From assembly GCA_032622095.1 (NCBI GenBank), contig CP136067.1:121123030-121187029 (forward strand): DNA of 64,000 nucleotides, read 5' to 3'. Shown here in pieces: positions 1 to 64,000 of this stretch. Positions within the stretch are counted from its first letter, which is position 1; each line of letters starts with the position of its first letter. Source of the DNA: Siphonodentalium dalli (Eukaryota > Mollusca > Scaphopoda > Gadilida > Siphonodentaliidae). Position numbers and translations under genes: made by a program. Under the pieces are notes generated by a model. That model ran no database searches, was not told the DNA's origin, and saw nothing but the letters and a program-made list of their open reading frames with translations.

Positions 1-218
1 CTATGTACAATAAGAATTATAATATGCATATATACATAATTTTCTGGAATTAAATGCCACAAACAGCTAAGCTCAACATGTGTACTTGTCCTGAAACAGC
101 CTACTTTTCCGTCATAGTATATTCAAAATTTCGAGTTGGCAATTTCGACTCGAATTCGAATCGAATTTGACTTTCGAATCGAATCTCAAATCGAATATCG
201 AATATTCGCAGCAGCCTA
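1..218 (-). mobile_element. hAT-like element terminus, cut by left window edge
   Basis: This stretch is the reverse complement of 50711-50922, the left end of the complete hAT-like element at 50711-52506. Both share the TAGGCTSCTGCGAATATTCG-type end and the same run of ATTCGATTCGA-like repeats. The terminal bases here end at 218 and (GATGAT)n sequence follows at once, so any target duplication would begin at 219. The rest of the element lies to the left of the window. Confidence 0.8.
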
Positions 219-690
219 CCACGATGATGAGGTTGACAAAGATGAACTGTGGAGCTGACAGATATAGCCTATGACGATGATGATGACGTTGCTGATGATT
301 AAGATGTTGACACAATAATAAGGGGATGCACGACGAGGATGATAATGCACGATGATGATGTTGATGATGATGATGATGATTATGATGAAGTGATGAAGAT
401 GACGAAGATGTCGATGATGGGCGGTGAAGACGATGAAGGCGGCAGAGATGACGATGACATTGATGACGATGGCGATAACAATGTGGATGCAGGACGATGA
501 ACATGATGATGATGATCGATGATGATGACGATGATGATGTCGGTGATGATGAGATGAGGCAACGATGACAATGATAACAATGACGATAATGATGGACGGC
601 AATGATGACAGCGATGATAGTGATGATGATGATTATGATGATGTTGATGATGATGATGAAGAAGATGATAATGATGATTACACAAACAAC
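219..690. repeat. Degenerate GAT/GAC trinucleotide microsatellite
   Basis: About 470 bases are built almost wholly from GAT, GAC and ATG triplets with scattered changes. The His/Ile/Ser-rich open frames it yields on the minus strand follow from the triplet composition and are not genes. It abuts the end of a hAT-like element at 218. Confidence 0.85.
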
Positions 691-960
691 GGACCCCGTC
701 ACTTGATGTACATACAACTGTAAATATGTTACATAACTCTATATTTTGAGCATAATGGTACGATTGCATCTGAGTTATCAATAAAGCACACAGAAAACTG
801 CCACAATAATGTTGATTAGAACATAGTGCCTCACTATTCCACGGCACTCTTTAAGCCGAGCTTTTAGTGTTGAGCAGGTCACCATAAATTACTCTCAAAG
901 AATAATCGCCACAGTGTTAAGTGTTTTGCTTACCATACACTATTTACAGATTGTAATAAA

Positions 961-1103
961 ATGGCAGGAATTGAATAACAACACCTTTATAGACTCATTA
1001 GCGTAATATGCACATGAGCTGTCGGCCTTCTGTGAATGCCGAAAGCTTGCATGTATTATACACTAATGAGTCTATAAAGGTGTTATCATTCAATTCCTGC
1101 CAT
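961..1103. mobile_element. Palindromic MITE, 143 bp
   Basis: The segment starts with ATGGCAGGAATTGAATAAC and ends with its near reverse complement. Both arms contain ACACCTTTATAGACTCATTA, with a ~35-bp spacer. No coding capacity is visible. The superfamily is not assigned because no convincing target duplication was found. Confidence 0.7.
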
Positions 1104-1483
1104 CTTATAAGGCCATTCAACAAAGATTGCTTGGTTATAATTGTTTTTTTTCTGGAATAGTGTTGGGAGGGATATATTTTTTTTGTATTCATATTGGGAG
1201 GGGTATAGATTGAATAAAAGCTGCAAATACATGAACGAATTTGCATATATTTTACATGGTCAGTATATATACGTTATGTATCCAGTCACTTCTTAGGGTG
1301 TTCTCCTAGGGGGTATTCTGGGGTAGTTCTGCAATACAAAAAAAAATGAATTTTTCTTGCACTGGCAGCTGGCACGAGATGAAATTTAGGGGTGGGCGCC
1401 TATGATAACCGAACAATCTTTGTTGAATGGCCTAACTTGATTGAGACTCATACACCTATACATCTATATATTGTAAGTAAGAG
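1104..1483. other. Downstream region of the CLCC1-like gene
   Basis: AT-rich sequence with T-tracts at 1143-1150 and 1181-1188. It follows, on the minus strand, the stop codon of the CLCC1-like frame and would be 3' UTR or flank. No canonical AATAAA signal on the minus strand was found here. No repeat family recognised elsewhere in the window is present. Confidence 0.4.
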
Positions 1484-1801
1484 TCAATGCTCTGCATCCC
1501 CTTTAATCCTCCGCTTTCTCACAGAACCGTTTGTTTCTGTCCAATGCTTGGGGACTTTCTTTGCTAATATTCTCATCTGTATTGGAGTCCGAGGCTCAAA
1601 CCTCATGAACAATGGAATGGTAATCCGGTAACTGCACAGCATAACAAATAACAACAACAACGTCACAAACAGCGTCAGTAGAATGACGGGCTGCCACTGG
1701 AACGGAATCTCACTGAAGAACAGTCTCATACACTTTCCAAGGCCGCTGGCGACCAGTTCACACGGATGGATGATACATTTGGTGAGAAGTGACGAAACAA
1801 C
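1484..1801 (-). CDS. CLCC1: CLCC1-like chloride channel, third recognised exon (C-terminal TM region)
   Basis: The exon begins after a clean acceptor (ATATCTTGCAG, just above 1801) in phase 0, matching the phase-0 donor of the exon at 9869-10024. It encodes VVSSLLTKCIIHPCELVASG, then GLGKCMRLFFSEIP, then the hydrophobic segment PVILLTLFVTLLLLFVMLCS. This order matches the vertebrate CLCC1 block that carries the conserved [25 protein letters not shown]-type segment followed by the last membrane helix. After that helix the frame has about 45 mostly basic residues and stops at TGA (1484-1486). Vertebrate CLCC1 has a much longer disordered tail, so either this is a short-tailed form or the real exon ends earlier at a donor and the last codons are intron. 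CLCC1 sits in the ER membrane and affects ER chloride and calcium balance. Confidence 0.75.
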   Translation of the reverse strand, partial: VVSSLLTKCIIHPCELVASGLGKCMRLFFSEIPFQWQPVILLTLFVTLLLLFVMLCSYRITIPLFMRFEPRTPIQMRILAKKVPKHWTETNGSVRKRRIKGDAEH

Positions 1802-1823
1802 CTGCAAGATATTTAGAGTCATC

Positions 1824-1982
1824 TACAGTAATGCCCTAAATAATCAACTCTTTAACCACAGCAGAATCTCTCTCACTGAGAACTTTCCGATGAATGGCAA
1901 CAAGCCATATTTCTGACTAAATCCTGAAAAGTTACCCATAATTCTGCTGTGGTTAAGGAGTCGATTATTTAGGGCATTTCTA
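1824..1982. mobile_element. Family Y palindrome, left arm partly deleted
   Basis: It starts TACAGTAATGCCCTAAATAA and ends with the inverse of that sequence. The right arm is complete, but most of the left arm is missing between 'cagcagaat' and the palindrome centre near 1876. It lies 23 bp upstream (minus strand) of the acceptor of the CLCC1-like exon at 1484-1801. Confidence 0.85.
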
Positions 1983-1989
1983 TACTAAA

Positions 1990-2300
1990 TGGATTCACAC
2001 ACTCAGTTATAAAAGTATACATTGAATGATCTATCATTCACCTGGAGGGTGTTCAGATTATAAAAGATGACAGACAGAAAAACAGATAACACAAGAGCAG
2101 AATGCTTCATATTCATTGGTGGGAAATCTTTATAACAACGAACCATGGTAATAAATATCTGTGCCTAGTTTTAAAACAATTGACTGAAAAATGTAGGAAT
2201 ACAAGCTCGGACAGAATTACATCCAAGGACAGACAGCTAGACAGACGGACGGATGAATGGACGGACAAGCGTATTCCAATATACCCCCCATAATTTTTTA
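1990..2300. repeat. Family W repeat followed by a 'gacggacgg' LINE-like stretch
   Basis: The motif 'aaaagtatacattg(g)aatg' with 'gtctatcatt' and 'tggaggg.gttcag' recurs near 26655, 27775, 28285, 37555 and 62500, so 1990-2100 is one dispersed copy. From 2220 the sequence becomes purine-rich GACAGACGGACGG and ends in 'ataccccccat', the same style as 33325-33430. No reverse transcriptase frame is visible. Confidence 0.5.
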
Positions 2301-2516
2301 CGGGTGGAATAATAACATAATACTGTTCTCAGTAGACTTCTTTGTTTTTCGTTTATTTGTAATATGCTCTTCATGTTGAAATATTTTCCCATTCTTTGCA
2401 ATATTGCTTGGCTCATTAAACACGCAGATATCAGATGGAAATTAAAAGGATGCCGTATTACAGCTAATCACCACTGCTTTGATAAATGAGTATGTGTAGC
2501 TTCTTGTAAATATATG

Positions 2517-3769
2517 CAAGGCTTGAAAATAATGTGTCTGTCATTTGCAGAATGAGGTCCCCAGGGGGTGAATTTAGTGATGCTATCCCAGGCCTTCAGG
2601 TTTCAAAATTATGTCTAACCTATTTTTCCTTCGCCTGGCTTAGGTTTAGGTAACCCATACCATAGATTATCAGGAGAGTTACACAAACTGTTATAATCAC
2701 TACAACTGGTATTATTAACTACAGATAGGCAACTCATTGAACTACCGTAATAAATTTGAATGTCTCATTTTGGGACTTGATTGAGCAAAAATTAAGGTGA
2801 GAATTAGTTATTGCGAGACCTGCATATATAAAACTTTGGCATAACCTGTTTTTCTTTCGCGGCATTTTCATTTTAGATGACCTCCAGGTGAAATGAACTG
2901 TCGTTCGCCTCAAATTTGCAGGCATTATCCCACACTGTGGGCAGGCATCACTAAATTCACCTTCTGGGGACCTAATTCTGCTTAGGCCTCATCTTCTGGG
3001 AAGTATCTATAGTCACAAATTAACATTGTTTTTAGTAATTTTTCCCTTCTTTTCAGTTTCTATATGCCCTAATTTGCAGAAGATAAATTGCATAATCAAG
3101 TTTACTAATGGGTGAACATCAACAAATTTAACTGGGGAACTTCAATCTGATCCAACTCTGTGTTATTGGTTACAGGAAAATAGTCCGATTTCTCTCCCCT
3201 GAATTCTGTCATCTGCACTCGCGAGACATTTTTTTGTAAACGGGCTCCGTTCGTCCATCCATTCGTCCGTCACACTTTTGAGTACCTTCATGGTGTAATC
3301 ATCTCCTCCTACATATTTCATCCCAGAGATTTGATACTTCAGAATATTGTTGCCCATATATTTTTTGACGGAGTTATTAACCCTTTTTGACTTAGAAAAT
3401 GTCAACATTTTTTATAATTTTCTGTACGAGGGTACCTTCATGGTGTAATCAACAGTTTTGATCGTAGATATTTGAAACTTCAGAGTATTGTTACCCACAT
3501 ATTGGAGATGTGCAACATATATATAGATGACAGAAAACTTATTTTTTTACGGAGTTATTAACCCTTTTCTACTTATTTAAGAAAGTGGCACCGACTTGCC
3601 ACGTTGTCGGGAGACACTGTGGTCGGCTGACCTTTTATTCAAATTGTTACGATAACTTTTTTTCTATTTTATATATTTGTCAGCTCTGGTGCGGGATAGT
3701 GTCACTAAATTCAACCCCTTCCCTGGGGACCTAATTCTGCAAACGACAGACACACTATTTCAAGGCTTG
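2517..3769. mobile_element. Family X hAT-like element with nested insertions
   Basis: The left end CAAGGCTTGAAAATAATGTG (2517) and right end ...CACTATTTCAAGGCTTG (3769) are inverted copies. The flanks are aatatatg and catatatg, an 8-bp target duplication with one mismatch. Interior X sequence (2930-3150) is split by unrelated DNA at about 2600-2925 and 3160-3660. The second insert shares 'gggctccgt.cgtcc' and 'gagtaccttcatggtgtaat' with 57620-57790. Confidence 0.75.
3160..3660. repeat. Dispersed repeat shared with 57590-57800
   Basis: Contains 'acgggctccgttcgtccatc', then 'gagtaccttcatggtgtaat' and 'cagaatattgttgcccatat'. The same ordered blocks occur at 57620-57780. Within this copy 'gtaccttcatggtgtaatca' occurs twice (about 3281 and 3430), so it is internally repetitive. 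It sits inside a family X element. No coding domain is recognised. Confidence 0.6.
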
Positions 3770-4084
3770 CATATATGGACAAGCAACCACTGATTAACTA
3801 TATTAAAGAGTTACAATTTTAATGAGACTTTAGTAGGCAATACCGCATATCTTACCAATTTATTATAGAAATAACTCACTGCTATATGCATCACACATTG
3901 GAACATATCCAATAACACCTAAAAAACTGTTTCTGGGTCTCAAAAAGGTATGGAACCTCTTTTTGAGACCTAAGTATTTTTTGGGGCCAGATTTTAAATA
4001 TTTCGTCCATGGTCAGCCCAGCAATCGTCATGATGTGCCCAAATTCCACGAATCTAAATGCCTGAATTCAACATCAGGTCTGAA

Positions 4085-4215
4085 AATATGGTATAGAACA
4101 TTTGTAGAATGAGGTCCCTAGAGGGGGAATTTAGTCACACTACCCCGCACAGTGGGCTAACATCGACAAATTATCCTCTGGGGACCTAATTTTGCTTGGC
4201 CTCATCTACTATGGG
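4085..4215. mobile_element. Family X terminal hairpin (partial copy)
   Basis: Holds the X hairpin: 'gaatgaggtccctagagggg' followed by its inverse ending 'tggggacctaattttgc'. Only one end of the element is present and no target duplication could be set. Confidence 0.6.
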
Positions 4216-4918
4216 AGACCTACACTCAGATTTAAAGGATTACTATCCTCATGAAACAACAAAACTCTATCGGAAAGCCACCCCTATTGTGATCACAATG
4301 ATCCAAGTCCCATAAAAATCGCGTAATAAATAAGCCGAGAAATAAATAAATAATACCACCACCGGTTGTCGGCTATCTCCGTCGCAAAACCTCGCATGAC
4401 ATCAAGCGAGGTAAACTAATTAAAAACAGGGAATCGGAGTTGGAGTTAATTATGTCTACCTATATGGCGATGGAAAATCCGGAATCGACATCAGCGCGTG
4501 AATGTAATGGAATTACTGCGGGGCATATCAATAGCATTTGGGTGAATTGGTGAATTGTCATCGCGCGGTGAGTTATCTTCACTTGTGATTTGTCTTAAGT
4601 GCTGTTTGGAAAGTTACGGTATTGTTTTGACAACAAATATAGAGGGACGATTGGGCGGGGTAGATAATACTTTCGTATTAAGCTTATAAAAACACGAGCC
4701 GGCATGTGAACTTTATTCGGGTGCGTGTTCGCGATGTTGTTTTAATTTTCCGTATATATGCCCCGAGTGTCCCGTATTTACAATCATTCATTCATTCTAG
4801 TGACTCTCAGTTAGGCATATGCTGTATTCATTTCCAAACGATGTTCGTTTACGTGACATTTGGCAGGATTTCTGTGGGAAACCCGTTGCGCAAAATCAGA
4901 AACCGATTACATATACCA

Positions 4919-5728
4919 AATAAAGAGCATTTAATTTGACGAGTCAGTCATGGTTACGAAAACATACAATTGCAGTTAAAGTGGGGAGTATGTTGATGAA
5001 TAATTCACGATGACAACTATTCTAAGTCGAGTCCCCATTTCCTTCACCATGACTCAATAAAGAGCGTTCCATGTTAAGAGTTTTCCTAATATGGTATGAA
5101 TAAAAAGAGTTTAATAAAGCGGAAATTGCTATGACAATGATGGAAGGATATATAAAGCATGCATATCGGAAGTTCATGTACATGTATTGACCTGTATTGT
5201 TGTAATCAGTAAACAATCACTAGAACAACTGTTCTAAGTCGAGTCCCTTTACCTTGACGCAATAAAGAGCGTTCACTATTACGATATATTGCGAATAAAG
5301 AGCACTTGAATATGTGATTCCATATTAAACCGGATTATTATCCCTCCTTCAAAAAGTGTTATATATGATTGGATGTTTATAACCCTATTGTTATGCGTAA
5401 TTGACACATAGAGGTCGATTTATGACCTGGATATTCAATAGACCGCACCGCTAGAGTGCTAATTTTATAGGCCAATAATCATGCATAGATGCAGTGAATT
5501 TCCATCAGTGACAGTCGGCTAGATTGTTTTGGGGTGGGGGAAGCAATATTCCGAAATATATATAAACACCATATTGCCCAAATATATACATGATTCATAA
5601 CCAAGGAAAAATGAACATATCATATTGGTAATGAATGACTTGATTATAATTGATTAAATCCGACAGCAATAAACCAATTTTGTGTTGTTTTACCGCGTTA
5701 CGATAATTAAAACGAAACGCTCTTTATT
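4919..5728. repeat. Recurring AATAAAGAGC motif, five exact copies
   Basis: The ten-mer AATAAAGAGC occurs at 4919, 5056, 5261 and 5294 on the plus strand and at 5719-5728 on the minus strand. Two copies (5056 and 5261) are each preceded by 'ttctaagtcgagtccc', so part of this is a local ~205-bp degenerate duplication (about 5020-5070 and 5228-5275). Function unknown. Confidence 0.6.
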
Positions 5729-6138
5729 GACACACGACTAATGGCATCTGGAAATTGGAATGTTTACGAGATGATAATTGCCTAATAACTGTGCAAGTCT
5801 TCGCGTATATATGCAATCTTGATATGCATATATAATATAACTTGGACTATTCCGGTAACGAAAAAATATATATAAACAGGAGCACGCGTTTATATAGATA
5901 AATGCGCGCAAAACTGAATAATATACGGGCATGGCTTTATAGTAACAACACATTGCGATACATATAATAATAGTAATAATAACAACACGATAAAGACATT
6001 TAATTACGAGAGAGGCGATGTTTTCGGCGAAGTTTTGCATTCGCAGTGTGATAACGCGACAATCTTCAAAGGCCGCGATCGACTACATGCAAACTTAAAA
6101 TACCGCCGTCGCGTATCTATGCGTTGTCAATGAGTTAC

Positions 6139-6208
6139 CACGTGATCGATCACGTGCTATGCTTCTGTTTACATGTGACAATCACGTGATCGGGCTGATG
6201 ATCACGTG
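6139..6208. promoter_or_regulatory. Cluster of four CACGTG E-boxes
   Basis: Perfect CACGTG hexamers lie at 6139-6144, 6151-6156, 6183-6188 and 6203-6208. The last has the context ATCACGTGAC, close to the CLEAR-type element bound by TFEB/MITF-class factors; USF, MYC and CLOCK bHLH factors share the core. Four sites in 70 bases in otherwise AT-rich DNA suggest an enhancer or promoter. It lies within an intron of the CLCC1-like gene, and which gene it serves is unknown. Confidence 0.45.
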
Positions 6209-7429
6209 ACTTCGTCTACAACAAAATCTTCGGCTAACTTCGGAATTTTTTTTAATCGTTATAAAAATAACGATTGGCGGCCGAATATTAGATTATATGC
6301 GCCCAATGGACATTTTATATATATATTATCAGTATATTGAAAGAAAATAATATTGTTTTTTCAGGACCGTATTCCTTTAAGTTCCCAAATGGAGAAGATT
6401 TGGGGACATTGAGAGACTAAACAAAATTAACTGAATTTTTCTATATAAACGAGAGAGTACAAGTCTCATTCCACTTTCTCAGAAAACATATCTGATTGCT
6501 GATGGTGACAATTCACTTGAAGAGCTGAACCCAAGCGAACTCAGTTACACTATATTTTAATACAAAAAGTATTGGTACACCAAATTCCTAATTACCTAAG
6601 TTATCACTTAACAAGCAATTTACTTACGACAACTCATACCGACCTATGCTTGACTAAGACAGTTAGGCTTCCCTTGCTAAACTATAAACTTGTAAAAAAA
6701 ATATTGCAACTACAAAACTGCATTCTTGGAAAATACCAGCCCTTTTACATCCCGGTTCACACCAACCCCATCCAGGCAATCCCTGACATGGAATAGCATC
6801 ATATTTTAACTTGATCATTACACTCTTCATATATGAAAGATAAGTCCTCAAATAAGTTTGCTGGTAAATGGCGACAAAAGGTTTTTATTAATTTTGACAC
6901 GACACCTGACTCGGATTGGGCCAAAACAATGCTCTTAATTTCAGTTATTTTTTTTATATACAATAACTGAAAATTTCTGCTACAGTCAAACTTCGTTAAG
7001 TCGAACGTCGGTAACTCGAATACCACACTTAAGTCGAAGCCATCGCCTGGTCCCTGCTGAGCTTGTGTGCAAAGCCATTAGAATAATTATGGTTAAGTCG
7101 AAGGTGGATAAGTCGAAATTCCGCTTAAGTCGAAACGAAATTTGGTCCCACAGCCAGCTTATAACACTAATTACTATGGTTAAGTCGAAGTGCCGTCGGC
7201 GACGCATCGCCATGTGACTATAACTCAGTGTGATTCTATTCAATAGCCTAAAAAGCTGTGAAGTTTCCTGGAGTCTTTATTTGTCCTAAGGCATTGTTTA
7301 TTTAACATATATATTAACGAGGTGTGTGGGTCAATTTCTCGTGTGAGGATTAGAAGTGTTGACAGACGAAATGAAAATCATATTTAAACGGCCCGATACA
7401 GAGAATAACGAGAATAATTTCATTCAGTC

Positions 7430-7720
7430 ATGTCTTCCCAAAACGAAAACAATGTTCCAAACGAAGAAATGCGCCATCCATCTAACGATGGAAAGAAAAA
7501 AATGGACGTTAAAAGCATAGAAGAGTGGCTTCTTGCAGCGACTGGCGGCAAAGGAACAAAGAGAAAAATTGAGACGCACAGAATTGAGATGAAATACGAA
7601 GCCCTAATTCTCATCGAAAGCGGTCAGACATCAAAATTAGATATCGCTAAAATGTTTAAAGTCGCAGCCAGTACTTTGTCAACGTGGATCAAGAAAAAAG
7701 ACGAGATAAAAGAGGGCTAG
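7430..7720 (+). pseudogene. Tigger transposase N-terminal fragment (CENP-B/Psq-type HTH)
   Basis: A 96-codon frame starts at ATG 7430 and stops at TAG 7718-7720. Residues ~45-90 (RIEMKYEALILIESGQTSKL, then IAKMFKVAASTLSTWIKKKD) form the Psq/CENP-B N-terminal helix-turn-helix that Tigger-class transposases use to bind their own ends. A full transposase would go on into a second CENPB-type HTH and a DDE domain; both are absent because of an internal deletion after ~7735. The product could at most bind DNA. It lies wholly inside the element at 6981-8408. Confidence 0.85.
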
Positions 7721-7769
7721 AAAGTTATTCATCGATACATCGAGGCTATTGACAAGAAGGCTTAACTAA

Positions 7770-8043
7770 ATTTGAATGTTCTCGATGCCATGACACTGAT
7801 GCAGCAATCGTGGGCCAATGTGACGGAGATGACAGTCACCAACTGCTTTAGGCATTGTAGCTTCGAAATATCGATGACGCAATGCATAGCTGCGACATTG
7901 TGATGCGTTATCTTATGGCGCAAGCAAACACGGCCGACGACCTTATGAACATGCTGGGAATCAGCGATAAAATAAAGAAAGAATCAATTACCAGATACAT
8001 GAAGAAACCACAGTCCCTGATCACCAGTCACTTCCAATCCTGA
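7770..8043 (+). pseudogene. Tigger transposase C-terminal remnant
   Basis: Plus-strand reading gives LDAMTLMQQSWANVTEMTVT followed by NCFRHCSFE, the usual region just after the DDE core in Tigger transposases. After a frame change come NMLGISDKIKKESITRYMKK and a stop at 8041-8043. It is not in one frame with the fragment at 7430-7720. The join near 7735-7770 marks where the catalytic domain was lost. Confidence 0.75.
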
Positions 8044-8408
8044 ATCCCAATTTTTGTAAATACCATTGTAACCACTTCCGGGTCAAAAGTACTTTTGTTA
8101 TTTCTACAGCGAATTTGTTGATGTTATCTTATTATATTCTGTGTTTTTATTATATTATTTAATAAATAATCTTAACAAATATCATCTCGTCTGTTGTATG
8201 TTATCAGCATAGTCACTGCCTATTGATTTAGCGTGGGTATATAGCGTGCACACGGTTGAAAACAGTTATTCTCGGATCGATATGAATTCAACTACATGTA
8301 GTTGTAATTTGTGGTCACCAAATGGTCGAAACGGTTAAGTCGAACACTCGGATAACTCGAAGTAATCCAACGGTCCCTTGCGATTCGACTTAACGAAGTT
8401 TAACTGTA

Positions 8409-9086
8409 TTATACATAATTAATGACAGAATCAGTTATTATACATGATAACTAGTTATTCGTTTTAACAGTAATATATATAATTTGTTGGAACATATTTT
8501 ACCAATGTTGGTGCCCCTCCCATTTTAACTCATTTTTCATCCCTGACTTAGGCAATGTAAGTTTTAAACTGTACCATTATCTTCCTTGTAAAAAGTTATA
8601 TCTGTTAGACCCCTTTGGAGCCCTCCAGCTGGTCCACAGTTAATTTCAATAGCATACAGACAGAAATTCACAAATAGAGATAAGACGAGTATTATTTCCA
8701 ATTTTGGTGAATTAATTTTGGCTTCATACATATGTTGAACCTAAAAAAAAGTGCTGATGTACACATGTTTTGAAAATGTGCTGAAGGGTAAAAAGGGTTT
8801 GTTAATACACTAATGCAGTTATTTCAACTGCATTCCTGAAAGTCTGGTGCCCATTAGCATTTTGTTTTCAGTTCAATTTAATTTTCATTGGAATGTAGAA
8901 AATTATTCTCCAACAGAAATCATGGCAGATGCAAAGCTAAATATCATTTAGAACGAGAATTAAAAACCAGTGTACTCTTCAGCATATTTTCAAAACCTGC
9001 GTACCCTTCAGCACAATTCAAAACCTGTACCCTTCGGCACATTTAAAAACCTGTGTATCCTTCAACATATTTTGGTGAGAGTGATC
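8409..9086. other. Intronic AT-rich DNA with a short local repeat
   Basis: Between the Tigger element and a family X copy. From 8970 to 9080 the phrases 'gtacccttcagca' and 'caaaacctg' recur about four times at 25-35 bp spacing, a small degenerate tandem repeat. Otherwise nothing is recognised. Confidence 0.4.
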
Positions 9087-9094
9087 CCTTCAGC

Positions 9095-9851
9095 CAAGTC
9101 TGAGTTTAATGTGCCTGTAATTTGCAGAATGAGGTCCCCAGAGGGTGAATTTAGTGATGCTATCCCGCATAGAGGGCTGGCATCACTAAATTCACCCTCT
9201 GGGGATCTCATTCTGCTTAGGCCTCATCTCTGGAAAGTTTCTTTATTATCAAATTTCTATAGAAACTTATTCACATAGATTCTTTTCTTTTATAGTTTAT
9301 TTTCTCTATATCACAAATTGGCAGACACATTGCATAATCGAGGTTCCCAATGGGTGTACATCACAATATTCACCATTTAGGAACTTCAATTTGAGATCTA
9401 TGTCTCCCATAGTAGATGAGGCCAAAGCAGAATGAGGTCCCCAGAGGATGAATTTGGTGATGCTAGCCCTCATAGAGGGCTGGCATCACTAAATTCACCC
9501 TCTGGGGATCTCATTCTGCTTAGGCCTCATCTCTGGAAAGTTTCTTTATTATCAAATTTCTATAGAAACTTATTCACATAGATTCTTTTCTTTTATAGTT
9601 TATTTTCTCTATATCACAAATTGGCAGACACATTGCATAATCGAGGTTCCCAATGGGTGTACATCACAATATTCACCATTTAGGAACTTCAATTTGAGAT
9701 CTATGTCTCCCATAGTAGATGAGGCCAAAGCAGAATGAGGTCCCCAGAAAATGAATTTGGTGATGCTAGCCCGCTATGCGGGAAAGTGTCACTAAATTCA
9801 CCCTCTGGGGACCTCATTGTGCAAATGACAGACACACTAAACTCAGACTTA
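9095..9851. mobile_element. Family X hAT-like element with exact 8-bp TSD and internal duplication
   Basis: The ends are CAAGTCTGAGTTTAATGTG (9095) and the inverse ...CACTAAACTCAGACTTA (9851). The exact duplication ccttcagc flanks it (9087-9094 and 9852-9859). A 303-bp internal segment is tandemly duplicated (9181-9427 matches 9484-9730), giving three hairpins. On the minus strand the insertion begins 18 nt into the intron after the CLCC1-like exon at 9869-10024. Confidence 0.9.
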
Positions 9852-9868
9852 CCTTCAGCCATACATAC

Positions 9869-10024
9869 CATTAGTGGAGTGATTTCCCACAGCGGGTCCA
9901 CAAGCACAGCCTGGTGATACTTCTCACATGGATCGTGGTAATTCCATGATATCTGCCAGTTCATCCACAACATAAACGTCTGAATGATAGATAACTTTCT
10001 GGGAGTACATTCTGCTGGCGTGCC
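9869..10024 (-). CDS. CLCC1: CLCC1-like chloride channel, second recognised exon
   Basis: A 156-bp, 52-codon exon with phase 0 at both ends, acceptor TTATGCTTCAG and donor GTATGT. It encodes TFMLWMNWQISWNYHDPCEK followed by YHQAVLVDPLWEITPLM. This aligns with the CLCC1 signature W..SW.Y.DDPC.KYYE.LLVNP.W.VPP.KA, which includes the conserved DPC motif in the loop before the last membrane region. Phases fit both the upstream exon (13492-14156) and the downstream one (1484-1801). Family X sequence lies within 20 nt on both sides. Confidence 0.85.
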
Positions 10025-10039
10025 CTGAAGCATAAATAT

Positions 10040-10069
10040 CAAATGACAGACACACTATTTGCAGGCTTG
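10040..10069. mobile_element. Family X terminal fragment at a splice acceptor
   Basis: Thirty bases matching an X end (caaatgacagacacactatt then gcaggcttg) remain. On the minus strand they lie immediately upstream of 'atatttatgcttcag', so pyrimidines of the X end sit next to the acceptor of the exon at 9869-10024, starting 16 nt away. The rest of this X copy is missing. Confidence 0.7.
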
Positions 10070-10072
10070 TTT

Positions 10073-11750
10073 TGATGGCTAGATATCAATTTCAAATGAG
10101 GAAGTGTTAAAAAATTCAAATGGTCACCTCTTATCAGCCCTCGAAATTAGTTACGGAACGAGAGGCCGATCACGATCGGCAGATGTTTAACCCATACCTT
10201 GGCGATAGCGACTAGCCATAACTGATAATTTGTCAGAGATATGATCACAGGAATTAATCCATATATCAGTACCCAACTTGAAATCAAAAGCTCAAATAAT
10301 TTGTCTTAAGAAAGGGTTAAAGTATTTGGGTTGGGGAGGAGTAGTTTTAAATCTCATAACTCTGTCCCTATTCACACAAGGACCTCTCACTGTGAGATCC
10401 ATTGGTTTAGTGATTTCGGAGGACATGTTTAGGAGTTTAAGTTAACTCATTGGAAGCAAAAGTGATAAATCCCTATCTTTGCCACTTTTGACATGCCAGA
10501 TATTCAAAATTTATTATTCACTTCTAAAGAGAAATTATAATTGTTGACAAGCCAGACTGCTTAGAACGACATATATGTAGGGGATTCCATCTCGTATTTA
10601 AATGATACTTTAATTACCCCCCCCCCCCTCCCCCGTTATTTGTTTATCAAACATGGACAGATATAAGATCAGATCTGACCTGTGTATTAAATAAGATTAA
10701 GTGTTTCATAACAGGGGTGTATGGTTTTCAAAAATATATGTAGTCTATACAATTCAAAAGTATTATCTATATAATGTTATACAGACATAATATGATGGGG
10801 ATGCTGGCCCCTATGACCACTAAATCGTTCATATAAAAGAAAGTAAGTTAGCCCTCATTTGAATGGTTTCACACATTACAATGTTTTTACAAGTAGCTTG
10901 GGCACTAAAAGCCACAACCTTCAATGTTAATCTTCTAAATGCTCTGTGGCCCCTAAAATTCAATCAACCATGAAAATGTGAACAAATGGGAAAATAAGGT
11001 TCCTGGAAATACTAACATCTACCATATTGATTTTCAAAACAAGTCATCACTTACAATAGTCATGTATATTTATCTGCCTGTTTCCCATTGCATAGATAAA
11101 TCATATTGGCTATCAGCTGTTGTTTTAATTTCAAATTGAAAGCACGTGTCTGAAGGGTTAATATATTTTTCAAAAATCAATTATTATCAGTCAATATTTA
11201 CCAAAATTGATAGAAGTGAATAGTGTGCAAAGATACACCATAGATATTAAGAGATATGAGGAAGAGTCCATGTACATTATAGCATGTGTCTATGGAAACC
11301 TTGTAAAGGGTTAATTATTTTTGAAGCAAATTAATGGAATTTAGAAGACACTTATATAGGTGAGGGGGGCCCTTATCTCACCCTGTAATGAATTTCTAGA
11401 ATAGGAAAAACACCAGGTCTTGTGCTTCCATTAATCAATTTGACAGTTAGAATAAACAAACAGCCAGCCACCAGTGTTGTTTATCTTGCTTTACCTACCA
11501 GAGCTCTGTATCATATGTCATCACTCATTTCATAACAGATTTCACTTGGAATGACAACATCTATAAAAATCCTCTCATATACTCTGGATGTTGGATAATC
11601 ACATGGTAATTTATTGATATCATTATATTACATGAAACTATTGCAATAAAATCTTCATATTTTCAAAACAGGATATCACACCTAATTAATCGTATAAAAC
11701 TAAAATAAATGAAAGTGTCAATTTTTTTTTATTATTTAATTCTTTTTTGT
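10073..11750. other. CLCC1-like intron, no gene seen
   Basis: AT-rich DNA with a short poly-C run near 10616-10632. No dispersed family defined elsewhere in this window and no exon of either gene was recognised. Confidence 0.4.
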
Positions 11751-11814
11751 ATTGTTATTAAAGTTCAAACAAAATTTAATATTTGTATATGCTAAATTTA
11801 GCAAGGAGCTAAAT

Positions 11815-12232
11815 CTAAAAAAAAAAAAAAAAATTGTTATTTTTTTTCCTCGAAAAAGGGTCATAACTCCTTTAAAATTAATCGGATCAAACCCATATTC
11901 GGACTCGATCTGTATTTTGGGCTGTGAAACTCACATACCAAATTTGGTTCCAATGTTTGAGTTATGGCAGAATGCGTGAATTCTAAGTTGAAAAAGGGCC
12001 ATAACTCTGTAACAAAAACTGGGATCAAACCCAAATTCGAACTCGATCTGTATTTTGGGCTGAGAAACTCATATACAAAATTTGGTTTCGATCGGATAGA
12101 AAATGTTTGAGTTATCGCATTACTCGTAAAGTGTCTACGGACAGACAGACAGACAGACGAACAGACAGACGGACGAACGACGAGTGGATTGGGCAACGAC
12201 ACTATGTTTACCATACTATGGTATGGGTAAAC
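11815..12232. repeat. 'Gggccataactc' dispersed element with GACAGACA tail
   Basis: Two tandem, diverged copies begin at about 11855 and 11993 with 'aaaagggtcataactcc' and 'aaaagggccataactctg'. Each continues with 'aactcgatctgtattttggg' and 'aatttggtt'. The second ends with a (GACA)n/GACGAAC run and 'ttaccatactatggtatggg', a 14-bp palindrome. This style is common in bivalve and other molluscan genomes. The minus-strand frame through it is not a gene. Confidence 0.6.
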
Positions 12233-12449
12233 ATAAAAAGGTAATGCCAGTGAAAAATCTGTAGTTCTACGCCAATATAGAATTTCATGCAGTTCTAAAG
12301 CAATGCCATAGAAGAAAAATGCAAATTTCAAGGGCTGTCTTATAAAGAGCATCCATGCTTCCATCTCTCAAAAGCGGTAGATAATAAAGATTGTTCTTAA
12401 TTTCGAACTTATGATATCGTTTTGGACATATTACTTGATATTTACATGA

Positions 12450-12598
12450 TTAATGATTTTCGTGCTGTGTGTGTGATATGAATGATGGTGATTGTAATGA
12501 TTTTCGTGCTGTGTGTGTGATATGAATGATGGTGATTGTAATGATTTTCGTGCTGTGTGTCACTCAGACTGTGTGATATGAATGATGGTGATTGCAAG
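12450..12598. repeat. 44-bp tandem repeat, three copies
   Basis: The unit 'tgattttcgtgctgtgtgtg' plus 'tgatatgaatgatggtgatt' plus 'gtaa' repeats three times. The third copy carries a 12-bp insertion after 'gtgctgtgtgt'. Confidence 0.85.
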
Positions 12599-12967
12599 TA
12601 TTGCTAAATTTGTCACTCTCATTGTTTCTTTGTGAAAAAGTTACCCAGCTTCCCAAAATGGTGATAAAGTTAACCAGGTGGGGGAGAATTTAGATCATGC
12701 CATGAATCTCTACTCTGGCTACTCAGGAGAAATTCCATAATTGTAATCGACAAGAAGCAAAATTGCTCACGTCGTCACTTAAATCATGAAATTTTTAGTT
12801 GGGATCTTCACCTACAGTGAATTACATTATGAAGGAACAGATAATAACTACGAAATATATTCCCTGTGTTATTTTTCGACTTTATAAGGTTCTCTGTCAA
12901 AACTTCAAAAAGTTCCCAAGTTTTGTATTGGTGGAATATGATCTCTATTGATTCATGGCATGATCTA

Positions 12968-13090
12968 TGGAGAATTGTGATAAAGTTACCCAGGTTGGGG
13001 AGAATTGTGATAAAGTTATCCAGGTTGGGGAGAATTGTGATAATGTTACCCATATTGGGGAGAATTGTGATAATGTTATCCAGGTTAATA
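12968..13090 (+). repeat. 30-bp tandem repeat (left arm of an inverted pair)
   Basis: About four copies of 'ggagaattgtgataaagtta' plus 'cccaggttgg'. The same unit occurs in inverted orientation at 13238-13390. A further diverged copy is at 12640-12690. Confidence 0.85.
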
Positions 13091-13237
13091 AAATTTAATA
13101 TAGCAACCTAATATTCAACAAAATGACCACCTACGATCCAGTAGTAATATTTGTTAATTTATGCTCAATGAGAGCTATCACTTGCCAAAACTGAATAGTA
13201 TTTCCCTCAGTCACTTTTAAATTGCTTTCATATTGTG

Positions 13238-13390
13238 AGATTTTCTCAACCTGGGTAACTTTATCACAATTCTCATCAACCTGGGCAACTTTATAACAAT
13301 TCTCACCAACCTGGGTAACTTTATCACAATTCTCATCAACCTTGGTAACTTTATCACAATTTCGGGAACCTGAGTAACTTTATAACAAAA
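13238..13390 (-). repeat. 30-bp tandem repeat (right arm of an inverted pair)
   Basis: About five copies of the reverse complement of the unit at 12968-13090 ('aacctgggtaactttatcac' plus 'aattctcatc'). The two arrays are separated by ~150 bp and lie just past the donor (minus strand) of the CLCC1-like exon at 13492-14156. Confidence 0.85.
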
Positions 13391-13491
13391 ACTGGTTAGA
13401 GTGACCAATTCCGAGCACGGATTGAGGAAATACTGAATTACATGTACATGTATTCGGTGTCAAATCAGAGAGTGGATCTATAAGAACTTAC

Positions 13492-14156
13492 ATTTTGCAC
13501 AAGAGATGCCTTTTTTGCCACCTCGTTCTGGTAGAGTCTGATGAACTCCCATGGAATACTGATCAGGGCTGCCGAAAGCACGACTCCAAGTAAAATTCTC
13601 CTTATTCTCCTCCCGTTTAATTTCTCGCAATAGGAGTCGTCCAACATCTGAGAGCTTTTAACTAATCTTTTATTTCTATTGGGAGTCCTGTCTGTGTCTG
13701 GATCACATACATGTACACCCGAGTCATTTTTCATGAAATATTTTTTGAAGAATGTCAATGTTGTAATGATGAAACAAATGGCTCCCAGCGCATATGCTGA
13801 TGAAATGAGAATGTCGTAATATGATGTCCAGTGAAGCAAAATATGAAGTCTAACAGTTTTTGAGAGATATTTAAGACTCGTCTTCAAAATGAATGATATT
13901 GAGATCAATAAATCCTGTATATATGTCTGCAGTAGAATGCAAAGTTTTAGCATATCATCACATATACTAGAGAGGACAAGTTTGAGTATTTCCCAGCAGT
14001 ATACAGCGTGTGGAATCCATGAATTCCACAAAGATTTATGTGAATCTGTTCTTTCCAGGAATGATTTCAGCTTGTCGAGAAGTCCCATGCGCGGGAACCA
14101 AGATGAACTTGTTTTTTCATTCTTCAAACCATCTGCATAAACAATCACAGCAGCAG
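13492..14156 (-). CDS. CLCC1: CLCC1-like chloride channel, first recognised exon
   Basis: The exon follows the acceptor TTTATTTTTCAG (14157 upward) in phase 1 and ends at a strong donor AAT|GTAAGT in phase 0 (665 bp). It encodes ~221 residues with hydrophobic stretches near LISSAYALGAICFIITTLTF and RRILLGVVLSAALISIPWEF. The latter continues IRLYQNEVAKKASLVQ. This matches the CLCC1 order of a membrane helix, a basic RR..L turn, a second helix ending W-(N/E)-(W/F)-x-x-LY, then xxEVAK. The N-terminal ~100 residues are hydrophobic and less like vertebrate CLCC1. The start codon and signal peptide must lie on an upstream exon, which was not identified. A family X element starts 20 nt upstream of the acceptor. 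Confidence 0.8.
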
Positions 14157-14175
14157 CTGAAAAATAAATGCAGAC

Positions 14176-14585
14176 AGGCGTCAAAATGAGGTCCCCAGAG
14201 GATGAATTTAGTGACACTAGCCCACACACTGCACACAGTGGGCTAGCATCACCATATTCACCCTCTGGGGACCTCATTCTGCCAGGGTCTCATCTTCTCT
14301 GGAAAGTATCTTTATTATCAAATTAACAAGTTTTTTTTTAGATTCTTTCTTTAGAAACTTCTTTAGAAAGTTTCTTTTTAATTTTTTTAGTTTAGTTTCT
14401 CTATATCCCCAAATTGGCAGATGACACATTGAATAACCGCGGTGCCCAATGGGTGCAGATCACAATCTTCACCTTCTGGAAACTTAAATTTGTGTCTATC
14501 TGTGCATTCTGTGGGGTGGCGCCACTACATTCACCCTCTGGGGACCTCAATCTGCAAATGTCCAGCACCATATATTGAGGCCTGA
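14176..14585. mobile_element. Family X hAT-like element at a splice acceptor
   Basis: Contains the X hairpin (14187-14283), interior, and the second end (14500-14585). The flanks atgcagac (14168-14175) and atgcagat (14586-14593) form an 8-bp duplication with one mismatch. On the minus strand the element ends 20 nt before the CLCC1-like exon at 13492-14156. Its hairpin frame runs into that exon without a stop but is not coding. Confidence 0.8.
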
Positions 14586-14699
14586 ATGCAGATCAATTTA
14601 AAAATCAAATTTGATTTTGAATTGGTCAAACTTTCCTAAATGTAAAAAGGTTGCACCATGGGGTGCTAGCATACCCCCACGGTGGCAACTTGAAGCATG

Positions 14700-15545
14700 G
14701 ATAGGATGGAACTCAAATATAAAATTAAAACATTGGCAGGACGGAAACCAAACTTAAATTAAATTAAGGATAACGCTAGAACAGAAAATGCAAACAACGT
14801 CAATTTACGTCATTTGGGCACTCTTTTGAAAGAAGTCATGATAACGAACCTCCATACCAAGATTCATTCAGAAAGCGTGAACCATGTAATTTTAACGGCA
14901 GTCATGATGGTCAACCTCCCAACCAAATTTCATGAGATATGTGAGGAAGGGTTAAAAAAAACCCAAGATTTCCAGATATACGAAGGATAATTCTAGAAAG
15001 CAAAATGCAAAAATTGCCCCGTGATTGAAAACAGTCATGATTTTGAACCACCATATACCAAATTTCATTGAGATCTGATAAACCATGGCTGAGATATCTG
15101 TGGACGGTAAAAAAAATCAAGATTTCCAGGTAACCATAGAAGGATAACTCTAGAATTTCATTCAGATCCGATAACCAATGCCTAAGATATATGCCCAATG
15201 GGCGATGGACAGAAGTCGATCCAGCATACTCCCCTATAAAAACATGATATCCAGATAGCAAAGAAGAATAACTCTAGAATGAAAATTGTGAATGTCATTT
15301 GCACCACTTTTGAAAACAGCCATGATGGCGAACTTCCATACATAATTTAATTGAGATCCGATAACCCATGGCCGAGATATCTGCGCAAACATATAAAAAA
15401 ACATATTTCCAGACAAGCAAATAAGAATAACTTCAGAATGGAAAACACCAACAAAGTCGTTTTCCCCCTCTTTCAAAAACAGTCATGATGGTGAAGCTCC
15501 GTACCAAATTTCCTTCAGATACAATAACCCAAGGACGTAGTCAAT
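14700..15545. repeat. Degenerate ~150-bp tandem repeat, about five units
   Basis: The blocks 'gataac.ctagaa', 'gaaaacagtcatgatggcga' and 'gagatccgataacccatggc' recur in order near 14765, 14990, 15140, 15265 and 15425. Units are diverged and some are shortened. The general style (a unit with a frozen 'gaacctccataccaaatttc' core) recalls the 164-bp arrays but the sequence differs. Confidence 0.65.
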
Positions 15546-16478
15546 CCACTAAAGCCCCCATTATTTTCGAGAGAGAATTTAGATTACCAGGTAAGGGACC
15601 TCAGAATATTCAAGATTTGATGTTGGCATCGGCCACACGATCAGTCCACTGATTGTGATATTTACGAATCGGTGTGAATTTGGGGGTCGTCTTGTTTTGA
15701 GTCTTCATAACACATCACAAAGTGCATGCTAGAGGTTGGCGGTTGTGATTTTTTCACTTTGGTTTCGGTTTTTTTTCAGGGGGTTAACTCAGGTTACGGT
15801 TATTACTCGGTTATTTCTCCACATCTTATACATATACAGGGAATTGACTCGATTGAGACAATTTATTAAACTAGGAAAGGAGACAGAGCAAACGTATCAG
15901 CAATGCAATGTTGTTAATTTCCCCTCGAATTCATAACAATCAAACTCAAGACAAGTTTATCAAATGCTTCTTTTAATTAACATCTTTCTCGAAATATTCC
16001 CAAACTGGACTCTTGTCCATTACTAGTACTGAAACGCTGCAAAACGATCAACCTTGTTTGCTTTGTTGTCAAGTCAGCGACGGAAACACGTGACTCAAGG
16101 TCACTTGATTCTAACAGTAGCTGTCTCATTCCGGAACGGCGCATATCCGAACAGATTCCGAGTCCCACAGCCATGTGTGATTGCCCCGATGGACGGCGAA
16201 GATGAATAGAAATTGAAACTTGAGTTCGGGGCAATCAAACATTTTAAAAATATCGATAGAGTTCACACAACAGGAAACTCTCAAGTGGTTACGTGGTCTC
16301 TGACCGCATTTTATAACAGCTTATATCGAACGGAAGCATTATGACGCAATTCGAGAAACATATTCTCATTCCGAAATGTTCGAAAATGTCTTGCGTTGTA
16401 GCTGCGTGGTGTGTACAGCACGTACTGTTCTATCAGTACTTTCGAGGCGAAGTGTCAACTTATCATTTCGGCGCGATG
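15546..16478. other. Intergenic DNA, remnants of a hAT terminus
   Basis: Sequence at 15620-15690 ('cagtccactgattgtgatat', 'cgaatcggtgtgaattt') resembles the left part of the hAT element at 25161-26218. No exon is recognised. The upstream exon(s) of the CLCC1-like gene may lie here or further right, but no start codon with a phase-1 donor was convincing. Confidence 0.35.
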
Positions 16479-16504
16479 CCCCCCCCCCCCCCCCCCCCCC
16501 CCCC
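16479..16504. repeat. 26-bp poly-C tract
   Basis: Twenty-six consecutive C residues. Such a run is unstable and hard to sequence, so its true length is uncertain. Frames reading proline or glycine across it are artefacts. Confidence 0.95.
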
Positions 16505-16639
16505 AATATGTTAGTGCTGGGCAGTTTCACGAAAACCGAAAAATCGTTTTTTTCAGGTTGCATGGTTTCGGTTTTCGGTCGAGAGAAAAAAAATAATTAT
16601 TTTTCGGTTAACCGGCAATCTCTAGTGCCTGCAATATAA

Positions 16640-18498
16640 ATAATTGTATTGATTGATTCTCCCATGTTTTAACTTATTTTCAATAAATAAATTATATTTT
16701 ATTGATTGATTCTTCAATGTTTTAGCTTGTTTTAAACTGTTTTTAATCAATAAATTTTCGGATGTTTTATCATGTAAAATGTATATATACGGTAGGCCCT
16801 ATTCATATAACAATATTTGAATTTGTAGATGTGTTTTTATTATAAAGTTATTATACAATGTTGTGTAATTTAAGTAGCCTACCGGGTATGTGTTTTTCTT
16901 GTACGAGTCCAGGTTGTGGTGAAAAGTTATATTGGACGAGACATGCATATCACGTCCAAAATGACTTTTTTATCGGGACTCTGTGACGTCACAAAGTAAC
17001 TCTATTGCCAAATGAATTGGTGAAATTAATTGTGATGCACGCCCAATTAGACTTTCGGGAGTCCAATATGACTTTTTCTCAGATTATCATGTGACGGCTT
17101 CTGCCCAATCAGAAATAGTGTTAGTTAAGGGATGGATAATAATACTATGTAGGCCTATATATATCTGTTAATATTGTTGCCCTTCGTTAAGTACAAATAC
17201 ATGTATAATCTCCATTGGCATTGTCATCAAAAGACCGGTCCCCAATCAAAACCCCCCCAAGATTTAATCAACATAAAAGGCCATCCAATTAACACCCACG
17301 CCACCTAATTACCGAATTGAATAGGGCCAGTAATAGGCCTACTAATACAGTAATAGGGGCCGAATCGTCCCTGCCAAATCTTCCCTGGACCGAAAAAACC
17401 AAGCCTGAATCTGCCATGGGCCGAATTGTCCCGCTCCCTGTTTTATGAGCTTGTCTATGGATTTTTTTTGCAGACCACATCACCCCCACCCCACTGATTT
17501 AGTCGAACAAATTAGACGATTCGGATTAAGACCTATTTTAATATTTGACCACTGATTGTTGTTTTTTTTATTGTTTTTGTCTGTTTGTTTTGCACAACGT
17601 CCGTTTAATTACTGATAATGACTTCTGTTCGACGAAAACTGTGCGGAGAAACCTTCAACATGCTTCGCAGTAAAGTTGTCTAACCTATTTGCTGTTTCAA
17701 ATACTTGATTGTAGATAGAATAATGAGCAAAATCGGTGTTAGAATAATCAAATATTTCAAACGAGTTCTTTTGACCGCCATTGTATTCTTCCTAAAACGA
17801 GGACCTGACCATAGATTTATCTAGAAAGATGAACATGAACTGTGCTCTTTAACGACAATACAGGACAAATGGTCGCTTTTAAAATAGACCTAAGTAACTC
17901 AGTACTAAACAAAATGTCTATTTTATTTATAATCATATTGATTGATTGCCCTTGTTAATCAGTTATAAAATTTTAAAGGGTTAATTTAAATCAGACTAAG
18001 ATAACTCTATTTAGTATTGTAAATTTACTTTCAGTTTCGAATGGGATTTTCTTGCGAAAGTTAGTCTATACTATTGTGAGTTTTTGCCTTATAACATCAA
18101 TAACTTGACTGTATTTGTTCGTTTCCGACGGGTAATTAGATGGAATTTAATTTAAATTTACCAAATTTAACACTAACGTTATTACATAGATGTTATTTGA
18201 CTGATATTTGTCAAATAAACACGCCCAACTGTTTGGTGGGAATGTTTATGCGGAAGTAAATTAGTCACATGATTATTAGCATGAAGAAATTTATTTAGTT
18301 ATGCATAAGGTAAGTTTTCTTTGCTCTCATTCACTTTTTACAATAGTTCTGTATGGTGTTTGGTGGGTTTATTTTGATTTATTAATTATCTTGGTAAGTT
18401 TTGCATGCACATGCAGTCTTTGCCAGCTAGTACTGCAGTAGCTGGTAGTGTTTGCAGATCATACCATATGCAAGCACACATGATGAACTTCATGAAGA
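16640..18498. other. Intergenic AT-rich DNA, no gene seen
   Basis: No exon, long open frame with known motifs, or family X/Y/V element was recognised. A small internal repeat 'ttttattgattgattct' occurs near 16650 and 16695. The region lies between the two divergent genes and could include promoter sequence, but no specific element is supported. Confidence 0.35.
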
Positions 18499-18499
18499 T

Positions 18500-19189
18500 A
18501 TGGGAGGTCGTTTTCACATTTATTAAATACATGTAATTGGAATTAGGTTTAAGCGCAGTTCTATTCCGCTTAAGTGCAAAAGTCATAACAAGTTTTCACC
18601 CCTTGAAGATCAAATGTGTTTCATAATCAGGTTTAATTTGCTGGATAGTCATCCTGCAGACTTATGGGAGGCCAAATTCACATTTATTAATAATGTGCTT
18701 CAGTGCAATTAATTGCTCTTCAGCGCAATCTATTGTGCTTCAGCGCAATTCAATTGTGCTTCAGTGCAATAAAAAAATTAATTGTGGTGAAGCGCAATTC
18801 ATTTGCGCTGAAGCGCAATTATTTTCCCATATCAGGTTAACCCCCAGTTCAGGGGTGTAAGCTTGTAACAATAAATGCGCTTCAGCACAATTGAATTGCG
18901 CATCAGCGCAATTGATATGAATCAGACTGGATTGCGCTGAATCGCAACTGGATTGCACTCAAGCGCAATTATTAATAAATGTGCATTTGGCCTCCCACAC
19001 AGACTATATATAGACATAAGAATTAAGGAGGTTTTTGTTTATGATGATCAATAATTGAGCTTAAGTGTAATTGCTGACCACATAATGTTAACTGAACTGC
19101 ACTTAAGCGCTAATTGAATTTCATTTGTGTACTATGCAACTAATTGCGCTAAGTCCAATTATTTAATAAATGTGAAAACGGCCTCCCAT
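18500..19189. mobile_element. TIR element filled with GCGCAATT subterminal repeats (outer)
   Basis: The left end 'tgggaggtcgttttcacatt' is matched by the inverse 'aatgtgaaaacggcctccca' at the right end. Inside, the motif AAGCGCAATT or its complement and one-base variants recurs more than 15 times, often as TTGCGCT..AGCGCAATT palindromes. A second element with related ends is nested at 18665-18996. No coding capacity. Confidence 0.75.
18665..18996. mobile_element. Nested TIR element with GCGCAATT repeats (inner)
   Basis: The left end is 'tgggaggccaaattcacatt' and the right end is its near inverse 'aatgtgcatttggcctccca'. It shares the first nine terminal bases and the GCGCAATT subterminal repeats with the outer element, so it is a sister copy inserted into its own kind. 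Confidence 0.75.
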
Positions 19190-19586
19190 TTTATGAGGGG
19201 GAGGAGATTGGTAATGGGAGAGCAGCATGAATTCAGTTACTAATTCCTTATTCATATTCGAAAAATTTGGGAAAATGTGGGAATTGACCATATGGCAATG
19301 TCTTTAGTTAGGCGAGATCAAATTTGGGTGAAAACAAATCCAGGTCAAAAGTTCAAAAATGCCTCGAAAATAGGCAGTCTATATTTCGGCCCAAAATGTT
19401 TGGCCCAAGGTGGCCATATATGACCCCGAACTTAAATAACTTAACTTAAATAATTTGACTTAAGCACAATTGAATTCATTCAACTTTATGTGCAGGCAGC
19501 AATTGCGCTTGAGCGCAATTAAAAACTCGGTAATTTCAATTGCGCTTATGTGCAATTATTGATCACTATAAACAAAACCCCCTTAA
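19023..19586. mobile_element. Third TIR pair of the GCGCAATT family
   Basis: 'Ttaaggaggtttttgtttat' at 19023 is matched by the inverse 'ataaacaaaacccccttaa' ending at 19586. Each is followed inward by 'gatcaataattg' and GCGCAATT-type repeats. The pair overlaps the right end of the 18500-19189 element, and its right end abuts the TTAA of the piggyBac-like element at 19583. Confidence 0.6.
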
Positions 19587-21049
19587 CACGTTGAGTGCCA
19601 CTACGAGTTATCTCGTAGTGATTTCCATACCATGTAACTGACAAACGGGAGCAGTGGAATAGGTTGATACACCACGAAAACCTGCCTCGGAACATCAGAA
19701 CAGTGATTTTATCAAATAAATAGTGTGGCTCCAATTACATCGTTCAACTGAAGTGAGCACCATCAGCACATATATTCTACTCAAAATGGTCCAGTTGTTA
19801 GTGAATACAGCTGTACACTGTCTCACTGATTGACCACCAGAGGCAGTCGTATGTATGGAAATTAGACTGGGTTTTTGGTTTTCAATAGACTGGCAATGTG
19901 CACGCATGCAAACACAGTCAGGGTGATGGATATTCACAATGTACAAACATTTAAAGATAACATCGTTGTTTTTCAACACATTGAAACTTCGCACAACCAC
20001 CCACACAGGCCTGCCAAATATGTCCCCCCCCCACTCACTCTTGTGCGAGTGGACGCATCCTATTCAAGATAAGCGGATAATCCATGACGTTACGCGCGTT
20101 GATGCTACCATTATCTCATTATTACAACACAGCAGTTGTTTTTGGAATACATGTACACTGTGCGGCTCCATTTTATGGGGGCTAGGTATTTTATAATTTA
20201 TAATTCAAGTAAAGCGGAACAATTCCCCAAAGCTACATTGTACCCTCTTCCGAACGTGTTGGACAATGGAAAGCATAACAATTACCGTACTTCAGACGTC
20301 ATGCAGTTCATCGAACTGTTCTACATGTATGTACGGATAAATGGTTTTGTGATCATAGAGATTTACAGTAAAGGGTGACTTATTTCCAGACGGATGGATT
20401 ATATGGAATCGTTACATGTAGCACACTCCTCTATGTACAGGGATATATTAGGCTACTGCTGGTTGTTTTAATTTTGTGCTGACAGTTCTTCCAACACTAT
20501 TATTTTTGGGCTGTACTTTGGAACCACAGCATAGGCCTAAATCAGGCTAAATGGGAGATACTAGTACCTTACAATGCCCGAAACAACAGAAGATGCATGC
20601 TCGTAGTCATTACTGGCCGAAATAAACTCATCCTCACAGGAAACAAGTTCACCTGATTCCACGTCCGATTCACCGTCTGTAGCCATGCTCATATAAGTAA
20701 TTTGCTCCATTCTGCATCAGCCATAATATAACTATATAACGAGCTATAACCACCACAAAGATACCCACACCTCCGTAAATATGCTTACCACCAAAATAAC
20801 TTGTTTGGGTTACTTTCACTTCATATTTATTGCTCAAACGTGTCCAATTGTGTCTACGAGATAACTCGTAGTTGGCACTGCTGGTGGGAATACCCAAATT
20901 CCTTCCGCCGTTTTTTTCATCTAAACTCGCAACGTCATCCAATTCTTGCTTCAATGAAGCCAAATTGTGGTCTACTAAGGGTATCTATCTTGCCATGATT
21001 TGGCAAACTGGCAAGATTACTAATTGATTTCCGGCACTCAACGTGTTAA
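19583..21049. mobile_element. piggyBac-like element, non-autonomous
   Basis: TTAACACGTTGAGTGCC occurs at 19583 and inverted at 21049, giving 17-bp ends that include the TTAA target. A subterminal palindrome CTACGAGTTATCTCGTAG lies at ~19600 and again at ~20855. On the minus strand from ~20690 a short acidic frame reads ATDGESDVESGELVSCEDEF and stops near 20565. Acidic N-termini are typical of piggyBac transposases. No DDD catalytic domain is present in the 1.47 kb. Confidence 0.75.
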
Positions 21050-21230
21050 ATTCTGATAGAGTATATATAGTCAGCAGGACAACTATCTGGTGAGATTTTT
21101 TTTAGAAAACATAAAACAACCAGCCCAACCTGATTATTAAACTCATTTGATCTTCTAGGGGTAAGAATTGGTTATGGCTATTGTGCTTAAGTGCAATTGA
21201 GTAGAGAATAGACATGTATATAAGTAATTT

Positions 21231-21349
21231 AGATGAATGGCAACAAGCCATATTTCGAGGAGAGCTTTACGATGAATGACAACAAGCCATATTTCGAACT
21301 AAATCCAGGAAAATTACCCATTGAGTTGATTATTTAGAGAATTACTGTA
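21231..21349. mobile_element. Family Y palindrome, fragmentary copy
   Basis: Contains two short copies of the Y inner arm ('gaatggcaacaagccatatt' and a variant) and one outer arm ending 'gaattactgta'. The left outer arm is gone. Confidence 0.75.
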
Positions 21350-21589
21350 GGTCGGTGCTATCCTATGGATATCAAGTCCAATTATTGCCACTTCAGAGTG
21401 GGTTCTCTATTTAGATTAAATGTATTTTACCCGCACAGTAATTAAGATTCCATAATTTTGAGGCAAAGTTGACAAGAAGCAGGCGGCTGATGTTTATGAA
21501 TCTTTGGTTTTGTTAACCCCAGCGCCCGCTTCTGGTTAAGTCACCGATCATGTGATGACGGAATGGTAATAGCATGCTTTTGTCGGACA

Positions 21590-21846
21590 TCATGATTTAT
21601 TAACGGCCCTCCAGGAATGATTAACAGCCCTCGACTGCATCTCTAGTCCCTGGGCTGTTAATCATTCCTGTCGGGCCGTTAATAAACCTAACGCCATAAA
21701 AAATCATGATATTGGTATATTATTACCACTTTAGAGGGCGTTCTCTAGTAGATTAACAGTATTTTACCCGAACAGTAAAAAGCCATAACGCCCGGCATCA
21801 AACCGGATGCGGGCCGTTAACGATATTAACGGCCCGCATCCGGTTT
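21590..21846. mobile_element. Two 'ttaacggcc' palindromes
   Basis: 21590-21711 is an inverted repeat with 'ttattaacggccctccagga' on the left and its inverse on the right. 21800-21846 is a separate near-perfect palindrome with arms 'aaccggatgcgggccgttaa'. Both share the core TTAACGGCC with the longer palindrome at 22244-22415. Confidence 0.75.
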
Positions 21847-22243
21847 GCGATTTGCTAGAAATCCAATCGAACGCAACCTTATTTCGGATTTCGGAAGTTC
21901 TGTTAAAACAAGTTTATAGTATATTATTACGAATAAAACTGAAATTTTACTGTAGTAGATGTAAATGATGTAATAACAGACCAACAACAAGTAAGTGTTG
22001 CCTAACAAATGGAATAAATTAGATTTCTGACTGAATTTTCGTTAGATATGTCCCTATTTTCGTGGTAAATAATATAATTAGTCACGTGACAATTTGTTTG
22101 ACAACGAACAGACGACACATGTTTTGAATTGTGATCGTTTTGAAAAAAAGAGTTATTACATGTATTTCATTTGACATATTGTTGCCTACTCACTCATCTA
22201 TGTTCTAGTTGGGTTTCATTTCAGAAAGTGGTAATAATAGTAA

Positions 22244-22415
22244 TAACTTGATTTTGTCGGGCGTTATGGTTTATTAACGGCCCTCCAGAAATGATTAACA
22301 GCCCTCGGGCCATTAAAGGCCCTCGACTTCGTCTCGGGCCTTTAATGAACCCTCGGGCTGTTAATCATTTCTGGAGGGCCGTTAATAAACCATAACGCCC
22401 TCCAAAATCAAGTTA
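22244..22415. mobile_element. Palindromic MITE with GGGCGTTATGG arms
   Basis: A ~172-bp near-perfect inverted repeat. The left arm is 'taacttgattttg', then 'gggcgttatggtttattaac', then 'ggccctccagaaatg'; the right arm is the inverse, ending 'caaaatcaagtta'. The centre is at about 22325. It would form a very stable cruciform. Confidence 0.85.
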
Positions 22416-22522
22416 TTGGTATATTAACATGTCTGATGTCTGCTGCCATAGTATCGTCCATCTACTGGCGCTGGTTAACTGCTTATCTTTTTAAGACTGG
22501 TTGGTCTTTCCCCGCCACTGCA

Positions 22523-22739
22523 TACAGTAATGCCCTAAGTAATCGACCCCTTAACCACAGCAGAATTATGGGTAACTTTTCAGGATTTGGTCGGAAATAT
22601 GGCTTGTTGCCATTCATCGGAAAGCTCTCACTGAGAGCTTTCCGATGAATGGCAACAAGCCATATTTCCGACTAAATCCTGAAAAGTTACCCATAATTCT
22701 GCTGTGGTTAAGGGGTCGATTATTTAGGGCATTACTGTA
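22523..22739. mobile_element. Family Y palindrome, complete copy
   Basis: Starts TACAGTAATGCCCTAAGTAA and ends with its inverse, with the centre at 'agctctcactgagagct'. It is 217 bp. TA at both outer edges and the CAGT start fit a Tc1/mariner-pogo type non-autonomous element. Confidence 0.9.
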
Positions 22740-23690
22740 TATCTGGGATAAGGGGAGTCACACTTAACATCTATAATTATCTTTTGCACGATACTGTATT
22801 GCTTTTCAAGGACATGGAATAATTATTTACTGAGATGTTCAGAATAAACATGTACATGTACAAATCTTCAAACAAACAAAATTTCAATATCACATCGTAT
22901 ATATAAGTTCATTACTTACCATGCATGTATAAGTGTTGAACTAGTATTCATTTACCATTAAAATACAAGGTTAAATTACCATCAAAAGAAAACTATTAGG
23001 TCCATGCTCATGGTTTTGGGCACTAAAGTTCTCAGATAAACAAAACTGGCAATATGTTACCAAGGTTCCTTGAAACTGGTATTTTGATACCCAGGTTTTG
23101 CTTATATACATTCATGCATATATTCAATCTCACCCCTGATTCGAATCAAGATTTGATTGTAAACACCTGATCTGCATTGCCGTATTAATTTAACCACTCA
23201 AAACACTAAATATTCGTTTTATTATATGCGTTTCCAAGGTTTACCATTACAACGATAAATATCTCACAATCACCTTCAATCGATGTACCAAAGCCAAGAG
23301 TTAATCGCTACCTTTCCTGTTCACTTCACCATCCGCAGAATAGAGAAATATAGCTCCCGTATTCTACTGTTTATTTCCCCAATAATTCTGTCGAAATTAA
23401 AGATAAAATATTGAAATTGTGCTGTAGCACATTAGTACATATGCAAGTGAATCGCGAGATAATGTGAAAATGATAACTTGTATATCCCCTTCTTGGGGAT
23501 ATCAAAATTTATTTAACAGCGAATTTTGATAAATCAACAAATATTGAGCATATGATAAAAGTTTTTAATGCAATTGCCAATTATCACCCTATTTTGATCT
23601 TGGACTTGGATGTAACAAAATGTCGCATAAATTCATGCTTCAATATTAAAGATGCATTGGCCGAATTAACGCTAGTAAAATTACTATTTC
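22740..23690. other. Upstream flank of DENND3, no gene seen
   Basis: AT-rich sequence with no recognised repeat family. It lies 0.6-1.5 kb upstream of the proposed DENND3 start exon and may include upstream UTR exons or promoter sequence. No TATA or initiator element can be singled out. Confidence 0.35.
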
Positions 23691-23696
23691 TTTGGT

Positions 23697-24910
23697 TTCG
23701 GGGGTAAAAAATATTTGATTCGATTTGAGGTACACATCCATCAAAGCTCAGAGTGATCAGATATAAATTTTTGAAGTTTGTTATTTCTGTTGCCCAGAAA
23801 AACATCATCAAACCAAATCAAGTGGTAATACGGCCAAATTTTGTGATACTCAAGTGATAATACGGCCATATTTCGTTGATAAATAACACGTTTTGGGAAA
23901 TTTGATACCATACATGTAGTTGACAGTGGTGAGCATTATTTTGTTGCAATTAATCGATTCTGATAACTAAAGCATATTTTGAAGAATGTTGTTGTTGTGG
24001 TATCTTGATGATATGGGGACGGTCTGATTGGATTGAGTACCTTTAACTTCAATAATGTTTTTGAGAATCTGATTTCTGATGGCATATAATACAGAACATA
24101 TTTAATATAATGCAATATTGTGTTTCAATCATTATGTGGGCCTTCAACTTAATGTATGCAATGATACACCATTTTCAATCTAGTTCTCTTTGACCATTTC
24201 AGGTGGTGCATGGGTATGATGTGTGAACAAGGCACATATTTCACCTGATATATATGCTCCAGTCGACCAGAAAATAGGAAATGGCTCAAGACGCCAAAGA
24301 ATCAAAATACAAACTCAACAACAGTTGTATTGATGTGTCGCTAATAGTTGGCGTGAGTGAAGACACGGGGCTGATTTGCAAGGAAAAGGATTTTCTTGTA
24401 AGTAGATACAAGAATACTAATGTTCAAGAATGTTTTTGCAGAGCCTTGCTGTCAAAAATATTAAAGATACTCAATCCGAATAAACACCCCTAAATTACAT
24501 TTTTTTTTAGCTTCGGGGGTAAAAAATATTTGAATTGAGTCGAGGAACCCACCCATCAAAGCTTGATCAGATATCAATTTTTGAAGTTTGTTATTTCATG
24601 GTATGGCCAAGAAACACGCCATCAAATGGATGGTCTCAGTCAAAATTGAGGATGAAGATGGATATCTCTAAAAACAAGTGGTAACACAGCCAAATTTCGT
24701 GAATACTCAAGTGATAATATGGCGATATTTCGTTGAACAAAATGTTGATTAATAACACGTTTTGGGAAATTTGATACCATAGTTGACAGTGGTTAGCATT
24801 ATTTTGTTGCAATTAATCGATTCCGATAACCAAAGTGTATTTTGAAGAAATGTTGTTGTTGTATTTTGATGATAATGGGGACACTCTGATCGGATTGATA
24901 AATACCTTAA
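23697..24910. repeat. Direct duplication flanking DENND3 exon 1
   Basis: About 390 bp at 23697-24090 reappear, diverged, at 24513-24910. Shared blocks include 'gggggtaaaaaatatttga', 'tttttgaagtttgttatttc', 'acacgttttgggaaatttga' and 'gcattattttgttgcaatta'. The second copy carries an extra ~60 bp near 24620-24670. The DENND3 start exon lies between the copies. Confidence 0.8.
24281..24397 (+). CDS. DENND3: DENND3 exon 1 (start of uDENN)
   Basis: ATG at 24281 in a good context (gaaATGg) opens 39 codons, ending in a perfect donor CTT|GTAAGT at phase 0. The sequence NNSCIDVSLIVGVSEDTGL fits the first uDENN strand of DENN proteins, where a short leader is followed by (D/E)xxxVVGxxE. The next exon (27242) is also phase 0. 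A good acceptor 'ctctttgaccatttcag' at ~24203 suggests that this exon has a 5' UTR part and that transcription starts upstream. An upstream ATG (ATGGGTATGATG, ~24213) opens a short frame that stops before the main ATG. This is the least certain exon of the gene. Confidence 0.65.
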
Positions 24911-24959
24911 TTTTGACAAAAAATTGGACCTATTATGTATTGAGATATTATTTGTGAAC

Positions 24960-26660
24960 CGATTCCATGCCTCAATTCGGTTAGTGGGTTGAGGTTGGGT
25001 TGAGTATCATTTTTGTTTGACACCAAAACAAACCCTCCAAATGGGATATTGCATTGAGAAATGACCCGTTCCAATCCACACTATTCTAAATCCTCTTCAG
25101 CAGTTTGTCACTTTGTTCCATGTCCCATCCCGTTCAGCATGAAATATGATTACGTTAGGATAGGGACCTGCGATTCGATGTCGATATCGGGCACCCAATT
25201 CGAGATCGACACCGAATCGGTCCACTGATTCGGATATTTTCGTATCGGTGTTACTTTGGTGTATTCTCGTTATTTGTGTCTAGATGACATGCCAAATGAC
25301 CTGAAATCACAAAAATTGAAGCACAAGGTTGACAAGTTAGCCAACGTATGTAATGTAATGTATGCCATTTAGAATAGATGTGCATTATGAAAATTATGTG
25401 CTTCGATCGCAACCCATGACAGTGATCATTCAACGCATATATATGTAATCTGTATCACACTATATAAATTGTCTACACAGTGCGTGAACCCCAGATGCGA
25501 AACTCAGTTGATTACCTTATGTTTAGAACTTCAGATATCCAATTCAGATTATATGAATAAAATTCAATGTCAGCCCCGGTTATGCACAAAAAATATAGAT
25601 AGAATGAACAGAAACCTTAGAACAATCGGCCTATTACATTCTTAAATTACGTCATTATGTATGACCAGTTATCTGCGACACTGCTGGCAGAATTCCTAGA
25701 AATTTCCTGCTTTCATTTTCCGTTTCCCTGGAAATCAAGCGTGTTGCACCATCTGTTGAATCTTATTGATAACATTTAACACTTGTAATTTTTATGTCTG
25801 TTTTCTGGGACCACCTCTGTGAAGACAACTACTGTGAATATGTGATGTAGGTGTGTGATCTATTGTGGGGTGAAAAGTTTAACAGATAACTACCATTGGT
25901 ATCGGACTACACCAATTGTATAGCTGAACGGTGTACCCATCCAGTGTGTCAAATCTTTATTATCTTTATTAAATAATGTAGACCATTGACTTCCATTCCA
26001 AGGGGTTTGTAATACGTTGATTGGACTGTCTTTAAGTTTCTTACTGTCACTACTGGTGTCATGTTCACCATGACACATCTAGACAACGAAATAAACACTG
26101 GTAAACAATGCCAATCACTAGCTGATTCGATTCGAGATTTGATTCGATGTCGATATCAGAAAGGAGATTCGATATCGAGATTCGATTCGATGCAAAATCC
26201 CCGATTCCCAGATCCCTATGTTAGGAAGGAACTACTCTCCAAGATGCCTCGAAAATATACTATATCCGGCGTGATGTTTTCCATCGCTCCATGCCGATTC
26301 TTACTGTGGAAGAATGTTATAAAAATTACGTATATATATATATACCTTTTGTCAATATAAATTAGAGCTACCGGGTATTATGTATAGAGATTTTGTGCTT
26401 GAACCGTTTCCGTCTCCTCCTAGCAATACCCCTTTAAGCTGCAAGTACATCCCTACAATTTGAACTTGGTCTTCAATTCGGTTAGTGCATTGATGTTGTG
26501 GTGAGTATCATTTTTGTTTGACACCAAAATGAACCCTCCACATGGGATATTTATTCGAGAAATGGCCGGTTCCACGCAATTCTAAATCCTGTTCAGAGCG
26601 GTTTGACACTTTCTTTCATGTCCCATCCCATGCAGCACGAAACATGATTATGTTAGATAT
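24960..26660. repeat. ~190-bp direct duplication on both sides of the hAT element
   Basis: 24960-25150 and 26470-26655 share 'ttgagtatcatttttgtttg' or a near variant, then 'acaccaaaa.gaaccctcc', 'tctaaatcct.ttcag', and 'catgtcccatccc.t.cagca'. They end in 'atgattacgttagga' and 'atgattatgttaga' respectively. The hAT element at 25161 inserted at the end of the first copy. Confidence 0.75.
25161..26218. mobile_element. hAT-like element with 7/8 target duplication
   Basis: Inverted ends TAGGGACCTGCGATTCGAT (25161) and the inverse of TAGGGATCTGGGAATCGGGG (26218). The flanks are cgttagga and tgttagga, an 8-bp duplication with one mismatch. GATTCGAT-type subterminal repeats occur at both ends, as in 50711-52506. 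No BED finger or hATC dimerisation sequence was found in the 1.06 kb, so it is non-autonomous. It lies in DENND3 intron 1. Confidence 0.85.
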
Positions 26661-26759
26661 GAATGAAAAATATACATTGGAATGGTCTATCATTCATTTG
26701 GAGGGATGTTCAGGTAATATAAGCAGAAAACAGACTGGTAACTGATAATACAAGTGCTG

Positions 26760-26910
26760 AAGGATTCATACTCATTGTGCATTCTCTTATATATGCAAGT
26801 TTCCCACAGGAAGCCTCACATACATTTGTATATAAGAGAATGTTCTGGCTGTCAAGGTAAATATTGTTAGGCCAATGCATTCTGTTTCTCATAGGGAGCC
26901 TCACATAAAT
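26760..26910. mobile_element. Family V hairpin pieces
   Basis: Contains 'gcattctcttatatatgcaa' and its inverse 'tatataagagaatg', then 'ggtaaatattgttaggccaatgc'. These are the internal parts of the TTAA-bounded V palindromes at 28437-28688 and 40168-40664. The TTAA ends are missing. Confidence 0.6.
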
Positions 26911-26914
26911 AAGA

Positions 26915-27119
26915 TACAGTAATGCCCAAAGTAATTGACCACTTAACCACAGCAGAATTATGGGTAATTTTTCAGGATTTAGTCGGAAATATGACTTGTT
27001 GCCATTCATCGGAAAGCTCTCGGGGCTAATGTATCACATTATTATAATCAATAAATTTGAAAAATGATCAAGGAAATATGAGTTGATACAAAAATCGGAC
27101 TTGGCACTGAAAGGGTTAA
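26915..27119. mobile_element. Chimera: half family Y joined to half piggyBac-type MITE
   Basis: 26915-27023 is the left half of a Y palindrome, stopping at its centre ('ggaaagctctcgg'). It continues at once with the right half of the TTAA MITE seen complete at 41562-41745, starting at that element's centre ('aatgtatcacattattataa') and ending 'cactgaaagggttaa'. The other half of each palindrome is absent. Confidence 0.85.
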
Positions 27120-27241
27120 TAACATGCAATTTTTATATTTGTTTCGACCAACTGACCCAGCTTTTAGGGGAAAAAATCTGCCAACTAAGTGTTTATAAAT
27201 AAAAGTCCTTATGATATTATATTGCATTGTCTTCATCTCAG

Positions 27242-27713
27242 AATTCAACAGAAAGCATTGGCGACGATGTCTTTGACCTGCAGTATGAAGCGGCTGTTCT
27301 CGCAGCAGTCTCCGCTGAGAATGCCGTCTACTTTTTCCCGTCTGTTCGTGAAGATCTGACCTATCCACCATCATCTCAATCAGTTAACAACATTATGCCG
27401 ACTGTTCATGAAGCAACGAGGGATTTTCTAAATCCACGTGGGTCGTTATCCATTGCACGCAGCTCACTTGGTGGTATCAGCCCAGAGCTTAACCTAAATG
27501 AAAGGACGATATATAATCGAACTGCTCCTGCTAAGCCCGAAATGAAGAGCGCATTTGGAGCCAGCAAGAAAAATCGCAGCTACTCGATAAGTCCAGCTCT
27601 GATTTCAAGGACGCAGACAAAATCGCGAGGCAGACGGAAAGCAACAGCACCTATACCGAATCTCCCGCTAGCAGAGGATATCATGCGGTCTATTAATGTC
27701 TTCTGCTATCCTG
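27242..27713 (+). CDS. DENND3: DENND3 exon 2 (uDENN, variable insert)
   Basis: Acceptor TTGTCTTCATCTCAG, phase 0; donor CCTG|GTGAGT, phase 1 (472 bp). It encodes 157 residues (about 40-196 of the protein). The start DDVFDLQYEAAVLAAVSAEN and FFPSVRED are followed by a basic, low-complexity segment (RTQTKSRGRRKATAPIPNLP) and LAEDIMRSINVFCYP. Vertebrate DENND3 has a similar basic insert (KRRSFRKRRERPNKE-like) before its CFPGG segment, so the order agrees. The last 58 bases and the donor are copied downstream at 28139-28201 (separate entry). Confidence 0.8.
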
Positions 27714-28138
27714 GTGAGTCTGCTATTCAATAATTAAACCCTTTCTTTTATAAATTGATTCTCCAACACCATTATAAAAGTATACATTGGAATGGTCCAT
27801 TATTTATCTGGAGGGGTATTCAGGAAATACAAGCAGACGAATGAGGAAACTAGTCAGTCAATGAATATTTAGTAAAGAAAAGGGTTTATACATAATATTA
27901 ACCCTTTCATGACAGGAGCTACCGCAGCATTAAAGATCCTGTGCCAGTTCTTTATCTTATATTTATTCGAGTCTCCCATAGGAAGCCTCCCATATATTAG
28001 AGAATGCACTGGCTTACAAGATCAAGGTAAATATTGTTAGGCCAATGTATTCTCTTATATATGCGAGGCTCCCTATGGGAGACTCGCATATATAACAGAA
28101 TGCATTGGCACAGGGTTTTCGCAAAATTTCGGGAATCT

Positions 28139-28195
28139 GCCATCTCCCGCTATCGGAGGATATCATGCGGTCTATTAATGTCCTCTGCTATCCTG
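28139..28195 (+). pseudogene. Duplicated fragment of DENND3 exon 2 with intact donor
   Basis: Matches the last 57 bases of exon 2 with a few substitutions (for example 'tatcgg' for 'tagcag' and 'gtcctc' for 'gtcttc') and keeps the donor CCTG|GTGAGTG at 28196. No acceptor AG with a pyrimidine tract lies just upstream, so it is unlikely to be a free-standing exon. It could only act as an alternative donor for a longer exon 2, and the genuine exon's frame meets TAA shortly after 27713. Confidence 0.75.
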
Positions 28196-28436
28196 GTGAG
28201 TGAGCTATCGTCTCAAATGTTTACTATTACATTTCAATTATTAACCCTTTCTTTAATAAATGGATTCTCCCACCCCATTATAAAATTATACATTGGAATG
28301 GTCCATTATTTATCTGGAGGGGTGTTCAGGAAATACAAGCAGACGAATGACAGGCGAACAGATATTACAAGTGCACAGTCCTGAGGGAACTAGTCAGTCA
28401 ATGAATATTTAGTAAAGAAAGGGTTAATACATAATA

Positions 28437-28688
28437 TTAACCCGTTCATGACAGGAGCTGTGCCAGCGCAGCATTAAAGATCCTGTGCCAGTTCATTCTC
28501 TTATATTTATTCGAGCCTCGCATATATTAGAGAATGCACTGGCTTACAAGATCAAGGCTAAATATTGTGAGGCAAATGTATTGTGGTATATATCCGAGGC
28601 TCCCTATGTGAGAATCGCATATATAAGAGAATGCATTGGCACAGGGTTTTTGCAAAATTTCAGGAAGCTCCAGTCATTGAAGGGTTAA
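28437..28688. mobile_element. Family V palindrome, complete, TTAA-bounded
   Basis: TTAACCCGTTCATGACAGGAG at 28437 (first 20 bases) is mirrored by the inverse at the right end, ending 'gaagggttaa'. The arms hold 'attctcttatat' hairpins and 'aagatcctgtgccag'/'ggcacaggg'. TTAA at both ends suggests piggyBac-type mobilisation. Confidence 0.75.
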
Positions 28689-28873
28689 ATATTTTCATCA
28701 TCCATTAGGTAGTGCTCAGACGAAACTGTTACTTCCGTTTCATTGGTCCATATGTTGCGATTACACAATCCGTTGTCAGATGCAGTATGTTAAACCGATC
28801 TCACGGGTCTTCCAATTAATAAATTCAGCTGATAAGTTCGAGATTGGAATAAATGCAATATTTCAAATCAAGA

Positions 28874-29090
28874 TACAGTAATGCTCTAATTAATCGACTT
28901 CTTAACCACAGCAGAATTATGGGTAACTTTTCAGGTTTTAGTCGGAAATATGGCTTGTTGCCATTCATCGGAAAGCTCTCGCCGAGAGCTTTCCGATGAA
29001 TGGCAACAAGCCATATTTCCGACTAAAACCTGAAAAGTTACCCATAATTCTGCTGTGGTTAAGAAGTCGATTAATTAGAGCATTACTGTA
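28874..29090. mobile_element. Family Y palindrome, complete copy
   Basis: 217 bp, TACAGTAATGCTCTAATTAA to its inverse, centre 'agctctcgccgagagct'. The arms pair almost perfectly, and the same substitutions appear in both arms (for example 'ctctaattaatcgacttc'), so the arms have been kept alike. Confidence 0.9.
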
Positions 29091-30160
29091 TCTGTAATAA
29101 ATAAAAGTCGATTTTCCTTCTCTTCAGATATACATGTAGTCACCATCTTGTTATCAATTGAAAATAAGAAATTCCGTGACACAAGAGCTTTATTACCATA
29201 TACAGCATGCGTTATGTCTTACGTTGCATTTAAAATAGAATCTCTCCATTGTGTGCATTAATGGATACAACGTAACGATCCAATTTCAATGCATTGCACG
29301 CAACGGAAAATATGGTATGTGGAGAGAATAGTGAAGTTGCCAACTTCAGTCGCTGTCAGCTACCAACGCGCAAATGATGTATGTGGTCGCTAGACGTTCT
29401 TGCATATCGATCATCTACCCCACACTAAAAGGTCTGGCAACAGCCTCAATCAGATTACTGTATATAGCTAACAGTGACTGGCTTTTGAGGCCAGGAAATT
29501 ATAAACCTGTACATGTCTAATGAATAAAATATGTTATCCCATTTGAGGAGATCGCCCAGGGCCTTGTTTGGATATTATAGCTATAATTTAATATTGTCCA
29601 TTTTGTCATGATATTCTGTCGGTATATGCATGGATGATGGACGTGGTTGGCCAGTCGGTCGAGGCTACACGGAAATTTTCTGACATAATATCCATAACAG
29701 TCTTCGTAAAATGATTCCTTGTATGGGTAGACTTGATTGTTGGAATGGATAATTGACACAGAATGATCCGACACTCGATTCTACCATTTTGGCAACAATG
29801 TGTGTGTGTGAAGAAATGTTGATGATTGCCTTATGCTTGAACTATCACCTATCGATACTAAGTACCGGTATATTAAATTTCCAAATGTGCATTAATGTGA
29901 CAACCAAGATCATGATACATTGGGATCGTGATAAATTTGAACTAGAATTCAAACAATAAATCTACTTGTGCTACAGCCATATTAGCCTATTTTTTATTAC
30001 TACAATTGTGTATGGAATTAGTTTGTCTCATAAACGAGTATCGTTTAAGGTCTATCTGTACCATCACACTCTCGCTGAGTGAGGTGGATATAAAATGATT
30101 GCTGGAAATGACTCACACAAGCCTACACGCTTGATGTCGACTCTGATCTACGATGAAAGG
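29091..30160. other. DENND3 intron 2, no gene seen
   Basis: AT-rich, apparently single-copy sequence between two Y palindromes. No exon or repeat is recognised. Confidence 0.35.
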
Positions 30161-30369
30161 TACATGCCCTAAATAATCGACTCCTTAACCACAGCAGAAT
30201 TATGGGTAATTTTTCAGAATTTAGTCGGAAATATGGCTTGTTGCCATTCATATGAAAGCTCTCAGTGAGAGCTTTCCGATGAATGGCAACAAGCCATATT
30301 TCCGACTAAATCCTGAAAAATTACCCATAATTCTGCTGTGGTTAAGGAGTCGATTATTTAGGGCATTAC
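30161..30369. mobile_element. Family Y palindrome, near-complete
   Basis: 'Tacatgccctaaataatcga' to 'ttatttagggcattaca' with full inner arms and centre 'gctctcagtgagagc'. The left terminal CAGTA is altered. Confidence 0.85.
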
Positions 30370-31560
30370 ACTATACTAATATTGTTGTACTTATTATTGT
30401 TGTATTGATCATGTAATAAATACTGTTTAAACTAAGGTCTGTCTGATAACATTGGATTGCTTATCAAGTGAAGATATAAATGTATGAAGCCCTTCATACA
30501 ATAGCCTCCCAACGTTCGTTTACATTGTAGCTGAAGTTAATCTACATGTATATATATGACACTTGGTTGGGGTAGATTACCATGATGCATGATATATACA
30601 ATGCATGGGATTGAGCACAACCAGACTGATCCGGTAACTCATAGTCGAACAGGATTATAACAGTTTCAGGTATTAGGCTATAATTGGTTCGGCCTATATA
30701 ATATTATCTAAAAGATGCCATCATATAGTGAACCACGACCACCTCCATAGTGAAGCATGCTAATTCAACTTCCTTCTTTTTTGAGTTTTCTTTGGTTCAT
30801 AATAACATTCTAAACAGAATCAATATGGCACTTTATGAGCTTTTATTAACTCCAACTATGACTTCACATTGTGCAGTAAGAAGTTAGTTGAATATGTTGC
30901 CCCATAATGTCATTCAGTATTCAGAACCTGGATTCCAGAGTATATTGGACATAATAAATCAAACTGATAACATGACACCAGAATACCCATCACAAACAAA
31001 TGGATTCTTCACCCGTTTCCCAGTGTGGTCATGTAGTTTGTCAGACACGTGGGAATTAGTAATATAATAAGAATTGTCTTCCTGTCTGCGGCTCGCATCT
31101 AATTCACTTACCATTCAGATATTTTCATGCAGGTTGACTATGCAGCGCAGTTATCACATATTAATGTCCTCAGTCATTTCCTGTTGATTTCGATACACTT
31201 CAATATAATCATTCATCAAGTACGACTGGCAGCACAATCATAACCAATGTCAATTACTACTTTCCTGTTGAAATGAAGTACACACGCAATGCATTTTCGG
31301 TAGTTTCTGAGAACTACTATTGATGAATTTTCTGAAAAAGTATCATCTTAAGAAATATGCACATAATCCATCCATTCTTATGACAACCCTACAGTATATC
31401 TGAACTGAATTGACAATGACATTATCTTTGTGACGTCATAATTTCCTCTGGTTGCGGATCCATGAAGTTTAACAAACATTTTCTGACAAAGTCAGTGACA
31501 CCCTATCATAATATCATAGTCTCTATATTAGTTCAAAAAATTTCCTCAGAAGTACATAAC
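30370..31560. other. DENND3 intron 2, no gene seen
   Basis: AT-rich sequence without a recognised repeat family or exon. Confidence 0.35.
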
Positions 31561-31777
31561 CCTTACCGAAATCATTAGCCATCTGTTAGCCATTCTTTAG
31601 CACTCGGAAGAGAAGGAATGATGGCTTACTGATGGCTAGCAGTTTTCAGAGGATATGGATGGCTAATGCAAAATTTAGCCATCGAGGCTAGATGATGGCT
31701 TATTAGCCATCGCTTAGCCCTCCTATAGGCCGAAATATTTAAATGAGCTAAGCCATCGCTTAGCCCTCGATGGATGG

Positions 31778-31975
31778 ATGGCTAGTAGGCCGATGGCTAG
31801 TACACTACTGATGGCTTGTAAGCTGATGGCTAGTAGGCCGATGGCTAGTAAGCCGATGGCTAGTAGGCCGATGGCTAGTAGGACGATGGCTAGTAGGCCG
31901 ATGGCTAGTAGGCCGATGGCTAGTAAGCCAATGGCTAGTAGGCCATGGCTAGTAAGCCATCGGATTGTTAGCCCT
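31778..31975 (+). repeat. 15-bp minisatellite 'atggctagtaggccg'
   Basis: About 13 copies of ATGGCTAGTAGGCCG with minor changes (aag/agg, ccg/cca). It reads MASRP repeats on the plus strand only because the period is a multiple of three. The unit grew from the GATGGCTA subterminal repeat of the surrounding element. Confidence 0.85.
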
Positions 31976-32306
31976 GGACATTTAGTGATGGCTATGTTAT
32001 ATAACTTGCTTCAGGAGGAATAACTCTTTGGCATCATCTATTTGAGAATGAATTATCTTTAAAATAATATGTTATATCATAAAAATAATTTTTAACAACA
32101 TATTTAACAATGTCCATTATTTTTGTTATCTTTTGCCAAGTTTTCATCATAAATAAAGTGGAAACGATTTGCAATTGTATCACTGGACACACGGACTGCA
32201 TGGTATCTGGAATCATGCAACATCTTCACATTAGGCTGGGCCAGCCAAAGATTTCTGCAGATTTTTGTCAAAATTCAAAAGAAAATAGTCTGGTCAAGAT
32301 AGATCT

Positions 32307-32502
32307 TTAACCCTTCCAATATGAGAACTATATATGCTGGTGCAGCATTAAAGAACCTGGTTCCAGCTGAATTCTCTTATATAAATGCGAGTTTCCCATC
32401 TATAGGGATCAAGCCTTGCATATATAAGAGAATTTACTGGCTAGAATTGCATTGGTATAGGATTTTCAAAAATTTTCAAGAAGCTCCCATCGGAATGGTT
32501 AA
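32307..32502. mobile_element. Family V palindrome, TTAA-bounded
   Basis: TTAACCCTTCCAATATGAG to the inverse-type end 'ggaatggttaa', with the internal 'tatataagagaatt' hairpin. It is nested in the element at 31562-33297. Confidence 0.7.
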
Positions 32503-33319
32503 ATATGAATATGTTTTTTTTCAAGATGTTTAATGTGTCATATCATGCCCAATAAATTAGAAATATAGTGCTGAGGATTGTACTTACCAATTTCCAGATT
32601 AATTTGTATATACATGTATCTTAGTGGCAGCAGGATATTTTCTCAGAATCTCAGGCAGAATGTTTGATAAACATGCGGATTTCTGAGAGTTATTTCACAA
32701 CTTTTAAAATTAGCAGGCTCAGCTATCTTGAAGCCATTACAGTTCTAGTCCAATGAATCTCAACTAAAGAAATCACAAGTTTATAAGACTGCTAAGAACA
32801 TAAGTGTAAAAAAACTGGAACAACAAACATGAGCAGTGCATATAGACTAGCAGTTACAATTCAAATGTTGTTGAGTACAATAATCCCAGGATGCATTTAT
32901 GCAGCCTCTATCTGGTTGGACCAACATATGGCAGCCATATGTCAGGTATATGGCAGTCTCAGGAGAAAAGGTCTCCTAACCATTAATATGACTTTGGTGA
33001 AGGCTATAACATTCGAATGTTAAAAATTCTCCGGTCTGATGGTTATCAAATAAATTCTTAACCACCAGTAATGATGGCTAGTGAATATAATTCCATGTTG
33101 TTAGCCATCGACTAACCATCACCTTAGCCATCACCAGAAATTCTTCCTGATTGGATGGCTACCTTAGCCATCACACCCCTTCTTATTCTTCATGAGTGCT
33201 AATATAACTATAGTGATGGTTTATCTTAGCCATCATTGGTCTCTGATGGCTAAGCAAGGGCTTAGGGATGGCTTAATAAGCCATTCTGTTCGGTAAGGGA
33301 AGTGACTCTACTAGCAGAT

Positions 33320-33640
33320 GTTTATACCCCCATAACAAAAGATGGGGGCGGTATACTGGATTACATGCATCCATCCGTCTGTCCATCCATCTGTCCATCT
33401 AGCCATCTGACCATGCATCCATCCGTCCGTCCGCTCATATATCCCAACCATGGGTGATCGTATCTCAAAAAAAATATTTGTAGGCACGTTTGGCATCATG
33501 AGGGCTTTCAAAAGAGGGTTCATTGACGTTTTTCACATTTTCGGTTCAAGAGTTATCCCTCTTTGTTTATCTGAAAATATTGGATTTCCGTCTGTTGTTC
33601 ATTAGAATTGTCAAGTAATTTGTTCGTTCATCACATTTTT
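33320..33640. repeat. 'Gggggcggtatactgg' LINE-like 5' end
   Basis: Begins 'atacccccataacaaaagat' with an inverse 'gatgggggcggtat', then a run of CCATCCGTCTGTCCATCC. Such headers precede dispersed repeats in several marine invertebrates and resemble 2220-2300. No reverse transcriptase sequence follows. Confidence 0.5.
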
Positions 33641-35150
33641 AGCTCAACTTACTTTGTAAGTTTGAGCTCTTGCCATGGGTTGGCGTCCGTCATCCGTGTG
33701 TGCGTGTAGCTACAGGTCGTATCTTTGGTCTGATCTTGTTGAAATTTGTCATGAATGTTGAAATTGACATGTAGATGGGAACGAGTGATTTTGGGGTCAT
33801 TCGGCCAAAATACATGGCCGCTGGTGGCCATCTTGGATTTCAAAATTAAATCCATTGGCACGGGCTACAGGCCGTACTGTTTGTGTGATCATCATAAAAT
33901 TTGTCATGAATGTTGACATTTACCGGTAGATGGGAACAAGTCATTTTAGGATCATTCGGCCAAAAACATGGCCACTGGTGACCATCTTGGATTTTACTCT
34001 TTGCAATACTAAATCCTTTGACACATCCTACAGACCACATCTCTCATTCGATCATCACCAAACTTAATATGGATCATCGGGGTGACCTCTAGATGGGAAC
34101 GAGTCATTTTGGGGTCATTTGGCCAAAAAACATGGCCGCCGTAAGCCATCTTGGATTTTACTCTTTGCATCACTAAATACTTTCACACACCATACAGACC
34201 ACAACCCTGATCCGATCATCACCAAACTTAATATTCATCATTGGGGTGGCCCCTAGTTGGGCACGAATCATTTTGGGGTAATTCGGCCAAAAAAACATGG
34301 CCGCTGGTGGCCATATTGGATTTCAAAATTGAATTCATTGGAGCGGGCTACAGGCCGTACTGTTTGTCTGATCATCATAAAATTTGTCATGAATGTTGAC
34401 ATTTACATGTAGATGGGAACGAGTCATTTTAGGATCAATCGGCCAAAAAACATGGCCGCTGGTGGCCATCTTGGATTTTACTCTTTGCATCACTAAATCC
34501 TTTGACACATCCTACAGACCACATCCCTGATCCGATCATCACCAAACTTCATATGGATCATCGGGGTGACCTCTAGATGGGAACAAGTCATTTTATGGGT
34601 CATTTGGTCAAAAAACATGGCCGCTGGCATCCATATTGGATTTTACTCTTTGCATCACTAAATACTTTGACACACACTACATACCACATCCCTGATCTGA
34701 TCATCACCAAACTTCATATGGATCATCGGGGTGACCTCTTGATGGGAACGAGTCATTTTGGGGTCATTCGGCAAAAAAATATGGCCACCAATGGCCATTT
34801 TGGATTTTACTCTTTGTATGACTAAATGTTTCTACAAAATCCATTAGCATGGGTTATAGACCGATCTGTTTGTTTGATCTTATTAAAATTTGTCATGGAT
34901 GTTGAAATTGACATGGAGATGGGAACGAGTCATTTTGTGGTCATTCAGCAAAAAAACATGGCCGCCGGTGACCATTTTAGAATTTACTCTTTGCATCACT
35001 AAATCCTTTGGCACACCCTACAGACCACATCCCTCCATTTACTGTCAACCATTAACCATTTTTCACAATTTGGTTTCAGACCTTTCCATATTTCAATTTT
35101 CACCATGGATGGGGATATCCCAGCACCCATTGTGGTACCTCTTGTTTCAT
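33640..35150 (+). repeat. 164-bp-unit array, first block
   Basis: Starts with 'tagctcaacttactttgtaa' and 'gccatgggttggcgtccgtc', then ~8 diverged units containing 'gatgggaacgagtcatttt', 'ggccaaaaaacatggccgc' and 'ccatcttggattttactctt'. It ends in 'ctccatttactgtcaaccat'. It is the same element type as 47570-53330 and 53341-55475, but with shorter and more diverged units. Confidence 0.85.
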
Positions 35151-35157
35151 ATGTTCT

Positions 35158-35371
35158 TACAGTAATGCCCTAAATAATCGACTACTTAACCACAGCAGAA
35201 TTATGGGTACCTTTTCAGGATTTAGTCGGAAATATGGCTTGCCATTCATCGGAAAGCTCTCAGTGAGAGCTCTCCGATGAATGGCAACAAGCCATATTTC
35301 CGACTAAATCCTGAAAAATTACCCATAATTATGCTGTGGTTAAGGAGTCGTTTATTTTGGGCATTCCTGTA
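35158..35371. mobile_element. Family Y palindrome, near-complete
   Basis: 'Tacagtaatgccctaaataa' to the inverse '...gcattcctgta', centre 'agctctcagtgagagct'. It lies 60 bp upstream of DENND3 exon 3. Confidence 0.9.
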
Positions 35372-35430
35372 ACTGTTGATTGCAAGGAATGTATAAATTT
35401 ATTTAGGACATTACTGTATATGTTTTGCAG

Positions 35431-35555
35431 AGAATGTGTCAGTTTACAGAGAGAAGCCAGAGGATTCAGTTCACTATCTGACATTCACTGATGTTATGGG
35501 TAACCGTACCTATGCATCATGTCTGACTTATTATCAGAAATATCTAGTCATACAG
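35431..35555 (+). CDS. DENND3: DENND3 exon 3 (uDENN)
   Basis: Acceptor TATATGTTTTGCAG, phase 1; donor CAG|GTAAGT, phase 0 (125 bp). It encodes ENVSVYREKPEDSVHYLTFT then DVMGNRTYASCLTYYQKYLV-IQ, residues about 197-238. The block H(Y/F)L..TDV.GNRTY....YY is the hallmark uDENN strand pair of DENND3. A family X element starts at intron position +13. Confidence 0.9.
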
Positions 35556-35567
35556 GTAAGTTCTATA

Positions 35568-36424
35568 CAAGCCTGAGTTTATTGTGCCTGTCATTTGCAG
35601 AATGAGGTCCCCAGAGGGTAAATATAGTGACGGTATCCCGCATAGTGGTCTAGCATCACCAAATTCACCCTCTGGGGACCTCATTCTGCATTTGAAGTTC
35701 CCAAACAGTGAATATTGTGATATATTTACATACTAAGTGTGATCATCACTAAATCCAGTATTCTGATTGGTCGGCGCCCACGTGGCTAGTTGCAATTATT
35801 TCTCGGTGAATGCTCAACAGCTCATAACTGCAAGCTCATAACAACATCGATACGTCATTTGGGTTTGGAAAGACGAACGCATAATGTTTTGGGCGCATTT
35901 GGATTCGCGCAGGATTGACTTAATAAATCATTGGGTTTCAATTGTTCCTGTTAATTTTGCCAAGGGTGCTATGGGATATTTTGGGCTGGTTTTGTCACGA
36001 TACACTTTTCGATTTAAATACATTTACAAAAGTGGCTTTTTCGCTAAATGTATATAAATATAAGGATTAACTGTCATGTGGACTGTTTTTATGGAGATGT
36101 AACCGTGAGGTAAGTGGTCATAACTTGTATGTAAAACCCTTTGGTTATGACCACTTACCTCACGGTTACATCTCCATAAAAACAGTCCACATGACAGTTA
36201 ATCCTTATGTACATCCATTGGGAACCTCGATTATGCAATGTGTTGTCTGCCAATTTGGGGATACAGAGAAACTAAATTAAAAAAGAAATAGAATCTATGT
36301 GAAAAAGTTTCTATATAAATTTGATAATAAAGAAACTTAACAGAGAAGATGAGGCCTAGCATCACTAAATTCACCCTCTGGGGACCTCATTCTGCAAATG
36401 ACAGGCACACTAAACTCTGACTTG
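35568..36424. mobile_element. Family X hAT-like element at a splice donor, with nested hairpin
   Basis: Ends CAAGCCTGAGTTTATTGTG and the inverse ...CACTAAACTCTGACTTG; exact flanking duplication gttctata (35560-35567 and 36425-36432). Normal X interior is interrupted at about 35735-36209 by another insertion that ends in a perfect 64-bp-arm palindrome (36061-36207). The element begins 13 nt into DENND3 intron 3. Confidence 0.9.
36061..36207. repeat. Perfect palindrome, 64-bp arms, 19-bp loop
   Basis: The left arm 36061-36124 ('taaggattaactgtcatgtg' ... 'gtaagtggtcataac') is exactly mirrored by 36144-36207. The loop is TTGTATGTAAAACCCTTTG. It lies inside the insertion within family X at 35568-36424. 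Confidence 0.95.
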
Positions 36425-36575
36425 GTTCTATATTGCAACAACACTTTGACCCTGGTCAAAATCATACCTCTAAACTCTATCAATAAATGAGGTGTCACCA
36501 TCTATGGCATCCTAAATATAACCCTGAGACTTAAATATACAAATCATGTAGATCATGCCATGATTCTCTGCTCTG

Positions 36576-36825
36576 GCTATGTATAGTGAGCCTGTCATTT
36601 GCAGAATGAGGTCCCCAGAGGGTGAATTTAGTGATGCTACCCCGCATAGCGGGCTAGCATCACCAAATTCACCCTCTGGGGACCTCATTCTGCTTACACC
36701 TCAGCAGAATGAGGTTCCCAGAGGGGGAATTTGGTGATGCTAGCCCGCTATGCGGGGTAGCATCACTAAATTCACCCTCTGGGAACCTCAATCTGCAAAT
36801 GACATACACACTATTTCAAGGCTTG
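36576..36825. mobile_element. Family X element, two hairpins back to back
   Basis: Two X hairpins (36604-36696 and 36707-36797) lie ten bases apart, with the right terminus 'cactatttcaaggcttg' intact and the left terminus degenerate. This short form matches the 255-bp copy at 40316-40570. Confidence 0.8.
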
Positions 36826-37550
36826 CCTGTTCTGATGGGGAACTTTATAACATTGAACAGACAACTCAGTGAACATATTTCTCTGTTAATAATTAACTTG
36901 TTTGTCTATAATTTATTTCACAGTAGGGGTGGTACCAGCTTGATGGTGCATGATTTAAGTGACTTTAGTGAGCCAATTTCGCGATAAACATTGAGTTGAT
37001 CATCTGGGGGAATTTTATAATTGAAAGCGACGAAAAGCAAAAAGGACTCACAAATGACCCCTAAATCTACTATGAAATCAGGGATGTGACCAGAGGGTCT
37101 CCGTTCTGAGGGTGTCTGCCTTAATATTTCCAATTGCACACCTCCCCCACCACCAATGAAAGACCAAACTCATATGTTTACACGATTCCATTTGCACCCT
37201 CCCCCCTTGGGTTGGAACTTTCTAACTTGTACCTCAAATTTTCCAACTGTTGGAAATTTCAAAATACAACAATCCCCTATAAAGGTTGTAACATTTTCAA
37301 CCGATTGCCATTTCAGACCAAAATTGAACAAAAGTAAAAATATATGTTGATGTTGGTCCAAAAACAACATATTCTCCACCAATTATTGTTGCGAAATTCA
37401 AACAATGAGAAACATTTCAACCTGTTTGTGGTGTAAAATTTCCAACTAATTTAGCCCATATTTAGACCACATCTTGTGACCTGTGGTATACATGTATCTT
37501 AAAAGACGACACACCAAATTTCACATAGATTTATCAAACAAAACCTTAGT
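36826..37550. other. DENND3 intron 3, no gene seen
   Basis: AT-rich with a C-rich stretch near 37139-37207. 'Tttccaact' recurs a few times (37235-37445). No exon or known repeat. Confidence 0.35.
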
Positions 37551-37673
37551 ATACAAGTATACATTGGAATGGTCTATTATTTATTTGGAGGGATGTTTAG
37601 GATAAATGAGCAGACAACACACAGATGAAAAGACAATAAAATGAGTATTTAGTAAACACTTTTTTAATTGCAG

Positions 37674-37819
37674 GACAAAGACGAGAAGTTGCTGTACCTG
37701 AAGTCATTAGAAGGTTGCACCAACGACATGAGTGAGGAGCTGTGCTGCTACGCTCCTAAATGTCTTCTGCTCATATCTAAGTTCCCATATTTCAGTGTGC
37801 TCAAAGAATGTCTATCATT
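37674..37819 (+). CDS. DENND3: DENND3 exon 4 (end of uDENN), donor at start of 54-bp array
   Basis: Acceptor TTTTTTAATTGCAG, phase 0; donor TCATT|GTAAGTAAC, phase 2 (146 bp). It encodes DKDEKLLYLKSLEGCTNDMS then EELCCYAPKCLLLISKFPYF and SVLKECLS, residues about 239-286. C(F/Y)xPxxxxxxS(R/K)FPY(F/Y)xxLK(D/E)CLS is a conserved DENND3 block. The donor used must be the first of ~44 identical ones: reading past it, codon 50 of the exon is TAA (37821-37823). The exon end from 37791 is also the first unit of the array. Confidence 0.9.
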
Positions 37820-40157
37820 GTAAGTAACAGGTATATCACTGTACTTCATTGTGCTCAAAGAATGTCTATCATTGTAAGTAACAGGTATATCACTGTACTT
37901 CAGTGTGCTCAAAGAATGTCTGTCATTGTAAGTAACAGGTATATCACTGTACTTCAGTGTGCTCAAAGAATGTCTATCATTGTAAGTAACAGGTATATCA
38001 CTGTACTTCAGTGTGCTCAAAGAATGTCTATCATTGTAAGTAACAGGTATATCACTGTACTTCAGTGTGCTCAAAGAATGTCTATCATTGTAAGTAACAG
38101 GTATATCACTGTACTTCAGTGTGCTCAAAGAATGTCTATCATTGTAAGTAACAGGTATATCACTGTACTTCAGTGTGCTCAAAGAATGTCTATCATTGTA
38201 AGTAACAGGTATATCACTGTACTTCAGTGTGCTCAAAGAATGTCTATCATTGTAAGTAACAGGTATATCACTGTACTTCAGTGTGCTCAAAGAATGTCTA
38301 TCATTGTAAGTAACAGGTATATCACTGTACTTCATTGTGCTCAAAGAATGTCTATCATTGTAAGTAACAGGTATATCACTGTACTTCAGTGTGCTCAAAG
38401 AATGTCTATCATTGTAAGTAACAGGTATATCACTGTACTTCAGTGTGCTCAAAGAATGTCTGTCATTGTAAGTAACAGGTATATCACTGTACTTCAGTGT
38501 GCTCAAAGAATGTCTGTCATTGTAAGTAACAGGTATATCACTGTACTTCAGTGTGCTCAAAGAATGTCTATCATTGTAAGTAACAGGTATATCACTGTAC
38601 TTCAGTGTGCTCAAAGAATGTCTGTCATTGTAAGTAACAGGTATATCACTGTACTTCAGTGTGCTCAAAGAATGTCTGTCATTGTAAGTAACAGGTATAT
38701 CACTGTACTTCAGTGTGCTCAAAGAATGTCTGTCATTGTAAGTAACAGGTATATCACTGTACTTCAGTGTGCTCAAAGAATGTCTGTCATTGTAAGTAAC
38801 AGGTATATCACTGTACTTCAGTGTGCTCAAAGAATGTCTGTCATTGTAAGTAACAGGTATATCACTGTACTTCAGTGTGCTCAAAGAATGTCTGTCATTG
38901 TAAGTAACAGGTATATCACTGTACTTCAGTGTGCTCAAAGAATGTCTGTCATTGTAAGTAACAGGTATATCACTGTACTTCAGTGTGCTCAAAGAATGTC
39001 TATCATTGTAAGTAACAGGTATATCACTGTACTTCAGTGTGCTCAAAGAATGTCTGTCATTGTAAGTAACAGGTATATCACTGTACTTCAGTGTGCTCAA
39101 AGAATGTCTATCATTGTAAGTAACAGGTATATCACTGTACTTCATTGTGCTCAAAGAATGTCTATCATTGTAAGTAACAGGTATATCACTGTACTTCAGT
39201 GTGCTCAAAGAATGTCTATCATTGTAAGTAACAGGTATATCACTGTACTTCAGTGTGCTCAAAGAATGTCTGTCATTGTAAGTAACAGGTATATCACTGT
39301 ACTTCAGTGTGCTCAAAGAATGTCTGTCATTGTAAGTAACAGGTATATCACTGTACTTCAGTGTGCTCAAAGAATGTCTATCATTGTAAGTAACAGGTAT
39401 ATCACTGTACTTCAGTGTGCTCAAAGAATGTCTATCATTGTAAGTAACAGGTATATCACTGTACTTCAGTGTGCTCAAAGAATGTCTATCATTGTAAGTA
39501 ACAGGTATATCACTGTACTTCAGTGTGCTCAAAGAATGTCTATCATTGTAAGTAACAGGTATATCACTGTACTTCAGTGTGCTCAAAGAATGTCTATCAT
39601 TGTAAGTAACAGGTATATCACTGTACTTCATTGTGCTCAAAGAATGTCTATCATTGTAAGTAACAGGTATATCACTGTACTTCAGTGTGCTCAAAGAATG
39701 TCTATCATTGTAAGTAACAGGTATATCACTGTACTTCAGTGTGCTCAAAGAATGTCTGTCATTGTAAGTAACAGGTATATCACTGTACTTCAGTGTGCTC
39801 AAAGAATGTCTGTCATTGTAAGTAACAGGTATATCACTGTACTTCAGTGTGCTCAAAGAATGTCTATCATTGTAAGTAACAGGTATATCACTGTACTTCA
39901 GTGTGCTCAAAGAATGTCTGTCATTGTAAGTAACAGGTATATCACTGTACTTCAGTGTGCTCAAAGAATGTCTGTCATTGTAAGTAACAGGTATATCACT
40001 GTACTTCAGTGTGCTCAAAGAATGTCTGTCATTGTAAGTAACAGGTATATCACTGTACTTCAGTGTGCTCAAAGAATGTCTGTCATTGTAAGTAACAGGT
40101 ATATCACTGTACTTCAGTGTGCTCAAAGAATGTCTATCATTGTAAGTAACAGGTATA
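37791..40157 (+). repeat. 54-bp tandem array of exon-end plus splice donor, ~44 copies
   Basis: The unit is 'ttcagtgtgctcaaagaatg', 'tctatcattgtaagtaacag', 'gtatatcactgtac'. The first unit spans the last 29 bases of DENND3 exon 4 and the start of intron 4. Copies are almost identical: only two sites vary (tctAtc/tctGtc and cttcaGtg/cttcaTtg). All copies keep GTAAGTAAC. The phrase cttcaT-unit, two tctA units, two tctG units, one tctA unit recurs at three places, so blocks of units have been copied together. The 787- and 810-codon frames on the two strands exist only because 54 is a multiple of three and are not genes. Confidence 0.97.
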
Positions 40158-40167
40158 CCAGAATTGT

Positions 40168-40664
40168 TTAACCCTTTCATGACGGGAGCTAAGCTGGTGC
40201 AGCATTAAAGATCCAGTGCCAGTGCATTCTCTTATATATGTGAGTCTCCCACAGGCTTACAAGGTCAAGGTAAATATTGTTAGGCAAATGTGTTCTCTTA
40301 TATATTAAGAGGCTCCAAGCCTTGAAATAGCGTGTCTGTCATTTGTAGAATGAGGTCCCCAGAGGGTGAATTTAGTGATGCTACCCCCGCATAGCGGGCT
40401 AGCATCACCAAATTCACCCTCTGGGGACCTCATTCTGCTTACACCTCAGCAGAATAAGGTCCCCAGAGGGAGAATTTGGTGATGCTAGCCCGCTATGCGG
40501 GGTAGCATCACTAAATTCACCCTCTGGGGACCTCATTCTGCAAATGACAGACACACTATTTCAAGGCTTGAGAGGCTCCCTATGGAAGACTTACATATAT
40601 AAGAGAATGCATTGGCACAGGATTTTCGCAAAATTTTAGGAAGCTCCAGTCATCGAAGGGTTAA
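40168..40664. mobile_element. Family V palindrome (TTAA-bounded) with family X nested inside
   Basis: TTAACCCTTTCATGACGGGAG-type start (first 20 bases) at 40168 and inverse end 'tcatcgaagggttaa' at 40664. The inner V hairpin is split by the X element at 40316-40570. It begins ten bases after the end of the 54-bp array. Confidence 0.85.
40316..40570. mobile_element. Family X hAT-like element, short form, exact TSD
   Basis: 255 bp from CAAGCCTTGAAATAGCGTG to the inverse CACTATTTCAAGGCTTG; exact duplication agaggctc at 40308-40315 and 40571-40578. It consists of two hairpins separated by 'ttacacctca'. Nested in V. Confidence 0.95.
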
Positions 40665-40815
40665 TAAACTGCCAATCACATCTTTCGCAGCATTTTCCTT
40701 CCTATTTTGCTTTAAACTTCACTCACTACTACAAGTGTTATATTATAGTTTTAAATTCCTCAAGGGGGCTGGCCACCTGGCAACTAAATTTGCAGGGGGC
40801 CTTAAAATTGGCATT

Positions 40816-41303
40816 CAACGCCTGAGTATAGTGTCTGTCATTTTCAGAACCTGCTATGCGGGATAGCTTCACTAAATTCACCCTCTGGGGACCTCATTCT
40901 GCTTAGGGCTCATCTTCTAAGGAAAGTTTCTTTATTATCAAATTTCTATAGAAACTCCTTCACATAGATTCTATTTCTTTTTTAGTTTAGTTTCTCTATA
41001 TCCCAAATTGGCAGACGACACATGTATAATCAAGGTTCCCAATGAGTGTACATCACAATATTCACCATTTGGGAACTTCAATCTGAGTCTATGTCTCCCA
41101 TAGCAGATGAGGCCATGCAGAATTAGGTCCCCAGAGGGTGAATTTAATGATGCTAGCCTGCTCTGCAGGATAGCATCACATGCAGAATGAGGTCCCCAGA
41201 GGGTGAAGTTAGAAATGCTAGACCGCTATGCTGGATAGCCTCACTAAATTCACCCTCTGGGGACCTCATTCTGCAAATGAAAGGCACACTAAACTCAGGC
41301 TTG
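40816..41303. mobile_element. Family X hAT-like element, exact TSD
   Basis: Ends CAACGCCTGAGTATAGTGT and the inverse ...CACTAAACTCAGGCTTG; exact duplication ttggcatt (40808-40815 and 41304-41311). The left hairpin has lost most of its first arm. 88 bp upstream of DENND3 exon 5. Confidence 0.9.
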
Positions 41304-41390
41304 TTGGCATTCAGTTAAAACATTTTTAACTACAGAGTTTGTCGTCCATGATTCTATATTCAACTAAAATGTTACTTTATAATTTAAAAG

Positions 41391-41499
41391 GCTCCTGAAA
41401 CAGATAGAAGCTGATCCTGAGGAAATCTACACATTTCTTAAGGAAATGACCTTCACCTTATGTATGACACCGGTACCTCCAGCAGGGATAGTGGGTGTG
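41391..41499 (+). CDS. DENND3: DENND3 exon 5 (uDENN-cDENN linker)
   Basis: Acceptor ATAATTTAAAAG, phase 2; donor GTG|GTATGT, phase 0 (109 bp). It encodes LLKQIEADPEEIYTFLKEMT then FTLCMTPVPPAGIVGVV, residues about 287-323. The P.PP.G....V motif is the usual lead-in to the central DENN module. The acceptor has a weak pyrimidine tract, but phase and protein fit are good on both sides. Confidence 0.85.
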
Positions 41500-41561
41500 G
41501 TATGTACAGAATCCTTAATTTGCTAAATCTCAATGATATTTTCTTCTTAAGTAATTAATAT

Positions 41562-41745
41562 TTAACCCTTTCAGTGCCAAGTCCGATTTTTGTATCAACC
41601 CATATTTCCTTGATAATTTTTCAAATTTATTGATTATAATAATGTGATACATCAATGTATCACATTATTATAATCAATAAATTTGAAAAATTAACAAGGA
41701 AATATGGGTTGATACAAAAATCGGACTTGGCACTGAAAGGGTTAA
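41562..41745. mobile_element. piggyBac-type palindromic MITE, complete
   Basis: 184 bp, TTAACCCTTTCAGTGCCAAG to its inverse, with arms of ~90 bp and almost no loop (centre 'gatacatcaatgtatc'). TTAA at both ends. Half of the same element is at 27024-27119. Confidence 0.9.
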
Positions 41746-41793
41746 AATCTGTTTCTTTGTGTTGCATGTTTGTACATATAGTACTTGACTATT

Positions 41794-41954
41794 TAAGAAA
41801 TAACTCTTGTTTCAATTAAGGTAAAAACGTTATGCAGTTATAACGAAAAGTTTGAAGATAAATTCTATAACGCACGTAGCGCAATAATAGAAACTTTATC
41901 TTCAAACTTTTCGGCTATAAATCATAACCTTAATTGAAACAAGGTTATTTCTTA
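41794..41954. mobile_element. Palindromic MITE with 'taagaaataac' ends
   Basis: The left arm 'taagaaataactcttgtttc' then 'aattaaggt' and 'gaaaagtttgaagataaa' is mirrored on the right. The centre is the GC-rich 'aacgcacgtagcgcaataat'. It lies 49 bp after the MITE at 41562-41745. Confidence 0.8.
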
Positions 41955-43570
41955 TAATCTAATCTAATTTGCACGTGGGATTGATATATTCAACTGCCGT
42001 GACACAAACCCGTGTTTGTTTTAATTTCAGTGATCACTTATTTGCAATGTTCAATCTTGTTGATTTGTCTGGTTACTTGTGCACTGAATATTAGCATCTA
42101 GTATGGTTATTGTCAATACAGTCATATACCCGAAGGAATTATGATGCAGCACTAAAATTTCATGTTAAATCGTTGGAAGTATCGAACAGGTTCCAGGTAC
42201 ATTTTTTGAGGCACGCGGCATAGGCATGGTCACTCGACGCTGCTGTCATTTCTGTAGCGGGGAAAGTAATCAAGAAATTTAGGTTATCGGGAAATAACCT
42301 AACTCGCAAAGCGCGTGACCTCTAATTGTTTCACAGTATTCCGTGGATTGACAGCTCATGATTAAATTATAATGGACTTATATCAAATACTATCTTACAG
42401 GCGAGGCAGCATAGTAAAAACTAGGTTTGTCTGATTTTTGTTTACTTCAGTTATGGCCCTTAGTTTGTAGATTTGTATCAATGTTATGACTGTTAGCGAG
42501 ATAACTTGGATAAACGTCAACCGATTTCGTTCACATTGGGTATATGGATTTTCACAACAATATCTTTATCGTTTTTTGTTTTCTGAGTTATGGCCCTTAG
42601 TTCCTTATGGTTCCTTATACCATCCATTTTTAGTGATTCTCAGTTGGATAGATCCATCTTTGATTCTCAACCCTTGTTGGACAGTATACAGGTGGCACAG
42701 ACAAAGCCCGAGTGGAAATTATTTATATAGGAGTAAGTCACTGTATAGTTACATTCATAAAATATCCATTAAACCAAGGTACGCGCAATATATTAATGTA
42801 AATTCATCCATAACTGCCTAAAGATGCATAATCTGCTCAACTCCCATCAGCACAACACTTATTTGGGGCATTTGTACTTCTAATAATCGATCTTGATCGT
42901 CATTAATTTAAGGGTGTGGGGATGACAGTAAGCCATGGCAGACTCACAAATTTACAAACCCACGGAAAAGTCATATGTGACTAAACATTGAAATTTATAC
43001 AAACGAAATTAGAGCTGTTGGCAGTAGTATTTATTTAATATAGTGACATAATTATATACATGTTAATAACAATAATGGTTAATACCTTTACACCCGGCCC
43101 AAAGGTCCTATACTATATATACATAGTTATATTAAAATGATGTGAAACACTCCACTTGGGTGTTCCCGGACAGAATAACAATTAATCGTGCCAAAATAAG
43201 TTATTTTCATTAATTTGATATCCAAATAGTCAGAAAACAGCATCATTGTTATAAATGATTTACACAAAGTGATTATTATTGCCGTAATGTTTATGCTCAA
43301 TAAGTTGTCCCAAATAAATTTGTAAATATTTATATTTGTTCTCTGAAATGGTACAGTCGATGTGGTTTTTCGACAATCTTAGTTTTTGCTACATTCTTCC
43401 AATGGGGATAGTGTTTGGATAGTAACTGATTGTTTTTATTTAATGAAATAAGTCCACAATATATCTTTAAGTATTTGCATTTCATGGTGAAGATTGCAAA
43501 GTTTTTCTTGTTCGGTATTATTTATACATGAATTTAAATTTTGAAATAAATATTGTGCGATATATACAAG
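41955..43570. other. DENND3 intron 5, no gene seen
   Basis: AT-rich. 'Gagttatggcccttagtt' occurs twice (about 42449 and 42590) in the style of the 'gggccataactc' repeats, inverted. No exon recognised. Confidence 0.35.
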
Positions 43571-43589
43571 AGTGTATTTTATCTTTCAG

Positions 43590-43787
43590 AGGCTGAACAT
43601 GAACCAAGTACCAATATATCTACAGCCTTCTGAGTACCCGTCTAAACCAGTTGTAGATATACCACTACATCTAGCATTCTTATGCTTTACACCGGAGGAG
43701 GTTTTAAAAATCATCACATGTATTCTGCTCGAGATGCCGATGGTATTCCTCTCATCAAGTTACTCGCTGCTTACCGTTATCATCGAG
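43590..43787 (+). CDS. DENND3: DENND3 exon 6 (cDENN core)
   Basis: Acceptor GTATTTTATCTTTCAG, donor GAG|GTAGAT; phase 0 at both ends (198 bp, 66 codons, residues about 324-389). It encodes DIPLHLAFLCFTPEEVLKII then TCILLEMPMVFLSSSYSLLT and VIIE. The pattern LHL.(F/L)LCF.PE.VL.I.TCIL.E...VF.SS...LLT is the central DENN strand-helix pair that contacts the Rab substrate. A partial X element starts at intron position +18. Confidence 0.95.
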
Positions 43788-43804
43788 GTAGATATAATCC
43801 TGAG

Positions 43805-44105
43805 TAAGCCTGCAAATAGTGTGTCTGTCATTTGCTGAATAAGGTCCCCAGAGGGTTAATTTAGTGATGCACGGTGGGCTAGCATCACCAAATTCACCCT
43901 CCGAGAACCTAATTCTGCTTAGGCTTGAACTGCTATGGGAGACCTAGGATCAGATTGAATTTCTCCAGTTGAAGTTGGTGATGTTCCCCCATAATTCACC
44001 TCAATTATATATTTTATCTTCTGCAAATTAGGGGATATAGAAACTTCCCAGAACGAAAAAATTAACTAAAAACAATGCTAATTTGAGACTAGATACTTTT
44101 CATTT
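43805..44105. mobile_element. Family X element, left part, at a splice donor
   Basis: Starts 'taagcctgcaaatagtgtgt' (one mismatch from the CAAGCCT end), with a shortened hairpin 43836-43920 and interior to ~44105. The right end is missing. Begins 18 nt into DENND3 intron 6. Confidence 0.75.
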
Positions 44106-44208
44106 AATTTGTTGAGCATATTTGTCGCTGCAGCTCCTACAGTAGTACTCTAATGGTCTACGAGGTAAAGAATACCACTAGTTCATATAATAGAACACTT
44201 ATTGCATG

Positions 44209-44299
44209 GTTTCGAGGTTGACATGTTGAGGATTTATCAACCCTTGGAAGTTAATATTGAGTTCCTCGGGTTGATAAATCCTCATGTCAACCTCGAAAC
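44209..44299. repeat. Palindrome 'gtttcgaggttgacat'
   Basis: Arms 'gtttcgaggttgacatgttg' and 'aggatttatcaaccc' with the inverse at 44265-44299; 91 bp overall. Superfamily not assigned. Confidence 0.8.
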
Positions 44300-44427
44300 A
44301 AATGTATAATGGTTGTTTGTTGAACTTATTATCAGAACATTTCCTAAGGGAAGAAAGGGATAAAGTGACACAAGGCATTTGAAGTGGGTTCATACAATAT
44401 AAAGTAAATTTTATAAAAATATGTAAA

Positions 44428-44674
44428 CAAGCCTTGAAATAGGGTGTCTGTCATTTGCAGAATGAGATCCCCAGAGGGTGAATTTAGTGATGCTAGTGGG
44501 CTAGCATCACCAAATTCACCCTCTGGGAACCTCATTCTGCTGAGGTGTAAAGCAGAATGAGGTCCCCAGAGGGTGAATTTGGTGATGCTAACCTGCTATG
44601 CGGTGTAGCATCACTAAATTCACCCTCTGGGGGACCTCATTCTGCAAATGACAGACACACTATTTCAAGGCTTG
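44428..44674. mobile_element. Family X hAT-like element, short form
   Basis: CAAGCCTTGAAATAGGGTGT to the inverse CACTATTTCAAGGCTTG. Flanks tatgtaaa and tttgtaaa, an 8-bp duplication with one mismatch. Two hairpins; the first lacks part of its loop. Confidence 0.9.
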
Positions 44675-44700
44675 TTTGTAAAACAACTATAATCAAAAAG

Positions 44701-44760
44701 TACAGTAATGCCCTAAATAATCAACTCCTTAACCACAGCAGAATTACGGGTAACTCCAGG
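44701..44760. mobile_element. Family Y end fragment
   Basis: 'Tacagtaatgccctaaataa' through 'gaattacgggtaactccagg', then homology stops. Only the left outer arm is present. Confidence 0.75.
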
Positions 44761-45060
44761 AGGGGTCGGTCAAAAGTAAAAACATATCACGCTGAAAATG
44801 GCCTTAGTTACCCTTGGACTACACAAAAAAACAAAAATATTTTTTTTTTGCCCATTTACATTATTTCCATTACCGTATGTTATACATATTTCACTTAAAA
44901 TGTTTTAATAAAAACATATGCACATCCCAGCCTAGGTAATGCTCTAAAATTAGAAATATTTTCTGTCCGAGTTTGTTGAAAAAAATTATTTCTTATTGAC
45001 AGAAACTCCTTAAATTTATTATTTTATGCTCCCCAAATCTATTCAGTGAAGGGATACACC

Positions 45061-45472
45061 CAAGCCTGCAAATAGTGTGTCTGTTATCTACAGAATGAGG
45101 TTCGGAGCTAGCATCATGAAATTTACCCTCTGGGGATCTCATTCTGCTTAGGCCTTATCTTCTGGGAAGTATCTAAAGTCTCAAATTAACATTGTTTTTA
45201 GTTGCTTTTTCCCTTCTGTTCAGTTTCTAGTTTCTACATTCCCTAATTTGCAGAAGATAAAGTGCGTAATCAAGGTGACTAATGGGTGAACATCGCCAAC
45301 TTCAATAGGGGAATTTTAATCTGATCCTAGGTCTCCCATAGCAGTTGAGACCTAAGCAGAATGAGCTTCGCAGAGGAGTGTGAATTTTATGATGCCGTAC
45401 GTGATAGCATCACTAAATTCATCCTCTGGGATCTCATTCTGCAAATGACAGTCACACTATTTACAGGCTTTT
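45061..45472. mobile_element. Family X element, diverged
   Basis: Starts CAAGCCTGCAAATAGTGTGT. It has degraded hairpins at 45092-45147 and 45355-45442, the typical X interior between them, and the end 'actatttacaggctt'. The flanks do not show a clear duplication. Confidence 0.75.
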
Positions 45473-45525
45473 GTATAATTTCCTCAAAACAATTCTTTGT
45501 TTTAGATAGATCAAGAATCAGTTAA

Positions 45526-45651
45526 CACAGTAATGCCTCTCGGTGAGAGCTTTCCGATGAATGGCAACAAGCCATATTTCGGACTAAATCCTGAAAAATT
45601 ACCCATAATTCTACTGTGGTTAAGGAGTCGATTATTTAGGGCATTACTGTA
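45526..45651. mobile_element. Family Y palindrome with left arm deleted to its centre
   Basis: 'Acagtaatgcc' jumps directly to the centre 'tctcggtgagagctttcc' and then runs through a complete right arm to 'gggcattactgta'. The left arm between the terminus and the centre is gone. Confidence 0.85.
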
Positions 45652-45712
45652 AATAAGCAATATTATTTGAAAATTGTATGGATATATTTTGGTGGTCCAA
45701 TTTTCCTTCGAC

Positions 45713-45806
45713 ATAAACCAGCTAGTGAAATCGGTAGGGATAATACTGGTTTAAGTCGAGGTATAAACCAGCTAGTGAAATCGGTAGGGATAACACTGGT
45801 TTACTA
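45713..45806 (+). repeat. 50-bp direct repeat, two copies
   Basis: 'Ataaaccagctagtgaaatc' followed by 'ggtagggataa.actggttt' occurs at 45713 and 45763. Confidence 0.9.
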
Positions 45807-46135
45807 CGAAGCACGGTTGCATTACTCTTATATAGCAGACTTTAGTGTAAATCACCTGCTCATCTGAAATCATCAATGGTGATAATAAAATAACACAATT
45901 GTGAACGGAACCAGGTTTATTCCGTAGAAAACAATATATTTGTTCTAATCTCCACAAGAGATGGGGGGGGGATTTCTTCTTCATTGAATCTACCGGTACA
46001 AACTTAGTTTGAGATTTTCTGGGTCAACTTGAAATTATAAAATGGCCAACTCAAGAATATTTTTTGAAACTCTATCACCTATAGTTCATTTACATACAAT
46101 CCACCTCTGTTTAAACTGTTTTTGTTACATTCCAG

Positions 46136-46276
46136 AGCTTCCTTACGTTTATACTGCCGTTCACATGGCGGGGGACATATGTGCCAATATTAGCTGCGAA
46201 CTCACTAGAATTCCTTGAAGCGCCTGGTATATTCCTAATGGGATGCAACTCCAAATACAAGGATGAGGTTGCTCAG
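46136..46276 (+). CDS. DENND3: DENND3 exon 7 (cDENN)
   Basis: Acceptor TTGTTACATTCCAG, donor CAG|GTAATT; phase 0 at both ends (141 bp, residues about 390-436). It encodes SFLTFILPFTWRGTYVPILA then ANSLEFLEAPGIFLMGCNSK and YKDEVAQ. The pattern P..W...(F/Y)VP(I/V)L....L(D/E)(F/F)..AP..FLMG is the most conserved stretch of the DENN fold. Confidence 0.95.
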
Positions 46277-46401
46277 GTAATTATATCCCCCGTACACCTG
46301 TGATTATGACATCTGTCGGACTATTTTTGTTAGAGCTTTCCCCCTTTTTCGCAACATGCATAATTTTGTCCGAGGTTTTATTCCTACAATGTTTGGTCAA
46401 T

Positions 46402-46435
46402 AGGTTTAGGATTAGGGTTTGGGGTTAGGGTTGTG
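46402..46435 (+). repeat. Short TTAGGG-like stretch
   Basis: 'Gtttaggattagggtttggg' and 'gttagggttg' hold several imperfect TTAGGG copies. It is too short and imperfect to call an interstitial telomere. Confidence 0.4.
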
Positions 46436-46638
46436 CATCTGCAATGGAAATCTGTTATTTTATTATTTTAACTTAATGTTTACTGACATGAGAAACATCT
46501 TAGTCTTTTAAAAATCTGGGGGGTATCAGTAGTCCCATTTGGACAATCACACCTTTAGTTTTATAACTGAATGGGAGAATCCATTTAGTATAGAAAAGGT
46601 TAAATCCTGAAATTCCTGTTTGCCCAAACATTTTGCAG

Positions 46639-46838
46639 GTGAATGGTATTACGATTATAGACATAGATGAAAGTACAATCACAATAAATGATAAGGATGA
46701 CAATAACTACCCATCTGACCAAGGATACGAGGAGTTTCCTGAACTAGCAATCCCACCAATGCCTCATGATGTCACAGAGATGTTCCTGAAAAATTATAAA
46801 AGCATACGATTTCACTTTGATCTGATGGATGTTCAGCG
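46639..46838 (+). CDS. DENND3: DENND3 exon 8 (end of cDENN)
   Basis: Acceptor ACATTTTGCAG, phase 0; donor CAGCG|GTAAGA, phase 2 (200 bp, residues about 437-502). It encodes VNGITIIDIDESTITINDKD then a short acidic loop and PELAIPPMPHDVTEMFLKNY followed by KSIRFHFDLMDVQR. The first part matches the (I/V)(L/I)IN(I/L)D.G.(I/V) strand; PxLPxxP is the usual DENN terminus. Donor phase 2 pairs with exon 9. Confidence 0.9.
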
Positions 46839-46844
46839 GTAAGA

Positions 46845-47300
46845 ACTATATTTTTATCACTCAGAGCTAATATGATAATGAATATGCATATGCAAGGCAT
46901 ACATAATGACCCGATAAGATTGTGTACAGTAGTCTAAAAATATTTATGCCTAACGCATGGTAATTATGCGAATGCTTGACTTTGATATACCTATGGTTTA
47001 GACATCACCCTTTGATAATATAGGCCTATATGGAGTTTGCAATAATTAAGCATGCCACTATCAGACCTAAGTTCCGCCTGTTAAACCTTCCATAACTGGA
47101 GCTTCCTGAAATTTAGCAAAAACCTTGTGCCAATATGCATTTCTTATATATGCAAGAGTTCCATAGGGAGCCTCGAATATATAAGACTAGCAGGTCAGCC
47201 CGCCACTGGCGGCGTTTGTCAGAAACATGACAATTTTAAATTTAATTGTTTTTTTATTTTAAAATTTCTTTAATTTTAAATTTTTTTAATTTAATTTTTT
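46845..47300. other. Intron 8 start with V fragment and a CTAG-type repeat end
   Basis: 47088-47185 holds a V-like half ('ataactggagcttcctgaaa', 'tatatgcaagag.tcc'). 'Actagcaggtcagcccgcca' at ~47188 followed by T-rich DNA looks like the start of an RTE/SINE-type repeat; the assignment is tentative. Confidence 0.45.
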
Positions 47301-47570
47301 GTTTTTCAATGAGTTAATTCTGCCTTTTTCGGGCGGAAAAACTGACCCGATGAAATCCCCCCCTTCCTAGGAACGACAGACATAAGAATCACACAACACG
47401 CATTTTTTGTTTTTCAATGAGTTAATTCTGCCTTTTAATCAAGAGAAATTATGGTACCCGTCCCTAAAAGAGTTATGATTTAAGGTACATCGGGCGGAAA
47501 AAACTGACCCGATGAAAATTTCCCCCGTTCCTAGGAACGACAGACATAAGAATCACACAACACGCATTTT
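47300..47570 (+). repeat. Direct duplication of 'caatgagttaattctgcc' block
   Basis: 'Ttttcaatgagttaattctg' followed by 'cgggcggaaaaa' and 'cctaggaacgacagacataa' occurs twice (47300-47410 and 47405-47565). A further copy of the first part is at 55484, just past the 164-bp arrays, so the arrays are bracketed by this sequence. Confidence 0.8.
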
Positions 47571-50500
47571 TAGCTCAACTTTACTTTGTAAAGTTTGAAC
47601 TATTGCCATGGTTAGGTATCCGTAGTCCGTGTGTGCGTGTGTGGGGGTGTGTGTGTGCGTGTGTGATGCGTCAACAATTTCCTTTAGCATGGGCTACAGT
47701 TCGTACCTTTGGTCTGATTATTATGAAATTTGTCATGGATGTTGACATTGACATGTAGATGGGAAAGAGTCATTTTGGGGTCATTCGGAAAAAAAACATG
47801 GCTGCCATTGGCCATCTTGGATTTCAAAATTCAATCCATTAGCACGGGCTACAGGCCGTAGTGTTCGTCTTATTGTCATGAAATTTGTCATGAATGTTAA
47901 CAATGACAGGAACGAGTCATTTTGGGGTCATTCGGCCGAAAAACATGGCCGCCAGCAGCCATCTTGGATTTTACTCTTTGTATGACTAAATCCTTTAGCA
48001 CGGGCTTCAGGTCGTACCTTTAGTCTGATCATCATAAAATTTGTCATGAATGTTAATAATGACATGTAGATGGGAACTAGTCATTTTGGGGTCATTCGGC
48101 CAAAAAACATGGCCGCCAGCAGCCATCTTGGATTTTACTCTTTGTATGACTAAATCGTTTAGCATGGGCTACAGTTTGTACCTTTAGTCTGATAATCATA
48201 AAATTTGTCATGGATGTTAACAATGGCATGTAGATGGGAACGAGTCATTTTGGGGGTCATTCGGCCAAAAAACATGGCCGCCAGCAGCCATCTTTGATTT
48301 CAAAATTTAATTCATTAGCATGGGCCACAGGTCGTACTATTCGTCTGATCATCATGAAATTTGTCATGGATGTTAACAATGACATGTAGATGGGAACGAG
48401 TCATTTTGGGGTTATTTAGCCGAAAAACATGGCCGCCAGCAGCCATCTTGTATTTTACTCTTTGTATGACTAAATCCTTTAGCACGGGCTTCAGGTCGTA
48501 CCTTTAGTCTGATCATCATAAAATTTGTAATGAATGTTAACAATGACATGTAGATGGGAACGAGTCATTTCGGGGTCATTCGGCCGAAAAACATGGCCGC
48601 CAGCAGCCATCTTGAATTTTACTCTTTGTATGACTAAATCCTTTAGCACGGGCTTCAGGTCGTACCTTTAGTCTGATCATCATAAAATTTGTCATGAATG
48701 TTAATAATGACATGTAGATGGGAACGAGTCATTTTGGGGTCATTCGGCCAAAAAACATGGCCGCCAGCAGCCATCTTTGATTTCAAAATTTAATTCATTA
48801 GCATGGGCCACAGGTCGTACTATTCGTCTGATCATCATGAAATTTGTCATGGATGTTAATATTGACATGTAGATGGGAACGAGTAATTTTGGGGTCATTC
48901 GGCCAAAAAAGATGGCCGCCAGCAGCCATCTTGGATTTTACTCTTTGTATGACTAAATTCTTTAGCACGGGCTACAGTTCGTACCTTTAGTCTTATCATC
49001 ATAAAATTTGTCATGAATGTTAACAATGACATGTAGATGGGAACGAGTCATTTTGGGGTTATTTAGCCGAAAAACATGGCCGCCAGCAGCCATCTTGGAT
49101 TTTACTCTTTGTATGACTAAATCCTTTAGCACGGGCTTCAGGTCGTACCTTTAGTCTGATCATCATAAAATTTGTCATGAATGTTAACAATGACATGTAG
49201 ATGGGAACGAGTCATTTTGGGGTTATTTAGCCTAAAAACATGGCCGCCAGCAGCCATCTTGGATTTTACTCTTTGTATGACTAAATCGTTTAGCATGGGC
49301 TACAGTTTGTACCTTTAGTCTGATAATCATAAAATTTATCATGGATGTTAACAATGGCATGTAGATGGGAACGAGTCATTTTGGGGTCATTCGGCCAAAA
49401 AACATGGCCGCCAGCAGCCATCTTTGATTTCAAAATTTAATTCATTAGCATGGGCCACAGGTCGTACTATTCGTCTGATCATCATGAAATTTGTCATGGA
49501 TGTTAACAATGACATGTAGATGGGAACGAGTCATTTTGGGGTTATTTAGCCGAAAAACATGGCCGCCAGCAGCCATCTTGTATTTTACTCTTTGAATGAC
49601 TAAATCCTTTAGCACGGGCTTCAGGTCGTACCTTTAGTCTGATCATCATAAAATTTGTAATGAATGTTAACAATGACATGTAGATGGGAACGAGTCATTT
49701 CGGGGTCATTCGGCCGAAAAACATGGCCGCCAGCAGCCATCTTGAATTTTACTCTTTGTATGACTAAATCCTTTAGCACGGGCTTCAGGTCGTACCTTTA
49801 GTCTGATCATCATAAAATTTGTCATGAATGTTAATAATGACATGTAGATGGGAACGAGTGATTTTGGGGTCATTCGGCCAAAAAACATGGCCGCCAGCAG
49901 CCATCTTTGATTTCAAAATTTAATTCATTAGCATGGGCCACAGGTCGTACTATTCGTCTGATCATCATGAAATTTGTCATGGATGTTAATATTGACATGT
50001 AGATGGGAACGAGTAATTTTGGGGTCATTCGGCCAAAAAAGATGGCCGCCAGCAGCCATCTTGGATTTTACTCTTTGTATGACTAAATTCTTTAGCACGG
50101 GCTACAGTTCGTACCTTTAGTCTTATCATCATAAAATTTGTCATGAATGTTAACAATGACATGTAGATGGGAACGAGTCATTTTGGGGTTATTTAGCCGA
50201 AAAACATGGCCGCCAGCAGCCATCTTGGATTTTACTCTTTGTATGACTAAATCCTTTAGCACGGGCTTCAGGTCGTACCTTTAGTCTGATCATCATAAAA
50301 TTATTCATGAATGTTAACAATGACATGTAGATGGGAACGAGTCATTTTGGGGTTATTTAGCCGAAAAACATGGCCGCCAGCAGCCATCTTGGATTTTACT
50401 CTTTGTATGACTAAATCCTTTAGCACGGGCTTCAGGTCGTACCTTTAGTCTGATCATCATAAAATTTGTCATGAATGTTAATAATGACATGTTGATGGTA

Positions 50501-50702
50501 ACGGGTCATTTTGGGGTCATTCGGCCAAAAAACATGGCCGCCAGCAGCCATCTTGGATTTTACTCTGTGTATGACTAAATCCTTTAGCACGGGCTACAGT
50601 TCGTACCTTTAGTCTGATCATCATAAAATTTGTCATGGATGTTAACAATGGCATGTATATGGGAACGAATCATTTTGGGGTCATTCGGCCGAAAAACATG
50701 GT
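47570..50702 (+). repeat. 164-bp-unit array, second block (left part)
   Basis: Header 'tagctcaactttactttgta' then GTGTGTG-rich sequence, then ~18 units with 'tgatcatcataaaatttgtc', 'gacatgtagatgggaacgag' and 'aacatggccgccagcagcca'. A higher-order period of 1130 bp is visible: 48311 onward matches 49441 onward, and 48794 matches 49924. The array is broken at 50711 by a hAT element and resumes at 52507. Confidence 0.95.
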
Positions 50703-51809
50703 AGCCAGTGTAGGCTCCTGCGAATATTCGATTCGAGATTCGATTCGAAAGTCAAATTCGATTCGAATTCGAGTCGAAATTGCCAACTCGAAATTTCGAA
50801 TATACTATGACGGAAAAGTAGGCTGTTTCAGGACAAGTACACATGTCGATCTTAGGTGTTTGTGGCATTTAATTCCAGAAAATTATGTATATATGCACAT
50901 TATAATTCTTATTGTACACAGCCAACAATTAGCCACGATAGGACGACTAAATACGTCTGAATTATATAACTTTAAAATAGTAGCAAAAGCTAGCAGATAG
51001 CCAATGGACCGACGACGCGGTAAATTATAATAGCTATGACACTGGGCTACCGATAGCGTTATCCATCGTCTATTCGATTCCGCGTTATGTAATATGGGTG
51101 AGAATGTAAACAACACATGAGACTGGTGTCGAAAAGTGCATTTTGGCACTGTTCTCTTTTGAAGTTGACTTTCAGTTTCGGAGTTTTCTTTTACAATGGA
51201 CAAAATGTCGTCCATCATTCATGTTTATTTTAAACACTATTCAAATAAGTTTCTTCTCAGCTGCATGTGGACACACGTCGCATTCTCGTTCCTAACATGC
51301 CCATATATACTGCCACACATCATAAATGTTACCGTACATTATCATGATTTATCTAACGGGACTATTACCATACACCACCAGATATACATAAACAGATATA
51401 TATATGTAATATTGATAATTTGAATTATCCCAAAACCTCACTCAACAAAGAGACTTTCCGACGATCCATATAGATTCTCATTCTGTTTACCTATATAAAG
51501 ATGGCGGTATCTCTCGCCTGAAACCGTTGTAGCAACAGAAAACAAAATATTTTGTTCCTAATATATACCCATGGAACTGGAACTGAAACTGTTAATATGT
51601 TTTAGATAATTTGAACAGTTCAAAAAATTCCTATGGAAAGATAGTACATCTTCGATCTGATAAATCGTCTGGATTGGCTCACAACCACGACAATACTCAT
51701 TTGTGATATGCCCTAAGTACTAGATTCTAAAAAGTTTTATATATGACTATAGTCTGTACAAGTGCGTAGATCTGAAATACAAGCATCTATGCTATTACGT
51801 ATAGTTATA

Positions 51810-51955
51810 CTTGTTTTAGGGGGTAGCAGGAAGACAGCCCGATAGGGCTAAGCTACCCCCGACAATACACTGTTATAATTTATTATGTATTACTGCCACT
51901 GTATCATTCGTGTGTATTGTAAATAAACTATCCTATCCTATCCTAAACATGATAA
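51810..51955 (+). mobile_element. LINE/SINE 3' end with (TATCC)n tail
   Basis: 'Ggggtagcaggaagacagcc' with inverse 'gctaagctaccccc', then AT-rich sequence and a tail 'taaactatcctatcctatcc'. A 3' hairpin plus a short tandem tail is typical of non-LTR elements. It sits directly upstream of the BED-finger remnant. Confidence 0.55.
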
Positions 51956-52090
51956 AGCTGCAGGCACATGTGATGAATGCAACATGCATGGTGTATAAAT
52001 CGCAAGCATCTGGGACAATGACCCATCTATGGAATCATCTGTTCAAGAAGCATCAACCAATACATGAAGAGGCTACACTGCGACTGTTGT
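51955..52090 (+). pseudogene. BED-type zinc finger remnant of a hAT transposase
   Basis: One frame gives GTCDECNMHGV then a stop; the next frame gives VYKSQASGTMTHLWNHLFKK then HQPIHEE. Together they show C-x2-C, GTxxLxxHL and a final H, the BED-finger pattern that hAT transposases use to bind DNA. A one-base frameshift between the two halves breaks it. Position and frame support origin from the autonomous parent of 50711-52506. Confidence 0.75.
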
Positions 52091-52506
52091 TGCGTCTTCA
52101 AGTTTATAACAACGGGTGTTTCCAAATGCCGATTTGCAATTTTGCATGTACATGCAAACTGTAGAAATTTCGTGTGATTTTAGTTTGATAATCCGTTTAG
52201 TGGTAATATATTAATCGTTGTGATGGCCGCATGGACGTTTTAATCTGCTTTGTTTTCTTGACAATTATAAATTGAAGTTAATAGTATATCAAACGACGGT
52301 TTATCGCCACATAAGTTCTGATGGAACTTCATGCATGTAGTTCATAGAACGTTTCACAAATAATCTAATCGTTGACAAAACATACCTAATTGAGAATGCA
52401 ACACACAGATATCATTCGATTCGATAATCGATTCGATATTCGATTCGATTTCGTGAATTCGATTCGATATTCGATTCGATCAAAATATCCAATTCGCAGG
52501 ACCCTA

Positions 52507-53335
52507 AGCCAGTGGCCATCTTTGATTTCAAAATTCAATCCATTAGCACAGGCTACAGGTCGTACTGTTAGTCTGATCATCATGAAATTTGTCATGGATG
52601 TTAATATTGACATGTAGATGAGAACGAGTGATTTTGGGGTCGTTCGGCCAAAAAACATGGCCACCAGCAGCCATCTTGGATTTTACTCTTTGCATGACTA
52701 AATCCTTTCCCGCGGGCTACATGTCGTAGCTTTGATCGGAACTTCATGAATTTTGTCATGGATGTTAACAATGACATGTAGATGGGAACGAGTCATTTTG
52801 GGGTCGTTCAGCCAAAAAACATGGCCACCAGCAGCCATCTTGGATTTTACTCTTTGGATGACTAAATCCTTTGGCGCGGGCTACAGTTCGTACCTTTTGT
52901 CTGATCTTTATGCAATTTGTAATGATTGTTGACATGTAGATGGGAACGAGTGATTTTGGGGTCATTCGGCCAAAAAACATGGCCGCTGGTGGCCATCTTG
53001 GATTTCAAAATTAAATCCATTGGCGAGGACTACAGGTTGTACTGTTAGTCTGATCATCATGAAATTTGTCATGGATGTTAATATTGACATGTAGATGGGA
53101 ACGAGTGATTTTGGGGTCTTCAGCTAAAAAACATGGCCACCAGCAGTCATCTTGGATTTTACTATTTGCATGACTAAATATTTCTACAAAATCCATTAGC
53201 ATGGGTTATAGACCGATCTCATTTACATCTTGTCTTACTTAGACATTTCAATTAGCACCTTTAATAATTCCTCCATTTACTGTCAACCATTAAATTATTC
53301 CCCAACCAAAGTTGAGCTACAGTGTCATTGACACT
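52507..53335 (+). repeat. 164-bp-unit array, second block (right part)
   Basis: Continues the array after the hAT element with ~4-5 units, then 'ctccatttactgtcaaccat', 'ccaaagttgagctacagtgt' and 'cattgacactttcatt'. The AGCTCAACT start and AGTTGAGCT end are inverted copies and may be element termini. Confidence 0.9.
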
Positions 53336-53340
53336 TTCAT

Positions 53341-53394
53341 TAGCTCAACTTTACTTTGTAAAGTTTGAGCTATTGCCATGGCTTGGTATCCGTC

Positions 53395-53430
<36 letters not shown>

Positions 53431-55475
53431 GTGCGTGTATGCGTGATTCGTCAACAATTTCCTTTAGCACGGGCTACAGTACGTACCTTTGGTCCGATTA
53501 TTATGAAATTTGTCATGGATGTTGACAATGACATGTAGATGGGAACGAGTCATTTTGGGTTCATTCGGGAAAAAAACATGGCCGCCAGTGGCCATCTTGG
53601 ATTTCAATATTCAATCCATTAGCACGGGCTACAGGTCGTACTGTTCGTCTGATCATCATGAAATTTGTCATGGATGTTAATATTGACATGTAGATGGGAA
53701 CGAGTAATTTTGGGGTTGTTCGGCCAAAAAACATGGCCACCAGCAGCCATCTTAGATTTTACTCTTTGCATGACTAAATTCTTTGGCACGGCCTACAGGC
53801 GTACCTTTGGTCGGATTATGATAATTTTTTTCATGGATGTTAACAATGACATGTAGATGGGAACGAGTCATTTTGGGGTCATTCGGCAAAAAAACATCGC
53901 CGCCAGCAGCCGTTTTGGATTTTACTCTTTGTATGACTAAATCCTTTAGCACGGGCTACAGGTCGTACCTTTAGTCTGATCATCATAAAATTTGTCAAGT
54001 ATGTTAATAATGACATGTAGATGGGAACGAGTCATTTTGTGGTCATTCGGCCAAAAAACATGGCCGCCAGCAGCCATCTTGGATTTTACTCTTTGTATGA
54101 CTAAATCCTTTAGCACGGGCTACAGGTCGTACCTTTAGTCTGATCATCATAAAATTTGTCATGGCTGTTGAAATTGGAATGTAGATGGGGTCATTCGGAC
54201 AAAAAACATGGCCGCCAGCGGCCATCTTGCATTTCAAAATTTAATCCATTAGCACGGGCCACAGGTCGTACTGTTCGTCTGATCATCATGAAATTTGTCA
54301 TGGATGATAATATTGACATGTACATGGGAACGAGTAATTTTGGGGTCATTCGGCCAAAAAACATGGTCGCCAGCAGCCATCTTGGATTTTACTCTTTGTA
54401 TGACCTAATCCTTTAGCACGGGCTACAGGTCCTACTTTTAGTCTGATCATCATAAAATTTGTCAAGAATGTTAATAATGACATGTAGATGGGAACGAGTC
54501 ATTTTGGGGTCATTCGGCAAAAAACATGGCCGCCAGCAGCCATCTTGGATTTTACTCTTTGTATGACTAAATCCTTTAGCACGGGCTACAGGTCGTACCT
54601 TCAGTTTGATCATCATAACATTTTCACATGGCTGTTGAAATTGGAATGTAGATGGGAAAGAGTCATTTTGGGGTCATTCGGACAAAAAACATGGCCGCCA
54701 GTGGCCATCTTGGATTTCAAAATTTAATCCATTAGCACGGGCCACAGGTCGTACTGTTCGTCTGATCATCATGAAATTTGTCATGGATGATGATATTGAC
54801 ATGTAGATGGGAACGAGTATTTTTGGGGTCATTCGGCCAAAAAACATGGCCGCCAGTAGCCATCTTGGATTTTACTCTTTGTATGACTAAATTCTTTAGC
54901 ATGGGCTGCAGGTCGTACCTTTAGTCTGATCATCATAAAATTTGCATGAATGTTAATAATGACATTTAGATGGGAACGAGTCATTGTGGAGTCATTCGGC
55001 CAAAAAATATGGCCGCCAGCAGCCAATTTGGATTTTACTCTTTGTATGACTAAATTCTTTAGCACGGGCTGCAGGTCGTACCTTTAGTCTGATCATCATA
55101 AAATTTGTCATGAATGACATGTAGATGGGGACGAGTCATTGTGGGGTCATTCGGCCAAAAAATATGGCCGCCAGCAGCCAATTTGGATTTTACTCTTTGT
55201 ATGACTAAATTCTTTAGCATGGGCTACAGGTCGTACCTTTAGTCTGATCGTCATAAAAATTTTCATGGATGTTAACGATGACATGTAGATGGGAACGACT
55301 CATTTTGGGGTCATTCGGCCGAAAACATGGCAGCCATCTTGGAAATTAATTTTTCTCTTCATGTCTATAAACTAGTATTAGACATTCAACTTTCCACATT
55401 CCTAATCGCTCCATTGACTGTAATACATTAAATTATTCCCTTTCCAAGTTGAGCTACAGTGTCATTGACACTTTC
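53341..55475 (+). repeat. 164-bp-unit array, third block
   Basis: The same header 'tagctcaactttactttgta', a (GT)n run at 53399-53425, ~12 units, then the same tail 'aagttgagctacagtgtcat'. It follows the second block directly, so two whole array-bearing elements lie head to tail. Confidence 0.92.
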
Positions 55476-56099
55476 ATTTGTTTTCCAATGAGTTAATTCT
55501 GCCTATTTAATCGAGATAAATGCATTTCACGTTTTGCATCTGTAGTTTCGTACTCATGGGTAACCGTTTAGCAACGTCGATGGCAATAAAGAGTGTTAGT
55601 CGGTTAACAACTACAAATATGGTCAGTATAAAGATCGTTGATGCCTTAACCCCCGAAGTGTCGTTTGCGGTGATTTTGATGATTGGTAGTGGAGAATGAG
55701 TGCTCAGAGCTTGTCCAAAATGCGACGTTGACGACCCCCGTGGGATTTTACCCTTAGATAGGAAGTTTGAGCTCAATCTGACCTGCCGTTTTCGATTCTA
55801 TAAAGTACCCACACACATATATACACATATACGGAAGTCTTAAAATATATAGTAGAAGATAATGCATTGGCCTAACAATATTTACCTTGACCTTCATGTA
55901 TGCAAGGCTCCCTTTGAATGACTCACATGTATAAGAGAATGCACTGGCTCAGGGTCTTTAATGCTGCACTTTCAGATAGGTTACGGAACTCAAAGACATT
56001 TGGTGTGGAGTGTGCCACCAGGATCTACCAGTATTCAAAATGAGGACCCATTCATGTTCATATTTTCTATTCTAGAGTTGTCCTTCTTTGTTTCCTCAG
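55476..56099. other. Intron 8 end, with family V fragment
   Basis: 55860-55970 has 'aatgcattggcctaacaata', 'tataagagaatgcactggct' and 'cagggtctttaatgctgcac', pieces of a V palindrome without TTAA ends. Otherwise nothing is recognised. Confidence 0.5.
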
Positions 56100-56210
56100 A
56101 TCTAGTCCGACCAACCTTAGTGATGAGAAGGAATATCGCAGAAAGAAGATTGAAAGTTTCAATCGGGATATAACCACAAGTTGCCTTGAGCTTATGGTAA
56201 ACCTTTTTAG
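56100..56210 (+). CDS. DENND3: DENND3 exon 9 (dDENN)
   Basis: Acceptor TTCTTTGTTTCCTCAG; donor TTTAG|GTAAGG; phase 2 on both sides (111 bp, residues about 503-539). It encodes SSPTNLSDEKEYRRKKIESF then NRDITTSCLELMVNLFR. Vertebrate DENND3 has the equivalent ...(R/K)...Q...I......L.L(L/M)V..FR(D/S)V at the start of dDENN. The joined frame across exons 8-10 has no stop. Confidence 0.9.
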
Positions 56211-56954
56211 GTAAGGATAAATATAAACTATCTGCATTCTCCATTTGAAAATACCAATTTTTTGGTACAAATTCATCGCGACGATCAATCAATGCAAAAA
56301 CTGGTTTTGTATATTTCAGTCATAAAGATTTTAAAAATCACACAATTAACACCTCACTTGTTTGTTTCTGAAAGCGAAACATAAGACATAGCTTTCATGC
56401 GATTTTTTACACAATCAAAGTCCGCAATGGTCCAAAATTTACTTTTACCAAATGTAAATATGTTTTGCCAAATTCTCTTTGAATTTGCCAAATGATATTG
56501 GGGGTAGATATATTATGGTGTTATAGAAAATTTATTCTAATATGTTGACAAAGGCTATTTCAAACTCTTCACTTGTTGTTTTAGACATTTAGGCGCATGC
56601 TGTGACTAAACAAAACGTTTCGTTTCAGATAATCGAGATGCTATTTTTCTTTCTCGTAATTGCAATTCATCTACAGGCCGCGCTAAATTCACACCAAAGG
56701 ACAATGAATCAATCCAGACAGCAGCTATTGCAATTATGAATCATTCTTGTCCCTCCAGTGGATTTTAATATCATAAAACAATAAATCAATCACTCGCCAA
56801 TATAATTAGTGGAGAACTGCGTCTACAAAAACGTGATTGCTTTTATAAACATCAGTATCATACACAATTCCCCTACCTCACTCATATGCAATGAGATCAA
56901 CTACCTTTTGATGGAAGTATTGACTATCCATACACCTCCATTATCAGCTACTAC
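56211..56954. other. DENND3 intron 9, no repeat recognised
   Basis: AT-rich. Contains an exon-like stretch bounded by 'catctacag' (56677) and 'ccctccag' (56759) but no in-frame coding fit to DENND3. Confidence 0.4.
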
Positions 56955-57179
56955 TTAACCCTTTGAGTGCCAGGTCGATTTTTGTATCAACCCATATACC
57001 CTGTGCCAATGCATTCTCTTATATATGCGAGTCGACCATAGGTCGGCTCGCATATATAAGAGAATGCATTGGCCTAACAATTTTGTTTTTTCACAATTTT
57101 TTACAATTTTAATACTTTATTCTAATATTCTTTAACAGACTTATTTTATGAGATCGGCCCCTGGCACTCAAAGGGTTAA
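56955..57179. mobile_element. TTAA element with nested V hairpin
   Basis: TTAACCCTTTGAGTGCCAGG start and 'cctggcactcaaagggttaa' end, exactly inverted for 20 bases. Inside (56998-57085) is a perfect hairpin 'caatgcattctcttatatat' ... from family V. The remaining interior is T-rich. Confidence 0.85.
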
Positions 57180-57334
57180 CTGTGCTTTCATGACCTGAAT
57201 GGTTTGATCGAACAAACGCATGATAAATACTTTGTGGAGAACTCACTTGATTTTTTGCCAGATGAAAATATTTTATGCCAGCTTTTTTTGGCTGGCAGTG
57301 TATCCATGCAAATCATACACTTTATTTCTTATAG

Positions 57335-57431
57335 ATCTGTTATACCAGAAATGAGATTCGACCTACGGCGGTTCAATAAACAGTCTTTCTTGGAGTCAAA
57401 ACCAGATGATGAGAAATTGTTCTATGAAAAG
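57335..57431 (+). CDS. DENND3: DENND3 exon 10 (dDENN)
   Basis: Acceptor CACTTTATTTCTTATAG, phase 2; donor AAG|GTAAAT, phase 0 (97 bp, residues about 540-572). It encodes SVIPEMRFDLRRFNKQSFLE then SKPDDEKLFYEK. The pattern (R/N)FN...FL....P.D..FY is the core dDENN motif of DENND3. Confidence 0.92.
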
Positions 57432-57589
57432 GTAAATATAGAAAATATAACAAAATAGAATTTCAGTATTACCCTGCTTTTCTGCAATATTCGGTTGTGA
57501 TTAATAATGTATTGTCAGCAACTTAGATCCAATTCTGCTCTATAGTAAACTGTTAATATCTGGCTTTGTTACCTCCTCCTTATTTGTCC

Positions 57590-57800
57590 CCCGAAAAATT
57601 TATTTTTGGGGGACTATAGAAACGGGCTCCGTCCGTCCGTCCGTTGCAAGTAACGTCCGTTCGTCCATCACACTTTTGAGTACCTTCATGGTGTAATCAT
57701 CTCCTCCTACAGATTTCATCCCAGAGATTTGAAACTTCAGAATATTGTTGCCCATATATTGAAGATGTGCAACATGTATATAGATGACATCAAAGTACTA
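57590..57800 (+). repeat. Dispersed repeat, second copy
   Basis: Starts with the hairpin 'cccccgaaaaatttattttt'-'ggggg', then 'gggctccgtccgtccgtccg' and 'gagtaccttcatggtgtaat'. Same family as 3160-3560. Confidence 0.7.
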
Positions 57801-58411
57801 ACATCAGAACTGAGGTGTGACATTTAAATGGACTCGTTTAAACACAACATTGTACATATATCTGTTTAAATGCCCACTTATTTTTCAAATGCCCAGATAA
57901 CATTATACACAACATATTCCATATTATATACCATTTGGATGAGGAACCAAAAATATATTATATTCCACCAGAATATGGAACAGCTGTGGCCTAGGTGTGT
58001 CCACCGAGTGATTAAGATTCTCAGGTTCATTCCAAGACTTCCCCCGTTGTCACCCAGAATGCATCAGAATTCAAACTAAGATATAGAGTTATTCCTCTTC
58101 CATTGAGAATAATAGACTTTACAGTACAGTCAGGATCAAAATTAAGCACAGAACACACCTCGGTACCTTGACAAAAATAATATGTTGCTAGTTTATTCGA
58201 CCTGATCAGTTGATAATGCAATGTTTTGGAGCTTCATCTTTCAAATGGTATATAATATGGAATATGTTGTATATAATGTGATCTGATGATTCAAAAATTA
58301 AATGGGCCTTTAACCTGTATTGGCTGAATAAGGCCATGCGGCCAATTTCCAATATGATTAATTTCAATAAGTTGTTATTTACTGGATCACCAATGTTTAT
58401 CTATACTCCAG
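57801..58411. other. DENND3 intron 10, no gene seen
   Basis: AT-rich. 'Tatacaacatattccatatt'-like inverse pieces occur at ~57905 and ~58250, a weak distant inverted repeat. No exon. Confidence 0.35.
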
Positions 58412-58557
58412 GTCTTGGCTACAGATATGTTCAGACAATTCACAGAATCTCGACTCAGCGAAGCAACTGATTACTGGTCTGAACTGGAAACCAAAACACG
58501 CCCGTATGCTCAGAAGATACCTCGCGGAGGACCAGATTCTTCTCCAATCTCTATGAG
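58412..58557 (+). CDS. DENND3: DENND3 exon 11 (end of dDENN)
   Basis: Acceptor TATCTATACTCCAG, phase 0; donor ATGAG|GTGAAA, phase 2 (146 bp, residues about 573-620). It encodes VLATDMFRQFTESRLSEATD then YWSELETKTRPYAQKIPRGG. The pattern V..T.MF..F...RL is the last dDENN helix. After it the protein enters the linker that in vertebrate DENND3 is regulated by phosphorylation. Confidence 0.92.
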
Positions 58558-58824
58558 GTGAAACTCATCATTATTGACTCATTAAAATTATGTGTTCTGA
58601 TATCATTGGGTTGGGTACTTGAAACTTGATTGTAACTGATCTACTGAAAAAAGTCTTGTGGTCTGTCTCGAAAATTTGATCTCATGCAGGTGACCCTTAC
58701 CTGCCTAATCCGATTTATGGTGTGACTTTTCTTCAGCCATTTTGGTCCAGAAATGACCTGATCATCATCATTGTGTTCACTGAATTGATATAAACTAGGC
58801 ATGCTGCATAATATGTGTGATATA

Positions 58825-61240
58825 TATATATATATCTATATCTATATTTGCGACTGTCTGTATGTCTGTTTGTCTGTGTTCTATAGAAATTCACAGGGGT
58901 CCATCTAGATGGCACCAAAGGGGTCTACTAGGGGTACCTTTTTACGAGAAAGATAATGGTGCGGGTTAGAATTTTCTAAAGTGACGCCGTTGTCAGGGGG
59001 AGAAAATGGGGAGGGGTAGAAAAAATGTTTGCCGCCGATTGTCATGAAACTTTTATATAATCATTCATATGATATGAGGAATCTAATGGTGTTGTTTAAA
59101 TATGTCAAACGTGGTGCCATTCGGGTCAGGGGTGCACGGAAGGCGAGAGGGGCACCAAAAGTGATAAAACTAATTTTAGCGCCGATTTCCACCAAATTGA
59201 TATATATTCTTCTCCATGATACAGGGAATCTAATTGTGCGATTTAAAGACTCCAAATTGCTGTCGTTTGGATGAAAGATTGTGGGAGGGCACTCAATTTG
59301 ATAAGAATGGGTTTAGTCGCCGATTGCCACCGCACTTATACAATATCATCCCCATGGTATGAGGAGTCTATTGGTATGGCTTAAATCTGTCAAAAGTGGC
59401 GTCCTTTGAGTCAGGGTTGAACTGAAAGGCAGAGGGGCACCAAGATTGATACGCACTAATTTTAGCGCCAATTTCCACCAATGTGATACGCATTCTTATC
59501 CATAATACGAGGAGTCTGATCGTATGATTTAAAGACGCCATGTTGGTGCTGTTTGGGTGAGAGATGGGGGTTAGTGGGCACTAAATTTTATCAAAATTGG
59601 TTTACCAAACTTATCAATAATCATCTCCATGATATCATGAATCTAATTGTATGATTTAAGGATGTAACAAGCTGTCAAAAGTGGGTCATTCAAATCAGGT
59701 TGCATAGAGGGTGAGAGGAACACAAAAAAGATGAAATTTTTTTTATAAAAAAAGATGTTTAGTCGCAGATTAGCACCAAACTTATAAATATTTATCTCCA
59801 TGATATCAGGAGTCTAATTGTGTTGTTTAAAGATGTCAAAAGTGGTGCCATTCGAGACAGGGGTACACAGAGGGTGAGAGAGACACAAAAATAGATAAAC
59901 AATATGTTTAGCGCCGATTTCCACCAGACTGATACATATTCTTCTCCGTGATACGAGGAATCTAATCTTGTGATTTAAATACTCCAAATTGGTACCGTTT
60001 GGGTGAGAGATATGGGGGCCATAAATTTGATACAAATTTGTATAATCACCAATTTTCAACAATTTTATATATATTCATCTCCACAATGAGTCTAAGTTTG
60101 TGGTTTAATGAAGTCAAATGTGGCGCCGCTTGAGTCCGATATAGAGACGGGCGGGTCACCACAACTGATAGAAATATGTTTAGTGTCAATTAACATCAAA
60201 TTCATACACGTTCATCTCAAATGATACGAGGAATCAAATCGTGCGTGTAAAAAACATCACATTTGGTGCCTAGATATATTTGCAAATATATGTCTGTCTG
60301 TATGTATTCTATATATAACTTCACGGGGTACAACCGAGGTGGCACCAAGGCGTTCTAACAGTGTCAGCTTTTTACGAGGAAGATAATGGTGCATATTAAA
60401 ATATTAGAATAGCTCATGTTAATATTATAACACAATTGAGTCTCAATATAGTTTCCACAAAAAAAGTTACAAGAGATATGGAAATGTATAGAAGGCCTGT
60501 TCAAGTTCAACACAGTGTGTCGTCAAAAAAATTTCTTCTGAGATAAAAGAAAACGGAGTCAGTGGCACATGACTTTTCAGGATTCTCCAATACTGACATC
60601 TGACAAGGTTATATCTGCCCAATATACAGAGAATATCTTTCACATTTTAGAACAGACTCATCGCCTAACATAAACAACTCAAAATCTCGCTCTGTGTCGG
60701 GCACATGTAGCTGATAGATGCATAGCAACATTTCTTTTAAACCGAGAATAATTAGCCAGTATATAGCATAATGAACAGAGGAGCACCTGGACATTTCTTT
60801 AAACATCTGTATATTCATGGAGATATGATAACCAGGTGTCCTCAAAATCTTAGTCAAACCCACCAGATTGATTGATACATCTCTACGTTAAACCCAATTG
60901 TCGTCTTTTATTTTTGCGACTAATGTGTTTATGATGTTCATTTAATAGCGTCTGAAATATACGCAGTTGTAAATAAGTAAATAGTTCTTTATTGGCGGGA
61001 CGGATTAATCGCGATAAACAAAATGACAATCGCTCCGATCCGACAAGGTGAGCTACTACTTATATTCCGTGTGTAAGAATCGTGTTTTGTGATGCTATTT
61101 GGATATATAATTTATGAGAATATGTGTAACACTTTGAACAAGAGTATCCTCTATTCCCGCCATATATCCACAATATGCAGAGGGTTTCACATCACTTTAA
61201 CCTGGGCAACGCCGGGTAACCCTGCTAGTATATATATATA
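58825..61240 (+). mobile_element. Composite repeat with CTGTCTGT headers and a CTAGTATATATA end
   Basis: Begins with (TA)n and 'tgcgactgtctgtatgtctg', then 'attcacaggggt...gatggcacca' (58887) which recurs at 60310 ('acttcacggggt...gtggcacca'). Between them is a ~140-bp tandem array (own entry). It ends 'ctgggcaacgccgggtaacc' 'ctgctagtatatata' at ~61200-61240. The identity of the element is unknown. It fills DENND3 intron 11. Confidence 0.55.
59030..60265 (+). repeat. ~140-bp tandem array, about nine units, ~285-bp dimer
   Basis: Units recur near 59036, 59182, 59319, 59466, 59600, 59765, 59912, 60048 and 60180, each with 'gccgatttccaccaaa.t.atat', 'gatacgaggaatctaat' and 'gatttaaag'. Alternate units are more alike ('tggcaccaaaa.tgataaaa' versus 'gggtgagagatggggg'), so the functional period is a dimer. 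Confidence 0.8.
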
Positions 61241-61537
61241 TATATGAAGCTAAGGATGTCCTAATGTCATGTCATGATTAACTTAAGGAGTGTTCAGAAA
61301 TTCTGTTGTGTCTGTTACATTGTGCGTTGGTGCGTTGTTTTGAAATTGAAATATAGGCAACACCACTAAGGCATTCATAAATCTGCAATACATCATATCT
61401 ATAAAAGAACAAACAGAGGGATTATATTCACATGCTGCAGCTGGCCCCAATACACACCTCATATGGCATGGAAGTGCATATTTTCATGACATATTTCCAT
61501 ATAGTGGTTATTGTTTTCAATCATTCAAATCTGTCAT

Positions 61538-61665
61538 CAAGCCCTGAAATAGTGAGCCTGTCATTTGCAGAATGAGGCCCCACAGAGGGTGAATTTAGTG
61601 ATGCTACCCCGCATAGTGGGCTAGCATCACCAAATTCACCCTCTGGGAACCTCATTCTGCTGAAT
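61538..61665. mobile_element. Family X terminal hairpin
   Basis: CAAGCCCTGAAATAGTGAGC start and hairpin to 'gggaacctcattctgctgaa'. The second half of the element is missing. Confidence 0.75.
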
Positions 61666-61737
61666 GCTTAATAGAATAATTTAGATAGAAATTTCATTAA
61701 CCTTTAAGTTATCTAAATGGTCTTCATCAGGCTTAAA

Positions 61738-62212
61738 ACAAATAGTGATGTTTCCGGTAATGGAGAGGAAAAAAGTAGGGGTAGACGGATGGAAATAAAA
61801 TTTAAAAAACCTTTTTTTGGGGGTGAAACATCCATATATGGAATGTATTCCTTTTGATTATATACCCATTCCAACACAATTGATATAATAGGGCACAATG
61901 AGCACATTTCTGTAGGTATTGGAATGGATAATGAAGCCTTGGCAATATTTTTAATAAAAAACGATTGCAACGTCAACTGTGGGTTAAACTGGCCTGTATT
62001 ATACACAAGAGTGCCGTCATCTTAAAACAATGACTTTCTTGTGTAAATAATTCAGATCAGTGACTGATCAGCTCAGTTTTATAATGATCATAGATCGATA
62101 AACACATTTTTTGGTGGTTTTTGTGTCATTTTTTTCCCTTTGTTGATCGAATTAGTAGGGGCGGATGTCTGGGCTAGGGGCTGGCGGTATACTGGAAACA
62201 TCACTATTTATA
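61738..62212. mobile_element. TIR element 'aatagtgatgtttcc'
   Basis: 'Aaatagtgatgtttccggta' at 61738 and the inverse 'tactggaaacatcactattt' at ~62193-62212. ~475 bp, no coding capacity recognised; the superfamily is open. Confidence 0.65.
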
Positions 62213-62296
62213 TTCAGGCCTTATTAGCAACAAGTGAGAGGAATATATGAGTACATTGTTATGTTTTCTTATAATATGGAATTTTTGATCTTTTAG

Positions 62297-62453
62297 GACT
62301 CGACGAAATGAGAAGAGAATGAGTGTATCTGTATCCATGGTGCCGCTAGCATTCCAGAGAAGGGAGGTAACCTACTTTGATCTGCCAGTTTTTGTACAGG
62401 ATGTCAAGCAGTATCTGTCGCTGTGTATCGGTACTCTGACAGATGCTCAGGAG
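62297..62453 (+). CDS. DENND3: DENND3 exon 12 (linker); 3' end of gene outside window
   Basis: Acceptor TTTTTGATCTTTTAG, phase 2. It encodes RTRRNEKRMSVSVSMVPLAF then QRREVTYFDLPVFVQDVKQY and LSLCIGTLTDAQE (residues about 621-673). The basic stretch followed by (R/K)M.VS(M/V) matches the DENND3 linker just after dDENN. The donor is weak: GAG|GTTGGT (62454) keeps phase 0, and G|GTATTA (62458) is the alternative. The WD40 half expected of DENND3 is not in the remaining 1.5 kb. Confidence 0.8.
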
Positions 62454-62548
62454 GTTGGTATTAACCCCTTCATTACTGAATGGATTATTCCATTTAGTTA
62501 TAAAAGTATACATTGGAATGGTCTATTATTCATTTGGAACGTGTTCAG

Positions 62549-62991
62549 CAAGCCTGAATTTATTGTGTCTGGCGTTTGCAGAATGAGGTCCCTAGAGGGT
62601 GAATTTAGTGATGCTATTCCGCATGGCAGGGTAGCATCACCAAATTCACCGTCTGGTGACCTCACTCTGCTTAGGCCTCATCTTCTTGGAAGTATCTATA
62701 TTCTCAAGTTAACATTGTTTTAGCTACTTTTTCCCTTCTGTTTAGTTTTTATATCCCATAATTTGCAGAAGATAAAATGCATAATCAAGGTGACTAATGG
62801 GTGAACATCACCAACTTCAACTGGGGAACTTCAATCTGATCCCAGGTCTCACATAGTAGTTGAGGTCTAAGCAGAATGAGGTCCCCAGAGGGTGAATTTG
62901 GTGATGCTACCTGCTGTGTGGGATAACATCACTAAAATCACCCTCCGGGGACCTCATTCTGCAAATGTCAGCCACACTAAATTCAGGCTCG
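62549..62991. mobile_element. Family X hAT-like element inside a family W repeat
   Basis: CAAGCCTGAATTTATTGTGT to the inverse of CGAGCCTGAATTTAGTGTGG. Flanks gtgttcag and gtgtttag, an 8-bp duplication with one mismatch. The W repeat ('tacattggaatggtctatta' ... 'aatataagcagacgacg') is continuous if X is removed, which confirms the insertion. Confidence 0.92.
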
Positions 62992-62999
62992 GTGTTTAG

Positions 63000-64000
63000 G
63001 AATATAAGCAGACGACGGGCAGAAGAATTGGTAATATAAGCGTAGAAGCAGTCCTATTTCTATTGGCCATTTGTTAAACTTATTATCTGAACATTTCTAA
63101 GGGATCTTCTCTTCAATGAATATTTTTAGTAACAAGGTGGTTAAGAAATGAATGTAGGGTGGCTGTGAATTCAGTGTGTGACATGTTCTCACAGTCTGTG
63201 ACCGGCCAGCGGCTTCTTTTGCCTTTGATGTTATGTTACGGCCTTGACATTGTCTATCAATTATGTTTATAACTGTGAATTTTAATTTATGTCCATATGG
63301 ATTGGCATTTAGCTATCATTATAGCCAAAATGGATGACGTGCAGCAGATTGCATCTAAATTTCATGTTCAAATTTCACACTGTAAATTGTTCACCATTAT
63401 TGACAAAGTCACAAAGTTCGCGAGACATGGAACGTTCAAAGTTACTAGACAGTTAGTGTCATCACTTATTAGTGCTACAGACATTACATTCTCCAAAGTG
63501 GTAGCGTTTATAAATTACTAATTTGCTTCATTATTTCTTGTTACTTTTTATTGAAAATGTCCAGGTTATACATGGCAGTAATTGTGACTTCATCCCCGTC
63601 ACCCCCACAAGAGCTTAAATATCTGGTACTGTCTACCTATATATGCCCTCAGTAACTTAAGGGCAGCTTCATGTCTTTTGCCGCAGTTTCGTGACTTCAT
63701 CCAATTTAATTTGAAGCACGTGTTCTGCCAAAATATGTATCAGTGGCTCATGGCCAAGATTAGCTTTACTTTATGCAATTTTGTACAGTTATTGTCACGT
63801 TGTATGCGCAGTTTGCAGTAACATCGGATTCTGGGCAGTATTTAATAGTAAGGGCTTGTTTATAACTACATCTGGACGAATGAGAGCATGAGCATTCCTT
63901 GTTGTATATGATATAAAACACGGAACACTGACAGTTTATAACTGTGTTCAGACTGGATGTAAAGTAGTCATTGTAATTTTGCATTCATCACTTGTTTACC
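63000..64000. other. DENND3 intron 12 or downstream, no exon recognised
   Basis: AT-rich. A 74-codon plus-strand frame at 63297-63521 (MDWHLAIIIAKMDDVQQIAS...) has no flanking acceptor with the right phase and does not resemble DENND3. A CAP-like repeat is not seen. The next exon is expected to the right of the window. Confidence 0.4.

Follow-up and report, generated by a model that had tools for sequence, protein, structure and literature searches.

The window analysed here is a stretch of 64,000 nucleotides from the scaphopod mollusc Siphonodentalium dalli (contig CP136067.1, positions 121,123,030 to 121,187,029 of the forward strand), which carries on its plus strand what is, judging from its sequence, a DENN-domain gene. 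Five coding exons were delineated. The most upstream of these (35431..35555), which covers the end of uDENN and terminates in the donor CAG/GTAAGT, was assigned by reading of frame and splice signals. It is followed by an exon of 146 nt (37674..37819) that ends in phase 2 and is supported by sequence, translation and a DENN match spanning its junctions, and by an exon (41391..41499) whose phase fits the first donor of the latter. The two remaining exons (43590..43787 and 46136..46276) encode DENN domain sequence, as Pfam DENN is matched above cut-off already by the fragments 43596-43787 and 46094-46267, respectively. All five exons have fitting phases and their joining yields a single open frame, the product of which matches positions 1-169 of 186 of Pfam DENN (PF02141) at 6.7e-35, that is, better than either fragment, and DENND1A in the PDB at 3.2e-9. 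A uDENN stretch near 35421-35528 stayed below the Pfam cut-off (E 0.01). A preliminary description of the window had designated the 146-nt exon as exon 4 of DENND3; the assignment to a DENN-domain gene holds, whereas the name DENND3 and the exon number are unproven. DENND3 carries C-terminal WD40 repeats after its DENN domain. Pfam searches of the three plus-strand frames of 46280-64000 returned no hit at all, and hence none to WD40 or dDENN (E up to 1 / 0.1), and the gene may extend past the window.

Several other repeats are found in the window. Satellite blocks of 164/483 bp occupy positions 33709-35035, 47680-50708 and 52537-55336, within or near introns of the DENN gene. A palindromic, MITE-like element (CAGAATGAGGTCCCCAGAGGG...) is present at 9124-9822, 36601-36796, 40347-40541 and 41114-41244, and the same element also adjoins a dynein exon elsewhere (L083).

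The 146-nt exon is flanked by introns of 2118 and 3571 bases, and its 3' end forms the first unit of a 54-bp tandem array on the plus strand (37791..40157). Computed directly with Tandem Repeats Finder, the array at 37791-40157 has a period of 54, 43.8 copies, 99% matches and a score of 4573. A script agreed, finding 43 full units plus 45 bp, which are the initial 45 bases of a partial 44th unit; the roughly 44 tandem 54-bp copies of exon end and donor reported in the preliminary description were thus recovered by both routes. Each unit consists of 29 exon and 25 intron bases. The donor GTAAGTAAC is perfect in 44/44 units at a spacing of 54 bp, from donor 1 (37820..37828) to donor 44 (40142..40150), and the script counted no further instance outside the array on the plus strand of the window. 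Among the 43 full units, two of the 54 columns are variable, namely column 5 (G/T, 39:4) and column 24 (A/G, 24:19), and the mean pairwise identity amounts to 98.7%. Two long ORFs running through the array (796 aa on the plus strand, 818 aa on the minus strand) were considered and rejected: long frames stay open across the array because 54 is divisible by 3, and the plus-strand ORF is not in the frame of the exon.

A search with four units, in which very common words were skipped, retrieved no second copy of the array from the 2.23-Gb, 9-contig assembly. A match at this place alone argues for a local origin rather than for a dispersed satellite, and the support from this search for a unit derived from the local gene is strong, although short of absolute given the skipped words. 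The left flank reads CCC-ATA-TTTC and the right flank GGT-ATA-CCAG, with ATA common to both; where two units meet, the sequence is GGT-ATA-T, CACTGTAC, TTCAG. We infer a route in which a segment of ~46 bp, comprising the end of the exon and adjoining intron sequence, would have been duplicated in tandem; the 8-bp stretch CACTGTAC would have been added to the unit, which would have expanded to 44 copies by unequal exchange or slippage. With respect to unit order, a 14-unit block recurs at a lag of 24 units, and so long a block run at any lag of 10-30 arose in 29/5000 first-order Markov simulations and in 1/5000 shuffles. The array seems to have grown in part by block duplication, and the block repeat at lag 24, as read from a single haplotype, is suggestive of length instability. 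The recent expansion and instability proposed beforehand fit this block repeat and the near-identity of the units.

Alternatively, the array might be an artefact of assembly, either because its copy number was inflated or because a repeat was collapsed or misjoined. There is precedent for this, as one of the tandemly duplicated exon edges known from amphioxus as 'mirages' was judged misassembled in the draft genome according to a supplementary note (PMC3087553). However, the two variants of the unit are interspersed in an ordered pattern that includes the 14-unit block repeat, and copies of exon edges are present at other loci on several contigs. Taking these points together, we regard an assembly error of this sort as very improbable.

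Joining of each of the 44 donors to the next exon revealed that donor 1 alone keeps the frame open. Donors 2-44 all terminate at one codon, giving ...KECLSL-stop, that is, any later donor reads into the in-frame TAA at 37821..37823 on the plus strand. These 44 frame joins, likewise computed directly, bear out what had been stated for the first donor and the TAA before. The stop is not peculiar to the DENN gene, as any GTAAGT donor behind a phase-2 exon puts TAA in frame; indeed, an immediate TAA is present in 4/10 donor arrays examined.

An exon of 146 nt between introns as long as these (2118 and 3571 nt) represents a setting thought to favour exon definition. From the frames and from published human work we infer that the exon is recognized across itself: the acceptor ending at 37673 would pair with the nearest donor, which is donor 1 (37820), and donors 2-44 would be left as decoys within the 3571-nt intron. 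We consider it likely that the array is a boundary-spanning minisatellite, or mirage, in which exon definition picks donor 1; the exon-proximal donor is most likely chosen and the other 43 would be mostly inert. That donor 1 keeps the frame open agrees with the rule that the donor nearest across the exon is used, and an exon recognized across itself would leave the gene functional. Use of a decoy would lead to one identical truncated product or to a decayed mRNA. As all decoys would give the same outcome, a variable copy number would do no more than adjust how much full-length mRNA is made.

Evidence on donor choice comes from published minigenes. In five exon-definition minigenes carrying two identical strong donors, the upstream donor was used exclusively, and comparable competing donors obey the nearest-across-exon rule, as described in PMC9225289 (Carranza, Shenasa, Hertel). 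Furthermore, the mirages in the amphioxus Adh3 and globin genes reportedly leave splicing undisturbed (PMC3087553). Together with the lengths of the flanking introns, these observations lend no support to a truncated protein as the likely outcome; the preliminary description had predicted such a protein, or a decayed mRNA, for the use of any later donor. However, other results argue against inert decoys. In the same minigene study, the genome-wide preference for the upstream donor was just 60% when every event with comparable donors was included, weakening of the donors of long exons led to skipping, and at acceptors the upstream preference was lowered, but not clearly reversed, under exon definition (PMC9225289). 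Moreover, two downstream repeat units of human IFI6 serve as donors and give rise to isoforms (PMC4526556). Donor 1 itself has middling complementarity to U1, which is a further point against certainty about inert decoys: its duplex energy is -7.0 as compared to -12.1, -6.7, -6.6 and -8.1 for the other donors of the gene, and 77/3272 other GT sites on the plus strand of the window attain this level. In the arrays that were read, the exon-proximal copy is joined to the exon body, which is a matter of geometry and says nothing on donor use. The array could also be so young that mis-splicing has not yet been eliminated.

The same stop would acquire a function if the array were a regulated splicing switch. 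In this case, a fraction of the transcripts would use a later donor and stop after KECLSL, and copy number would set the amount of full-length protein in a manner resembling a poison exon. A single stop common to all 43 later donors and the perfection of the donor in every unit would suit such a device, as would the use of downstream units in IFI6 and the human CBS VNTR, which is associated with reduced CBS activity according to the title of Lievers 2001, cited in PMC1395315. However, the upstream donor was the exclusive choice in the exon-definition minigenes, and the design is not a general one, given the fraction of arrays with an immediate TAA noted above and one array (L021) without a stop in the stretch read. 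Likewise, we obtained no signal for an RNA structure that would conceal the later donors, as four units fold no better than shuffled sequences (z -0.57; 62/200 as good). On this evidence we deem a regulated switch unlikely.

The units could also serve as 24-nt microexons, inserting FVLKECLS repeats in frame into the DENN domain, a use that had been suggested at the outset. The arithmetic allows for it: a unit taken as a 24-nt exon keeps the frame, the insertion is open, and TACTTCAG stands ahead of the 24 coding bases in 39/43 later copies. The motif 'tacttcag', originally ascribed to every unit, is found in that number of later copies, and four of the 43, including the second unit, read 'tacttcat' and lack the AG. 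In addition, the pyrimidine tract is short, only 30 nt separate a donor from the next acceptor in adjacent units, and the insertion would sit inside the DENN domain. In a donor array at another locus (L009), the exon part is not preceded by an AG, as judged by eye. Microexons thus appear hardly credible to us, and the reading as a mirage spliced from donor 1 remains the preferred one.

The array is not unique of its kind, as exon-edge arrays are present elsewhere in the genome. Scanning for runs of three consensus donors yielded at least 20 clusters on contig C1, 17 of which were fetched. In 9/17 fetched clusters (L009-L013, L020-L023) the array starts, as judged by eye, with the end of a coding exon, defined as an open frame with an acceptor-like AG; L009 has a start codon instead, and at L011 the stretch fetched covers only 110 bases upstream of the first donor of that array. 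An open frame of 25-57 codons is in itself no rarity, and just 2/9 exon-end clusters reached the Pfam cut-off, with matches to LEM (1.3e-8) and USP47_C (6.2e-12), respectively. Three of the nine matched below the cut-off, that is to zf-met (0.015), DSPc (0.2) and DegQ (0.0046), the last of which is probably spurious, and four had no Pfam match. Searches of the PDB gave no convincing match for the exons at L010, L012, L020 and L023; for the L009 exon they returned the LEM domain of LAP2 at 0.0077, ranked under several chance matches to repeat proteins. Two clusters (L024, L025) came without a clear exon, and at L019 the array filled the stretch fetched.

Some of the donor clusters deserve description in their own right. 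L014-L018 represent one dispersed repeat family with a TAACCA..ACAGGTAAGT core (C1:15.72, 24.34, 28.09, 95.78 and 257.6 Mb), which forms tandem arrays with consensus donor motifs and no visible exon. L019 (C1:231.99-232.06 Mb) is a 26-bp satellite extending across tens of kilobases, the unit of which contains one motif resembling a donor and another resembling a branch site (GTAAGT...CTAAC). In the 99-bp exon-edge array at L021 (C1:14498400-14499800), the frame reads on without meeting a stop in the stretch covered, so that use of later donors could add repeats to the coding sequence.

At the other exon edge, a scan for three acceptor motifs gave 19 clusters from all 85 rows, which is fewer rows than for the reversed control (14/71 forward/reverse as compared to 53/251). 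Among five clusters fetched, two end at an exon start, two are without an exon and one stretch is filled by the array. Of the former, one terminates at an exon of a dynein heavy chain (AAA_lid_11, 9e-18) and the other at an exon of a STRIP1 homologue (DUF3402 2.3e-10; PDB 1.9e-17). The STRIP1-like exon (L027, C1:21685300-21686200) has a 49-bp array on its acceptor side and a 35-bp array on its donor side, at the opposite end. An excess of donor arrays over a reversed-pattern control was considered and dropped: the counts disagree, a few huge arrays dominate them, and no enrichment is claimed. Forward/reverse rows of the donor scan were 839/720 versus 145/150, 1409/1348 versus 1456/784 and 531/782 versus 1459/706 in the control. 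Counted by clusters, the donor pattern occurred 5 times within the initial 22.9 Mb of C1 and the reversed pattern 9 times within the initial 84.8 Mb.

The frequency of such duplications was assessed in exons that had not been chosen for arrays. The dynein sample comprised the best 80 of 96 listed AAA_6 domain matches by E-value, with flanks of 400 bp (L061-L100) or 250 bp (L101-L140), some of which overlap or hold a neighbouring exon. Tandem arrays made from the exon's own edge were found at 4/80 dynein exons (L080, L091, L097, L111). The overlap at L097 is 5 bp and was counted, as the units copy exon bases, whereas L108 and L131, at which Tandem Repeats Finder gave AT-rich two-copy repeats overlapping the exon by 4-5 bp, were left out; L138, by eye apparently a two-copy donor case, is outside both this count and that of aligned copies below. 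Arrays cover 3.8% of flank bases (1978/52000, partly double-counted) and 0.8% of exon bases (132/16137), and the share of exon edges lying in arrays (4/160) is about the density in the flanks. With an edge rate near background, there is no indication that the position of arrays at exons serves a purpose.

Alignment of the exons to their own flanks (E up to 1e-3) revealed partial exon copies on the same strand for 9/80 dynein exons. These nine are not all independent, as L093 and L099 apparently represent one exon in two similar genes. The controls yielded 0/80 on the opposite strand, 0/80 with reversed sequence and 0/240 with codon-shuffled sequence. When each copy was assigned to the nearer exon end, 18/18 aligned copies showed the order predicted by tandem duplication across the boundary, with copies of the 5' edge upstream and of the 3' edge downstream; this figure includes two mid-exon copies (L139 and one at L091), L139 resting on 20 bp. 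Among other DENN exons, 2/10 have a same-strand flank copy and 0/10 one on the opposite strand, and of the five exons of the window gene only the array exon has copies in its own flank. Taken together, exon edges are copied at ~1 in 10 conserved exons (11/90, a small sample from two families, paralogues included). Kinase exons were rejected as an independent sample, as all 30 loci derive from one near-identical intronless cluster. This cluster (C2:149.8-150.6 Mb, L031-L060) is a tandem arrangement of dozens of protein-kinase genes that are almost identical and apparently lack introns.

The commonness of exon-edge duplication in this genome may be the new aspect here. Two proximity rules for identical donors predict opposite outcomes, that is, use of the donor nearest across the intron or of that nearest across the exon (PMC9225289). 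With 44 identical donors and smaller donor and acceptor arrays in the same genome, RNA reads could decide between these rules in vivo, and intron gain by exon-edge duplication would be directly observable in a genome where it is frequent. More broadly, and as a serious possibility that still falls short of probable, the figure of 11/90 with none on the opposite strand may reflect tandem duplication of exon edges throughout the genome. This process would provide a natural experiment in the choice of donors and acceptors as well as raw material for introns and exon extensions; some arrays, L021 for example, may already extend a coding sequence by repeats, and the run of 44 donors would put the cross-exon proximity rule to an extreme test.

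Amphioxus, whose genome comprises about 0.5 Gb on 19-20 chromosomes as against the 2.23 Gb in 9 contigs analysed here, offers one system for comparison. Its mirages in Adh3, the globin genes BflGb6 and BflGb9, TnC and PGBD5 are alike in being local tandem duplications of an exon edge together with its splice signal, and, as far as the available parts of the two papers describe them, either exon edge is duplicated and counts differ between haplotypes (PMC3087553, PMC3902484). The feature by which a mirage is recognized, namely tandem copies with exon bases, splice signal and intron bases, is found in the DENN array, too. However, the amphioxus copy numbers given there are small, with 6 and 3 units in the BflGb6 haplotypes and three in PGBD5 as compared to 44 here. 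A literature search confined largely to open-access papers found no report of mirages outside amphioxus and human.

Among human genes, CBS provides two related cases. The 844ins68 allele is a duplicated intron 7/exon 8 junction, of which the more distal copy is strongly favoured by the splicing machinery, yielding normal mRNA (PMC2630376), a result that speaks for the reading preferred here. The 31-bp VNTR at the exon 13-intron 13 boundary (PMC1395315) is designated c.1444_1467+7(16_21), that is, by nomenclature the unit comprises 24 exon and 7 intron bases, and repeat numbers of 16, 17, 18, 19 and 21 are tabled (PMC2630376). Read in this way, the nomenclature implies that the VNTR repeats the donor in each unit, similar to the DENN array, from which it differs by its 31-bp unit, its fewer copies and its being a human polymorphism with population data. 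The minisatellite of IFI6 (6-16; Turri 1995, as described in PMC4526556) is alike in that its repeat units supply alternative donors, and differs in that later donors yield isoforms, whereas in the DENN array any later donor leads to a stop. In young human paralogues, new introns can arise from repeats that lie at exon-intron boundaries (PMC2812944), and exon-edge duplication is a proposed route of intron gain (PMC3087553, PMC2812944). Thus, the DENN array belongs to a known kind of boundary minisatellite and has more copies than the boundary arrays compared here, as these are documented in the available portions of their sources.
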